DNA from: Pseudorhodobacter sp. PARRP1
GTDB lineage: Bacteria; Pseudomonadota; Alphaproteobacteria; Rhodobacterales; Rhodobacteraceae
Length of the DNA stretch: 53,564 nt
Assembly: GCA_002256245.1 (NCBI GenBank)
Contig: NKIU01000015.1
Coordinates: 1 to 53,564 of the forward strand
Reading direction: 5' to 3'
Shown: positions 1 to 53,564 of the stretch, one piece after another
Layout of the letters: the number at the start of each line of letters is the position of its first letter
How positions within the stretch are numbered: the stretch's first letter is position 1
The notes under the pieces: generated by a model
The model's input: only the letters and a program-made list of their open reading frames with translations
Told to the model about the DNA's origin: nothing
Databases searched by the model: none
Made by a program: the position numbers and the translations under genes

Positions 1-470
1 ATGTCGATATGCTCGGAAAGCCTGGCAAGATCATTCAGCCGCAGCCGTGTTGCATCGATCATCAGATTGATGCGAGATGGAATGAGACCTTGTCCGGGGC
101 AAGAAAACAGATCCGCGCGCTGCTGCATGCTGCTGAACAGCTGAGCAAACCGGGTGGGCGTGTCGCTCTCAATCAGCAAACGTGTCAGCACGCCGATCCG
201 CTTCAGCGGCAGATCTTCGCGGCGGGAAACCCCGGCCCGCTGCAGATCGCAAAGATCGCCGAGCACCTGCTCGCGGGCGCGTTCTGCATCAACAAACCAG
301 CCGTCGAACGCGAGGTCAAAGGCACCTGCATGCTCGAGATCACGCTCGGCCTCGATGTAGGCCGACAGGTCTTGCAGGACAGCAATGAAGCATTGCGAGA
401 TAGGTGTATGCTGGAATGCCGCGACCGCTTCCGAAATGCGGATTGGCATAGTAGAAGTATAGTCAGCCAT
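1..470 (-). CDS. Unrecognised protein, N-terminal 156 residues (runs off left edge)
   Basis: An open frame on the minus strand begins at an ATG preceded by AGGAG with 7-bp spacing and stays open to the window edge, so the C-terminus is missing. The visible product starts MADYTSTMPIRISEAV and is mainly predicted helix, with no transmembrane segment or signal peptide and no motif I recognise. It is divergently arranged from the small ribbon-helix-helix gene at 586, leaving about 115 bp for promoters; that layout would fit control of both genes by the small regulator. A mobile-element accessory role is inference from position only. Confidence 0.6.
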   Translation of the reverse strand, partial: MADYTSTMPIRISEAVAAFQHTPISQCFIAVLQDLSAYIEAERDLEHAGAFDLAFDGWFVDAERAREQVLGDLCDLQRAGVSRREDLPLKRIGVLTRLLIESDTPTRFAQLFSSMQQRADLFSCPGQGLIPSRINLMIDATRLRLNDLARLSEHID

Positions 471-585
471 AATTGGTCTCCTAAGGATCAGTTCTGGTTA
501 GGGCCAGGCAGGGGCGTAGGACCCCTTGCCTGTGTCCGTATTATATGACACCATTAAACCATAAATCAAGAGATGATTAGGAACG

Positions 586-765
586 ATGGAAAAAAAACGC
601 GGCCGTCCATCAGTGGACACCGAAGCTGTGAATCTGCGAGTTTCGCGTGATCTGATAGCAGCTATAGATGATCGCCGCCGGTCAGAGCCTGATTTACCGA
701 CGCGGCCAGAAATGATCCGCCGAGCTCTGCTCCAATGGTTGGAGCTAACCGGGTCAGATACCTGA
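586..765 (+). CDS. Small ribbon-helix-helix (CopG/Arc-like) DNA-binding protein
   Basis: A 59-residue frame starts MEKKRGRPSVDTEAVNLRVS and ends TGSDT. The basic 'KKRGRP' head, the short strand 'VNLRVS' and two helices (about residues 20-33 and 41-54, the latter RPEMIRRALLQWLE) match the usual length and plan of CopG/MetJ/Arc-type repressors. A TTAGGA-type ribosome site lies just upstream. Such proteins often repress relaxase or copy-control genes on mobilizable elements, and the neighbours here (a divergent gene, then an oriT-like stretch and a relaxase) suit that. The family call rests on pattern only. An antitoxin role is possible, but no toxin partner is adjacent. Confidence 0.6.
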   Translation: MEKKRGRPSVDTEAVNLRVSRDLIAAIDDRRRSEPDLPTRPEMIRRALLQWLELTGSDT

Positions 766-1286
766 CTTGACAGGGCGGTCATCGCTAGCGCCCGGCGATC
801 AAGCTAATTAATTCCAAGATAATCGAAAAAAAATAGGTCATCCCTCTGCCCCCGCGGGTGGGTCCAGCAGGCTGCTGGTCGAAGGCGGAGAGGTGAGGGG
901 TTGCACCCGAAATCTATCCGGCAAGAGGGATCCGAAGGGGGACCCCTTTGAGAGATCACCGGCACGGGCGCTTGCGCCTCGGGTTGGTGATCGATGGCAA
1001 GGATGGCAACGCCATACGCGCAGTTGGCTCGATAATAGATGCAGCGCATATTATCGAGCCGACGGAGCGCCCCCCCGGCGTTAGGGGCAGACGAGGTAGC
1101 TTTAGCTACCTACAGTCTGTCATTATGGGTAGCTTCTCTACTCTGAATATTCGAAATACTATAATACAAACAATGCCATAAGTTTGAGTTGTCCACAATA
1201 TTCGACAACGAAACCCGGGAACACGCTGCGGATTTCCCCTAGGCCAACATAAGTGGGCTGCCATGCACCGGAAAGGGAACCGCGCC
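766..1286. other. Hairpin-rich spacer before the relaxase; candidate oriT
   Basis: No gene is convincing in this 520-bp stretch. It holds a run of inverted repeats: GATCACC/GGTGATC (954-960 and 986-992) enclosing GGCGC-TT-GCGCC; a perfect 12-bp pair GGCTCGATAATA/TATTATCGAGCC (1026-1037 and 1049-1060); and a 7-bp stem AGGTAGC/GCTACCT around TTTA (1094-1111). It then turns AT-rich (1130-1200). In MobV systems the nick site normally lies just upstream of the relaxase gene in such an inverted repeat, so this is a good oriT candidate. The relaxase promoter must also lie here. No nic sequence was recognised. Confidence 0.45.
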
Positions 1287-2948
1287 ATGGCCTACCAGTT
1301 CGTCCACATCCAGACTTATTGCCCGAAGTTGACTAAGGTAACCGGCACCGAAGACCAATATAATAGCACTGAACAGGTCTTTGGCGAGGCAGAGCGCGAT
1401 CCTCGCTATTCTGGTCACGTCGGTGATGAACGCAGCATTCTCGAGTTCGATCGCTTCGGCGCCATTTCCATTGCTGAGCTGCGTCAGCTTCATGACGAGC
1501 GCCGGGCAGCCATTCGGGAAACCGTCCAGCAGAAGGACGGCGGCCACTACGTGCGGAGTCTAAAATCTGATTTCCCGACAGTCTATACTGAGATCCACTC
1601 CCACCCGACGACGGTAGAGGAATACAACGACGCGCCAGTTGAAGATCGGGCGCGGGTGGACAGCTGGATCGCTGCGGCCGTGACCGATTTCCGCAAGCGC
1701 ATGCCCCCAAGTGTTAAATATTCCGTGGTTATGCACTTCGACGAGGAGCATATCCATTTCCACATTCTGGCCATCAACCTCGACGACCCGAAGCTGAGCG
1801 CGAACAAATTGCATGTCGGTAAGGTGGCGGCCGAGGAGTGGCGACAGGAGCATGGGAACGCGGAGACGCTGGAAGGGCTTCCTCGGCCACAGGCGCTGGA
1901 TCGTCCAAACAAGCCGAAGCAGCCGAAACCGAGCAAAAACCGGGTGACGCAGGGGAAGCGTGCCGCCGAACATGCCGCGGCAATCGCCGCATGGGAGAAA
2001 GAATGCGCCCGTATCGAGGCGGCAAATGAAGCGGCGATGGCGGATTGGAAAGTCGAGAACAACACTTTCCTGCGGGCGGCCCGAAAGGATCGCAAGGCCA
2101 AGGTAGATGACGTTGCGGTGTATGAGGCGGCAATGGTCGCCTTTCAGGACCGCTACCACGAGGCCGTCGGCAAACCTTGTGGTTTGTTGCGCGTTGGGCC
2201 TCGGGCCGAACGTCTGCCGACGAAACAATACGCAGACCGTAAGAAGCAAGCCCGGGTGTTGGCGGAGCAGGCTGCAATGCTGACTTGCACAGCCCAGGAA
2301 CTCCAGGCTCAGAAGGCGGTTCTCGACAATCGTGAGCGCACTCTTACTTGGCGCGCCGAGGAGATCGAGGAAGAGGGGGAAGCTCTCGCCGTCGCGGAGA
2401 AAGCGCTGGCTTGTCGCGAGGCGGCGGTGGCGGAGCGGCAGGTGGCCACTCAGGCATATGAGGCCGCGCTCGCAGGCAGAGAGGATTCAATTAAGAAGCA
2501 AGAATACGGGTTGGGGCAAAGGTTGGAGGCGCACGCCGATCGGGAGGCTGTTCAGGACAGGGAGATGACGGCCATTGAGATGGAGCGCAATGACCTTGAG
2601 CGCGAGCGGGACACGTTTAATCAGGACATCATCCATCGAACGGCAGAACTGGACGCGCGCGCACGGGCTGTGGCGGCCGCGGAATCCGAGGTATCGAATG
2701 CGGTGGCTGTCATTGGCGATCTGGTTGGGCAGATGGAAAAGGGCGAGATCATCGCCCATGGCGGCGAGATCCGCCTGAGTCGAATTCCGGATTTGCTGCG
2801 GCACATGCTGGGCGTGGCCCCGGCCAGTCGCACGCCGGTCCAGATGCTGGTCACGCGCTTTGTCGACCTCTTGAGGCGAGCGGTCACTGCCATCGGCGGA
2901 GGGCCAGAAGTAAAGCCCGCCGTGCCTGACGATCGCCCGGGGATGTGA
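1287..2948 (+). CDS. MobV/Mob_Pre-family relaxase (plasmid mobilization)
   Basis: This 553-residue protein should nick one strand at oriT and lead DNA transfer. The N-terminal third is the relaxase: MAYQFVHIQTY at the start, and the metal-binding motif HFDEEHIHFH at about residues 150-159, close to the HxDExxPHxH signature of Mob_Pre proteins. The rest is alanine/glutamate-rich coiled coil (roughly 300-480), as usual in long MobV proteins. I place the start at the ATG preceded by AAGGGA with 8-bp spacing; an in-frame ATG lies 24 bp earlier (1263) with a poorer site. No MobC partner or coupling protein is seen. The family is fairly sure; the substrate oriT is inferred to be the adjacent spacer. 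Confidence 0.8.
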   Translation: MAYQFVHIQTYCPKLTKVTGTEDQYNSTEQVFGEAERDPRYSGHVGDERSILEFDRFGAISIAELRQLHDERRAAIRETVQQKDGGHYVRSLKSDFPTVYTEIHSHPTTVEEYNDAPVEDRARVDSWIAAAVTDFRKRMPPSVKYSVVMHFDEEHIHFHILAINLDDPKLSANKLHVGKVAAEEWRQEHGNAETLEGLPRPQALDRPNKPKQPKPSKNRVTQGKRAAEHAAAIAAWEKECARIEAANEAAMADWKVENNTFLRAARKDRKAKVDDVAVYEAAMVAFQDRYHEAVGKPCGLLRVGPRAERLPTKQYADRKKQARVLAEQAAMLTCTAQELQAQKAVLDNRERTLTWRAEEIEEEGEALAVAEKALACREAAVAERQVATQAYEAALAGREDSIKKQEYGLGQRLEAHADREAVQDREMTAIEMERNDLERERDTFNQDIIHRTAELDARARAVAAAESEVSNAVAVIGDLVGQMEKGEIIAHGGEIRLSRIPDLLRHMLGVAPASRTPVQMLVTRFVDLLRRAVTAIGGGPEVKPAVPDDRPGM

Positions 2949-3068
2949 ACGGGTGCTTTTACCTGTCGGTCGGTCGAATTTTGGGGATAAGCTACTGACA
3001 CAAGGCACTTAGTTCGCGCTGCTTACCTTGGCCTCTAATATAATGGCAGAGCAAGTTAAGGAGAAATT

Positions 3069-3452
3069 ATGCACTTTCATTTGATCACCAACGACGAACG
3101 CCGCGCTTTTGAATCGGAGTGGAGGGCAGCGGAGATGGCAGCTGATGAGCGCTGGAATCGGCTTGCTGGCGGCTATGCGGTTGATGTCCGGACGCTTTAT
3201 GCCCTTTCGACAAGTAGCAGTGGGGCAGGGCAGATCGCGGGAGACCTGTTGCGCGCCTTGCATCGTAAAAGCGGCAGCATCGAACTGTTCGAACTGCGCC
3301 ATCTCGACGCCGACAACCTGGCGGCGGCTCTGAGGCTGATCGACTGCGCCGCCTCGCCCTCGATCATTCCGGACGCTGGGTTGACGGCCGGGCCTGAGGG
3401 TGAGCCGCTGCTGACCGCTGGTCAGGTTGCCGCACTTGTCGGGGATACTTGA
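3069..3452 (+). CDS. Conserved-looking hypothetical protein, 127 aa
   Basis: A well-placed AAGGAG site precedes the ATG, and codon use looks coding (GC-rich third positions). The product begins MHFHLITNDERRAFESEW, is acidic and helical to about residue 100, and has no membrane segment. I do not recognise a family. The C-terminal part (residues 107-127, with LTAGQVAALVGDT) resembles the first helix of a helix-turn-helix or 'excisionase-like' segment, but the frame stops before a full domain could follow. It sits 120 bp after the relaxase and 123 bp before the next gene in the same direction, so the three may share a transcript. Confidence 0.55.
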   Translation: MHFHLITNDERRAFESEWRAAEMAADERWNRLAGGYAVDVRTLYALSTSSSGAGQIAGDLLRALHRKSGSIELFELRHLDADNLAAALRLIDCAASPSIIPDAGLTAGPEGEPLLTAGQVAALVGDT

Positions 3453-3575
3453 CGACTACCGCCCGAGTATCGCGATGTGATCGGGCAAAGCGGCGGCTTG
3501 CCGCGCTCGCGCCATCGGATACTCTGATGAGAGAGCCGCTCACCGTGGCTCTCGACTACACAGGGAAGGCTCACC

Positions 3576-4397
3576 ATGCATGTGGCATCGCTGCTTCACA
3601 CTAAGATGTTTCAGATCCGCATCGGCGGCGTCCCCGCGACGCTGGACGCGTTGTTCCCCGGATGGAATGAACTCGACCGTTTCGGGTTGGTGATCGACGA
3701 GCCTTTGGGCGGCGTCGGTGCCACGCATCTGCTGCAATGTGCGATGATGGCCTATTACGATGCCAAGCCTGCGCGCCGCGCCAGCCGCGCGGTCTACCCC
3801 GAAATCTATGCTTTCCACGTCGGCCAGAGCCACGGGGCCCATGCGCCCTACGATTTCTGGCCGGCCCGGCGTGAGGTGATCCTGCGCACCGATGATCACC
3901 GCGAGGTGCTGGATGCGATCAACGACCGCGGCATCACCCGCCTTGCCGTCCCCGACCGCCCCCTGCGTGAGGTCATTCATCGCCCAAAAGAAGTGGAGGC
4001 CGCGCTCGACCGCATTGCTTCGGCTTTCGTCTACAGAGCTGCGGGACGACTGGAGGGCGGCGAAGTGGAGATCGCGGGCACCGACAAGCGCACCGAGTTC
4101 AACCCGACGCAAGCTCTGCGTCCAGTTGCCGAGATCGTCAACATCCGCCGCGCGCCCGGTGCCGTCTCTTCCAGCGGTATCCCGATCAAAGAGGCCGATG
4201 ACGACTACGCCCGCTGGATCGTCGCATGCGATGCAGAAATCACCTCCGGCGACCGCCAACGGGCGCTGGAGATCCGCCAGAGCTTACGCTCGCCCGAAGG
4301 GTTGACGACGGAGACCTACCGACGGGTCGAGGTGGCCGAGGCGCTGAAACGCCTCGCTTCGGCCGGGCTGTGCCGGCGCGCTGACGCAGCGGAGTGA
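3576..4397 (+). CDS. Hypothetical protein, 273 aa, mobile-element associated
   Basis: The start is supported by a GGGAAGG site 6-7 bp before the ATG. The sequence is soluble, with a mixed fold in residues 1-130 (IRIGGVPATLDALFPGWNEL, YPEIYAFHVG, APYDFWPARREVIL) and a helical C-terminus from about 195. I recognise no catalytic motif. Codon use is like that of the relaxase. It lies between the mobilization genes and hsdR and could belong to either. A short inverted repeat follows the stop, which may end the transcript and separate it from the restriction genes. Confidence 0.55.
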   Translation: MHVASLLHTKMFQIRIGGVPATLDALFPGWNELDRFGLVIDEPLGGVGATHLLQCAMMAYYDAKPARRASRAVYPEIYAFHVGQSHGAHAPYDFWPARREVILRTDDHREVLDAINDRGITRLAVPDRPLREVIHRPKEVEAALDRIASAFVYRAAGRLEGGEVEIAGTDKRTEFNPTQALRPVAEIVNIRRAPGAVSSSGIPIKEADDDYARWIVACDAEITSGDRQRALEIRQSLRSPEGLTTETYRRVEVAEALKRLASAGLCRRADAAE

Positions 4398-4645
4398 GGG
4401 ACGCGCTGAAGGCAAACCTAGGGGTTTTGCCTTTACTGTGAGGTGCTGGAGGAGGTCAGCTTTCACTGGCCCGCATATAGCGATGTCATGATGCGTCTGA
4501 ACTCGGCGCAGCAGCCATGTGGGAATCCTACAGTTGATCCGATTAGCCGTTGCCGGATCACATGTGCCCCGTTTAGTATCTATAAATTAAGGATAATTCG
4601 ATTTGCGCCTATCTTGGCGCTTGGCGTGGTTAGGAGGTGGATCAT
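4398..4645. other. Spacer with weak hairpin; presumed hsd promoter region
   Basis: The stretch contains an imperfect stem AAGGCAAA/TTTGCCTT (4409-4433) without a T-tract, which is at best a weak terminator for the gene before it. It then holds an AT-rich patch around 4570-4590 (TATAAATTAA) that could be the -10 region of the hsd operon. No matching -35 at normal spacing was found, so the promoter is inferred from position. Confidence 0.3.
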
Positions 4646-7099
4646 ATGGAGAAGGGATCTCTTAGCGAACGCGACATTTGCACCAAGTTCATCACTCCCG
4701 CGCTTCGGCGTGCCGGCTGGGACGAAATATCTCAGATCCGCGAAGAGGTCAGCTTCACCAAAGGCCGGATCATCGTGCGTGGCAAGTTGGTGAGCCGGGG
4801 AAAAGGCAAGCGCGCCGACTACATTCTGTCAGTAAAACCAAACATCCCGATCGCGCTGATTGAGGCGAAGGAGAATACTCAGGCCGTCGGCGCTGGTCTG
4901 CAACAAGGCTTGGAATATGCCGAGACGTTGGACATACCCTTCGTGTTTTCGTCGAATGGCGATGGCTTTGTTTTTCATGACCGGACCGGCATGAGCCCTG
5001 CACCCGAGGTCACTCTGAGCTTGGACCAATTTCCTTCGCCTGCCGATCTGTGGGCGCGGTATCGCGCGTGGAAGGGTTTGTCGGATGCCGCGTCGGCGAT
5101 TGCTCTACAAGATTACTTCGATGACGGCAGCGGTAAGGCACCGCGCTACTACCAGATCAACGCCGTTAACTCCGCCATCGAGGCCATCGCCAAGGGTCAG
5201 GACCGTGTCCTTCTGGTGATGGCTACCGGCACCGGCAAGACCTACACCGCGTTCCAGATCATCTGGCGGCTTTGGAGGGCGGGCCAGAAGAAGCGCATTC
5301 TGTTTCTTGCCGATCGCAATGTGCTGATCGATCAGACCATGGTGAACGACTTTCGTCCCTTCGCGGGCAATATGGCCAAGCTGTCGACACAGGCAAAAAC
5401 CATTGAACGCGCTGATGGCACCTCAACCGACGTGACGCTAGCGCTGGACAAACGCCGCAGGATCGACACGTCCTATGAAATCTATCTCGGACTCTATCAG
5501 GCCATCACCGGCCCGGACGAAAGCCAGAAACTTTACAAAGAGTTTTCACGGGATTTCTTCGATCTGATCGTGATCGACGAGTGCCACCGTGGCAGCGCTG
5601 CGGACGATTCCGCTTGGCGCGAAATCCTCGATCACTTCACCACGGCCACCCAGATCGGCCTGACCGCCACGCCGAAAGAGACAGAATACGCCTCCAATAT
5701 CGATTACTTCGGTGCGCCGGTTTACAGCTATTCGCTGAAGCAGGGCATCCGCGATGGCTTCCTTGCACCCTACAAGGTGATCAAGGTCCACATTGATCGC
5801 GATGTGCAGGGCTATCGGCCCGTCCAAGGGCAACTCGACCGCGACGGCGAAGAGGTCGAAGATCGCATCTACAACACCAAGGATTTCGACCGCACGCTGG
5901 TGTTGGATGATCGCACCAGGCTGGTCGCCCAGAAGGTGACGGAGTTCCTGAAGCAAAGCGGCGATCGGATGGCCAAGACCATCATCTTCTGTGTCGATCA
6001 GGAACACGCCGCCCGCATGCGTCAGGCGCTGATCAATGAAAACGCCGATCTAGCGGCGCAAAACCACCGCTACGTCATGCGTATCACCGGCAATGATAAA
6101 GAGGGCCTTGATCAACTTGGAAATTTCATAGACCCTGAGGCCGCATATCCGGTCATTGTGACGACATCGCGGCTGCTTTCCACCGGTGTCGATGCGCAGA
6201 CTTGCCGCCTGATCGTGCTGGATCGCGATGTCGGGTCTATGACCGAGTTCAAGCAGATCATCGGACGTGGCACCCGTGTTCACGAAGATACTCAGAAGCT
6301 TTTCTTCACCGTTATGGATTTCCGCGGCGCGACCAGTCATTTCGCTGACCCGGAGTTTGATGGCGAGCCAGTGCAGATTTACCAGCCCGGACCGGATGAT
6401 CCGATAACGCCGCCGGAGGATATTCCGCAGGTGGGTGAAGATGGTGAGCCGCTTTCGCCGGAACCGGGTCGCGATGAAACAGTGCTGACTGATCCCGAGG
6501 ACCCGTTTGGCGGCACGACCGGCGGCAATGCTGTCCGCAAGGTCTATGTCGATGGAATAGGCGCCCTGATCGTGGCCGAACGGATCGAGTATCTGGATGA
6601 GAACGGCAAACTGGTCACAGAATCCCTGCGCGACTACACCCGGAAGGCATTGCAAAAGCAGTTCACCAGCCTTGATGCGTTCCTAAAACGCTGGAATGGC
6701 GAATTGCGCAAGGATGCAGTGTTTGAAGAACTGGAAGCCGAAGGCCTGCCGATTGATTTTATCGCAGCCGAACTTGGCAAGGATCTCGATCCCTTCGATC
6801 TGATCTGCCACATCGCTTTTGATGCAAAACCGCTGACCCGGCGTGAACGAGCCGAAAGCGTCAAGAAACGCGATGTGTTCACCAAATACGGACCTCGGGC
6901 GCGAGCGGTTCTGGAAGCCTTGCTTGAAAAATATGCCGACGAAGGCGTAATGCACCTCGACGACCCGGGCGTCCTCAAGATTGCGCCCTTCAGCGGCATG
7001 GGAAGTGTGGTTGAACTCATCCGCGCTTTCGGGGGGAAACCCGGGTTCGAACAAGCCGTTCACGATCTGCAAACTGCCATTTATCAGGAAACCGCATAG
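4646..7099 (+). CDS. hsdR: Type I restriction enzyme, R (endonuclease/translocase) subunit
   Basis: The motor and nuclease subunit of a type I restriction-modification complex cuts unmodified incoming DNA after ATP-driven translocation. In order: a PD-(D/E)xK nuclease (D58, then E73-A-K75 in IALIEAKEN), Walker A MATGTGKT (about 192-199), DECH box (311-314), GLTATP, and the C-terminal helicase motif QIIGRGTRVH, followed by a helical C-terminal region. At 817 residues it is in the normal range for EcoKI/EcoEI-like R subunits. The start is the ATG 8 bp after TAGGAGG; a GTG lies three codons upstream but overlaps that site. hsdM follows after 3 bp, so the three genes form one operon. All motifs look intact. 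Confidence 0.93.
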   Translation: MEKGSLSERDICTKFITPALRRAGWDEISQIREEVSFTKGRIIVRGKLVSRGKGKRADYILSVKPNIPIALIEAKENTQAVGAGLQQGLEYAETLDIPFVFSSNGDGFVFHDRTGMSPAPEVTLSLDQFPSPADLWARYRAWKGLSDAASAIALQDYFDDGSGKAPRYYQINAVNSAIEAIAKGQDRVLLVMATGTGKTYTAFQIIWRLWRAGQKKRILFLADRNVLIDQTMVNDFRPFAGNMAKLSTQAKTIERADGTSTDVTLALDKRRRIDTSYEIYLGLYQAITGPDESQKLYKEFSRDFFDLIVIDECHRGSAADDSAWREILDHFTTATQIGLTATPKETEYASNIDYFGAPVYSYSLKQGIRDGFLAPYKVIKVHIDRDVQGYRPVQGQLDRDGEEVEDRIYNTKDFDRTLVLDDRTRLVAQKVTEFLKQSGDRMAKTIIFCVDQEHAARMRQALINENADLAAQNHRYVMRITGNDKEGLDQLGNFIDPEAAYPVIVTTSRLLSTGVDAQTCRLIVLDRDVGSMTEFKQIIGRGTRVHEDTQKLFFTVMDFRGATSHFADPEFDGEPVQIYQPGPDDPITPPEDIPQVGEDGEPLSPEPGRDETVLTDPEDPFGGTTGGNAVRKVYVDGIGALIVAERIEYLDENGKLVTESLRDYTRKALQKQFTSLDAFLKRWNGELRKDAVFEELEAEGLPIDFIAAELGKDLDPFDLICHIAFDAKPLTRRERAESVKKRDVFTKYGPRARAVLEALLEKYADEGVMHLDDPGVLKIAPFSGMGSVVELIRAFGGKPGFEQAVHDLQTAIYQETA

Positions 7100-7102
7100 C
7101 CC

Positions 7103-8551
7103 ATGTCCGTCCGCACCCTCGTAAAATCCATTCAAGACATCATGCGCAAGGATACCGGAGTTGATGGCGATGCGCAGCGCATCAGCCAGCTGTGCTGGAT
7201 GTTCTTCCTCAAGATCATCGATGATCAGGATCAGGAACTGGAACTTACCAAGGACGGCTACACCTCGCCCATCCCGGCCGACCTGCAGTGGCGGGCCTGG
7301 GCGGCGGACCCGGAAGGAATCACTGGCGATGCTTTGCTGGGTTTTGTGAACAACACCCTGTTCGCGAAACTCAAATCCTTGCCCACTGCTGCAGGCCCGC
7401 GCGCCAAGGTCGTCCGCGATGTGTTCGAAGACGCCTATAACTACATGAAATCCGGCCAGCTGATGCGGCAGATGATCAACAAGATCAACGAGGTCGATTT
7501 CAACAACTTGACCGAACGCCAGCACTTCGGCGACATCTACGAACAGATCCTGAATGACCTGCAAAACGCCGGAAACGCGGGCGAATACTACACGCCCCGC
7601 GCCGTCACCGCCTTTATGGTGCAGCAGATCGACCCCAAGCCCGGCGAGATACTGTTCGATCCCGCCTGCGGCACCGGCGGCTTTCTGACCTGCGCCATGC
7701 GCCACATGCGCGAGTATTACGTCAAACGGCCCGAGCATGAGGCGCTGATGCAGGCATCCCTCCGCGCGGTGGAAAAGAAACCGCTGCCCCACATGCTCTG
7801 CGTCACCAACATGCTCCTGAACGGGGTTGAAGAACCCGACTTCGTCCGCCACGACAACACGCTTGCCCGCCCTCTGGTCAGCTGGACCCGGGATGAACGC
7901 GTTGACGTCGTCCTGACCAACCCGCCCTTTGGCGGCAAGGAAGAAGACGGGATCGAAGGCAACTTTCCCACCTTCCGCACCCGCGAAACCGCCGATCTGT
8001 TCCTCGCCCTGATCATCCGCCTTTTGAAACACGGTGGCCGCGCCGCCGTGGTGCTGCCCGACGGGTCCCTGTTCGGCGAGGGCATCAAGACCCGGCTCAA
8101 GGAACACCTGATGGAGGAGTGCAACCTGCACACCATCGTGCGGCTGCCGAACTCGGTCTTCAAACCCTATGCCTCGATCGGCACCAACCTGCTGTTCTTT
8201 GAAAAGGGCACGCCCACCAAAGACATCTGGTATTGGGAACACCGCGTGCCCGAGGGGCAAAAAGCCTATTCGATGACCAAGCCGATCCGGCTGGATCATT
8301 TGAACGACTGCGCCGCATGGTGGGGCGGGGCAGGGCGGCAGGGGCGCGAGGAAGGCCCGCAGGCGTGGAAGGTCGCTGCCGAAGAGGTCAAGGCGCGCGG
8401 CTATAACCTTGATTTCAAGAACCCCCATACCGTCGCCGATGACCATGGCGACCCCGAAACCCTGCTGGCCGATCTGGCACAGGCCGAGGCGCAGGTGGCA
8501 TCGCTGCGTGATCAGTTGAAGGCGATCCTGAGCGAGGCGCTGGCGCGATGA
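7103..8551 (+). CDS. hsdM: Type I DNA methyltransferase, M subunit
   Basis: This subunit methylates adenine in the recognition site with S-adenosylmethionine, and with HsdS and HsdR forms the restriction complex. The N-terminal helical HsdM_N domain (about 1-135) is followed by the N6-adenine methyltransferase fold: motif I FDPACGTGGF (about 185-194) binds the cofactor and motif IV NPPF (273-276) is catalytic. At 482 residues the length is normal. The C-terminal coiled segment (AQAEAQVASLRDQLKAIL) is where HsdM contacts HsdS. Its stop overlaps the hsdS start as ATGA, indicating translational coupling. Confidence 0.95.
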   Translation: MSVRTLVKSIQDIMRKDTGVDGDAQRISQLCWMFFLKIIDDQDQELELTKDGYTSPIPADLQWRAWAADPEGITGDALLGFVNNTLFAKLKSLPTAAGPRAKVVRDVFEDAYNYMKSGQLMRQMINKINEVDFNNLTERQHFGDIYEQILNDLQNAGNAGEYYTPRAVTAFMVQQIDPKPGEILFDPACGTGGFLTCAMRHMREYYVKRPEHEALMQASLRAVEKKPLPHMLCVTNMLLNGVEEPDFVRHDNTLARPLVSWTRDERVDVVLTNPPFGGKEEDGIEGNFPTFRTRETADLFLALIIRLLKHGGRAAVVLPDGSLFGEGIKTRLKEHLMEECNLHTIVRLPNSVFKPYASIGTNLLFFEKGTPTKDIWYWEHRVPEGQKAYSMTKPIRLDHLNDCAAWWGGAGRQGREEGPQAWKVAAEEVKARGYNLDFKNPHTVADDHGDPETLLADLAQAEAQVASLRDQLKAILSEALAR

Positions 8552-10308
8552 AGGACACGCCCTTTACCGCCGACCGCCTGCTGGCGCTGTATGATCGCGT
8601 GGCCGAGGCCGAAGACGCCATCCCCCTGCTAAGCCAAACCATCCTGAACCTCGCTGTTCGTGGCAAGCTGGTGGAGCAGGATGCGGACGATGAGCCGGCT
8701 GAGAAAGTCCTCAAAAGCATTTCAAAGGAAATTGGTATCAAACGCAAAAAGATGGGCTTGAGGCCAAACCTCACCCTTCCGTCAGTGGACGAATCCGACA
8801 CGCCTTTTGGTCTTCCTAGCGGATGGGCGTGGGCTCGCTTTCCAGAAGTCGGAGTCTTTGCGAGGGGTAAGTCTAAGCACAGACCCCGCAATGACCCCCA
8901 CTTGTATGCTAACGGGACAGTCCCGTTTGTTCAAACTGGCGACGTTGCCCGTTCAGGCGGCATCATTTCAAGTCATTCGGCTGTCTATAACGAAACAGGG
9001 CTGCGCCAAAGCATGCTCTGGCCAGCTGGAACCATGTGCATCACTATTGCAGCGAACATAGCAGACAGCGGCATTTTGACTTTTGATGCCTGTTTTCCAG
9101 ATAGTGTCGTTGGGTTGGTTGCCGCATCGCACTTCGGAAATGCCCGCTACTTTGAGTATTTTGTGCGGACAGCAAAAGCGAACCTGACTGAATTTGCTCC
9201 AGCTACGGCACAGAAGAACATAAATTTGGGCATCTTGGAGATGGTCCTTATTCCCCTCCCACCCCTCGCCGAGCAGCAGCGGATTGTGGCCAAGGTTGAT
9301 GACCTCATGGCGCTGTGTGACCAGTTGGAACAGGCCCGCGCGGGGCGAGAGGCGGTGCGGGATCGGCTGACCGCCGCCACCTGGGCCCGCCTGACCGCCC
9401 CCGAGACCGACGCGGAAACCTTCCCCACCCACGCCCGCACGGCCCTGCACACCCTCCCCACCCTCACCACCCGCGCAGGCCAAATCAAAACCCTCCGCCA
9501 AACCATCCTGAACCTCGCCGTGGGGGGGAAGCTGGTTGAGCAGGATGCGGCGGATGAACCGGCGGCGGTCCTGATTGGTCGACTTCGGTCATCACGAGCG
9601 GAGTTGGAGCAGCAAAAGCTCATCCTAAAGCCTACGAAGCCGAAGGGTGTTGAGGACGCGCCATTCGTATTGCCGACCTCTTGGTTATGGAGTCGATTGG
9701 TCGAAGTATGCGATGTGGTCGACCCCAATCCATCCCACAGAATGCCGGAATATGTTGCCCAAAATGGGTATCCACTTGTTTCTTCACAGAACTTCGCTGA
9801 AAATGATCAGATCGACTATTCGATAGGCAAGAAAGTCTCTCTCTCAACCGTTGAGGAGCAGGCAGAACGCTTTTCTATCCTGCCTGGCTCGTTTCTTTTT
9901 TCACGCATCGGCACCATCGGAAAAACTCGACCACTGAAGGCAGAGCGAAGCTATGCCATCTCGCATGCCTGTTGCGTGATCAATCCAGTTTCAGCCGAAG
10001 ATCTCTCGATGAGGTTCCTTAGATTGGCTCTCAGCGCCGAAACCATTTTGATGCAGGCTCACCATGGCGTTCAAAGTGTCGGCGTGCCTGATCTGGGTAT
10101 GGGCGTAATGCGTGCGATGCAGATCCCCCTCCCACCTCTCGCCGAACAACACCGCATCGTGGCCAAGGTCGATGCCCTGATGGCGCTCTGCAATCAGCTG
10201 GAATCCAGCCTCACCACCGCCACCACCACCCGCTCCCGCCTCCTCGAACACCTGTTGCACGAGGCGTTGAACGGGGCGCTGGGCGGTCTGCCCGAGATTG
10301 CCGCGTGA
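8548..10308 (+). CDS. hsdS: Type I specificity subunit with two target-recognition domains
   Basis: HsdS chooses the bipartite DNA site. The 586-residue protein shows the expected twofold plan: an ILNLAV-x-GKLVEQDA-type conserved segment at about 32 and again at about 319, and PLPPLAEQ-x-RIVAKVD-x-LMALC at about 236 and again at about 527. These frame two dissimilar target-recognition domains (about 85-235 and 370-525). The variable domains have lower GC than the conserved segments, as expected if they are exchanged by recombination. The start is fixed by the ATGA overlap with hsdM. The recognition sequence cannot be predicted. No inverted-repeat partner for phase variation was seen nearby. 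Confidence 0.93.
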   Translation: MKDTPFTADRLLALYDRVAEAEDAIPLLSQTILNLAVRGKLVEQDADDEPAEKVLKSISKEIGIKRKKMGLRPNLTLPSVDESDTPFGLPSGWAWARFPEVGVFARGKSKHRPRNDPHLYANGTVPFVQTGDVARSGGIISSHSAVYNETGLRQSMLWPAGTMCITIAANIADSGILTFDACFPDSVVGLVAASHFGNARYFEYFVRTAKANLTEFAPATAQKNINLGILEMVLIPLPPLAEQQRIVAKVDDLMALCDQLEQARAGREAVRDRLTAATWARLTAPETDAETFPTHARTALHTLPTLTTRAGQIKTLRQTILNLAVGGKLVEQDAADEPAAVLIGRLRSSRAELEQQKLILKPTKPKGVEDAPFVLPTSWLWSRLVEVCDVVDPNPSHRMPEYVAQNGYPLVSSQNFAENDQIDYSIGKKVSLSTVEEQAERFSILPGSFLFSRIGTIGKTRPLKAERSYAISHACCVINPVSAEDLSMRFLRLALSAETILMQAHHGVQSVGVPDLGMGVMRAMQIPLPPLAEQHRIVAKVDALMALCNQLESSLTTATTTRSRLLEHLLHEALNGALGGLPEIAA

Positions 10309-10380
10309 CCGCGCCGCCTTGGCTGCATCCGGTGTCCGCTTTGACTTTGTGATGTTCATTTGAAGAAAGATTTGCCTGCC

Positions 10381-13300
10381 ATGTTGACCCAAACAGACCG
10401 CCTGACGACCAAAGTTCTGAATGATGCCCGGCGCAAGCTGCTGGAAACCGGCACGCGCAACCGCCTGATCCACGTCAACCGCGCGAACCAGCGGACCAAT
10501 ACGCTGAACATCATCAACGAGCGGGCGGATGAAACCTTTGGCATCTTGCGCGATCAGGCCAAGCGGATGCGATTCAAGCCCACGGGCAAGGATCGCAAGC
10601 CCGGCGAGGGGGAAGAGGACAGCCAGTTCACCCTGTTGCCGATGGAGATGGAACCGGCAAGTGCGGCAGGCCCGGAGCGGTTTACCGATCAGTTCCTTGA
10701 CACCCCGCTAGGCCCCGAAGCGCAGGCGCGCCGGTTGCTGCGGCTGGCCTCTGATGCCCGCACTGCCGAGGAAGAGCAGGGGCTGAACATCCTTTACCTT
10801 GCCATCGGGTTCCTGAAATGGCGCGAAAGCAGCAGTTCGGATGTGTGGCGCGAGGCCCCCTTGGTGTTGTTGCCGGTTGAATTGGTGCGCAACGAGCGGA
10901 CCTCGACCCATGACATCCGCGCGCGGGAGGATGACATCACCACCAACCTGCCGCTGCAAGAACGCTTGCGCACGGATTTCGGCATCTTGCTGCCCGAGAT
11001 TGATGAAGGCGAAGGCTGGCAGCCGTCTGGGTATTTTGCCCAAGTGGCGGATGCGGTGTCGGGCCAATCGGGCTGGACGGTGGATGCCGATGGGATGCAG
11101 CTTGGGTTCTTCTCCTTCGCTAAGCTGTTGATGCACCGCGATCTTGACCCGGCGGCGTGGCCGGACGGCGGGCTGACGGAAAGCCCTTTGCTGGGCGGGC
11201 TTTTGGCCGAAGGGTTCGATGGCGGCACGTCGATTTTCGGGCCAGAGGACAAGCTGGATGTGCTGTTGGACCCGGCGGATATCATTCAGGTCGTCGATGC
11301 CGACGCGTCGCAAACCAAGGTCATCGAAGAGGTGCGGCGGGGGGCGAACCTTGTGGTGCAGGGGCCACCCGGCACGGGTAAATCGCAGACCATCACCAAC
11401 CTGATCGCAGCGGCGGCGCATGACGGCAAGACGGTGCTGTTCGTGGCCGAAAAGATGGCGGCGTTGTCGGTTGTGCATCACCGTCTGGTGCGTTCGGGTC
11501 TGCGCGATATCTGTCTGGAATTGCATTCGCGCAATGCGAACAAAAAGGCGCTGGCGCAAGAACTTGGGCGGACCCTGATGGCCAGTGCGGCTGCGGTGCC
11601 GGGGGTGTCTGATGCCTCGGGTCTGCGCCAGAACCGGGATGCATTAAACAGGATTTCAGACCTGCTGCACAAATCCTTGGGTGCATCTGGTGACACGCCT
11701 TTCCGAGCCATGTCCGAGATTATCGGCCTGATTGGGAAGGGGGCGCAGCCGCCATCGATCCCGCTGGACGGGCTTGAACGGTTCGGCGCCCCTGAGCGTA
11801 AGGCCGCGTTGGGGGCCATCGCCAGGTATACCGAAGCCCTGCGGGTTACTGGTGCGCCGGAGGGTCACCCCTATCGCGGTGTGCGGGAGTATGAACTTCA
11901 GCCCACCGATCTATCGCGCCTGGTCGGCGAACTAGCCGCCGCCACTGCCGCGATGACACTTGTTTTGGATGAGGCGGCGCGGCTGGCGCCGAACCTGCTG
12001 CGACCTGCGCCTTTGTCGCTGGTGGATGCTACGGCGCTGGTCTCCGGTTTGAATAATCTGGCCTCAGCGCCCGAACATGCGCAGGTCTTCGTTAGCCAAA
12101 ACCTGTTTGATCGCGTCGGCCAGCCCCGTTTGATAGAGGCTTTGACAGCCGGCATCAAATGGACCGAAGCACGGCGCGAGGCCGAAGGTCGGTTCGCGGC
12201 TGCCGCGTGGTCGGCCGATGTCGGATCGCTACGTTCTGCCATTGCCCGTGGGCAATCATCCTTCTTTGCGCGCATTTTCGGGCCATATCGAAAGGCATCA
12301 GGTGTGCTGGCAGGGCTTTTGTCTGGCGCACTTCCAAAGGCCGCCGCTGAGCGTTTGGCGCTGATTGACCAATTGGCAGGCGTGCAAGCCCGACGGCAGC
12401 GCCTTGCGGATGAGGAGGCGTGGTTGCAAGGGGCCTTGGGTGAAAATTGGCGCGGCGAGCGCACGGATTTTGTCGGGATCAAGGCAATCACAACCTGGCT
12501 TGCAACGGCGAAGGCGGATGGCTTTGGCACGGCGCGCGATCTTTTGGCCGCGCTGGCGAAAATCGAAACGCCGGGGCAGGTCGCGCTTTCCTTGGAAGCT
12601 CTGGTGCGAGATGCACAGGCAAAGGCGGAAAAGCCAATTGCCCGGTTGCGGTTTGATCTTGAACAGGCCGAGTTTACGGCTGATTTGAAAGTGGCTGATC
12701 TAGCCGATCTGGCGGCAGTGTTTGAACGGATGCGGGCGGAAAATGGGCGCTATGCCGACTGGGCGGCGCTTGCGCGTGCAACGGCGCAGACGGTAGAAAA
12801 CGGGGCAGGGGGCGTAATTGACGCGGTTGCGGATGGTCGCGTCGAACCTGCTGCCGCTGAGAACGAATTCACCTATGCCTGCGCCGAAGCGCGTTGGAAT
12901 ACGGCGCGCGCGGTGCTGCCCGAACTTGGGCAACTGGCTGGGTTGGACCGGCATGAGCTTGTCCGGATGTTTCAGGCAAAGGAACGTTCGCGCCTTAACG
13001 ATTCCCAAGCATTGATCCTTGCGCGTCATTTTGCCCAGATACCAAAAGGCAGCATGGGGGAAATGGGCGTCATTCGCGGTGAGATTGGTCGCAAAAGCCG
13101 ACACAAGCCGATCCGCTGGGTGATGAAAAACGCAGGCTCGATGGTGCAGCGCATCAAGCCTGTCATGCTGATGAGCCCGATTTCTGTTGCGCAGTTTCTG
13201 CCGCCCGGCACCGTGACCTTTGATTTGCTGGTGATCGACGAGGCGTCGCAGATCCGGCCCGAGGATGCGCTGGGCGTGATTGCCCGCGCGCGCCAGATCG

Positions 13301-15087
13301 TGGTGGTCGGGGACCAAAAGCAACTGCCACCAACGTCGTTCTTTGATCGTCTTGTGGACGATGTCGAAGACAACGAAGAGGACGACGAAGTGCCCGCAGG
13401 CGCAACGGCGGCAGATATGGAAAGCATCCTGTCGCTTTGCGAAGCCCGTGGCTTGCGGTCGCGCATGCTGGAATGGCACTATCGTTCGCGCGATCCGTCC
13501 TTGATCCGGGTGTCCAACGCGGAATTCTATGGCGACAATCTGGTTCTGCCGCCGTCGCCACTGCAGCTTGATCCCAACTACGGGATGAAGTTCCGCCGAG
13601 TTCCCGGCGTTTATGCCCGTGGGAAAACCACGTCAGCCCGGGCTGGAACCAACAAGATCGAGGCGCAGCATGTGGTCAAAGCAGTTGCTGAACATGCCCG
13701 CAAAAGCCCCGACCTCTCGCTTGGCGTTGTGGCCTTTTCCAAAGCGCAGTCTGATACATTGACTGAGGCGTTGGAATATGAACGCCGCCGCGATCCGGTT
13801 CTGGACGCGTTCTTGCGCGAAGGTCGGGCTGAGGATGTTTTCGTCAAAAATATCGAGAACGTGCAAGGCGATGAGCGTGATGTGATCCTGATATCGGTAG
13901 GTTATGGCCCTCAAGAGCCAAACGGTCGGTTAGCGGCGATGTCTTTTGGCCCGGTGAATGGTGAGGGAGGGGAGCGCCGCCTGAACGTGCTGTTTTCACG
14001 CGCACGGGTGCGCTGCGAGATTTTTGCCTCATTTGATCCCGGCGACATCGACCCAAGCCGGTCATCGCGCGTCGGGCCGCGCGTGCTGAAACGCTTCCTC
14101 GATTTCGCGAAAACCGGCATCATTGAAGAACAGGTGGCAACTGGTCTTGATGCGGATAGCCCGTTTGAAGAGGATGTCGCCAGCATTATACGCGACCTTG
14201 GTTACGAGGCTGACCCGCAGGTTGGCACCGCAGGTTTCCGCATCGACATTGGGGTGCGCCATCCTGACCGACCCGGACAGTATATCGTCGCGGTTGAATG
14301 CGATGGGGCGGCATATCACGCGGCACTTTGGGCCCGCGAGCGTGACCGCTTGCGGCAGGATGTGCTCGAAGGCCTTGGCTGGCGTTTTCACCGGATCTGG
14401 AGCACAGATTGGTTCCATCGACGAGATCATGAGATACACCGTCTTGCTGAAGCCCTTATGGCCGCAAAAGAATTTTCGGCAGGCGGCATTGTTGTGCGGG
14501 GCGCGAATACCGGCGGAATTCTGCAGGTGGTTGATGTAGAACAGGGCGCGCTTGGACCGATCGAGATCGGCCATCTGGAGTTGACAGCACCGCCCTATCA
14601 GCGTGCCGACTTGTCGGTCCGAAGCACTGTCGAACCACATGAGGCGCCTCAGGGGCAGATCGGCGATCTGATCGTCAAGATTGTCGAGATTGAAGGGCCG
14701 ATCCATGTCGACGAAATCGCAAGACGTGTCGCGGCGGCCTTTGGCAAGCTTAAGGCGGGCAGCCGGATCGTTGACGCGACAGCGCGTGCCTTGAATGCCG
14801 TGCAGAGAAGCAGCGACAATCGCCTTAAAACGGTGGGCCCGTTTGTAATGACAGCAGATCAGGCCGCCTCACCGCCGGTTAGAGACCGGAGGGCCGAGAC
14901 GGCTGGGGTCCTGAAGGCGGAATACCTGCCTCCAATGGAGATTTCCGCGGCGGTGGCGAGGATAAGCGCAGAAAGTGGCATCATGCCACCTGAAGAAATG
15001 ACCAAAGCCGTGGCGCGACTGCTTGGCTTTCAACGTGTTGGGCCGGATTTGTCGGAGGGTATTATGGCGATCGTAATGAGAGACTGA
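10381..15087 (+). CDS. DUF4011 / SF1 helicase / Vsr-like nuclease / DUF3320 giant defence protein
   Basis: This protein of about 1568 residues combines an N-terminal DUF4011 region, an AAA/SF1 helicase split by a long helical insertion, a nuclease and a C-terminal DUF3320. Visible helicase motifs are QGPPGTGKS (about 334-341), LLVIDEASQ (about 956), VVGDQKQLPPTS (about 984), EWHYRSRD, NVQGDERDVILIS and RRLNVLFSRAR. A Vsr/MTES_1575-type endonuclease follows (about 1285-1355: FRIDIGV, AVECDGAAYH, and GLGWRFHRIWSTDWF). Proteins of this plan are common in defence islands, and some are reported as anti-phage (the 'hhe' group, from memory). It begins 72 bp after hsdS in the same direction and may be cotranscribed. 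The start could instead be a TTG 21 bp upstream (10360); neither has a strong ribosome site. Confidence 0.85.
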   Translation: MLTQTDRLTTKVLNDARRKLLETGTRNRLIHVNRANQRTNTLNIINERADETFGILRDQAKRMRFKPTGKDRKPGEGEEDSQFTLLPMEMEPASAAGPERFTDQFLDTPLGPEAQARRLLRLASDARTAEEEQGLNILYLAIGFLKWRESSSSDVWREAPLVLLPVELVRNERTSTHDIRAREDDITTNLPLQERLRTDFGILLPEIDEGEGWQPSGYFAQVADAVSGQSGWTVDADGMQLGFFSFAKLLMHRDLDPAAWPDGGLTESPLLGGLLAEGFDGGTSIFGPEDKLDVLLDPADIIQVVDADASQTKVIEEVRRGANLVVQGPPGTGKSQTITNLIAAAAHDGKTVLFVAEKMAALSVVHHRLVRSGLRDICLELHSRNANKKALAQELGRTLMASAAAVPGVSDASGLRQNRDALNRISDLLHKSLGASGDTPFRAMSEIIGLIGKGAQPPSIPLDGLERFGAPERKAALGAIARYTEALRVTGAPEGHPYRGVREYELQPTDLSRLVGELAAATAAMTLVLDEAARLAPNLLRPAPLSLVDATALVSGLNNLASAPEHAQVFVSQNLFDRVGQPRLIEALTAGIKWTEARREAEGRFAAAAWSADVGSLRSAIARGQSSFFARIFGPYRKASGVLAGLLSGALPKAAAERLALIDQLAGVQARRQRLADEEAWLQGALGENWRGERTDFVGIKAITTWLATAKADGFGTARDLLAALAKIETPGQVALSLEALVRDAQAKAEKPIARLRFDLEQAEFTADLKVADLADLAAVFERMRAENGRYADWAALARATAQTVENGAGGVIDAVADGRVEPAAAENEFTYACAEARWNTARAVLPELGQLAGLDRHELVRMFQAKERSRLNDSQALILARHFAQIPKGSMGEMGVIRGEIGRKSRHKPIRWVMKNAGSMVQRIKPVMLMSPISVAQFLPPGTVTFDLLVIDEASQIRPEDALGVIARARQIVVVGDQKQLPPTSFFDRLVDDVEDNEEDDEVPAGATAADMESILSLCEARGLRSRMLEWHYRSRDPSLIRVSNAEFYGDNLVLPPSPLQLDPNYGMKFRRVPGVYARGKTTSARAGTNKIEAQHVVKAVAEHARKSPDLSLGVVAFSKAQSDTLTEALEYERRRDPVLDAFLREGRAEDVFVKNIENVQGDERDVILISVGYGPQEPNGRLAAMSFGPVNGEGGERRLNVLFSRARVRCEIFASFDPGDIDPSRSSRVGPRVLKRFLDFAKTGIIEEQVATGLDADSPFEEDVASIIRDLGYEADPQVGTAGFRIDIGVRHPDRPGQYIVAVECDGAAYHAALWARERDRLRQDVLEGLGWRFHRIWSTDWFHRRDHEIHRLAEALMAAKEFSAGGIVVRGANTGGILQVVDVEQGALGPIEIGHLELTAPPYQRADLSVRSTVEPHEAPQGQIGDLIVKIVEIEGPIHVDEIARRVAAAFGKLKAGSRIVDATARALNAVQRSSDNRLKTVGPFVMTADQAASPPVRDRRAETAGVLKAEYLPPMEISAAVARISAESGIMPPEEMTKAVARLLGFQRVGPDLSEGIMAIVMRD

Positions 15088-15331
15088 CGGCGGAGCAAGA
15101 ATTACGCGCTCGGCCCAAAGCTGCCTTTCGCGATGGACCGATGCTGCCAAGCAGCATGCCCCAAAGTGGTCGTTTGACAATGAGCGCAGCATTTCGCCCC
15201 ACTTCGCAGGGTATTCGCGTTTCAGACATTGCGCTCATTCGCGCTCATGCCATTCTGTGCCATCACGAAACAGCTATGGGCGCCAACCAAAATAATTTGA
15301 AGTCCTTTTGAAGGTCTCGCGCGCAAACTAA
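15088..15331. other. Convergent spacer between helicase gene and leftward genes
   Basis: No gene is seen. The 244-bp stretch carries a short perfect inverted repeat ATGCTGC-CAA-GCAGCAT (15140-15156) and repeated GCGCTCAT words near 15230-15250. Neither has a T-tract, so no terminator is called. Confidence 0.3.
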
Positions 15332-15916
15332 TTAGTCGCGCACAACCACCAGACCCTTTAGTTTTCCAGATCGGATATCTTTCTTGACGTATGCGGGAGA
15401 CAAATAATGGCGACGGACACCGCTAAAACTATCATATCCAAAGACATGGATGCGGACGACAACCTCCGGCGCCAGAGAAAATACACAATCAAGTGTTTTA
15501 CACGCCGCCAGCATAGCCTTTAGTGATGGAGGAGGTTGATCAATGTATGATGGCTCTTCCCGCTCGTCCATTATTCTAATTAAAGCGCGCCGGCCTGGTT
15601 CTATAATGGGAATTTGAGATGCATTTGTTCTTAGGCTGTAATAAATCCAACTTCCATGCCCAGCATATTTCCTAAATCCAATCCTCGCTACCACCTCGAC
15701 ATCCAAAATATCTCGTTTTCCAGTGTTCGTAAAAGCGCAAACATATAAAGCTTGCTTTTCACCTACAGAATATTTGCAAATTTCCGACCCAAAATCTAAA
15801 GATGGTATCCATTTGTGATTGATATACCACCAGACGATATATGAACCCAAAATTCCAATGGAGAGGGAAATGACGTGGGTGACAGCAGGGTGTTGAAAGA
15901 ATTCAATATTGCTCAT
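15332..15916 (-). CDS. Membrane-anchored hypothetical protein, 194 aa
   Basis: The protein has a single N-terminal membrane segment (about residues 11-31, THVISLSIGILGSYIVWWYI), then a soluble domain that looks beta-rich (ALYVCAFTNTGKRDILDVEVVARIGF) and may form an immunoglobulin-like sandwich. The C-terminal tail is basic. I do not recognise the family. GC content is low compared with the helicase gene and similar to the RT operon beside it. It lies 220 bp beyond the nitrilase gene on the same strand, so it could be the last gene of that operon or an independent island gene. One-helix membrane proteins are frequent effectors in defence systems, but here that is only a possibility. Confidence 0.6.
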   Translation of the reverse strand: MSNIEFFQHPAVTHVISLSIGILGSYIVWWYINHKWIPSLDFGSEICKYSVGEKQALYVCAFTNTGKRDILDVEVVARIGFRKYAGHGSWIYYSLRTNASQIPIIEPGRRALIRIMDEREEPSYIDQPPPSLKAMLAACKTLDCVFSLAPEVVVRIHVFGYDSFSGVRRHYLSPAYVKKDIRSGKLKGLVVVRD

Positions 15917-16046
15917 GATTCACAACTTTTTGGTTACCCCTGAAAAGATTCTTAATTGATGTCGGGGCGGTGCATCAATTTAAAATGACTGCAGACTCAT
16001 AACAACATCGACCAACATAACAATCGACCTTGCAGAAAAGATGTAA

Positions 16047-16080
16047 GGCAACAATTCGTCAATCCGCAACACGAATTGCC
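16047..16080 (-). terminator. Possible terminator after the nitrilase gene
   Basis: GGCAA(CA)ATTCGT and ACGAATTGCC form an imperfect stem with a small bulge and an 11-base loop, about 60 bp beyond the nitrilase stop. On the minus strand it is followed by a short CTTTT run after six bases. It could end the RT operon or be part of an RNA; the T-tract is weak. Confidence 0.25.
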
Positions 16081-16136
16081 TTCATATTGACTCTTATGAA
16101 GCTGGTGAAGCGCAATTGTTTCATCCAAATCATAAT

Positions 16137-17045
16137 CTATAGTACTGCATTTTTCATATCGAGCTCCGCAACGTCGTCATAACCTGGCGGCAAGCTTTTC
16201 ATGTCTTTGTGTAGTATGCCCTGCTGGTGTAACGCGAGAATTTCGAGAGGCAATTGAATGACTTGGGCGTTTGATAGACCCTGCCCTGCATGTCGGTAAA
16301 TTAGCCTACGATAGGGCTCTTGATACGGACTGACCGCAAGAGATCCGCCAAACTGGCCGCAATTGCAGATCACGACATTGCAAAAAAGCATCCGAGATAG
16401 AGCCTCTGCTAAATGATCAAAGGACGTCGTATCTCTATTGTAAGCAAGAATAAGGAGTGTCTGGATCTTGCTGCGATACATCACGATCCGATCGAGATCC
16501 ATAAAATCATAGCAGATCGCAACGGCGAATTTGCCTAGGTCAGGGCTCTCAAATACCCAGACCGTTGGGTGTGGAAGGAAGGCGACGCCGCCTCCCGTTA
16601 TGCTTTCTAGCTTCACTTTCTCTGCGGGTGCCGGGTAGGTCTTGCCGACCCTGCGCACCGTGGTGTGCCGCGCGATCTGCTGCCTTCGAAGCCGTCTCGG
16701 CACAATGACTATCGCTTCATTTGAAACAGTCGGCTTTGACTCGCCCGTTTCAATTCGATAATCAAGGCCCGCCACGATGATTGTCTCAAGGTTTTCGGCC
16801 GCTCGTCTGAGCATCGGTTCAAAGCCAAGGGGAACAGATAGTTCAGGTAATAGAATGATGTCTGGCAAGCGATCAAGTCCGCGTAACGAAGCAAGGAAGT
16901 GCCTTATCTCCCTCTTTGCGCGCCGCTCCTCGATTTCAGACATGCGCACACAACGCTCCCAGTTGCCTGATTTATCATCGATCCACGCCGCATCTGCTTG
17001 GAGCGAAGTCTGGATTATCCCGATATGAAGTCGTTCATTAACCAT
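16137..17045 (-). CDS. Nitrilase-superfamily (carbon-nitrogen hydrolase) protein linked to the RT
   Basis: This 302-residue protein shows the Glu-Lys-Cys triad of carbon-nitrogen hydrolases: E68 in IILLPELSVP, a lysine at 135 (GKTYPAPAEK; K143 is an alternative) and C178 in VAICYDFMD. It covers little more than the hydrolase fold. Family members cleave nitriles, amides or carbamoyl groups; the substrate here is unknown. The start is the ATG 6 bp after AAGGAG, which overlaps the RT stop by 8 bp, so the two proteins are probably made in fixed ratio. In DRT type 1 defence RTs a nitrilase domain is fused to the RT; here it is a separate gene. A metabolic role is unlikely given the tight coupling. 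Confidence 0.85.
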   Translation of the reverse strand: MVNERLHIGIIQTSLQADAAWIDDKSGNWERCVRMSEIEERRAKREIRHFLASLRGLDRLPDIILLPELSVPLGFEPMLRRAAENLETIIVAGLDYRIETGESKPTVSNEAIVIVPRRLRRQQIARHTTVRRVGKTYPAPAEKVKLESITGGGVAFLPHPTVWVFESPDLGKFAVAICYDFMDLDRIVMYRSKIQTLLILAYNRDTTSFDHLAEALSRMLFCNVVICNCGQFGGSLAVSPYQEPYRRLIYRHAGQGLSNAQVIQLPLEILALHQQGILHKDMKSLPPGYDDVAELDMKNAVL

Positions 17046-20000
17046 TATTAGCTCCTTCACCGTCACTGGCGCTTTCAGTTCCTATGGCAAAATCTGCAAG
17101 GCGAAAAGGGATGAGCTGGCGTGGCTGATTTCGCGCGACAGCAAGCTGATTGTCTTCTAGCACCCTCTGCGCTTTCCGAATTCCTTCAAGCAAGTCAGAA
17201 GGGCTGTAGAAAAGCGGTGGATCGAACGCCACATCGTTTGGCTCCTCGCCATCGCGCCAGCCGAACAAATTTGGCGAGCGTTTGATCGCGCGAGTTTCAG
17301 CAGGCCGAGCGCCGAGACAAGCTTCAACTATCAAAGTCGTGGGCGATGAAATAGCGAGCGCCTCGAACCAACGGGAGCGCGGGAGACGGAAAACCAGTTC
17401 GTTTCCGCGCAAGTTCCAGATCCGGGGAGCTGAATGATTGTTGCGCAAGAGCCCAAGGAGCAAGCGTCCGACCGCACTCAGTCGGCGCTCCGCAGGTGGT
17501 ATCAAAATCCCCGTCTTGCTATTGATGGTGTAGCGATAGTCAATCAGTGACGACCGCGTGTCACGCAGTCGCACAGGGAGGACATCCTTGGCGTCTGCGC
17601 CTTCTTTGACGAGACGTCGCCATTCTTCCCAGCTCAATTCAGTCATCTCGCGCCGGCAACTGAACTTGGTGACCCATTTCTGAGGCAAGAGCACATTGTT
17701 GGGGTGAATGCGGTCAAGAATGGCCTCATCACCGCCAGCCGATGTCGCTTCCTCGAGTAACTGAGCGACGATTTCCAGTGCCGTCCATTCACCACGGCGT
17801 GGATCGAAGGGGCTGCAAGAATGGACGCTGTTTGTCCACTCCTCAATTGTTATCCAACCTAGCGGAGCAGATTCAAGCGAGCGCGCCGCACGGGTGAAGG
17901 CATTCTTGCTGGTGGCTTTTGCTGAAGCTCGCCTGCCCTTATCGTTCCCGATAACCTCACGCAGCCAACCCGAGTCGTTTTCCGGTAATGGATCGGTCGC
18001 AGCGAGCAGCTGCGCCCAACCGGCCTCGGATAGAAGCTCCGGATAGCGCCGAGCCGCCTGCCGGTCCCGCCCCAGATCGAAATCGAAATACGGTGCTAAA
18101 GCTGACCAAGCGGCCGATGGTGTGGCGTCGCTTCCTAGACTGTTTTCGGCCAAGTGGGCCCATACACCAGAAGTTCGGCCGGTCTCAGAAAGCCATTTTT
18201 GGGCAAGCATGCCTGGTGAAACCGAAACATATGCTTGCGAGAGATGTGCCAAACTCCACGCTAAATCTGCATATTCAGCCCGCAAAGCAAGCGTTTCGGC
18301 CGCCACTATCAGAGCCACCCCGAACTCTCTTCGACCTGCAGCGTGATACCAAGTCTCACGCTCTACGGATACCCGAAAGACTGCTGTATCGAGCCGAGAA
18401 ATATCCTCGAGGTGACTCACGGCGGCCTTGATATCGGATTGCAGTGTATCCAGCGAAGTAAGTCGGCGTGCCGTTGCGAATATCCCGCTTGCCATGATTT
18501 GAAGCGAGAGCGCTGCATAATAGTCAGCCCAGACAGGGTGGCCGTTATCTTTTGTCTCCTTAAGCCAATCTGAAATTTCCTTTAAACCTTGATGGCCCGT
18601 CACTCGGCAGTATTGGTGTATCCGATAGAAAAGTCGCGCCTTACCGGGATGCTCCCTCACCGATTGAAGGAGTAGTTCAAAACACCGCTTGAGCAAAGTC
18701 CGCTCACCTTTGTCGTGCCTCTCCACACAAGACTGGAGCCTTTGCTTGAGCTCTGACATTGTTTTTTCAAACTTCAGTAAATCATCCTCAGTTGCTTTTG
18801 GGGCTTGAGGCCGCCGCCCCTCGTGCGACGCCACTTCGCGCGCAGCTTCAACAAGGCCATCAGCCTCCTGCACGAGAACTGGCACAAGCGATGCGATTTG
18901 TCCCGCTGCAAAGGCAGCTCTCGTGTCAGGGCGGATTTCACGCTCCGGAATATCGGCAAGCAAAAGCCATTCAAGCATTCTTAGCCGCTCGGCTAGATCT
19001 TCATCGTCAAGTGTATGGATATCAGTTGCTGCTATAGCGGAAACTTGCGCCAAAGTTTTTGTCATCAGTCTCGTAGGGTTCTTGCCGTCCAAGCGAGTTT
19101 CTCGCATTGCCAGCATATAGGTATCTGCTCCCATTGCTTTAAGTTTGGCATGCGAACTTCCATTTTTTAGTTCCTTTATCACACTACTTAAAATGGGTGG
19201 ATCTGATTTTTCTGAATTGACCGCGGGCCCAATCGCCTTCGACTCGAGTAACTTCTCATACCAAACAATCCAATCGCAAAGTTTAGAAAAATCATGCGCG
19301 ATAAATGTATGGTCGTCGACGAAGCGGAAGTGGGCAATGTCACGGCACTCGTCAATTTTCTGAGCAACAAGTCGGTCAATCGGCAGCATGGCGACGTTGG
19401 CAAGAAAACCTGCGACGAATAAGCCAGTTGGAACCCCCTTGACTCCACCCTTAAGAAATGGTGGATCGACGTTCTCAAGCGCTGTTTCAGGCATGCCTGT
19501 CATGTCGATCTGGAAGTTTAACATGCCTTGAACAAGAGAAGCGATCTCCGGTTCCGCCATCGCCCCAGCGTCTGCGAGACCTTCCATAACAGCAGCGATG
19601 TTGAGAGAAGGATAGAATTGCTTTAGGTCAATTGACGCATGGTAAAGATCGGTTTTGTAGCTGGCGGGGTCCGATTGGGGCCAGAAACCAGGTTGAAAGT
19701 ATTGGAGTCGAGCGCGCTGAGCGCTGACGGCGGCTAGCTGGTCCGGTTCATCCATTTCCTCGGGCCGCAAGTTTCGCCTTAATACCATCATTCGGGCCGT
19801 CAGCGTCACATGGCGACGGAACAAGGGCCAACTGTGTTGGAATTTGCGATAGAGATGACCGCTCGCGTGTCGATACGGACCGATTTCAAGAGTCGAGCCA
19901 CTCGCTTCGTCTCTTTCATACCAAGCAGGTCGATATAAACGATTCCCGTAACTCCACGGCTCCATTCTGAGATCAAGCTCGGGGCCGAGCGCGTTGACAA

Positions 20001-20292
20001 GCGCAATCCATGCAATTTGATCTTCGATCGCAATATGAAAATACTGACGATTGATAGACTGCTGTTCCTCAGAGATCTTTTTAGGGCGAGGTAATGGGCG
20101 AATTTTTTTCAGGCGATATCTTCCTCGCTCGAATTGCCGATGAATGTCAAGCAAGCGATTTTCAAGATCGAGTTCGAAATCAGAAAATTCACCAGCATCA
20201 ATAAATCCATCGGCGGCTCGGTAGATATTCTTCGCTTTATTCCAGGCAAAGTTTAAATTCTCTTGCGAGAGAAGGCGCTTATAGACGCTCAT
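17038..20292 (-). CDS. Defence-type (UG/Abi-like) reverse transcriptase with long helical C-terminus
   Basis: In this 1084-residue protein the RT fold occupies about 60-420. Motif A is IDLKQFYPSLN (D222) and the motif B-like segment is KGVPTGLFVAGFLANVAMLPID (about 285-306). Motif C is FRFVDDHTF (F324-V-D-D327 instead of YADD), followed by NSEKSD. All three catalytic aspartates are present, so polymerase activity is plausible. The N-terminus (YKRLLSQENLNFAWNKAK) resembles the RT0 region of group II-derived RTs. From about 430 to 1084 the chain is mainly helical repeats with no maturase or nuclease motif, as in UG/Abi defence RTs. Its ATG overlaps the primase stop by 4 bp and its end overlaps the nitrilase start. 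A group II intron origin is ruled out by the absence of maturase features. The UG group cannot be fixed without alignment. Confidence 0.85.
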   Translation of the reverse strand: MSVYKRLLSQENLNFAWNKAKNIYRAADGFIDAGEFSDFELDLENRLLDIHRQFERGRYRLKKIRPLPRPKKISEEQQSINRQYFHIAIEDQIAWIALVNALGPELDLRMEPWSYGNRLYRPAWYERDEASGSTLEIGPYRHASGHLYRKFQHSWPLFRRHVTLTARMMVLRRNLRPEEMDEPDQLAAVSAQRARLQYFQPGFWPQSDPASYKTDLYHASIDLKQFYPSLNIAAVMEGLADAGAMAEPEIASLVQGMLNFQIDMTGMPETALENVDPPFLKGGVKGVPTGLFVAGFLANVAMLPIDRLVAQKIDECRDIAHFRFVDDHTFIAHDFSKLCDWIVWYEKLLESKAIGPAVNSEKSDPPILSSVIKELKNGSSHAKLKAMGADTYMLAMRETRLDGKNPTRLMTKTLAQVSAIAATDIHTLDDEDLAERLRMLEWLLLADIPEREIRPDTRAAFAAGQIASLVPVLVQEADGLVEAAREVASHEGRRPQAPKATEDDLLKFEKTMSELKQRLQSCVERHDKGERTLLKRCFELLLQSVREHPGKARLFYRIHQYCRVTGHQGLKEISDWLKETKDNGHPVWADYYAALSLQIMASGIFATARRLTSLDTLQSDIKAAVSHLEDISRLDTAVFRVSVERETWYHAAGRREFGVALIVAAETLALRAEYADLAWSLAHLSQAYVSVSPGMLAQKWLSETGRTSGVWAHLAENSLGSDATPSAAWSALAPYFDFDLGRDRQAARRYPELLSEAGWAQLLAATDPLPENDSGWLREVIGNDKGRRASAKATSKNAFTRAARSLESAPLGWITIEEWTNSVHSCSPFDPRRGEWTALEIVAQLLEEATSAGGDEAILDRIHPNNVLLPQKWVTKFSCRREMTELSWEEWRRLVKEGADAKDVLPVRLRDTRSSLIDYRYTINSKTGILIPPAERRLSAVGRLLLGLLRNNHSAPRIWNLRGNELVFRLPRSRWFEALAISSPTTLIVEACLGARPAETRAIKRSPNLFGWRDGEEPNDVAFDPPLFYSPSDLLEGIRKAQRVLEDNQLAVARNQPRQLIPFRLADFAIGTESASDGEGANNG

Positions 20293-21386
20293 ATTTTCGT
20301 GTTCCCCTGTCTGAGGAAATCGTTGACATCGTTTGAACCGTCACGGGGCGCGGACTTTCGCGTCGCTGCAACACCGAACCGCACCAATTCCTTCCGCAAG
20401 GATGATGCGCGCATTTCTCCTGGTTGATCCCAGTCTAGAAGGATATCGACTTGCTTGCCGCGCAGCAATATAATCTCAGCGTCCGAGAGCTTCGCTGAAA
20501 TACCAATTAAACCAAAAGCCTCACACCCCATTTGCGTTGCGGATAACACATCAATGGCACCCTCGCAAATCGCCACTCTCCTCACCGTTGGATTGATTAG
20601 GACATCTGAATTGTAGAGACGTCTGCGACGGTTGTTTAGATTTCGCCAACGGCTGCCTTTTTCGTCGTCGATAATAGTGCGTGCTTGAATATACACGATC
20701 ATCCCTACTTCGAAATATGGAAAAAGTAGCGCGCCTTGCGGGAAAACTGGCCAATAACTGTCGGGTGTAGATCGTTTGGACAGAAGGCCGCATGCCTCTA
20801 CACGTCCGTATCCGAACCTATGTATAAGTTCTCCGATCACTGAGGTGGTCGGCATCTGACCAATAGCAAAGCGAGCTATAATTTCAGGGGAAAGGCTGCG
20901 TCCCAGCAGATAGTCGGCACCGCTTTTCAACAATGGGGCTCGAGCAATGAGCTCACCGTATAAAGTGTGGTCAGGCGGTGTCTCAGCGGTGTCGATGAAC
21001 TGCCGGGGGCGTATTAAGGAAGTCCGGCACTGTTGATTGGGTGTTGATGGCATAGTCGCCCATCTGGAGCCTTCCATGCCGACTTTCGCGGCAAGCCACT
21101 TCTTTGCTTCAAGAAACGAGGTTCCTTGGTAGGCCATTACTAGGTCTATGGCGCCACCGTGCTTGTCGCAGCCGTAGCAGCGCCAACGGTTTACTTGCTT
21201 TTTAATTTCGAACGAAGGCGTGTCATCGTCATGGCTTGGGAAAGGGCATCGAGCCATGCCTTTCGTCGGTAGCTTGATACCGAGTAGATTGCCAACTTCG
21301 TGGACCGCTAAGGAATTAAGTGCCTGCGTGTCGTCTTTCATGCCCATGCACATTGCTAGACCATGATGATCGACCGCTGCAACCAT
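20289..21386 (-). CDS. DnaG-like primase: CHC2 zinc finger plus Toprim domain
   Basis: This 365-residue protein starts with a CHC2-type zinc finger (C47-x4-H52, then C70-x2-C73, in CPFPSH...WRCYGCDKHGG). It continues with a DnaG-like core and ends in a Toprim domain (VAICEGAIDVL with E275; ILLDWDQPGE with D318 and D320; then DGSNDVNDFL). It is shorter than DnaG (about 600) and lacks the helicase-binding C-terminus, so a phage/plasmid-type primase is the best comparison. The stop overlaps the RT start as ATGA, strong evidence for joint function. It may make a primer for the RT. The start is uncertain: ATGs at 21353, 21347 and 21341 are alternatives and none has a good ribosome site. Confidence 0.85.
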   Translation of the reverse strand: MVAAVDHHGLAMCMGMKDDTQALNSLAVHEVGNLLGIKLPTKGMARCPFPSHDDDTPSFEIKKQVNRWRCYGCDKHGGAIDLVMAYQGTSFLEAKKWLAAKVGMEGSRWATMPSTPNQQCRTSLIRPRQFIDTAETPPDHTLYGELIARAPLLKSGADYLLGRSLSPEIIARFAIGQMPTTSVIGELIHRFGYGRVEACGLLSKRSTPDSYWPVFPQGALLFPYFEVGMIVYIQARTIIDDEKGSRWRNLNNRRRRLYNSDVLINPTVRRVAICEGAIDVLSATQMGCEAFGLIGISAKLSDAEIILLRGKQVDILLDWDQPGEMRASSLRKELVRFGVAATRKSAPRDGSNDVNDFLRQGNTKI

Positions 21387-21520
21387 TGATCGGTCAACAA
21401 CGGCGTTTATCGTGGCGTGAGTTCACTTTGTTCTGGCTACGCGCTTGTCTGCTCACAAAAGACTGTGCTCGCGTAAGCTTCCAATGCCAATGGATGGTTC
21501 TTCTTCAAAAGCAACACCAG
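21387..21520. other. 134-bp spacer inside the exonuclease-primase-RT-nitrilase cluster
   Basis: This is the only real gap in an otherwise overlapping cluster, and no open frame bridges it. Several DRT systems use a small RNA encoded beside the RT as template, so this spacer is a natural place to look. I see no strong hairpin or clear promoter boxes in it. It may simply be the promoter of the primase-RT-nitrilase transcript. Confidence 0.3.
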
Positions 21521-22903
21521 CTAACCGCGACCAGTCACGCTCAACACCTGCCGAATGAACTCGTCAATCTCATCAAGCAGCGCATTCTCAGCGCCAAGCT
21601 GTGACCGCAGTTCGGTTATGGCCCGCTTGGCTGAGGCTATGGTCGTCCACTCTGCCTCCGGCACATCCGCAGTCCAACGTTCGCGCAGGAATGCCTTAAA
21701 ACTCTCTGCTTCTTCCGCGGTCATGATTTCGGGCGCATGGAAGGCTATCAGCCTTCGTCCTAGCTGGCGCAGACGAACATCGGTCAGCAGATCAACGACT
21801 TCCCGGCGCCGGGGCCAGTCGGCAAGCTGGAACTCGGCCAGCAATTCACGATCAGCCTTGGCATAGAACCCGCTATATATGCGCTTTTCAACTGATTGCG
21901 GCGGCACAGCCGGCTCCGCGTTGTAGCGCGCGGCGATTGCCTTGCCAATCCGAGCGCGGAAAGCAGGGTTGGCTTCGATTAAGGCTGCTTTGCGCAGATG
22001 GTTAAAGTCTGGATTGGTGATCGGAAAGAGAGAGGGGCTTTTGTTGATCGAGATGCTTCGGATGATTTGGGGCGCTCCATATACCGCTTGGAACAGTGCC
22101 GCGTCGTCGGCCAACATCAAGGCTTCTGGGTCGCCCGCCTCCAGATCAAAAAAGGCTGCTTGGTTCGGGTTTCGAGCAGCCGTGCCACAGAAGCATCCAA
22201 CATAGGAGCGCGGCGAGCCGCCACCGAAGCGAAGCACTAGCTCAAGCGGGCGGAAAGTTTCCAAAGTCGCAGTGACGTTCTGCTTGTCGCGGTTTTGCAG
22301 GATAGCCGACCACAGCGCGGTATCGCCGTTGGCGATGATGCGCGCGATATGGATCGTGGCCTCGACATCGCCAAGCGCATCATGAGCATTGTGAGCGTTG
22401 AAGCCGTTTGCAGGGGCAAGTCGATCCAGCTTGAAGGTAGTGCGCCCGGTATCGTCGGTCGGCCAATTCATCAAACCGGGATTGCGACACCACACAGCAT
22501 AGACAGCGGTCAGGATGTCGAGCCGGGTGTTACCATTCAACTGCGTTGCATATATGTTGGGCTGCAGGTTCTGGTAAAACGCCTGACGCAGCACCTCCTC
22601 ATCAAAACGGATGGTGTTGAAGCCCACCCATGTCGCAGGCGCCCAAAGTTCGGTCAGCTCCATAATGGCCTGTGTGAATTCGAACAACGACGGCAGCTTG
22701 GGGTCAACCAGCTGCGCGGGTGTGATGCCGGTGACAATCAGCGCCTTCGGGGACGGGATGATATGTGTCGCGATCCGGCAGCGAAAGTTGACGCGCTCGA
22801 GCTCGGCAAAATTGTCATCTGTGCGGATCGCTGCAAACTGCAGCGGCTGATCAAAAGCGGGGGACATCCCGGTGGTCTCAAGATCGTAAAAGACAAATGC
22901 CAT
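21521..22903 (-). CDS. Exonuclease I-like (SbcB-type) DEDDh 3'-5' exonuclease
   Basis: This 460-residue protein has a DnaQ-like exonuclease domain with acidic residues D7 and E9 (FYDLETTG), D101 (NTIRFDEEVL), H174 and D179 (NAHDALGDVEAT). It is followed by the extended region typical of E. coli exonuclease I (475 residues), which degrades single-stranded DNA from 3' ends. It reads in the same direction as the primase-RT-nitrilase genes, 134 bp ahead of them. It may be part of that system, for example trimming RT product, or an independent defence gene. A 1-bp stop/start overlap (TGATG) links it to an upstream truncated frame. Chromosomal sbcB is uncommon in this group, which favours an island origin. 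Confidence 0.85.
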   Translation of the reverse strand: MAFVFYDLETTGMSPAFDQPLQFAAIRTDDNFAELERVNFRCRIATHIIPSPKALIVTGITPAQLVDPKLPSLFEFTQAIMELTELWAPATWVGFNTIRFDEEVLRQAFYQNLQPNIYATQLNGNTRLDILTAVYAVWCRNPGLMNWPTDDTGRTTFKLDRLAPANGFNAHNAHDALGDVEATIHIARIIANGDTALWSAILQNRDKQNVTATLETFRPLELVLRFGGGSPRSYVGCFCGTAARNPNQAAFFDLEAGDPEALMLADDAALFQAVYGAPQIIRSISINKSPSLFPITNPDFNHLRKAALIEANPAFRARIGKAIAARYNAEPAVPPQSVEKRIYSGFYAKADRELLAEFQLADWPRRREVVDLLTDVRLRQLGRRLIAFHAPEIMTAEEAESFKAFLRERWTADVPEAEWTTIASAKRAITELRSQLGAENALLDEIDEFIRQVLSVTGRG

Positions 22904-23097
22904 CAGACGGGCCTTTCGAACAAATATGTTTCATTCACCTCGTCACTGGATGCGCGCGCAACGTCATATGGTCCACTCCGCCCCATTACAGCGTAAATCA
23001 ATGTTTTGGCATAATCACCAGTAGCTGTCGCTTTATCAACGACTTCTGGCTCGTTCCGTCCCCCAATAATACCGAAATCGTTCTGGCTAAACGTTGA
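22903..23097 (-). pseudogene. Possible 3' remnant of a gene upstream of the exonuclease
   Basis: A frame of 64 codons closes exactly at the exonuclease start (TGATG overlap), as real operon partners do. It reads ...NDFGIIGGRNEPEVVDKATATGD and ends NETYLFERPV. It has no credible start: an in-frame stop lies at 23098-23100 and the first ATG leaves only 27 residues. The composition looks coding. I read it as the C-terminal scrap of a gene whose front was lost, perhaps when the region next to the IS66 copy was rearranged. I do not recognise the protein. Confidence 0.35.
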
Positions 23098-23485
23098 TCA
23101 GCTGCTTTTGTAATAGCGCTCAAACGACAATGCCACGCGGCCATCAGCCTACTTTCCGCCCCTCAGAAACACCTCTCGCCCACCCCGCCGCGCACTGCTT
23201 GAGTGACCGCTTGCCCAGTTTCGCTGCGGCTGCCACGCCGCACCGCCATCAGACCGCTTTCCGCCCTTAGCGTCGATGATGTCGTTCAGCGAGGTCAAAT
23301 GGCGCAAGAAAACTCAGGTAGATTACGTCGGTTGCGCGTCCCCGCAACCAATACTAATAGTTACTGTCGAGTTCAGGCTGCTCGCGCAGTGCAGGGTGGG
23401 ATGATTGCTCGCGACAGTGCGAAACAGTGCGCAAATCCTGTTTACGCAACCATAGATTCTACATTTTGCGTATCTCCCGTTCGCG
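23098..23485. other. Non-coding stretch left of the IS66 element
   Basis: No frame with a ribosome site is seen on either strand. There are two degenerate copies of a phrase like GCCATCAG...CTTTCCGCCC (near 23141 and 23245), which look like decayed intergenic repeats. This may be debris of the gene whose 3' remnant precedes the exonuclease. Confidence 0.3.
23478..23485 (+). repeat. Target-site duplication, left copy (CGTTCGCG)
   Basis: These eight bases immediately before the left inverted repeat are identical to the eight after the right end; 8 bp is the standard duplication length of IS66. Confidence 0.9.
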
Positions 23486-23593
23486 GTAAGCGGTGCGCCG
23501 CCCCCACCTTCTGCCTGACCATTTGATCTGCGATTGGGTTGCCCATGGAGTTTTTCATGGGAGGCGTGATTGGGAGTGCATCGGGAGCACCAT

Positions 23594-23965
23594 TTGAAGT
23601 CCGTTAGCCGGATAGAGGTTTTGGCGGGACCATCTGGCAAGCGGCGCTGGTCGGACGCGATGAAGGGCCGGGTTGTCGCGGAGTCTTTGGTGACGGGCGT
23701 CAGCGTCAGGTCTGTTGCGGAGCGGCATGGGCTGAAGCCCAATCATTTGTCGTCCTGGCGCGGGCTTGCGAGGGCGGGCAAACTGGTGGTTCCGGATTTT
23801 GCCGGCGCGAATTTTGCAGCGGTTGTGATTGCGGACCTATTGCCGCCACCGGCGGCGCAGGATCGGATCGAGCTGGTTGTTGGCGGCGTTATCTTGCGGA
23901 TGGATGCGTCGACACCGCCTGCTCGGATTGCGGCACTTGTTGCGGCGTTGCAGGCAGGCTTGTGA
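23594..23965 (+). CDS. tnpA: IS66 accessory protein TnpA (OrfA)
   Basis: This protein of about 123 residues has an N-terminal helix-turn-helix of the transposase-8 type (RRWSDAMKGRVVAESLVTG, then VAERHGLKPNHLSSWR), as in IS66 OrfA. It is required for transposition in the family, though its exact role is unclear. I favour the TTG at 23594 because CGGGAG lies 6 bp before it; another TTG is in frame at 23570. Its end overlaps the tnpB start (GTGA), so the genes are translationally coupled. Confidence 0.85.
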   Translation: MKSVSRIEVLAGPSGKRRWSDAMKGRVVAESLVTGVSVRSVAERHGLKPNHLSSWRGLARAGKLVVPDFAGANFAAVVIADLLPPPAAQDRIELVVGGVILRMDASTPPARIAALVAALQAGL

Positions 23966-24315
23966 TCTTCCCGTCGAACCGGGTGCGGATCATGGTGGCG
24001 ACCAAGCCGATCGACTTCCGCAAGGGTCATGACGGGCTGGCGGCACTGGTGAAGAATGAACTGCACAAGGATCCGTTCACCGGCACGGTTTTTGTGTTCC
24101 GGTCGCGCAGGGCGGATCGGCTGAAGTTACTTTACTGGGACGGCACCGTGTTGGTGATGGCCTATAAACGGCTGGAGGAACACACATTTACCTGGCCCGC
24201 GATCAAGGACGGGGTGATGAGCCTCGGCCATGCCCAGTTCGAGGCGCTGTTCTCGGGCCTTGATTGGCGACGGGTTCGGGCGGTTGAAGCACGGGCGCCA
24301 ATGGCGGTGGAATAG
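23962..24315 (+). CDS. tnpB: IS66 accessory protein TnpB (OrfB)
   Basis: This 117-residue protein carries the hallmark IS66 Orf2 motifs: VRIMVATKPIDFRKGHDGLA near the start, FVFRSRRADRLKLLYWDG in the middle, and a C-terminal FSGLDWRRV. It starts with GTG in a 4-bp overlap with tnpA. It is unrelated to the RNA-guided TnpB of IS200/IS605 despite the shared name. The full length is intact. Confidence 0.92.
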   Translation: MIFPSNRVRIMVATKPIDFRKGHDGLAALVKNELHKDPFTGTVFVFRSRRADRLKLLYWDGTVLVMAYKRLEEHTFTWPAIKDGVMSLGHAQFEALFSGLDWRRVRAVEARAPMAVE

Positions 24316-24383
24316 CTGCAGCAAGATGACTCGGCAGGTGGTTTTGGCGGGCGGCCAACTGTGGATTTTGCTATGGTTTGGCC

Positions 24384-25943
24384 ATGCGAAACGCCTCTGA
24401 TCTTCCCGATGACATGGAAGCCCTGAAGGCCAAGCTTGCTGCCTCATTGGCCGCGATTGCGGATCGGGATGCGGTCATTGAGCGCAAGGAAGACCGGATC
24501 ATCCGGCTGGAAAAGCTTCTTGCAGACTTCAAGCGGGCGCTGTTCGGGCATCGATCAGAGAAGTCCGATCCCGAACATTTTGAACTGGCGCTGGAAGATA
24601 TTGAGACAGCAATTGCCGCGATCCATGCGGAAGATGACGCCATTGATCCGCCCAAATCCGGCCCTGCCAAGCCTCGGAATGCCAACCGTGGTTCCTTGCC
24701 CAAACATCTGCCGCGCATCGAGGAAGTGATCGAGCCTGACGCATCGGTCTGCGGCTGTGGCGGCGGCCTGCATCAGATCGGCGAGGACGTGTCGGAACGC
24801 CTCGATGTGATCCCGGCCCAGTTCCGCGTCGTTGTCACCCGCCGCCCAAAATATGCCTGCCGATCCTGCTCAAACGGTGTTGTGCAAGCGCCCGCACCGA
24901 CACGTCTGATCCCAGGCGGCATGCCGACCGAGGCGACGGTCGCGCATGTGCTGGTCTGCAAATATGCCGACCATATCCCGCTTTATCGCCAAGCACAGAT
25001 TTACAGCCGCCAGGGCATTGATCTGGATCGCTCGACCCTCGCGGCCTGGGTTGGCAAGGCGGCCTACGACCTGAAGCCGGTGTTCAACGCGCTGATTGCC
25101 GACCTGAAGCGGTCACAGAAGCTGTTCATGGACGAAACGCGGGCCCCGGTTCTCGACCCAAAAGCGGGCAAAACCAAAACTGGATACTTCTGGGCGCTCG
25201 CCCGGGATGACCGACCTTGGGGCGGTGCCGCCCCGCCAGGCGTGGCCTTCACCTATGCGCCGGGGCGCAGCGGGCAATATGCCGATGACATCTTGCAGGG
25301 CTTCGCGGGCGTTCTGCAGGTGGACGGCTACGCGGGCTATAACCGTCTCATCCAGCCCGACCGGACTGGTCACGTCATCCAGTTGGCCTATTGCTGGGCT
25401 CATGCCAGACGCAAACTGTTTGAAGTCGCCCGCAACAGCACCGCGCCCATCGCCGAAGACGGGCTGAGGCGCATCGCCGATCTCTGCAAGATCGAAGCCG
25501 CAATCAGGGGCATGCCCTCCGACGCCCGCCTGGCCGTCCGTCAAAACCAGTCAGCGTCAAAGATCGCCGACTTCGAGACATGGCTCACCCACCACCGCAC
25601 CCGCGTATCTGCAAAGTCGCCCTTGGGCGAGGCGTTGAAATACATTGCAAAATACTGGATTGGCCTTTGCCTCTTCCACGCCGATGGCCGGGTCGAGATG
25701 GACAACAACACCGTCGAGCGCACCATCCGCCCCATCGCCCTAAACCGAAAGAACGCCCTCTTCGCAGGCCATGACGCCGGCGCCGCAAACGGGGCAACCA
25801 TCGCGTCCTTGGTCGAGACCTGCAAACTCAACGCCGTCGAGCCGCACGCCTATCTGACGCAAACCCTCCAAGCCATCGTCAACGGCCACAAGCAAAGTCA
25901 GATCGACGACCTGCTGCCGTGGAATTACGCCGCCAACGTGTGA
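24384..25943 (+). CDS. tnpC: IS66 transposase TnpC (DDE)
   Basis: This transposase of about 519 residues has the usual parts in order: an N-terminal leucine-zipper coiled coil (about 10-50), a zinc-binding segment with CGCGG and CRSC cysteines (about 120-165), a DDE domain (MDETRAPV; VDGYAGYNRL; and a C-terminal glutamate in EMDNNTVERTIRP), and the IS66 C-terminal signature. The ATG at 24384 is chosen; a TTG two codons earlier is possible. No truncation or frameshift is visible, so the element is probably active. Confidence 0.93.
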   Translation: MRNASDLPDDMEALKAKLAASLAAIADRDAVIERKEDRIIRLEKLLADFKRALFGHRSEKSDPEHFELALEDIETAIAAIHAEDDAIDPPKSGPAKPRNANRGSLPKHLPRIEEVIEPDASVCGCGGGLHQIGEDVSERLDVIPAQFRVVVTRRPKYACRSCSNGVVQAPAPTRLIPGGMPTEATVAHVLVCKYADHIPLYRQAQIYSRQGIDLDRSTLAAWVGKAAYDLKPVFNALIADLKRSQKLFMDETRAPVLDPKAGKTKTGYFWALARDDRPWGGAAPPGVAFTYAPGRSGQYADDILQGFAGVLQVDGYAGYNRLIQPDRTGHVIQLAYCWAHARRKLFEVARNSTAPIAEDGLRRIADLCKIEAAIRGMPSDARLAVRQNQSASKIADFETWLTHHRTRVSAKSPLGEALKYIAKYWIGLCLFHADGRVEMDNNTVERTIRPIALNRKNALFAGHDAGAANGATIASLVETCKLNAVEPHAYLTQTLQAIVNGHKQSQIDDLLPWNYAANV

Positions 25944-25959
25944 TCGGAGCACCGCTTAC

Positions 25960-25967
25960 CGTTCGCG
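25960..25967 (+). repeat. Target-site duplication, right copy (CGTTCGCG)
   Basis: This exact copy of the eight bases left of the IS66 element marks the insertion point. Confidence 0.9.
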
Positions 25968-26174
25968 AAGGGGGCGTTCGGACAATAGATTTGAACCAAG
26001 GCTGAGCGCCAGAATCCCCGTCAGTTCACCATGAAGTCGCAGATCAAGCGTCATGCGTTTGCCCGTTGCCGGCACCAACCTTTCACGCTGCCACGACTTT
26101 CTGTTGCAGGATTAGCGAAGCGATCTGTCTGCCTAAAAGGAAATGAAGATCGGGCTCACCGTTTCCGGATCGCG

Positions 26175-28001
26175 TTATCGCCCGCCGAGCTGATCCGGAG
26201 CAGTGATTGGCAATCGGGGCAGTTGCCGGATCGCGGCCAGCTTTGCCTCTGACGGCGTGGTTTGCGTATAGCGCTCGCTCGTCACATTGTTGCCGGTGTG
26301 GCCAATGATGTCCTTGATCACCCGATCCGGAACGCCCTCCATCTGGGTCAGCTGGGTTGTCACATAGTGCCGGAAGCTGTGGAACGACTTGTTCTCGACC
26401 CGTGCCCCCAGTTGCTGCTCCGCGATCATCCGGAACTTGTAGTCGATCTTGTCGCCGAGCTTAACGTCATTCGGGGTGCGCAGATCTGGAAAGAGCAGAT
26501 CGGACCCCGATGCCGCCAACTGGGTCGCACGGGCCACAAGTCCCAGCTCAACCAGCTGCGGATGCAGTGGTAGGTCGCGCGTCGAGGCGAGGGTCTTCAG
26601 ACCTCGGATCCGATTCGGCTTGATCCGGAACGTCGGGATTCCTTCAAGGATTTCGATTTCATCGGGCATGAGGCCGGCGATTTCGGCCCGCCGCGCGCCG
26701 GTGAGGGCCGCAATAATTGGCAACCAATAGAGGCCATCTTGCTCGATGAACGTGCCGGGTTTGTTCCACGATTTGCCCTTCCCGCTGCCCTGCCAGACCG
26801 GGTGCCGGAGAATTGCCTGAACATCGTCCACCGAATAAGCCGCGCGCACGTCACGGTCACGCTGGCTCTTTCGAGGGCGCAGGGATGAGGCGTCGATCAG
26901 CGTCAGGGCCTGATAGCCCTCGCTGGCACCCTTGGTAAAAAGTTGACCGAGGTAGTTCAGGTTGCGATTGATCGTCGCGTCCGAGAGGCCGATCTGATTG
27001 GTGGGCTTCGCCTTAGCCTCATTGAGAATTTGCTTCAGGCTCTTGTCCTTATCTTTGGTAGATTTGCGATAGCTCTGTGGCAGGGTCCGCAGCACGTCCA
27101 CAAACTGCGCGAGATGCGTTTGGCGCAGGTTACGGATATCGGCGACGCCTGTCGCCTCCGCGAACAGCTGAAACACCTTGGCCATCTGATCGATCATTTG
27201 GGCGCTGACCTTCTGGCGCGTCTTCAGGGCGCTGAAACGCCCGACCAGCGCGGACCATGCCGGATCATAGGCCGCAACAGCTTCATCGATAGCGGCCGTA
27301 GGTGTAGGGGCAGGGCGTTCTGCAGTTGGGGAGGCGAGTTGTTCGGCCAGCTGCATCGCCCCATCAAAGCCATTGCTCTGGCTATGGGCGGATTGCAGGT
27401 AAGCGGCACCGCGACCGGCAATATAGAGCTGCCGCGCGACAAGATATTCAGCGGCTTGAAACTGTTTGCGACCGAGCGTCTCGCGCAATTGCTCGGCGAT
27501 CACCACGCCCGGCCCCTCATTGGGGCTGGCATAGGCCAGCTCTGATTGGCGCTCCAAATGTCCGCGCAGGCGATCAATATCCTGTTCAGAGCGGCCTTCC
27601 CGCCGAAGATGCTCAGCATCTTGGTCCGTTAAGGGATCCGCCTCGCAGCCGGTTTCGGAAATCATCTTAAGTGCTGTGCCGATTGCCCAGTCATGTGCGC
27701 GGTCGTCCGCCGTATCAGCCCGCCCGCGTGGCTCCGAGCGTAGCACGGCGATCTTCTTCATCTCGCGAACAATAATTTGTTCCAGAAACTTGCGAGCATG
27801 CTCGCGGGATAGGCCTTGAACGGTCATGGTGTCGAATACGCTGTTGCTCTCGGCGCTGACAATCGCACCCAAGCGACGCGCAATCAACGGGTCATTCGTT
27901 CGCAGGCTGATTTGCAGGATTGTGCCGCCCAAATGGACAGGGATTCGCCTACGCCAGACATAAGCCGCGCCGCGTCGATAAAGGTTGGTTTGAAGCCCCA
28001 T
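26175..28001 (-). CDS. int: Tyrosine recombinase (phage/ICE-type integrase)
   Basis: This 608-residue site-specific recombinase is presumed to integrate and excise the island at tRNA-Asn. The catalytic set is visible in the C-terminal third: R in TGARRAEIAG (about 430), H541 and R544 in HSFRHY, H568 in IGHTGNN, and Y578 in SERYTQT. The N-terminal 400 residues hold an Arm-type head (YVWRRRIPVHL) and a long helical region, the plan of large proteobacterial island integrases with a DUF6538-like N-terminus. The ATG has GAGGGG 6 bp upstream. The promoter interval carries an 18-bp perfect palindrome, a likely operator. No excisionase gene was seen. Confidence 0.92.
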   Translation of the reverse strand: MGLQTNLYRRGAAYVWRRRIPVHLGGTILQISLRTNDPLIARRLGAIVSAESNSVFDTMTVQGLSREHARKFLEQIIVREMKKIAVLRSEPRGRADTADDRAHDWAIGTALKMISETGCEADPLTDQDAEHLRREGRSEQDIDRLRGHLERQSELAYASPNEGPGVVIAEQLRETLGRKQFQAAEYLVARQLYIAGRGAAYLQSAHSQSNGFDGAMQLAEQLASPTAERPAPTPTAAIDEAVAAYDPAWSALVGRFSALKTRQKVSAQMIDQMAKVFQLFAEATGVADIRNLRQTHLAQFVDVLRTLPQSYRKSTKDKDKSLKQILNEAKAKPTNQIGLSDATINRNLNYLGQLFTKGASEGYQALTLIDASSLRPRKSQRDRDVRAAYSVDDVQAILRHPVWQGSGKGKSWNKPGTFIEQDGLYWLPIIAALTGARRAEIAGLMPDEIEILEGIPTFRIKPNRIRGLKTLASTRDLPLHPQLVELGLVARATQLAASGSDLLFPDLRTPNDVKLGDKIDYKFRMIAEQQLGARVENKSFHSFRHYVTTQLTQMEGVPDRVIKDIIGHTGNNVTSERYTQTTPSEAKLAAIRQLPRLPITAPDQLGGR

Positions 28002-28050
28002 GGTTGCCCCTCAAAGTGAGGCGGAGGGAGCGTGCGGATTGGCCGTTTAG

Positions 28051-28068
28051 GTGTGATACGTATCACAC
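28051..28068. promoter_or_regulatory. Perfect 18-bp palindrome upstream of the integrase
   Basis: GTGTGATACGTATCACAC is a perfect dyad centred 58 bp before the integrase ATG. The symmetry and position fit an operator for a dimeric repressor that controls int, or a recombination-directionality site. The binding protein is unknown; the small ribbon-helix-helix protein at 586 is one candidate. Confidence 0.55.
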
Positions 28069-28076
28069 TCACAGCC

Positions 28077-28099
28077 AAAACACCCCCGAAGGGTGTTTT
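28077..28099 (-). terminator. Hairpin after tRNA-Asn (terminator)
   Basis: AAAACACCC and GGGTGTTTT form a 9-bp stem with a five-base loop (TTCGG on the transcribed strand), 30 bp past the tRNA 3' end. The U-rich tail is part of the stem's second arm. It would end the leftward tRNA transcript and shield the integrase region. If the island integrated at the tRNA 3' end, this hairpin lies on the island side. Confidence 0.6.
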
Positions 28100-28129
28100 T
28101 ACCAATACCATCAAATTGTTATATGATTT

Positions 28130-28204
28130 TGGCTCCGGCGGTAGGGATCGAACCTACGGCCAAGCGATTAACAGTCGCTTGCTCTACCGCTGAGCTACGC
28201 CGGA
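28130..28204 (-). tRNA. tRNA-Asn (anticodon GTT)
   Basis: This is a 75-nt cloverleaf. Acceptor TCCGGCG pairs with CGCCGGA, followed by discriminator G and an encoded CCA. The D-arm is AGCTCAGCGGTAGAGC, the anticodon stem AGCGA/TCGCT encloses CTGTTAA (anticodon GTT), and the T-arm is GTAGGTTCGATCCCTAC. The gene is complete, so if it is the attachment site the element restores its 3' end on integration. The crossover core is expected in the T-arm/acceptor part, next to the integrase. Confidence 0.95.
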
Positions 28205-28268
28205 ACACGAGGGGGTCTATAGCAAGGGTGTTTCGGGGCGGCAAGGGGGGGTGTGCAGAAAAATGCAG

Positions 28269-29144
28269 CTATTCGCGGATGAATTTGAAAATTGCCTCCG
28301 CACCAAGCGCACCATCGGGTGTCACGACATTTCTGTCATGCAGATCAATAAGATGCGCAAGAATATTCCGCGCGGCGGCGGGCAGCAGGGCGGGTGGCGT
28401 GTCGGTGTAAAGCTGGCGCGCCAGTTCGGCCGGGCGGGCAGGGGCTGCGCGCAGCGCGGTTACGATCGCGGCCTCACGCGCGCGGCGGTGCTGCGCCAGT
28501 TCGGCCAGACGCGCGGCAGGGTCGCTGACCGCCGCGCCGTGGCCGGGCAGGAATTGCTGCCAGTGCCGTGCCGCCAGTTTTGCCAGCGACGCCATATACT
28601 GCGCCATATCGCCATCGGGCGGCGAGATCAGCGTGCTGGCCCAGCCCATCACATGATCGCCGCTGAACAAGATATTCCCCAGCGCATAGCACAGATGCGC
28701 GCCCATGTGGCCAGGGGTATGGATCGCCTCTAGCTGCAAGCCCGCCAGCCGCAACAGCGCGCCATCGCCAATCGCCACATCCGGCGTGAACGCTTCATCC
28801 ACGCCTTCGCCGCCGCCGCGCAAACCGTTCGCAACCAAGCCCTCCATCACGGCAGAGCGCCCGGCATGTGCCGCGCCAAAGCCATAGACCGGCGCGCCAG
28901 TCTCGGCCTTCAGCGCGCCCACCAGCGCCGAATGGTCCAGATGCGGATGCGTCAGCAGCACGGCGCGCAACGGCGCACCCCGCAAGGCTGCACGCAGCGC
29001 GGCCAGATGCGCGGGCAGGGCAGGGCCGGGGTCGATCACCACCGCACCTTCCGGGCCGTGCAGCACATAGCTGTTGGTGCCGCTGCCGGTCATCGGGCCG
29101 GGGTTATCCGCCCTGATCTGCCACACGCCCTCTGCTGCCTGCAT
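28269..29144 (-). CDS. Metallo-beta-lactamase-fold hydrolase (RNase Z/LACTB2-like)
   Basis: This 291-residue protein has the metal-binding THPHLDH motif at about 65-71, a further histidine in IHTPGHMGAH, and an aspartate in FSGDHVMGW. It ends with a winged-helix-like tail (LARQLYTDTPPALLPAAARNIL), the usual plan of LACTB2-type members, which act as hydrolases or nucleases; the substrate cannot be read from sequence. I start at the ATG preceded by GGAAGG; the open frame runs far upstream but crosses the divergent kinase gene. Only 42 bp separate it from that gene, so their promoters overlap. This is the first core-genome gene after the tRNA. Confidence 0.88.
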   Translation of the reverse strand: MQAAEGVWQIRADNPGPMTGSGTNSYVLHGPEGAVVIDPGPALPAHLAALRAALRGAPLRAVLLTHPHLDHSALVGALKAETGAPVYGFGAAHAGRSAVMEGLVANGLRGGGEGVDEAFTPDVAIGDGALLRLAGLQLEAIHTPGHMGAHLCYALGNILFSGDHVMGWASTLISPPDGDMAQYMASLAKLAARHWQQFLPGHGAAVSDPAARLAELAQHRRAREAAIVTALRAAPARPAELARQLYTDTPPALLPAAARNILAHLIDLHDRNVVTPDGALGAEAIFKFIRE

Positions 29145-29186
29145 CACGCCTTCCCATCCTGCGCCATCACCGCTAACCTTGCCGCT

Positions 29187-30512
29187 ATGCCCAGCCGTCT
29201 CAAGCCCTTTTTGCCCCGCAGTCTGTTTGGCCGTGCAGCGCTTATTCTGGTGCTGCCGGTGGTGGTGGTGCAGCTGATCGTGTCGATTGCCTTCATCCAG
29301 CGGCATTTTGACGGTGTGACGCGGCAAATGACCGGCGGGGTCAGCATTGAAATCCGCTATATCCGCGACCGGGTCGATGCGGTTGCCGATGCCGCACTGG
29401 CCAATGCCGCCGCTTTGGGGCTGACACGGGGCCTCGATCTGGGGCTGAAATTCCCGCTTGATCCCGCCGAAGTGCCGCAGCAAGACAGCCGGGCGTGGTT
29501 CGATTATGCCGGGCGCGCGGTGACGCTGACCCTGCACGAGCGTCTGTCGGGCGTGCGCGCGGTGGATCTGACCAGCAATCCGCTGGCGGTGCAGGTCTAT
29601 CTTGATACCAACAAGGGCCCGATGCGCATCGAGGTCAAACGCTCGCGCCTTTCGGCCAGCAACCCCCACCAATTGCTGGTCTGGATGGTGTTCACCTCGG
29701 CGTTGATGACGTTCATCGCCTATATCTTCCTGCGCAATCAACTTAGCCCGATCACCCGGCTGGCGCGGGCGTCGGATGCGTTTGGCAAGGGCCAGACCAT
29801 CCCCTACAGCCCGCGCGGGGCGACGGAAGTGCGTGCGGCGGGCAATGCCTTTCTGAACATGCGCGCGCGCATCGAGCGTCAGATCGAATCGCGCACCCAG
29901 ATGCTGTCGGGCGTCAGCCACGATCTGCGCACGCCGCTGACCCGCTTAAAGCTGGGCCTGTCGTTTTTGCCCGAAGACGACGACACCCGCGCGCTGCAAC
30001 AAGATGTCGCGGATATGGAGAGGTTGGTGGATGAATTCCTGTCTTTCGCGCGCGGCGATGCGATGGAGGAGGCCGAGCCCACCGATCCCACCGCCTTGCT
30101 GGCGCGGGTGGTCGAAAATGCCCGCAGGCTTGGCCAGAACGTGACACTGGCGGCCTGTGATCCGCTCGATAGCGCCAAACTGCGCCCGCAAGCCATCACC
30201 CGCGCGCTGGAGAATCTGATCGGCAACGCGGTGCGCCATGCCACCTGCGTCGAGGTCAGCCTGCAAGTCTCCGAGCGCGCCCTGCGCTTCATCGTCGAGG
30301 ATGACGGCCCCGGCATCGCCAAAGAGCGCCGCGATGAGGCTTTGGAGCCGTTCAAGCGGCTCGATGCCGCGCGCAACCCCAACAAGGGCGGCGGCGTGGG
30401 GCTGGGGTTGTCGATTGCATCAGACATCGCCCGCAGCCACGGCGGCGCGCTGCGTCTGGGCGAAAGCGAGCGGCTGGGCGGTTTGCGCGCCGAGATCACG
30501 GTGGCGCGGTAA
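29187..30512 (+). CDS. Two-component sensor histidine kinase (EnvZ-like)
   Basis: This 441-residue inner-membrane kinase has membrane segments at about 17-37 and 167-187 enclosing a periplasmic sensor of about 130 residues. A HAMP linker, phospho-acceptor H245 in SHDLRTPLTRLKL, an N-box NLIGNAVRHA, a G1 box DDGPGIA and a G2 box GGGVGLGLSI follow. The plan matches EnvZ-type osmosensor or envelope kinases of alphaproteobacteria. No response regulator lies next to it, so its partner is elsewhere, which is often the case when the kinase and regulator genes are split. The sensed signal is unknown. Confidence 0.9.
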   Translation: MPSRLKPFLPRSLFGRAALILVLPVVVVQLIVSIAFIQRHFDGVTRQMTGGVSIEIRYIRDRVDAVADAALANAAALGLTRGLDLGLKFPLDPAEVPQQDSRAWFDYAGRAVTLTLHERLSGVRAVDLTSNPLAVQVYLDTNKGPMRIEVKRSRLSASNPHQLLVWMVFTSALMTFIAYIFLRNQLSPITRLARASDAFGKGQTIPYSPRGATEVRAAGNAFLNMRARIERQIESRTQMLSGVSHDLRTPLTRLKLGLSFLPEDDDTRALQQDVADMERLVDEFLSFARGDAMEEAEPTDPTALLARVVENARRLGQNVTLAACDPLDSAKLRPQAITRALENLIGNAVRHATCVEVSLQVSERALRFIVEDDGPGIAKERRDEALEPFKRLDAARNPNKGGGVGLGLSIASDIARSHGGALRLGESERLGGLRAEITVAR

Positions 30513-30933
30513 GGGTGCATTGCGGTGCTTTGTCTTGGCAGATTTGGCCGGCGCCAAATCTGCCCGCGCCAGCCGGGGGCAGGCGCGAGCAGATTTCCAT
30601 AGCGCTGGCTTGCTGCCCCACACCCCTTGCGCTGCGGCTTTCAGCCTTACGCGCAACGCACCGCAAAACTCTGCCCGCAAAGTTTTCTTTCGCAGCGCGC
30701 GTCACACACCGCGTTTGCGGCGTTGAAATCACATCGGCTCAGGCCTACTTCTGCCGGGCCGCCGCGCAGAGCGTCGTCCAAATCTTCAGCACATTCCCCC
30801 AAACCCCTCACGCAACCCTTCACCCGATGTGCCAATCCGCCAAGGTGCCCTTGCACCCCCCGGCGCGCAACACTAAGACTCTGGAAAGCATCCGGCGATT
30901 ACAACAGTTCCACGGACCAACAGGCAGGTTTTT
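30513..30933. repeat. Repeat-bearing spacer before clpP
   Basis: No gene is supported here. Bases 30541-30700 resemble 33121-33300 in order and content. Each has a stem of the type GATTTGG/CCAAATC, then CGCGCC-x-GGGGGCAGGCGCG, then a GCTTGCTGCCC(C)A phrase, then an AAAACT/AGTTTT hairpin. It is therefore a dispersed intergenic module of about 160 bp, diverged between copies. Open frames across it on both strands reflect high GC, not genes. The clpP promoter should lie at its right end; I could not assign boxes. Confidence 0.55.
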
Positions 30934-31563
30934 ATGCGCGATCCAGTTGACCACTACATGAATACCCTCGTGCCGATGGTGGTCGAACAGACCAGCCGCG
31001 GCGAACGCGCCTATGACATTTTCAGCCGCATGCTGAAAGAGCGCATCATTTTCTTGGCAGGCCCAGTGCATGACGGCATGTCGTCGCTGATCTGCGCCCA
31101 GCTTCTGTTCCTTGAGGCCGAGAATCCCTCCAAGGAAATCTCGATGTATATCAACAGCCCCGGCGGCGTTGTAACCTCGGGCCTGTCGATCTACGACACC
31201 ATGCAATACATCCGCCCCAAGGTCTCGACCCTGGTGATCGGGCAGGCGGCTTCGATGGGCTCGCTGTTGCTGCAAGCCGGTGAAAAAGGCATGCGCTTCT
31301 CGCTGCCGAACAGCCGCGTCATGGTGCACCAGCCCTCGGGCGGCTATCAGGGTCAGGCGACGGATATCATGATCCACGCGCGTGAAACCGAAAAGCTGAA
31401 GCGCCGCTTGAATGAGATCTACGTGCGTCACACCGGCAACGACTATGAGACGGTCGAGGCCGCGCTGGAGCGTGACAATTTCATGTCCGCCGAAGATGCC
31501 AAGGCTTGGGGCCTGATTGACGAGATTCTCGAAAGCCGTGGCAAGGTTGACGAAGTGAAATAA
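30934..31563 (+). CDS. clpP: ATP-dependent Clp protease proteolytic subunit
   Basis: This serine peptidase assembles as a 14-mer chamber and degrades proteins fed by ClpX or ClpA. The triad is clear and correctly spaced: S107 (GQAASMGS), H132 (VMVHQPSG), D181 (ERDNFMSAE). At 209 residues it has the normal length. clpX follows 170 bp later in the same direction, with a hairpin between, so the genes can be transcribed separately or by read-through. The ribosome site is poor (a T-run before the ATG), which is unusual for an abundant protein. In alphaproteobacteria ClpXP degrades cell-cycle regulators. Confidence 0.97.
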
Positions 31564-31568
31564 ACGAC

Positions 31569-31599
31569 CTGCCGCCGGGGGCGCGACCCTCGGCGGCAG
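31569..31599 (+). terminator. Hairpin after clpP
   Basis: CTGCCGCCG and CGGCGGCAG form a perfect 9-bp stem five bases after the clpP stop, followed only by TTTC. It is a partial terminator or mRNA-stabilising hairpin. Confidence 0.5.
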
Positions 31600-31603
31600 T
31601 TTC

Positions 31604-31659
31604 GGCCACCTCCCGCAAGGGCGGCACTTTCGGCCATAGCCCGCAAGGGCGGCACTTTC
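31604..31659 (+). repeat. Two tandem 28-bp repeats between clpP and clpX
   Basis: The units at 31604-31631 and 31632-31659 differ at only three positions (CCTC versus TAGC near the start). Each contains the GC-rich inverted phrase CCCGCAAGGGCGG. The clpX promoter region starts just downstream. Confidence 0.8.
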
Positions 31660-31733
31660 AGATTGTAGAGGTTTGGGCCTTGGCCTACACTTCCTTCAAA
31701 CGCCCCATTCGGGCGCAGGGCTAGAGGATACCC

Positions 31734-32999
31734 ATGGCGAACAATTCCGGCAGCGACAGCAAGAATACCCTCTACTGTTCCTTCTGCGGCAAAAGCCAGC
31801 ATGAGGTCCGCAAGCTGATCGCCGGCCCGACCGTTTTCATCTGCGATGAATGTGTCGAGCTGTGCATGGACATCATCCGCGAGGAAACCAAGACCACCGG
31901 GCTGAAAACCACCGATGGCGTGCCAACACCGCGCGATATCTGCAAGGTGCTGGATGATTACGTCATCGGCCAGATCCACGCCAAGCGCGTGCTGTCGGTT
32001 GCGGTGCACAACCACTACAAACGGCTGAACCACGCCAGCAAGACCGATATCGAGCTGTCGAAATCGAACATCCTGCTGATCGGCCCAACCGGTTGCGGCA
32101 AGACCTTGCTGGCGCAAACCTTGGCGCGTATTCTGGATGTGCCGTTCACCATGGCGGATGCGACCACGCTGACCGAGGCTGGCTATGTCGGCGAAGATGT
32201 CGAAAACATCATCCTGAAATTGCTGCAAGCGTCGGAATACAACGTCGAGCGTGCGCAGCGCGGCATCGTCTATATTGACGAGGTCGATAAGATCACCCGC
32301 AAGTCGGACAATCCCTCGATCACCCGCGATGTGTCGGGCGAAGGCGTGCAGCAGGCGCTTTTGAAGATCATGGAAGGCACCGTTGCTTCGGTGCCGCCGC
32401 AGGGTGGCCGCAAGCATCCGCAGCAGGAATTTCTGCAAGTCGATACCACCAACATCCTGTTCATCTGTGGCGGGGCGTTCTCGGGGCTTGAGAAGATCAT
32501 CGCGCAACGCGGCAAAGGCTCGGCCATCGGCTTTGGCGCTGCGGTGAAAGACCCGGAAGAACGCGGCGCGGGCGAGTTGTTCCAGGAGTTGGAGCCGGAA
32601 GACCTGTTGAAATTCGGCCTGATCCCGGAATTCGTCGGCCGTCTGCCGGTGATCGCCACGCTGACCGATCTCGACGAATCCGCGCTGATCACGATCTTGA
32701 CCGAGCCGAAGAACGCTTTGGTCAAGCAATACCAGCGCCTGTTCGACATCGAAGGCACCAAGCTGACCTTCACACCCGATGCGCTGACCGCCATCGCCAA
32801 ACGCGCCATCAAGCGCAAAACCGGCGCGCGTGGATTGCGGTCGATCATGGAAGGCATTTTGCTGAACACCATGTTCGAACTGCCCGGCATGGATGATGTC
32901 GAAGAGGTCGTGGTCAACGAAGAGGCTGTCAACAACGGTGCCGCCCCCTTGCTGGTGCACGCCGAAGCGAAAAAGAAAGAGCCTGCAACGGCGGGTTAA
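31734..32999 (+). CDS. clpX: ClpX, unfoldase subunit of ClpXP
   Basis: This 421-residue AAA+ unfoldase recognises tagged substrates, unfolds them and threads them into ClpP. The N-terminal zinc-binding domain has C15, C18, C37 and C40. Walker A is GPTGCGKT (117-124), Walker B is YIDEVDKI, and the sensor and C-terminal small domain follow ([18 protein letters not shown]). The IGF-type loop that docks on ClpP is represented by IGFGAAVK (about 263). Length and motifs are canonical. A hairpin with a T-tract follows the gene. Confidence 0.97.
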
Positions 33000-33014
33000 C
33001 GCACCCCCATGCCG

Positions 33015-33033
33015 CCCCGGACTTGATCCGGGG
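33015..33033. repeat. 19-bp palindromic repeat, single copy after clpX
   Basis: CCCCGGACTTGATCCGGGG is the core of a repeat that recurs at 33369, 33409, 33624 and 33664. It is a near-perfect dyad (CCCCGGA/TCCGGGG with the loop CTTGA) and resembles the short palindromes widely scattered between genes in this bacterial group. Confidence 0.85.
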
Positions 33034-33047
33034 CCTCGCGATAAACC

Positions 33048-33085
33048 AAAAGCCTCGGCCAAAGCGCTGGGGCTTTTGCTTTTTT
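33048..33085 (+). terminator. Rho-independent terminator of clpX
   Basis: AAAAGCC pairs with GGCTTTT across a 16-base loop, followed after two bases by six T residues, 50 bp beyond the clpX stop. Confidence 0.7.
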
Positions 33086-33120
33086 CACATGATGAACTGG
33101 CACAACGGCGCTCGTCTTTG

Positions 33121-33300
33121 CCCGATTTAGCCCGCGCCAAATCGGGCCGCGCCTGCCTGCCCCCGGCAGGCGCGTTGCCGCGCCCGCCCAGTCAGGCGCG
33201 CCCCGATTTCCCAAACGTCGGCTGGCTGCCCAGCTCCCCTTGCTCAACGGCGTTCCGCCATATGAGCAACTCACCGAAAAACTCTGCCCCGCAGAGTTTT
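33121..33300. repeat. Dispersed intergenic module, second copy
   Basis: This is a diverged copy of the module at 30541-30700. It holds three hairpins: CCCGATTT/AAATCGGG, GCGCCTGCC/GGCAGGCGC and a perfect AAAACTCTGC/GCAGAGTTTT stem (33278-33300). The order of parts is conserved while the spacer bases differ, which suggests that structure is what is kept. Confidence 0.6.
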
Positions 33301-33360
33301 GCCCGGTTCGCGCGCAACCCTGAAACCAAGCACAGAAGGTGCGGTGCAATCCCCGCCACA

Positions 33361-33542
33361 CTCCGCCGCCCCGGACTTGATCCGGGGCCTCACCCGATCA
33401 CCAAGAGGCCCCGGATCAAGTCCGGGGCGGCGTGGAGATAAAACCCGGGCCTTTCCCATTGCAAGCCCACCCAATCTGCCCAATCATCGCCCCATGAACC
33501 GCGCCGATCTCCGCCCCGAACCCGATCTGCCAAAAGGCGCTG
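33361..33542 (+). repeat. 182-bp direct repeat, left copy (carries a decoy gene start)
   Basis: It matches 33616-33798 with few differences (one 1-bp indel). It includes an inverted pair of the 19-bp palindrome (33369-33387 and 33409-33427), the upstream region, and the ATG plus about 16 codons of the cobalamin-protein gene. Here the copy reads MNRADLRPEPDLPKGA and then stops four codons later, because a second repeat (CCCGGCGGCGCTAA...) interrupts it. It is therefore a duplicated, abortive gene start. Confidence 0.85.
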
Positions 33543-33590
33543 CCCGGCGGCGCTAACGCGCCTTGATTGCCGGGCGGGTTGTTTGCCTGT
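33542..33590. repeat. GGCGCTAA-type palindromic repeat, copy 1
   Basis: This element begins CCCGGCGGCGCTAA, ends near CCGGGCGGGTTGTTTGC, and has an inner GGCGCT-AA-CGCGCC dyad. A nearly identical copy lies at 37746-37793. It sits exactly at the end of the duplicated gene start. Confidence 0.75.
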
Positions 33591-33615
33591 GAGGGCCGGA
33601 AAGGGCAACCGGCCC

Positions 33616-33798
33616 CTCCGCCGCCCCGGACTTGATCCGGGGCCTCACCCGATCACCAAAAGGCCCCGGATCAAGTCCGGGGCTGCGTGGCGATGAAACT
33701 CAGGCCTTTCCCCATTGCAAGCCCACCCGATCTGCCCAATCATCGCCCCATGAACCGCGCCGATCTCCTCCCCGAACCCGATCTGCCAAAAGGCGCTG
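33616..33798 (+). repeat. 182-bp direct repeat, right copy (true gene start)
   Basis: This copy runs into the intact cobalamin-protein gene. The inverted pair of 19-bp palindromes (33624-33642 and 33664-33682) makes a long hairpin about 70 bp before the ATG, which could affect transcription or messenger stability. Confidence 0.85.
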
Positions 33799-35492
33799 AC
33801 CTTCTGGCCGAGGGCCGCGCGCTCGCAAGCCTCTGGCAAACCGGCCCCTCGGCTTTCCTGAGCCATTATAACACGCGCTCCGAACTCGATCACAAACGCG
33901 CGGCGATGGCCGAAGGGCGCGTGATGCAGCACGCCCAGATCGGCTACCGCGACCCTGGCAAAAGCATCCGCGCCTATCACGACATCTGGGCCGCCTGCGA
34001 CGCGGCAGGCACGCGGCTGGACCGCTACGGCCTGTGCCTCGATTGGTCGATGGCGCTGCCGCGCGCCATCCGTGCCCGCGCCCAACGCGGCACGGGCATG
34101 ATCCTGCCCACCATCGAAGACTTCATCGCCCTCGCCAACGCCGCCCCCGTCGCAGCCCATTTCGGCGATTTCGTCCTGGGCTTCCCCGCCGCGTTAGAGA
34201 ACACCCAAGCCGCCCTCACCGCAGGTGCCACCGCCATCGGCAACCTTGGCCAGTATTTCACCTTCCGCGTTCCCGGCCACGACGACGATATCGCAGCCAC
34301 CACAGCCACCGTCACAGCCCTTGGCCTGATCGCCGCCCAAACCCGCCCGGTGATGATCCATTCCAACATCGACGACGGTTTCGCCGCGCAATTCACCGAC
34401 CTTGCCAATGCCCTCGGGATGATCCTGGTCGAGCGTGACATCGCCGCCCTGATCGGCGCGCCGATTGGCCACGCCTTTGGCCACCATTTCAGCGATCCGC
34501 TCGCCCGGCTTGCCTTCCAGCACGCCCTGCACGCCGAAGGCGCCAGCCCCGGCACGATGATCTACGGCAACACCACCTCCTATCGCGGCAACCCGGCGCA
34601 GAACTGGGCCGCCCTGTCTGCTTACCTGATGGTCGATGCCCTGGGCCAGCGCATGCATCCCACCGGCCACGCCATCAACCCGGTCCCCGTCACCGAAAAC
34701 CAGCGCATCCCCGAAGTGGACGAGGTGATCGACGCCCAACTTTTCGCGGGTCGCCTGATCGAGATGTCCGATCCGTGGCAGCCGATGATCGACCCCGCTG
34801 CCGTCGCCGCCCTGTCGCACACCTTGTGCTGCGGCGCGCAGACCTTCCGGCAGAACCTGTGGCGCGGCCTGACCGAGGCCGGCATCGACACGCAAGACGC
34901 CTTCGAATGCCTGCTTGCCCTGCGCCGGATGGGCGGGCGTCGCATCGAGACGGCTTACGGCGCAGGCACGCCAAACCCCCGCATCATGGGCGGGCGCACG
35001 CCGCTGGTTCCCGCCACCATCCTGTCGGAAATCGCGCATCTGGCACGGGCGGCCCTTGGCGCGCACCCGCCGCAAATCAACCTGCGCGTGCTTGTCGCCA
35101 CCTCAGACGTGCACGAACACGGCAAGATGCTGATCGACGAGATGCTTCACCAGATCGGTGCCACGACCATAGACGGCGGCACCTCGACCGACCCCGACAA
35201 GCTGATCCTGCAAGCACTTTCCCAAACCCCTGATGCCATCGCGATTTCCACCTACAACGGCGTCGCCCTCAGCTACTACCAAACCCTGCGCGCGGGCCTT
35301 GACCAACACGGCCTGACCATCCCGATCCTGATCGGCGGGCGGCTCAATCAGATCCCCGAAGGCTCCAACACCTCGCTGCCGCAGGACGTGGGCGCGCAAC
35401 TGGCCGCCGAAGGCGCGCATGTCTGCCGCGACGCCGCCGATCTTCTGCCGATCTTGCAGCAGATTGCCGCGTCAAAGCCCCGTTCCCCCTAG
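33750..35492 (+). CDS. Cobalamin-binding mutase-like protein (glutamate-mutase-like fusion)
   Basis: In this 580-residue protein the first 430 or so residues form a barrel-like region (FGDFVLGFPAALENTQAAL, SNIDDGFAAQF, GNTTSYRGNPAQNW). The C-terminus is a B12-binding domain with D453-x-H455-x-x-G458 (SDVHEHGK), GGTSTDPDKL and GGRLNQIPEG. This is the base-off/His-on cobalamin motif of adenosylcobalamin mutases. A large subunit fused to a small B12 domain recalls glutamate mutase, but the substrate is not certain. I choose the ATG at 33750 because the duplicated upstream copy begins at the same place; an in-frame ATG at 33693 exists. There is no mutase chaperone gene beside it. It stands alone between clpX and the NDUFA12 gene. 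Confidence 0.8.
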   Translation: MNRADLLPEPDLPKGADLLAEGRALASLWQTGPSAFLSHYNTRSELDHKRAAMAEGRVMQHAQIGYRDPGKSIRAYHDIWAACDAAGTRLDRYGLCLDWSMALPRAIRARAQRGTGMILPTIEDFIALANAAPVAAHFGDFVLGFPAALENTQAALTAGATAIGNLGQYFTFRVPGHDDDIAATTATVTALGLIAAQTRPVMIHSNIDDGFAAQFTDLANALGMILVERDIAALIGAPIGHAFGHHFSDPLARLAFQHALHAEGASPGTMIYGNTTSYRGNPAQNWAALSAYLMVDALGQRMHPTGHAINPVPVTENQRIPEVDEVIDAQLFAGRLIEMSDPWQPMIDPAAVAALSHTLCCGAQTFRQNLWRGLTEAGIDTQDAFECLLALRRMGGRRIETAYGAGTPNPRIMGGRTPLVPATILSEIAHLARAALGAHPPQINLRVLVATSDVHEHGKMLIDEMLHQIGATTIDGGTSTDPDKLILQALSQTPDAIAISTYNGVALSYYQTLRAGLDQHGLTIPILIGGRLNQIPEGSNTSLPQDVGAQLAAEGAHVCRDAADLLPILQQIAASKPRSP

Positions 35493-35543
35493 ACCTTGCC
35501 GCGCCAATCGGCCATATCAGACCAAACCCCTGCGGAGGCTTAT

Positions 35544-35918
35544 ATGTATTTCCTCAAGCGTATGTTGACCTGGTGGAACAGCCAGACCTTGGGCACCCAG
35601 ATCTATACCGCCCGGCGTGGCCAGAAGGTCGGCGAGGATGAGCAGGGCAATATCTACTACCAGACCGCCGATGCCAAACGCCGCTGGGTGATCTACAACG
35701 GCGAATCCGAAGCCAGCCGCGTGTCGCCCGATTGGCACGGCTGGCTGCATTTCACCTGGAACGATCCGCCCAGCAAAACGCCGCTGAAGCACAAACCGTG
35801 GGAGCAGCCGCATCAGGAAAACCTGACCGGCACAGTCGCCGCCTACGCGCCCCCCGGTTCGATCCGCGCCCAAGCCCCGGTCAAGCGCACCGATTACGAG
35901 GCATGGCAGCCCGAATAG
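35544..35918 (+). CDS. NADH:ubiquinone oxidoreductase NDUFA12-family subunit
   Basis: This 124-residue protein is the alphaproteobacterial homologue of mitochondrial complex I accessory subunit NDUFA12 (B17.2). Characteristic segments are [40 protein letters not shown] and [14 protein letters not shown]. It is expected at the membrane-arm/matrix-arm junction of complex I on the cytoplasmic side. GGAGG precedes the ATG. mlaD and the DUF2155 gene follow closely in the same direction, an order common in Rhodobacterales. Complex I core genes are not in the window. Confidence 0.93.
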
Positions 35919-35969
35919 GCCAGCCCTTAAAAGCCCAGCCTCTATAAGCCCAGACAAGGCCCGTTGAAC

Positions 35970-36452
35970 ATGAGCGAAAATCGCGCAGAAATCCTTGCCG
36001 GAGCCGCCGTTCTGGCCGCAGCCATCGGCTTTCTGGTCTATGCCACCGGCGGCAGCGGGCTTTCTGCGCAGGCCGGCAGCTACCCGCTGAAAGCTTCGTT
36101 CCGCGCGGTTGATGGCATCACGCCGGGGTCGGATGTGCGGCTGGCGGGCGTCAAAGTCGGCAGCATCACCTCGCTTACCCTGAACCCGGAAACCTTCTTT
36201 GCCGATGTCACCGTTGCCATCGACAGCAAAATCCAACTGCCCACCGACACCGCGATCCTGATCTCGTCCGAGGGTCTGCTTGGCGGCAATTTTGTCGAAC
36301 TGGTGCCGGGTGGTATGCCCGATGTGCTGGCGCCGGGCGACGAGATTGAAGACACCCAAGGCTCGGTCAGCCTGATTTCGTTGCTGTTGAAGTTTGTCTC
36401 GGGCGGGTCGTCCAGCGGCGACAAGCCCGCAGCCTCTGGCACAACGCCATGA
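35970..36452 (+). CDS. mlaD: MlaD-family lipid-transport protein (MCE domain)
   Basis: This 160-residue protein has one N-terminal membrane anchor (about 7-27, EILAGAAVLAAAIGFLVYATG), then an MCE domain (YPLKASFRAVDGITPGSDVRLAGVKVG, about 38-65) and a low-complexity tail. It is the periplasmic substrate-binding ring of the phospholipid transporter that keeps outer-membrane asymmetry. The permease and ATPase genes are not adjacent. The ATG at 35970 is preferred over a TTG two codons earlier, though the ribosome site is weak. The stop overlaps the next gene as ATGA. Confidence 0.93.
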   Translation: MSENRAEILAGAAVLAAAIGFLVYATGGSGLSAQAGSYPLKASFRAVDGITPGSDVRLAGVKVGSITSLTLNPETFFADVTVAIDSKIQLPTDTAILISSEGLLGGNFVELVPGGMPDVLAPGDEIEDTQGSVSLISLLLKFVSGGSSSGDKPAASGTTP

Positions 36453-36913
36453 AAAGGCTTGCGATCTGCCTGTGCCTGCTGGCCACAACGGCCCCTGCGC
36501 AAGAGGTCGCCGAGGCCCCCGGTGCCAAGCTGCGCCTGCTTGATAAGCTGACCGGCCAAGTCACCGATATTGATCTGTCCCGAGGCCAGTCGCAAACCGT
36601 CGGGCGGCTGACCGTGCAGATGGATGGCTGCCGCTACTACCCCGACAGCCCCGCAGCCGAGGCTTTCGCGCATCTGACGGTGCTCGATTCCAACGTGCCC
36701 GACCCGGTGTTCAACGGCTGGATGACCGCCTCCAGCCCCGCGCTGTCGGCGCTGGACAACGCCCGCTATGACGTTTGGGTGCTGCGCTGCGACGTGCCCG
36801 ATGTGGTGCTGCCCGAGGTCGAAGACCCGCCGGAAAACACCCCCGGCGAGGGTCAAGACCCCGCCGTTGATCCCAATGCCGACCCCGCCACCACCGATGA
36901 CGGCAACGGCTGA
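36449..36913 (+). CDS. DUF2155-family periplasmic protein
   Basis: This 154-residue protein has a signal peptide (MKRLAICLCLLATTAPAQE, cleavage about residue 18). The mature domain contains KLRLLDKLTGQVTDIDL, GRLTVQMDGCRYYP and FNGWMTASSPALSALDNARYDVWVLRC, the DUF2155 signature with two conserved cysteines that may form a disulfide. The tail is acidic and proline-rich. The function is unknown. It is translationally coupled to mlaD, so an envelope role is likely. Its last 20 codons overlap the end of the convergent aat gene by 61 bp. Confidence 0.9.
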   Translation: MKRLAICLCLLATTAPAQEVAEAPGAKLRLLDKLTGQVTDIDLSRGQSQTVGRLTVQMDGCRYYPDSPAAEAFAHLTVLDSNVPDPVFNGWMTASSPALSALDNARYDVWVLRCDVPDVVLPEVEDPPENTPGEGQDPAVDPNADPATTDDGNG

Positions 36914-37506
36914 TAGCCTTCGGGCGTAAAGCTGGCCTTGCCCTGACGCGCAACTGCAAGGCGGCGCTGGTATTCGGCGCGTGGTATTTCCACCGCGCCG
37001 AGTGAGGCCAGATGCGGCGTCAGAAACTGCGTGTCAAACAACTGGAATCCGCCCGCCCGCAGCCGATGCACCAGATAGGCGAGGGCGGTTTTTGACGCAT
37101 TGGTCTGGCGCGAAAACATGCTTTCACCGAAAAATGCCGCCCCCAGTGTCACCCCATACACCCCGCCGATCAGCGCATCGCCCTGCCAAACCTCAAGGCT
37201 ATGCGCATGGCCCATCTGGTGCAGCGCGGTGTAAAGCGCCGTGATCTCGGCATTGATCCAGGTTTCAGGCCGATCCGCACAAGCAGCCACAACTTCGGCA
37301 AAGGCGGTATTGACCGACACATGGCAATCGGCGGTCAGGATATGCTTGGCAAGGCTGCGCGAGATATGAAACCCCTCCAGCGCAAACACCCCGCGCCGCT
37401 TCGGGTCAACCCAATGGATCGCCGGATCATCGCGGCTTTCCGCCATCGGAAAAATCCCGATGCCATAGGCGCGCAGCAGGATGTCGGGAGTCAGGATTTG
37501 GGTCAT
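36853..37506 (-). CDS. aat: Leucyl/phenylalanyl-tRNA-protein transferase
   Basis: This 217-residue N-end-rule enzyme attaches Leu or Phe from tRNA to proteins with N-terminal Arg or Lys, marking them for ClpAP. Family signatures are YGIGIFPMAESRDDP, WVDPKRRGVF, LEVWQGDALIGGVYGV, FGESMFS and DTQFLTPHLASLGAVEI. I start at the ATG in MTQILTPDILL; the frame is open further upstream, but that part lacks family similarity and runs through a spacer. It converges on the DUF2155 gene with a 61-bp overlap. Confidence 0.95.
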   Translation of the reverse strand: MTQILTPDILLRAYGIGIFPMAESRDDPAIHWVDPKRRGVFALEGFHISRSLAKHILTADCHVSVNTAFAEVVAACADRPETWINAEITALYTALHQMGHAHSLEVWQGDALIGGVYGVTLGAAFFGESMFSRQTNASKTALAYLVHRLRAGGFQLFDTQFLTPHLASLGAVEIPRAEYQRRLAVARQGKASFTPEGYQPLPSSVVAGSALGSTAGS

Positions 37507-37886
37507 CGGGGCTTCCACTTCTTCACCTGTCAAGCACAGACACCCGCCCGGAATCAAGCACGGACGGCCGCCTTTTCCCGCCTCCTGCCATTGCGGAAGC
37601 AGGGGGATAGGTCTGTCATAGGGCAGGGCCTGACCGCCGGGTGGGCGAGCCACAGAGGTTCTAGGCACTTTATGCCTCAGCATACTCCCCAGAATTTCTA
37701 AGCGAGACAGCGCAGAAGCGCCCGCCCGAGGGGGCGGTCGGGCGCTGCCCGGCGGCGCTAAAGCGCCTTGATTCCGGGCGGGTTGTTTGCTTGAGATGGC
37801 GCGGGCCGCGTGGGGTTTGTGTGCCAGACAGCGCCCAATCGTTAAAAATTCCCTAATTCAGCACAGTCAACCGTTTGATCCCAAAC
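37507..37886. other. Spacer between aat and accC with a palindromic repeat
   Basis: No gene is supported. At 37746-37793 lies the second copy of the CCCGGCGGCGCTAA repeat, with the perfect inner dyad GGCGCTAAAGCGCC. It is otherwise GC-rich and unstructured up to about 37840, then AT-rich before the terminator pair. The aat promoter should be within 37510-37700. Confidence 0.5.
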
Positions 37887-37940
37887 AATAAAAAAAGGTC
37901 CCGAGTTGGGACCATGAAAAAGGGCGCCCGCAGGCGCCCC
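37887..37940 (-). terminator. Double Rho-independent terminator of accBC
   Basis: Just after the accC stop come two hairpins, each with its own T-tract on the minus strand: GGGGCGCC/GGCGCCC then TTTTT (37940-37917), and GGTCCC/GGGACC then seven T residues (37913-37887). The tandem arrangement should stop leftward transcription very efficiently. Confidence 0.9.
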
Positions 37941-37946
37941 GATTTC

Positions 37947-39296
<1,350 letters not shown>

Positions 39297-39300
39297 CGGC

Positions 39301-39795
39301 TTACTCGATGATCATCAGCGGCGCGCCGTATTCGACAGAATTGCCGTCGGCGACCAAAATACGCTTCACGGTGCCAGCCTTTTGCGCCGGAATGTGGTTC
39401 ATGGTTTTCATCGCTTCGATGATCAGCACGGTCTGGCCTTCGGTCACCACCGACCCCACGCTGACGAAGGCCGCAGCCCCCGGTTCTGCCGACAAATACG
39501 CGGTGCCCACCATGGGCGAGGTCAAAGCGCCGGGATGCTGGGCCGGGTCTTCATGCGCAACCGCAGCAGCGGCAGCCGCCGGGGCAGCGGCGGCGGCAGG
39601 GGCCGGGGCATATTGCATCGCGGGCGCTGCGGCTGCGACCTGCACGATATTGGCCTGCTTGACGACGCGCACTTCCAGGCTGTCATCCTCGGCATATTCG
39701 CGTTTAACCGACAGTTCGGTCAGGTCATTCTTGTTCAAAAGCTCTGCCAGAGCCGAGATAAACGCAACGTCTGCGTCGGAAGATTGTTTGCTCAT
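39301..39795 (-). CDS. accB: Acetyl-CoA carboxylase biotin carboxyl carrier protein
   Basis: In this 164-residue protein the C-terminal biotinyl domain has the EAMKTM motif with K130 as the biotin attachment site, and the 'thumb' sequence [17 protein letters not shown] flexible Ala/Pro-rich linker (about 54-82) joins it to the N-terminal dimerisation part. The start at [10 protein letters not shown] is supported by GAGG; an in-frame ATG further upstream lies in the leader. The AT-rich leader at 39800-40000 should carry promoters for accBC and for the divergent preT. Confidence 0.96.
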
Positions 39796-40010
39796 GCCGT
39801 CCTCTTTTGGCGTCATTAAAGGGCGCTGGATGGGCCATATCCGCGTCTTGATTGCGCACTTATACATAGACCAGTGCCTAGAAAAAAGGCCCAACATGGG
39901 TTGCGACGGTTTGGGGCCAAAAAAACTGCCGCGCGTAAAATTTACCGTTTGATAAAAAAATAAAGCTGTGCCAGCCTCAAAAAAACAACACAGCCAAGGG
40001 AGGCCCCGCC

Positions 40011-41315
40011 TTGTCCAATAGCCCGTTGACCCCCGGCGTCGTGGCAGATCGACTGCCGCCTGCCGCCTATGCCGAGAATTTTTCCGATGTGCAGCCGGTG
40101 CTTGACCGACACGAGGCGCGGGTGGCGGCGGATCGCTGCTATTTCTGCCATGACGCGCCCTGCATGACGGCGTGCCCGACCAGTATCGACATCCCGCTGT
40201 TCATTCGCCAGATCGCCACAGGCACGCCGGATGCCGCCGCCAAGACGATTTTTGCGCAGAACATTCTGGGGGGCATGTGCGCGCGGGTGTGCCCGACCGA
40301 ACAGCTTTGCGAGGAAGTTTGCGTGCGCGAAGTGGCCGAGGGCAAGCCGGTCGAAATCGGCCGCCTGCAACGCTTTGCCACCGATACTTTGATGGGCAAG
40401 GGCGTGCATCCGTTCACGCGGGCAGCGGCTACGGGCAAGCGCGTTGCGGTGGTCGGGGCAGGGCCTGCGGGTCTGGCCTGCGCGCATCGTCTGGCCATGA
40501 GGGGCCATGACGTGGTGGTGTTTGAACGCCGCGCCAAGCCCGGTGGTCTGAACGAATACGGCATCGCCACCTACAAAACCCCCGAGAATTTCGCCGCGCG
40601 CGAGGTCGAATGGCTTTTGAAAATCGGCGGCATCACCGTGAAAACCGGGGTGGAACTGGGCCGCGATGTGACGCTGGATCAGTTGCAGGCGGATTACGAC
40701 GCGGTGTTTCTGGGCATCGGTCTGGCTGGCGTCAACGCGCTGCGGGCGGTGGGTGAAGACCTTGCTGGCGTGCGCAATGCCGTTGATTTCATTGCCGAAC
40801 TGCGGCAGTCCGACAAAGCGCAGGTCGCCGTGGGTCGCGATGTGGTGGTGATCGGTGGCGGCATGACTGCGGTGGATGCCGCCGTGCAATCCAAGCTGCT
40901 CGGGGCCAATTCGGTGACGATGGTCTATCGGCGCGGCAAGGACAAGATGAGCGCCAGCGTCTATGAGCAAGACCATGCCACAGGCGCGGGCGTGCGGATC
41001 ATCTATGGTGCCGCCCCGGTCAAGGTGCTGGGCAGCGCTGCGGTGGAGGGCGTCGAATTCGCCTACACCCACGACGGCCCGAATGGGCTTGAGATGGGCG
41101 AGACCTTTACCCTGAAGGCCGATCAGGTGTTCAAGGCGATTGGCCAGACCCTGACCGCCGCCCCGATTGCCAAAGATGGCGCTAAACTGGTGAAACAGCA
41201 GGGCAAGATCTGGGCCGGTGGCGATTGTGCTGCGGGTGGCGAGGATCTGACGGTGACAGCCGTGGCCGAGGGCCGCGATGCGGCGGAAGCCATTCATGCA
41301 AGCTTGATGGCGTAA
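40011..41315 (+). CDS. preT: NAD(P)-dependent dihydropyrimidine dehydrogenase, PreT subunit
   Basis: This 434-residue flavoprotein supplies electrons to PreA in reductive pyrimidine breakdown (uracil or thymine to the dihydro form). N-terminal cysteine clusters (CYFCHDAPCMTAC and CARVCPTEQLCEEVC) bind iron-sulfur centres. The FAD motif is VVGAGPAGLACAHRL (about 146) and the nucleotide motif is VVIGGGMTAVDAA (about 280). Translation starts at TTG, chosen because AAGGGAGG lies 8 bp upstream; there is no ATG near. preA follows 10 bp later. No regulator or dihydropyrimidinase gene is in view. A glutamate-synthase small-subunit-like enzyme is the alternative, but the partner settles it. Confidence 0.93.
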   Translation: MSNSPLTPGVVADRLPPAAYAENFSDVQPVLDRHEARVAADRCYFCHDAPCMTACPTSIDIPLFIRQIATGTPDAAAKTIFAQNILGGMCARVCPTEQLCEEVCVREVAEGKPVEIGRLQRFATDTLMGKGVHPFTRAAATGKRVAVVGAGPAGLACAHRLAMRGHDVVVFERRAKPGGLNEYGIATYKTPENFAAREVEWLLKIGGITVKTGVELGRDVTLDQLQADYDAVFLGIGLAGVNALRAVGEDLAGVRNAVDFIAELRQSDKAQVAVGRDVVVIGGGMTAVDAAVQSKLLGANSVTMVYRRGKDKMSASVYEQDHATGAGVRIIYGAAPVKVLGSAAVEGVEFAYTHDGPNGLEMGETFTLKADQVFKAIGQTLTAAPIAKDGAKLVKQQGKIWAGGDCAAGGEDLTVTAVAEGRDAAEAIHASLMA

Positions 41316-41325
41316 GGGGAACATC

Positions 41326-42627
41326 ATGGCAAATCTGACAACCAATTTCATCGGCATCAAATCCCCCAATCCGTTCTGGCTGGCCTCGGCCCCGCCGACC
41401 GATAAAGAGGTCAACGTGCGCCGCGCCTTTGAAGCGGGCTGGGGCGGCGTGGTCTGGAAAACGCTCGGGTCGGAAGGCCCTCCGGTCGTCAACGTCAACG
41501 GGCCGCGTTACGGCGCGATCTGGGGCGCGGACCGGCGTTTGCTGGGCCTGAACAACATCGAATTGATCACCGACCGCCCGCTGGAAGTGAACCTGCGCGA
41601 AATCAAAGCGGTGAAGCGCGACTACAAAGACCGCGCCATGATCATCAGCCTGATGGTGCCCTGTGATGAGGATTCGTGGCGCGACATCCTTGGCCACCTT
41701 GAGGATACCGAGGCCGACGGGGTAGAACTCAACTTCGGCTGCCCGCATGGCATGGCCGAGCGCGGCATGGGCGGCGCGGTCGGCCAGGTGCCGGAATATA
41801 TCGAGATGGTGACGCGCTGGTGCAAAAAGCACACCCGGATGCCGGTGATCGTCAAGCTGACGCCGAATATCACCGACATCCGCAAACCCGCCGAGGCCGC
41901 CAAGCGCGGCGGGGCGGATGCGGTCAGCCTGATCAACACGATCAACTCGATCACGTCGGTGAACCTCGACAGCTTCGCGCCCGAACCCACCATTGACGGC
42001 AAAGGCACCCATGGCGGCTATTGCGGCCCGGCGGTGAAGCCGATTGCGCTGAACATGGTGGCCGAAATCGCGCGTTCACGCGAAACCCACGGCCTGCCGA
42101 TTTCCGGCATCGGCGGCATCACCACTTGGCGCGATGCGGCGGAATTCATGGCTTTGGGCGCGGGCAATGTGCAGGTCTGCACGGCGGCAATGACTTATGG
42201 CTTCAAGATCGTGCAGGAGATGATTTCGGGCCTGTCCGAATATATGGACGAAAAGGGCATGACCAATACCTCGGAACTGGTGGGCCGTGCGGTGCCAAAT
42301 GTCACCGATTGGCAATTCCTGAACCTGAATTATGTGACGAAAGCCCATATTTCGCAGGATGATTGCATCAAATGCGGCCGCTGCTATGCGGCTTGCGAGG
42401 ATACCAGCCATCAGGCCATCGCGATGGGGCCTGACCGCACTTTCACCGTCAAGGATGATGAATGCGTGGCCTGCAATCTGTGCGTCAACGTCTGCCCAGT
42501 GGAAAACTGCATCACCATGGTCGAACTGCCGAAGGGTGCCATTGACGAACGCACGGGGCGGCCCGTCAGCGATTACGCCAACTGGACGACGCATCCGAAC
42601 AACCCCACCGCCACCGCCGCCGAGTAA
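41326..42627 (+). CDS. preA: NAD-dependent dihydropyrimidine dehydrogenase, PreA subunit
   Basis: In this 433-residue catalytic subunit the N-terminal FMN barrel is dihydroorotate-dehydrogenase-like with active-site C139 in NFGCPHGMAERGMG, the residue that protonates the pyrimidine in the mammalian enzyme. The C-terminus has two [4Fe-4S] ferredoxin motifs (CIKCGRCYAAC and CVACNLCVNVC...C). With PreT it corresponds to the two halves of eukaryotic DPYD. The operon is preT-preA; the next gene converges 18 bp after its stop. Confidence 0.95.
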   Translation: MANLTTNFIGIKSPNPFWLASAPPTDKEVNVRRAFEAGWGGVVWKTLGSEGPPVVNVNGPRYGAIWGADRRLLGLNNIELITDRPLEVNLREIKAVKRDYKDRAMIISLMVPCDEDSWRDILGHLEDTEADGVELNFGCPHGMAERGMGGAVGQVPEYIEMVTRWCKKHTRMPVIVKLTPNITDIRKPAEAAKRGGADAVSLINTINSITSVNLDSFAPEPTIDGKGTHGGYCGPAVKPIALNMVAEIARSRETHGLPISGIGGITTWRDAAEFMALGAGNVQVCTAAMTYGFKIVQEMISGLSEYMDEKGMTNTSELVGRAVPNVTDWQFLNLNYVTKAHISQDDCIKCGRCYAACEDTSHQAIAMGPDRTFTVKDDECVACNLCVNVCPVENCITMVELPKGAIDERTGRPVSDYANWTTHPNNPTATAAE

Positions 42628-42645
42628 AAACCCGCGCGCGCCAGA

Positions 42646-43245
42646 TCAGGCGCGCGTGTCCACATGATCCGCGGCGGCAGTATCATCGGGAAGATCAGCC
42701 TCGGCTGGCGCATCGGCGGGCAGGGCGGAAATCTCGCGCTCGTCCTGATAGGCGCGCTCGGCCTGGTCGGTCTTCACCTGCTCGGGCGGGGGCTGCACTT
42801 CGACCTCGGGGCGCATCGGTTGCGCCGTCACCGGGGCCATCGCGGCTGGTGCAGCCTCAACCGGCGGCGCTTTCACCGGGGCCGGGGCAGGCGTTTGCGG
42901 CAGATCATCCAGCAGCACCGCGCCATCGTTCAGATAGGGAATGCCGTCGAGGCTGATGCCGTCCACCTCGGTCAGCGTTTCAATCTGCCCGCCGCTTTCC
43001 TCGGCCACCTCTTGCACGGCGGTCTGCACCGGCAGCAGGCCCTTGAAGATCGCCTCGCTGGCGGCGGGGGCCAGCACCGGGCGCAGATTGGCCTCGGTGG
43101 GCAACTCGGCCCCGCCAAGCGCCTGCGCCGCCGTTTGCACATCAAACTCTGCCCCGCCTTGCGCTGCGATGCGCTGCACGGGTCGCACCGCCAGCGTGTG
43201 TATCTGCGGGCCAGTTGGCGCCGCGAGTGAAGAGATCAGTCCCAT
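42646..43245 (-). CDS. Hypothetical protein, about 199 aa, Ala/Pro/Glu-rich
   Basis: The frame begins MGLISSLAAPTGPQIHTL at an ATG with AAAGGGG 6 bp upstream (another ATG lies two codons earlier). The first 110 residues look weakly ordered (VQTAAQALGGAELP, LTEVDGISLDGIPYLNDG). The rest is a proline/alanine-rich, then acidic, tail of low complexity. No signal peptide or membrane helix is seen and I recognise no family. Coding is supported by the ribosome site, codon bias and convergent layout with preA. It may be a scaffold or linker-type protein; no function is claimed. Confidence 0.55.
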   Translation of the reverse strand: MGLISSLAAPTGPQIHTLAVRPVQRIAAQGGAEFDVQTAAQALGGAELPTEANLRPVLAPAASEAIFKGLLPVQTAVQEVAEESGGQIETLTEVDGISLDGIPYLNDGAVLLDDLPQTPAPAPVKAPPVEAAPAAMAPVTAQPMRPEVEVQPPPEQVKTDQAERAYQDEREISALPADAPAEADLPDDTAAADHVDTRA

Positions 43246-43494
43246 CCCCATCCCCTTTGCAACAGTCGCCCCCACCGTTCACCCTAGCACAAAACCACCC
43301 CGCCCGCAGGCACAAAGCCCGAAGATTTCGATCCGTTTGCCCCGATTTTGCCATGATCTGCAAAGCCTTGCCGCCTGCGGGGCAGATAAACCTCTGCAAG
43401 GCCTTTTCTTTTCGCCAAACTGAACCCAACTGTATAGAAAGCGCGCGCGGCCGGTTTGGCCTGCCAAACCGCGCATCCCAGCAAGAAGTTTCCC

Positions 43495-44462
<968 letters not shown>

Positions 44463-44481
<19 letters not shown>

Positions 44482-45079
44482 CGACATTTCCATGCGTCGC
44501 TCTGGCGAAGGCCACCGCCTTCGCCATGCGGTGCAGGTGCCGCTGGAACCGCCGGGCCTGAATGGCCCGGCCAGCGCCCGAGCCAGCCTTGGCGGGCGCT
44601 TCTCGCCCGCCGGGTCGGGCGCTGGCCTCACCCGGTTTCTCGTTGAACCGACGACAGGGTGCAGGCCGCACACGCGGGCGGGGAAACGCAATGCGTTTCC
44701 GGCTTCCGCCCGAACGGACCGTTGCACGCAAGCGCCTCAATGTCGGCCCGCCCGCCAACAAGCGCGGGCTGAACGGCTAACGACATTTCCAACGGATACT
44801 CTGGCGAAGGCCACCGCCTTCGCCATGCGGTGCAGGGGCCGCTGGAGCCGCCGGGCCCGTAAGGCCCGGCCAGCGCCCGACCCGCCCTCGGCGGGCGCTT
44901 CTCGCCCGCCGGGTCGGGCGCTGGCCTCACCCGGTTTCTCGTGGAACCGACGACAGGGTGCAGGCCGCGCACGCGGGCGGGGAAACGCAATGCGTTTCCG
45001 GCTTCCGCCCGAACGGACCGTTGCACGCAAGCGCCTTGATGTCGGCCCGCCCGCCCACAAGCGCGGGCTGAACGGCCAG
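44463..45079 (+). repeat. 299-bp tandem repeat: two full units and a stub
   Basis: Unit 1 is 44463-44761, unit 2 is 44762-45060, and a third begins at 45061 and ends after about 19 bases. Each unit starts with the last bases and stop codon of the flavoenzyme gene (GGGCTGAACGGCTAA) and is full of hairpins: GGCGAAGG...CCTTCGCC, CCGGGCC/GGCCCGG, and a long CCAGCGCCCGA...TCGGGCGCTGG stem. GGAAACGC..GCGTTTCC then lies between GCGGGCGG and CCGCCCG. Identity between units is very high. Open frames across it on both strands are not considered genes. Confidence 0.85.
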
Positions 45080-45345
45080 ACGGATATGACAGTCGCTCGC
45101 CTGCTTTCGGGCGGAGACTGGAAACGCCCAGCGTTTCCCCGCCCGCGTGTGCTGTTTCAGCCTGCAAACAGTGTCGCAATAAACCCCACAAGGCCAGCGC
45201 CCGACCCGGCGGGCGAGAAGCGCCCGCCATGGGCGGGTCGGGCGCTGGCCGGGCCTTTGAGGCCCGGCGGTTACGCGCCATCTGCACCGCATGGCGAAGG
45301 CAGTGGCCTTCGCCACTTCGCCCATGGTGAATGCAGCGTTCCGCC
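45080..45345 (-). repeat. Inverted, diverged copy of the 299-bp element
   Basis: Read on the minus strand, this segment repeats the same order of hairpins (GGCGAAGG...CCTTCGCC, GCCGGGCC/GGCCCGGC, CCAGCGCCCGA stem, GGGAAACGC...GCGTTTCC). The bases between them differ. The core element faces its relatives, making a very large inverted repeat. It ends just beyond the ankyrin gene's stop. Confidence 0.8.
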
Positions 45346-46029
45346 CTAGATTTCTTGCGCCCGCAGCACCTCTGCCACCGCTGCTTGCCGCGCCTGCACC
45401 GCATAATCCAGCGCCGTTGACCCTGCGAAACCTTCATCCCGCAAACGGGCATCCGCACCGCGCGCCAGCAGCAGCCTGACCACATCCAAAAGCCCCAACG
45501 CCGCCGCGACATGCAGCGCCGTCAGGCCTTGGCCCGAGGCCGCATTGATCTGCGCACCTGCATCCAGCAAGGCTGCGATCAGCGCCAGCGGGTCTTCGGG
45601 GCTATCGTCAAACTCATCCACCGCCGCCGCGCGTTCCACTGCCGCTTGCAGGGGTAGGCGGCCCGCCTTGTCGCGGCTGGCCAGATCCACGCCCTGCGCC
45701 AGAAACCAGTGCAGGCTGGCCAGCGTGCCAAGGTCAATCGCGTGAAACAACCACGGCTGGCCGCTGTCCGCCTCGGTGCTGGCGGCAAAAGCCGGCCCCA
45801 GCCCCGCGAGATAATCCACATCCCCGGTTTGCAGCGCCTCGATGATCTGATCAGCATCGCCGATCAGGGCGACAGGTTGCACGGATAGGGCAGGGGAGGT
45901 GCTGCGCAGTTGCAGCGCCGCGCGCCCGCCCATGCGCCAGACCAGCCGCAGCCAGAACAGCCCACGATCGCGCAAACTGCCCAGACGGGCGGCAAAAGAA
46001 GGCGGTTTTTGTGGCGGCTTGTCTCTCAT
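45346..46029 (-). CDS. Ankyrin-repeat protein
   Basis: In this protein of about 227 residues, three to four ankyrin repeats occupy about 75-225 (e.g. LFHAIDLGTLASLHWFLAQGVDL, ALIAALLDAGAQINAASGQGLTALHVAAALGLLDVVRLLLARGADA, ALDYAVQARQ). The N-terminal 60 residues are basic with a possible membrane-associated helix (FWLRLVWRMGGRAALQL). Ankyrin repeats bind proteins; the partner is unknown. The ATG at 46029 is preferred because the longer alternative at 46110 begins inside the terminator of the gene upstream. Confidence 0.8.
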   Translation of the reverse strand: MRDKPPQKPPSFAARLGSLRDRGLFWLRLVWRMGGRAALQLRSTSPALSVQPVALIGDADQIIEALQTGDVDYLAGLGPAFAASTEADSGQPWLFHAIDLGTLASLHWFLAQGVDLASRDKAGRLPLQAAVERAAAVDEFDDSPEDPLALIAALLDAGAQINAASGQGLTALHVAAALGLLDVVRLLLARGADARLRDEGFAGSTALDYAVQARQAAVAEVLRAQEI

Positions 46030-46106
46030 CCTGCCAGCATGCCACGCGCCGCAAAGCTTAACAATTTCTAAACGCCAAAACGCTATACGATTGATTTCAT
46101 TGGCAT

Positions 46107-46132
46107 TCAAAACGGTCCCGCGTTGGGACCGT
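46107..46132 (-). terminator. Terminator after dsbB
   Basis: ACGGTCCC/GGGACCGT makes an 8-bp stem with a five-base loop starting at the dsbB stop codon, followed on the minus strand by TTTT. The stem resembles the second accC hairpin. Confidence 0.75.
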
Positions 46133-46593
46133 CACGATTTGCGCGCAGCCAGACCCCAGACCACCGCCAGCAGGCTCGACAGGATGGCATTCCACCCCGC
46201 CATCGACACCCCCAGCATCGCCCACGGCACCGCATCGCAGCGCACGGGCTTGCCCACCACCACATCGGTGTTCAAAAGATCGCCCACACTCACCCCCTGC
46301 AAGGTATCAACCGTGCAGGTGGCCAGCCCCGCGAACCAACCCAACTCTACTCCGGCGTGGTAAAACCCGATCCCCGCCGTCGCCGCCGCCGCCAGCATCC
46401 CCAACAGGGGCAACCCCGCCCCCCGGCTGCGCAGCGCCAGCAGGCCGATCAATATCGCCACCCCATGCGGCCAGCGCTGATAGATACACAGCACGCACGG
46501 GATCAACCCGCCGACATACTGGAACGCCAACGCCCCCCCCAACAGCAGGCCCGAGCCCAGCATGGCAATCCAGATCAAGGAATTCCGCGTCAT
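46132..46593 (-). CDS. dsbB: Disulfide bond formation protein B
   Basis: This 153-residue inner-membrane protein has four helices. The first periplasmic loop carries C33-x-x-C36 (IPCVLCIYQRWPH) and the second loop has C93 and C119. It reoxidises DsbA and passes electrons to quinone. Length and cysteine spacing are right for the short DsbB of alphaproteobacteria. It is cotranscribed behind the DedA-like gene (7-bp gap). No dsbA is in the window. Confidence 0.93.
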   Translation of the reverse strand: MTRNSLIWIAMLGSGLLLGGALAFQYVGGLIPCVLCIYQRWPHGVAILIGLLALRSRGAGLPLLGMLAAAATAGIGFYHAGVELGWFAGLATCTVDTLQGVSVGDLLNTDVVVGKPVRCDAVPWAMLGVSMAGWNAILSSLLAVVWGLAARKS

Positions 46594-46600
46594 CTCACCC

Positions 46601-47185
46601 TCACATCATCCGGGTGGCAAGCCAGATCAGCCCGCCCACCACCACCAGCCCGGCCACGATCGCCGTCATCCGCCGCTCGATAAAGCTGGTCATCCGCACG
46701 CCATAGCGCTGCAACAAATATGCCAGCAGATAAAACCGCCCGCCCCGCGCCACTATGGCCGACAGGATGAACCATTTCAGATCAAACGACACCGCGCCTG
46801 ACAGGATCGTGACCACTTTCATTGGCGGCAGATGTGACAGCCCTGACGTGATCAACATCACCAGAATCGCCAGATCGCCCGTCTGCGCCTTCAAAGCCTC
46901 AAACGCCGCCAGCTTGCCGTAAAACTCCAGCGCCGGACGGGCCAGCAGATCGAACGCGTAATGCCCGATCGCCCAGCCAAAAATCCCGCCCAGCACCGAA
47001 GTGATCGTCGCGATCAACGCATAGCGCCAGACCTTGTCGGGCCGCGACAGGCACATCGGGATGAACAGCACATCGGCGGGGATCGGAAACACCGAGCTTT
47101 CCACGAAAGACACAGCCCCCATCGCAGGCTCGGCATAGCGCGAGCCCGCCCAACGCAGGGTCCAGTCATACAGCCTGCGAAACAT
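46601..47185 (-). CDS. YqaA-family (DedA/VTT-like) membrane protein
   Basis: This 194-residue protein has about four to five membrane segments. The sequence MGAVSFVESSVFPIPADVLFIPM (about 22-44) with its helix-breaking prolines, and LITSGLSHLPPMKVVTILSGAV, are typical of the YqaA branch of the VTT/DedA superfamily. That superfamily includes lipid-carrier and undecaprenyl-phosphate flippases; the role here is not certain. The start is fixed by GGAGG 6 bp before the ATG. It leads the dsbB operon. Confidence 0.88.
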   Translation of the reverse strand: MFRRLYDWTLRWAGSRYAEPAMGAVSFVESSVFPIPADVLFIPMCLSRPDKVWRYALIATITSVLGGIFGWAIGHYAFDLLARPALEFYGKLAAFEALKAQTGDLAILVMLITSGLSHLPPMKVVTILSGAVSFDLKWFILSAIVARGGRFYLLAYLLQRYGVRMTSFIERRMTAIVAGLVVVGGLIWLATRMM

Positions 47186-47308
47186 CAACAGCCTCCGCGC
47201 TTTTGGCTTCAATGGCCATGCAGCGGCCTGCGGTCAAGGGGGCGCGCAACCTGTTTGCACTTCGGGCGTTGACGGTTAAGTTACCGGCACCACCAAGGGG
47301 GACAGAAC

Positions 47309-48169
47309 ATGGAATGGCGCGGACGCAGAGGCAGCGGCAACATCGAGGATCGGCGCAGCCTGCGTGGCGCGCGCGGGGCCAGCATCGGTGGCGCTGGCGG
47401 CATCGGGGTGATTGCTGTCGTGGTGATCGGCTATTTCCTTGGCTTCGACCTGACCCCCTTGCTGAATGGCACCCAGAGCCAGACGCAACAAACCGGCGCG
47501 CCGGTGGAAATCAGCGAGGCTGATCAGCAGGCGGGTCAGTTTGTCTCGGTGGTTCTGGCCGATACCGAAGAAATCTGGGCCAACACCTTCAAGCAGCAAC
47601 TGAATGAGACCTACACCCCCGCCAAGCTGGTGCTGTATAAGGGTGTCACCCGTTCGCCCTGCGGGGATGCTTCGGGGGCGACCGGGCCGTTCTATTGCCC
47701 CGGCGACAAGAAGGTTTACCTCGACACCGATTTTTTCACCACCATGTCGCGTCAGTTGGGCGCGGGCGGTGATTTCGCCATGGCTTATGTTGTGGCACAT
47801 GAGATCGGCCACCACGTGCAGGACGAGTTGGGGATTCTAGGCAAAGCCAACGAGATTCGCGGCCAATCGTCCGAAGCTGACAGCAACGAGATCTCTGTGC
47901 GCATCGAATTGCAGGCCGATTGTCTGGCGGGCATCTGGGCGCGTGAAGTGCAGCAGACCTATGGCACCATCGAGAAGGGCGACTTCGACGAAGCCATCAA
48001 TGCGGCCAAGCAGATCGGCGACGACACCTTGCAACGCAACGCAGGCCAGGTGCCTATGCCCGAAAGCTTTACCCATGGCACCTCGGCACAACGCTCGAAG
48101 TGGTTCATCACCGGGTTGAAGTCGGGGCAACTCAGCGCCTGTGACACGTTCCGCGCGAATAACCTTTAA
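47309..48169 (+). CDS. Neutral zinc metallopeptidase, KPN_02809/YpfJ family
   Basis: In this 286-residue protein a short basic N-terminus (RGSGNIEDRRSLRG) is followed by one membrane helix (about 29-46) and a zinc peptidase-like domain with H164-E165-x-x-H168 (VVAHEIGHHVQDELG). An N-terminal RGRRxSxNVEDRR-like motif is typical of the family. The substrate is unknown. It is predicted to be anchored with the catalytic domain outside the cytoplasm. AAGGGGGA precedes the ATG. Confidence 0.9.
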   Translation: MEWRGRRGSGNIEDRRSLRGARGASIGGAGGIGVIAVVVIGYFLGFDLTPLLNGTQSQTQQTGAPVEISEADQQAGQFVSVVLADTEEIWANTFKQQLNETYTPAKLVLYKGVTRSPCGDASGATGPFYCPGDKKVYLDTDFFTTMSRQLGAGGDFAMAYVVAHEIGHHVQDELGILGKANEIRGQSSEADSNEISVRIELQADCLAGIWAREVQQTYGTIEKGDFDEAINAAKQIGDDTLQRNAGQVPMPESFTHGTSAQRSKWFITGLKSGQLSACDTFRANNL

Positions 48170-48209
48170 CCGAGGCGGGCGGGCGCAAAGCCTGTTGACG
48201 CCGCCACGG

Positions 48210-48288
48210 GGCGCGGCTAAACCGCGCCTCAGAGGGCCATGTATGGCCCCGACACTTCGGACCGTTTGCGGTCGCTACCGCGAAGTGT
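48210..48288. repeat. Two hairpins between the peptidase gene and tRNA-Leu
   Basis: GGCGCGG-CTAAA-CCGCGCC (48210-48228) and a nested structure with ACACTTCG/CGAAGTGT arms (48252-48259 and 48281-48288). Neither has a T-tract. They look like short palindromic intergenic elements rather than a terminator. Confidence 0.5.
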
Positions 48289-48295
48289 GCATTGT

Positions 48296-48379
48296 GCGGG
48301 CGTGGCGGAATGGTAGACGCGGCAGACTCAAAATCTGCTTTCGCAAGAAGTGCCGGTTCGAGTCCGGCCGCCCGTACCA
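48296..48379 (+). tRNA. tRNA-Leu (anticodon CAA)
   Basis: This is an 84-nt class II tRNA. Acceptor GCGGGCG pairs with CGCCCGT (one G-U), discriminator A and encoded CCA. Anticodon stem GCAGA/TCTGC with loop CTCAAAA gives CAA, reading UUG. It has a short variable arm (TTTCGCAAGAAG region) and a T-arm CCGGTTCGAGTCCGG. Confidence 0.93.
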
Positions 48380-49261
48380 AATCCTTTCAACCTGATCCGT
48401 TTCCAAGCCTTGCAAGCGCACGCGCTGATTGTGGCGGACTTGCGGCGATTAACCATTAACAACGCGAATCGCAGCCATTCTGCGGCGGTTTGTGATGGAA
48501 ACTGAGCGTCTTAGCCCCCCGCATCGCTGTCCGATTCGCACTTTGGCGTAAGCTGACCTTGCGTCATCCTGAACAGTGCGCAGGAAATGGCTGGATTAAC
48601 GCCGTTGCCGCAACAGCGTTTCGACATTGTGGTGAAAGAATGGCAAATAATCTGTCTTATGGTTAAGGTGGTATCACGTTTTTTCAGCGTTTCGGATATC
48701 GAAACAGTAACGCCCGTCCGCACGCAGCCATCCGTGAAACTTTCCTGCGCTAGGGTCTGAAATGCCAGCGTTTTTCGAAATGCGCGATTGTTACCAGTGT
48801 CGAAACCATGCGTAAGATGACACAATCTGTGCGTGTAAACCCGGATTTGAACTTTCGGAATTGTGGCGCAGCCAAGGCAACGCCCCGCCGCAATTAGGAC
48901 TTTTTTTACTTTGCTGTCGCGATAACTGGCGATATTCAGATCATGTCTTACTGGGAAAGACGAAGGCCGTGGGGGCGGTCGTTGAATGGTGATGTGCCGC
49001 AAGGCACCTGTGTTGAGAAAGATGTGCTGCCTTAGCCTTGGGTTCTGCGACCAAAGGCTTGTCATGAAAAACTTGTGATTTCGGCCGGAAGCCTTTGGTT
49101 TCCGAACAGCATTGCTTTCGCTTCACCTCAGACGGCAGGCAACAGGCGTTGGCCTCGGATGAAACCGGGCTTGCGCCTTTTCGGGGTCGCTTTTCGGCGA
49201 TCTGGGCTTGAGTCGGTCGAGGGACGGAATGCCGTCTCTCAGGTGAAATGAGGGATATGAC
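48380..49261. other. 880-bp spacer, relatively AT-rich, with an orphan terminator
   Basis: No gene is convincing. A 57-codon frame (48587-48760, + strand, MAGLTPLPQQRFD...) lacks a properly spaced ribosome site, and a 184-codon frame on the minus strand has poor composition. A clear hairpin-plus-T-tract on the + strand at 48859-48907 suggests that something is transcribed before it, possibly a small RNA. A GACGG/CCGTC hairpin lies about 30 bp before the next gene. Confidence 0.4.
48859..48907 (+). terminator. Orphan Rho-independent terminator
   Basis: AATTGTGGCG pairs with CGCCGCAATT (10 bp, one G-U) across a 17-base loop, followed after five bases by seven T residues. No + strand gene ends nearby; tRNA-Leu ends 480 bp upstream. 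Confidence 0.55.
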
Positions 49262-51637
49262 ATGCCGGTATTTGCGCAATTCAACTTCAACGACGTTGAC
49301 ACCAACGCCTTGGACAGTGCGCCGGCGTTGGGCGACCAGTTTGGCACCTATCGCAACGGTGCTACTTCGGTAGGCGGCCAGGCGGTGTTGGATGGCCAGG
49401 ACGATCTGGTGAAAATCTACCAAGACCCGGCCTATCAGATGGATCAGGGCACGCTCGACATCCACTTCACGCTGGCCGATCAGCCGCTGACAGCGACGCA
49501 GACCGTGCTGTCGCGTGACAGCGCCGGTGAGACCGCAGGCGGCTACCGCATTGAAATTCAAGCCGACGGTTCGGTGGTGATCAGCCATGAAACCGCAACC
49601 GGCACCGAAACCTTCGGCACCGAGCCGGGGTTTGCCAATCCGGGCGACGAGATCAGCCTGTCTTATTCCTGGGCTGAAGGCGGCGCGGGCGGGCAGTTGC
49701 ACATCGACAACCTGACCAGCAATGCCAATTTCCAAGACACCGTGCCGAACACGCTGACCATGGACATGGGCGCGCTGGATCAGCCGTGGATCGTCGGCGC
49801 CGGGCAATCGGCTTCGGATGCTGGCACGCTGAACAACATCGACCAGCACTTTGCAGGCTCGGTTGATCTATTCCAACTGTCTGACAGCGTTGACAATATT
49901 TCGCCGCGTGATGGCTATGTCGATGGCACCGCTGGCAACGATCTGATCGACACCGGCTATGCTGGCGACCCGGATGGTGACTTCATCGACCGTGGCGACG
50001 CGATCCTGGGCAATGACGGTCCCAATGACGACCGCGTGCGGGCAGGCGAGGGCGACGACACCGTGCGTGCCGGTGTTGGCGATGATCTTGTGGATGGCGA
50101 CGCGGGCAATGACGTTCTCTATGGCGAGGCTGGCGACGATACGCTGAACGGCGGCGCGGGCAATGACGCGCTTTACGGCGGCCCGGGCGACGACTCGCTG
50201 CGCGGTGGTGGCGGCGACGACACGCTGTTTGGCGGCAATGGCAACGATGCAGCCTATGGCGGCGACGGCAATGATCTGATCGACACCTCGGGCGGCGGCG
50301 CTGCTCCGCTGCCGGATCAGGGCTATCCGGGGCTGTATCCGTCCGACAGCGATCCGGCCAATGATCTGGACACCGTTTACGGCGGTGCTGGCGATGACAC
50401 CATCCGCACCGGCGACGATGCCGATGTGATCTCGGGTGGCTTTGGCAATGACGTGATCGAAGCAGGCTTCGACGATGACACCATCGACGGCAATCAGGGC
50501 AACGACACCATCATCGGTGGCGAAGGCAATGATCTGATCGACGGCGGCCAAGGCAATGACCTGATCTATGGCGGCTACGGCCCCGGCGTGCCGGATGACG
50601 TGAATATCCCCGACGCCGACGGCGATCTGCTGCCGAACAACGGCCGCGACAGCATCGTCGGCGGTTTGGGCGACGACACCATCTTCGGCATGGATGATGA
50701 CGACACCATTGATGGCGGTCAGGGCAACGATCTGCTTTACGGCGGCATCGACGACGACAGCATCCGTGGCAACGTCGGCAACGACACGCTTTACGGCGGC
50801 GAAGGCAGCGACTCGATGGAGGGTGGCAACGACCGCGACACCTTCTACGTGACCTCTGCCGCCGACGGCGCGGGCGATGTCATCGACGGCAACGAAGGTG
50901 GCGACGACTATGACACCCTTGATCTAACCGGCTCGGGCCCGTTGAACATCATCTACGATGCCAACAACCCCGAAAACGGCACAGTGCAGTTCCTCGATGC
51001 CGACCGCAACGTCACCAGCACGCTGACCTTCACCAATATCGAAAACGTCATCCCCTGCTTCACCCCCGGCACCCTGATCGCCACGCCGCGCGGTGAGGTT
51101 CCGGTCGAGATGTTGAAAGCTGGCGACCGCATCATCACCCGCGACAACGGCATTCAGGAAATCCGCTGGACCGGGCGCAAGGATATGGGCTGGCACGATC
51201 TGGTCGCCAATCCGCATCTGAAGCCGGTGCTGATCCGTCAGGGCAGCTTGGGCAATGGTCTGCCAGAGCGTGACATGATGGTGTCGCCGAACCACCGCGT
51301 TCTGGTCGCCAACGACCGCACCGCGCTGTATTTCGACGAACACGAAGTGCTGGTTTCGGCCAAGCATCTGGTGGCAGGCAAGGGCATCGACAGCGTCAAT
51401 GCGGTGGGGGCAAGCTATATCCACTTCATGTTCGACCGCCACGAGGTTGTGCTGTCGAACGGCGCCTGGACCGAAAGCTTCCAGCCCGGCGACTACACCC
51501 TGAAAGGCATGGGCAACGCGCAACGCGGCGAGATCTTTGATCTGTTCCCCGAGCTGAAAACCGAAGCCGGGCTTGAAGGCTACGGCTCTGCCCGGCGCAC
51601 GCTGAAGCGTCACGAAGCCATGTTGTTGGTGAAGTAA
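49262..51637 (+). CDS. RTX calcium-binding repeat protein with C-terminal Hint domain
   Basis: In this 791-residue protein residues 1-205 form a LamG/concanavalin-like domain (YRNGATSVGGQAVLDG, LDIHFTLAD). About 218-560 is a dense run of GGxGxDxUx nonapeptides (GGAGNDALYGGPGDD), which fold as a calcium-loaded beta roll. From C599 (IPCFTPGTLIATPRGEVPVEML) to the end is a Hint domain of the Hint_2 type, with VSPNHRVLV as the second motif; such domains can self-cleave. There is no N-terminal signal peptide, so export by a type I system is expected, though none is in view. A terminator follows. The ATG has GAGGG 7 bp upstream. Confidence 0.9.
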   Translation: MPVFAQFNFNDVDTNALDSAPALGDQFGTYRNGATSVGGQAVLDGQDDLVKIYQDPAYQMDQGTLDIHFTLADQPLTATQTVLSRDSAGETAGGYRIEIQADGSVVISHETATGTETFGTEPGFANPGDEISLSYSWAEGGAGGQLHIDNLTSNANFQDTVPNTLTMDMGALDQPWIVGAGQSASDAGTLNNIDQHFAGSVDLFQLSDSVDNISPRDGYVDGTAGNDLIDTGYAGDPDGDFIDRGDAILGNDGPNDDRVRAGEGDDTVRAGVGDDLVDGDAGNDVLYGEAGDDTLNGGAGNDALYGGPGDDSLRGGGGDDTLFGGNGNDAAYGGDGNDLIDTSGGGAAPLPDQGYPGLYPSDSDPANDLDTVYGGAGDDTIRTGDDADVISGGFGNDVIEAGFDDDTIDGNQGNDTIIGGEGNDLIDGGQGNDLIYGGYGPGVPDDVNIPDADGDLLPNNGRDSIVGGLGDDTIFGMDDDDTIDGGQGNDLLYGGIDDDSIRGNVGNDTLYGGEGSDSMEGGNDRDTFYVTSAADGAGDVIDGNEGGDDYDTLDLTGSGPLNIIYDANNPENGTVQFLDADRNVTSTLTFTNIENVIPCFTPGTLIATPRGEVPVEMLKAGDRIITRDNGIQEIRWTGRKDMGWHDLVANPHLKPVLIRQGSLGNGLPERDMMVSPNHRVLVANDRTALYFDEHEVLVSAKHLVAGKGIDSVNAVGASYIHFMFDRHEVVLSNGAWTESFQPGDYTLKGMGNAQRGEIFDLFPELKTEAGLEGYGSARRTLKRHEAMLLVK

Positions 51638-52024
51638 AAGTTATGCAGCACGCCCGCGCCTGATCGGCGCAGGCGACGGAACAGGGGGGCTTCGGCCCTC
51701 CTTTTTCGTTAAAGATTTCGCAAAAGCTCAGACCTCTGCTTTGCGCAGATCGGCAAGCATTGTTGCTTTGTCCGAAACATTGTCCGCAAACGGCTTCCAA
51801 AAACCATCAGATACGGCGCAATCGCCACAGCACCTGCCCGCTTTGCGCCTTATTTCAGCCGCTAAAGACCACAGTTTCACCCTAAATTGCACCAATTTTT
51901 ACGCGAAAACATCCTCGTAACCCGTGCGCATAGGATGATTATTTTGCGACTTCTGATGAACATTCCAACGCACGGGCGCCGCGCCCGGTTTTTTTGCACC
52001 GATGTTCGGAAGGAGGGCTAGGTT
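51638..52024. other. Spacer between the two RTX genes
   Basis: It starts with a terminator (51683-51706); the rest is moderately AT-rich without a gene. The promoter of the second RTX gene should lie in 51880-52010, where AT content rises (ATTTTTACGCG...GATGATTATTTTGC); no clear box pair was assigned. Confidence 0.4.
51683..51706 (+). terminator. Terminator of the Hint-RTX gene
   Basis: AGGGGGGC-TTCG-GCCCTCCT forms an 8-bp stem (one G-U) with a stable TTCG loop and runs straight into TTTTT. Confidence 0.88.
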
Positions 52025-53564
52025 ATGGCAACGACGTATTACGGCATTTATCTTGGCACTTCGACCAATCAGCTGGACCCGACCGAGGGCAACAGCAACA
52101 ACGAAGGCTACACGCTTTTTCAGAACACCACCTGGGGTTCATCATCCGCGCCACTGTCGGCCAGTAAGGTTGAAATCACCGCCGGAAACTTTGCGGGTGG
52201 CACGGCTGCGACATCGCTTGAAACCAACAACAATGTTGAAAACGCGACGCTTGCCACCACCATCGGCGGCACCGCCTACACGCTGACCTATGACGCAACG
52301 TCGATCTACAATGCGACGCTGACCTATGCCGATGGCACCACCGCGACGGTGACGGCCGTGCTGGTGCAGACCACCGACGGGCGGCTGTTCCTGATGCCGG
52401 AAAGCACCGCGGTTTCGGATGGCGACACCGCGAAATACGAAGCCAAGCCGATCACATCGGTCACTTTCGGGACCGCCACCAGCTTTAACAACGTCAACTT
52501 TGGCGCAGACCGCACCGTGACCGCCTACGACGACGGCTATGTCGATGGCACTGCTGGCAGCGATCTGATCGACAGCACCTATGTCGAACCGATCGCAAAC
52601 GGATCGGACAAGATCGACAATTCCGATGCGGGGCTAGCAGGCAGTTCCGGCAACGATGACTATGTTCGCGCGGGCGCGGGCGACGATACCGTGCGCGCGG
52701 GCGCGGGCAACGACAGCATCTACGGCGGCACCGGCAACGACTCGGTGGAAGGTGGCATCGGCAACGACACCGCCTTTGGCGAGGCCGGGAATGACCTGCT
52801 CTATGGTGGTGACGGCGATGACAGCCTCGACGGCGGCGCCGACGATGACCAACTGTTTGGCGAGATTGGCAACGACACGCTTGCGGGCGGCACCGGCAAT
52901 GACACACTCGACGGCGGCACCGGCAACGACCAGTTGTTCGGCGGCACCGGCAATGACACGCTCGACGGCGGCACCGGCAACGATATCCTGCAGGGTGGCG
53001 ACGGCGATGATGCGTTTGTGCTGTCGGGCACGTTCGGCAATGACACCATCACCGGCGGCGAGGCCGGAGAGACCAACGGCGATCTGCTGAACGCCAGCGG
53101 CACCACGGCCAACACCACGCTCAACCTGACTGGCCCCGAGGCGGGCACGATCAGCGACGGCACCTCGACCACGACCTTCTCGGAAATTGAGCGGTTCCAG
53201 CTTGGTTCCGGCAATGACACCGTTCTGGGTGGCGCGGGCAACGACTCGGTCGATGGCGGTGCGGGCAACGATTCCATGGCGGGCGGCGCGGGCAACGACA
53301 CGCTTGCGGGCGGCACCGGCAATGACACGCTCGACGGCGGCACCGGCAACGATATCCTGCAGGGCGGCGACGGCGACGATACGTTCCTGCTGTCGGGCAC
53401 GTTCGGCAATGACACCATCACCGGCGGCGAGGCGGGAGAGACCAACGGCGATCTGCTGAACGCCAGCGGCACCACGGCCAACACCACGCTGAACCTGACT
53501 GGACCTGAGGCGGGCACGATCAGCGACGGCACCTCGACCACGACCTTCTCCGAGATCGAGCGGT
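52025..53564 (+). CDS. RTX repeat protein, N-terminal 513 residues (runs off right edge)
   Basis: The ATG follows a strong GGAAGGAGG site. The first 165 residues form an unrecognised beta-rich domain ([36 protein letters not shown]). Then [15 protein letters not shown] begins RTX nonapeptides, nearly the same phrase that opens the RTX part of the upstream Hint protein, so the two are related. Non-RTX segments ([36 protein letters not shown]) interrupt the repeats and recur 123 residues later. No stop occurs before the window ends, so total length and any C-terminal Hint or secretion signal are unknown. Secretion by a type I exporter is expected. Confidence 0.88.
52955..53564 (+). repeat. 369-bp tandem module inside the RTX gene
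   Basis: Unit 1 is 52955-53323 and unit 2 starts at 53324 and is cut by the window edge. The copies are almost identical at DNA level, with most changes at third codon positions or single bases (e.g. GATGATGCG versus GACGATACG). The period is exactly 123 codons, so unit number can change without breaking the frame. Confidence 0.9.

Follow-up and report, generated by a model that had tools for sequence, protein, structure and literature searches.

Four genes read leftward at 16137-22903 of the window (the whole stretch of DNA that was analysed, 53,564 nucleotides from Pseudorhodobacter sp. PARRP1) encode an exonuclease, a primase, a reverse transcriptase (RT) and a nitrilase, and they raise the question of whether they form a defence system and, if so, a new one. 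The original prediction had proposed both. A check of the open reading frames confirmed its gene order, its coordinates, the FVDD motif of the RT and the two overlaps. All four frames are intact (Table 1); primase and RT overlap by 4 bp at 20289-20292 (ATGA), and RT and nitrilase by 8 bp at 17038-17045 (ATGGTTAA). The nitrilase likely starts at the ATG at 17045, judging from the GGAG ahead of it, and the primase may start slightly downstream of its first ATG. The catalytic residues are intact in all four proteins.

Table 1. Features of the cassette and its surroundings, in window positions.
Feature	Position	Strand	Remark
Type I HsdR/HsdM/HsdS	4637-10308		
DUF4011/MTES_1575 helicase-nuclease	10360-15087		PDC-S37 in PADLOC
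Membrane protein, likely accessory	15332..15916	-	194 aa
Nitrilase-fold hydrolase (RTasNitrilase)	16137..17066	-	309 aa counted from first GTG
UG6 reverse transcriptase	17038..20292	-	1084 aa, FVDD
DnaG-like primase, CHC2 zinc ribbon + Toprim core (RTasDnaG-like)	20289..21386	-	365 aa
ExoI/SbcB-type DEDDh 3'-5' exonuclease (RTasSbcB)	21521..22903	-	460 aa
Tyrosine integrase	26175-28001		adjoins tRNA-Asn
tRNA-Asn	28130-28204		

The cassette sits in an integrase/tRNA-Asn island, and the type I restriction system and helicase-nuclease previously named as its neighbours are both there. Transposase genes are also present in the island. A search for att repeats over the window and the genome's other contigs did not locate the island ends: no second copy was found within the window, and one copy with 1 mismatch lies on a different contig.

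The claim that no system of this make-up had been described does not hold. All four proteins match dedicated DRT models of PADLOC-DB at 408 to 1370 bits: RT_UG6 gives 1369.5 bits over RT residues 109-1076 (next best RT model, 49.6 bits), RTasSbcB 702.3 bits on the exonuclease, RTasDnaG-like 452.5 bits on the primase and RTasNitrilase 408.1 bits on the nitrilase. The RT thus falls in a described group with the same partners, an outcome that the original prediction had itself named as refuting it. From these sequence matches the cassette is assigned as a UG6-type DRT, a candidate anti-virus system already catalogued in PADLOC-DB. The UG6-related models reportedly go back to Mestre et al. 2022 and their classification of UG/Abi RTs; the literature searches brought up no functional work on UG6. 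Three features go beyond the catalogued UG6, namely exonuclease genes from other families at other loci, a primase-RT fusion in one relative (L028) and a membrane gene.

The RT consists of a group II-like RT domain (~1-400) and a helical region (~410-1065), with a Pfam RVT_1 match (E 1.1e-5) below the curated cut-off. Residues D222, D326 and D327 are invariant in 30/30 sequences, a set that omits L014, L035 and L036, whose RT is split over two ORFs, and L008, which is cut by a contig end. A group II intron RT/maturase was considered and rejected, as the RT scores 36 bits on TIGR04416, where the cut-off is 300. The RT profile also retrieves DRT1 (E 1.9e-12), and the Drt1a model of PADLOC scores 47.9 bits on this RT. 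The AlphaFold2 model has a pLDDT of 86.4 and a pTM of 0.89; the DRT1 structure 9yfd is absent among the 50 Foldseek matches listed for it.

The nitrilase matches Pfam CN_hydrolase at E 0.0014, below the curated cut-off. Its E75, K142, E149 and C185, together with the lid residue K290, are invariant in 33/33 sequences. The link to DRT1 drawn originally is correct and stronger than was stated, in that the only PDB sequence match of the nitrilase is DRT1 (E 1.5e-14, or 2.4e-27 with a profile). Counted along the pairwise alignment, C185 aligns with DRT1 C1116 and K290 with K1219; P293 (33/33), P294 and G295 (31/33 each) fall on DRT1 P1222, A1223 and G1224. In DRT1, the substitutions C1116A, K1219A and A1223F lose defence (PMC13275509).

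The primase matches Zn_ribbon_DnaG and Toprim_2, both above the Pfam cut-offs, and its family profile matches residues 3-335 of Aquifex DnaG 2au3 (E 1.2e-28). C47, H52, C70, C73, E275, D279, D318, D320 and D353 are invariant in 32/32 sequences. It is not a replicative DnaG: the helicase-binding C-terminal domain is missing from the 365-residue protein, and the profile spans the zinc-ribbon and RNA-polymerase part only. The other match in this genome shares 24% identity with it. The separation of RT and nitrilase on two genes stands as first described; the primase, by contrast, is no peculiarity of this locus, being found in 31 of 32 evaluable loci (it is lacking in L032, and L008 could not be evaluated).

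The comparison covered 33 related loci, or 34 cassettes with the present one. L017, a near-duplicate of L016, was kept for active-site invariance, the RT tree and the exonuclease counts, and omitted from column identity, exonuclease motifs, distance correlations and overlap measurements. The order primase-RT-nitrilase recurs among relatives from several phyla and is therefore not due to chance; these three genes are taken to be the cassette core. Among the 29 loci measured, with gene coordinates transcribed by hand, the primase and RT frames overlap in 27 and by exactly 4 bp in 19, and in L028 the two are fused. The distances of RT, primase and nitrilase correlate at Spearman 0.81-0.84, a level reached in none of 1000 permutations (27 cassettes including this one); those of DnaQ-like proteins and RT correlate at 0.71 (11 loci; 2/1000 permutations). 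A scan of ten hand-picked genes for defence neighbours, made without a random control, placed one cassette (L031) inside a type I R-M operon, one (L034) beside a type III R-M system, one (L015) beside MzaC and L028 near LmuB, and gave nothing for 2/10. The recurring overlaps, the co-variation, the fusion and the relatives in or beside R-M systems support the view that these genes work jointly and make a defence candidate. Samples of the phylum and of the order yielded the family in this genome only (1/398 and 1/390). No relative was confirmed in viral contigs, for which the queries (RT, RT core, primase and nitrilase) were single-sequence patterns that reach close relatives only.

The exonuclease matches RNase_T (PF00929) and Exonuc_X-T_C (PF08411) above cut-off and PDB ExoI at E ~1e-46, and narrowly misses the exoI equivalog PRK11779 (231.7 bits vs a cut-off of 260). 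Its DEDDh motifs and ExoI C-terminal domain class it as ExoI (SbcB) type. No second ExoI turned up in a protein search of the same genome. Cassettes differ in the exonuclease type that fills this role, ExoI being one of several; the Paracoccus denitrificans DSM 413 cassette (L020), for instance, has a DnaQ-like one. Within 1 kb, 21/34 cassettes have an exonuclease-type gene (ExoI in 6, DnaQ-like in 13, PolB-exo in 1, DUF2779 in 1), counts that represent classification rather than discovery, the profiles having been built from the same neighbours; for comparison, this 4.35-Mb genome contains 3 RNase_T matches in all. In PADLOC, 2 of the 13 DnaQ-like genes, the PolB-type gene and the DUF2779 gene are without an RT-associated model match. 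Such a gene is missing within 1 kb in 13/34 cassettes, two of them cut by contig ends and a third (L030) having its exonuclease at 2.2 kb. With absence counted as a state and L030 labelled DUF2779 at that distance, the type changes 9 times on the RT tree. Since the families differ between cassettes, the exonuclease looks interchangeable.

The host's own ExoI was considered as a stand-in for a missing cassette exonuclease. The ExoI C-terminal domain occurs in 6/33 host genomes, of which 5 include the cassette's own copy (positions matched by hand), and ExoI lies outside the cassette in 3/33 (the hosts of L012, L017 and L032). None of the 12 host genomes of exonuclease-less loci gave the domain, an absence that is weak given the many draft and metagenome assemblies. 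The idea of a stand-in finds no support in these counts, and trimming by such an exonuclease cannot be universally required.

A membrane gene downstream of the nitrilase was absent from the earlier account. The protein has one predicted membrane-type helix (10-34) and a beta domain, which is predicted to resemble Kir-channel cytoplasmic domains: Kir/KirBac channels make up all 50 Foldseek matches listed, from the top-scoring of five models, with a pLDDT of 77 (at most 59.5 for the other four). The gene stands beside 3/34 cassettes (this locus, with relatives in L007 and L013), no relative was found in 397 other sampled genomes or in plasmids, and no PADLOC model matches it. It is likely a further component of the cassette.

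We propose, with nearly an even chance of being right, that the cassette is a split, primase-assisted counterpart of DRT1, in which DNA made by the RT would control the nitrilase, the exonuclease would trim that DNA, and the infected cell would die. What the sequences show is the gene make-up, its conservation and co-variation, the intact active sites, and that nitrilase and RT are both homologous to DRT1. The biochemical steps that we infer, and with them a defence activity of the cassette, would run as follows. The RT and the separate nitrilase would form one oligomeric complex. The primase, linked to the RT through gene overlap or fusion, would start or sense DNA synthesis, either by a short RNA primer or by loading on phage single strands. 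The RT would make non-genomic ssDNA that licenses nitrilase assembly and keeps the nitrilase dormant, and the dedicated 3'-5' exonuclease would cut this DNA back to a protected length; trimming is plausible considering that DRT1 adducts are ~17-30 nt long, natively or after ExoI. Phage replication proteins would upset the balance; the nitrilase would then open and hydrolyse a metabolite on which the cell depends, and the cell would die before the phage can spread. In loci that have it, the membrane protein may be an extra effector or an anchor.

A sharper version is doubtful: that the DnaG-type primase, and not the RT or a non-coding RNA, starts the defensive DNA, that the exchangeable 3'-5' exonuclease is a length-setting antitoxin for the nitrilase effector, and that some loci have a second effector in the Kir-channel-like membrane protein. 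As to the RNA, an Rfam search of 15000-23400 gave no match up to E 1, and the pairwise matches between flanks (20 upstream, 11 downstream) fall in coding ends, the exception being the L018/L020 pair. These two, and only these, have a common stretch ~60-200 nt upstream of the primase. A conserved structured RNA beside the RT, such as an ncRNA-dependent DRT or a retron would have, finds no support in either comparison, though a novel RNA may be present.

It is conceivable, if on balance unlikely, that the RT primes itself as in DRT1 and that the Toprim primase is a phage sensor or a nuclease-like effector. The class 3 DRTs tested (DRT1, DRT5S and DRT5L) are protein-primed and template-free (PMC13275509), and T413 and S418 of the RT are invariant and close to the segment aligned with the DRT1 priming serine, S402. 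Conservation of S402 itself is not evident in UG6: a hand alignment via a DRT1-type relative sets it opposite position 420, where UG6 has I, V or L, and the hhalign alignment ends at residue 385 of such a relative (L003), short of the S402-equivalent. For a Toprim effector or sensor there are precedents: an RT-Toprim fusion is described for retron-Eco2, and in PARIS the protein AriB is described as a Toprim nuclease. However, the primase retains both DnaG parts, zinc-binding domain and RNA-polymerase core, and every metal ligand checked, seemingly beyond the needs of a Toprim nuclease.

Single strands or primers are the substrates of the families to which three of the four cassette enzymes belong. 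These enzymes might attack phage DNA directly, primase and RT by setting off spurious synthesis on its single-stranded parts and the exonuclease by destroying exposed ends, with the nitrilase as a secondary effector, and the exonucleases of both aligned types do keep their active-site motifs. We consider this improbable: at a mean column identity of 47%, vs 41% for the RT, the nitrilase is no less conserved, and it keeps the lid residue essential in DRT1. That the cassette is instead replication or maintenance machinery of a mobile element is very improbable: an element could use the primase, the RT and the exonuclease to replicate, and integrase and transposase genes share the island, but the RT has no plasmid match at E 1e-20 (at 0.01, two weak Vibrio plasmid matches, 54 bits) or phage match at 1e-10, its relatives stand in unrelated contexts, one of them within an R-M operon, and the nitrilase has its nearest matches in DRT1 and in plasmid genes, most of which carry an RT annotation.

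Compared with known systems, the core of the cassette is without any difference from the UG6 DRT group, whose PADLOC models cover nearly the full length of the four proteins, the RT from residue 109. Primase-polymerases and DnaG/Toprim primases have unrelated folds. DRT7, in which the RT is fused to what is called a primase-polymerase, resembles UG6 in pairing an RT with a priming enzyme (review PMC13213688), whereas the UG6 partner is a DnaG/Toprim primase. In DRT4, degradation by an exonuclease limits the RT-made ssDNA until a phage protein protects it; DRT4 is described as a single-gene system (PMC13213688), whereas the UG6 locus has an exonuclease gene beside the RT. DRT1 (UG1; PDB 9yfd) has a homologous RT domain and a homologous nitrilase, with catalytic cysteine and C-terminal lid lysine aligned. 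In contrast to UG6, it fuses RT and nitrilase in one protein of ~1230 aa, and UG6 adds the DnaG-like primase and often an exonuclease. UG6 would divide the work of the single DRT1 protein among several, and with the roles on separate genes, synthesis, initiation, trimming and killing could be removed gene by gene. Exonuclease families are swapped between cassettes, which points to trimming of DNA as a selected activity, and if the primase does start synthesis, UG6 would represent a further, new mode of initiation for a defence RT.

The exonuclease, primase, reverse transcriptase (RT) and nitrilase genes all read leftward, as originally predicted, and the open reading frames (ORFs) and coordinates bear out the overlaps noted with them: primase and RT share 4 bp (ATGA), and RT and nitrilase share 8 bp (ATGGTTAA), given a nitrilase start at the ATG at 17045, which is preceded by GGAG. 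In PADLOC-DB, the RT matches RT_UG6 with 1369.5 bits (49.6 for the next model), the primase RTasDnaG-like with 452.5 bits, the nitrilase RTasNitrilase with 408.1 bits and the exonuclease RTasSbcB with 702.3 bits. The four models carry the description DRT (defence-associated reverse transcriptase) and presumably go back to Mestre et al. 2022 and their UG/Abi classification. Since each protein matches a DRT model, the locus is, by sequence comparison, a UG6 DRT cassette of already catalogued make-up, and the original prediction of an undescribed system does not hold. To this catalogued group the analysis adds the interchangeable exonuclease and a Kir-like gene; among the proteins tested, the added exonucleases, which are of other families, and the Kir-like gene matched no RT-associated PADLOC model. 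Within the literature collection searched, to which these statements are confined, no functional study of UG6 was found, and UG6 in the RT sense occurs only in the myRT paper (PMC8934634), the available part of which lists a single UG6 RT that has a nitrilase next to it.

Features of the cassette and its surroundings in the window
Feature	Position	Strand or direction
Exonuclease (ExoI type)	21521-22903	minus
Primase	20289-21386	minus
RT, 1084 residues	17038-20292	minus
Nitrilase	16137-17066	minus
Further gene (membrane protein), after nitrilase	15332-15916	same as cassette
DUF4011/MTES_1575 helicase-nuclease	10360-15087	
Tyrosine integrase, adjoining tRNA-Asn	26175-28204	

UG6 is rare, being present in one of 398 genomes in a phylum sample and one of 390 in an order sample, the window's own genome both times. 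Searching the GTDB genome collection for nitrilase and RT motifs yielded 33 related loci (L006-L038), a lower bound because exact peptide seeds were needed. The hosts, many of them metagenome assemblies, are alpha-, beta-, gamma- and deltaproteobacteria, Campylobacterota, Bacteroidota, Bacillota, Verrucomicrobia and Chlorobiaceae. The joint presence of nitrilase and RT is no independent evidence, since both were in the query; primase and exonuclease were absent from it. The RT tree is consistent with horizontal transfer because host groups are intermixed on it, with Paracoccus, for example, among sphingomonads. It is noted that the RT occupies two ORFs in L014, L035 and L036, through a pseudogene, an assembly error or a real split.

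The primase was found in 31 of the 32 loci evaluable for it (L008 is cut by a contig end), the exception being L032, and in L028 it forms a single 1467-aa ORF with the UG6 RT (L028:5122-9525). A small membrane-like ORF (10387-11019) follows the nitrilase in that locus. Overlaps between the primase and RT ORFs were seen in 27 of the 29 loci measured, 19 of them being exactly 4 bp long; for RT and nitrilase the figure is 24 of 28 when the nitrilase is taken from its earliest possible start. Across 27 cassettes, the window's included, the pairwise distances of RT, primase and nitrilase are correlated (Spearman 0.81-0.84), with none of 1000 permutations as high. Residues E75, K142, C185 and E149 of the nitrilase (33/33 sequences), C47, H52, C70, C73, E275, D279, D318, D320 and D353 of the primase (32/32) and D222, D326 and D327 of the RT (30/30, the three split-RT loci and one cut locus being left out) are invariant; from the alignment and general knowledge of the folds, we take them to be zinc ligands and catalytic residues. 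On a Manganitrophus plasmid, a CHC2/Toprim relative of the UG6 primase overlaps an ATP-dependent helicase gene (L004:8001-10872), and no RT or nitrilase match was found in its 17-kb stretch.

Of the 34 cassettes (33 loci and the window), 21 have an exonuclease-type gene no more than 1 kb from this core, upstream or downstream depending on the locus; roughly 0.1 would be expected by chance in 34 loci, as estimated from the window's genome alone, where RNase_T has three matches in 4.35 Mb, the cassette ExoI included. Six cassettes carry the ExoI type (window, L006, L007, L008, L012 and L032), 13 a DnaQ-like gene, L023 a gene for a PolB-type exonuclease (PF10108) and L026 one for a DUF2779 protein, a putative nuclease in view of its DxE motif and weak similarity to DEDDh (E 0.044). 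L030 also has a DUF2779 gene, but at 2.2 kb it falls outside the count. Eight of 12 measured DnaQ-like genes overlap the core or begin within 3 bases of it; two are 5-8 bases away, one is 90 bases away and the last, taken from its first start, has an overlap of 133. The 12 aligned DnaQ-like sequences and the six of ExoI type retain the DEDDh motifs, except for a masked stretch in L007, whose ExoI is interrupted by masked bases and lies on the opposite strand. On the RT tree the exonuclease type changes at least nine times, absence counted as a state. ExoI is uncommon in UG6 hosts: a copy outside the cassette occurs in 3 of 33 host genomes (positions matched by hand), and in the window's genome no second one turned up in a protein search. 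Against a universal role stand the 13 cassettes that lack a gene of this kind within 1 kb, of which two are truncated by contig ends. The DnaQ-like neighbours share a conserved C-terminal extension, with a sub-threshold DUF5710 match in L018 (L018:10423-11337; E 0.0069), and the window's ExoI matches phrog_19080, a phage family of unknown function, nearly end to end (557 bits).

A scan of ten hand-picked neighbours, run with no random control, gave no match for two. The L031 cassette lies inside a type I restriction-modification (R-M) operon, the L034 cassette adjoins type III R-M and that of L015 MzaC; LmuB is near L028, and a weak Avs1b match is in the neighbourhood of L009. The window's own cassette neighbours a type I R-M system and PDC-S37, the latter being the helicase-nuclease that adjoins the R-M genes (1775 bits, nearly full-length). 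For the tyrosine integrase beside tRNA-Asn, no second att-like copy was found within the window; one with one mismatch lies on another contig (C22:34305).

One relative of the membrane protein gene lies in L007, where place and orientation are as in the window, and another in L013, oriented the other way; with the window's own gene this makes 3 of 34 cassettes, and none was found in 397 other Pseudomonadota genomes sampled or in plasmids. Since UG6 was likewise missing from such a sample, this absence is compatible with a UG6 partner but also with any rare gene. Among the 50 Foldseek matches listed, the predicted structure (best of five models pLDDT 77, others 59.5 and lower; three sequences) is similar to Kir potassium channels (E about 1e-6 to 2e-5; query-length TM-score 0.42-0.51), which we regard as a lead, short of identification. 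The DRT1 paper, in its available part, speculates that Drt1b, a transmembrane partner, might work in the manner of the Hailong ion channel (PMC13275509).

Among PDB sequences the nitrilase has one match, DRT1 (9yfd), with E 1.5e-14 in a single-sequence search limited to 0.1 and 2.4e-27 in a profile search limited to 0.001. Among plasmids it matched 11 records: in nine, the matched gene bears a reverse transcriptase annotation, and the other two are near-identical Sphingopyxis records. In the one inspected, a 444-aa ORF adjoins an IS1247-type element, apparently as the nitrilase end of an RT-nitrilase gene (L002:5922-8699). Counted along the sequence alignment, C185 aligns with DRT1 C1116, invariant K290 with K1219, and P293, P294 and G295 with P1222, A1223 and G1224. 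In the text available for DRT1, immunity is lost with C1116A, K1219A and A1223F do as much harm as deletion of the C-terminus, and the C-terminus is a lid over the nitrilase pocket (PMC13275509). The UG6 RT profile also matches DRT1 (E 1.9e-12). The AlphaFold2 model of the window RT (pLDDT 86.4, pTM 0.89) combines a group II-like RT domain with a long helical domain; group II intron RTs come first among the 50 Foldseek matches listed, with DRT2, DRT4, DRT9 and AbiK lower and 9yfd not among them.

The UG6 RT may or may not prime on itself: when it is aligned by hand by way of L003's DRT1-type protein (Drt1a in PADLOC), a hydrophobic residue stands opposite the DRT1 priming serine, yet T413 and S418 nearby are invariant. 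For the UG6 cassette, presence, conservation, co-variation and homology are observed; in the mechanism that we favour beyond them, the RT would synthesize DNA, the primase would initiate this synthesis, the exonuclease would trim the product, the nitrilase would serve as toxic effector and the whole would act in defence. The trimming role is assigned by analogy with the DRT1 adducts of about 17-30 nt, seen natively or after ExoI treatment (PMC13275509, available part), and with DRT4 DNA, which according to a review falls to exonuclease when no phage protein shields it (PMC13213688). Of the readings considered, a split, primase-assisted DRT1 is judged the most likely for the UG6 cassette.
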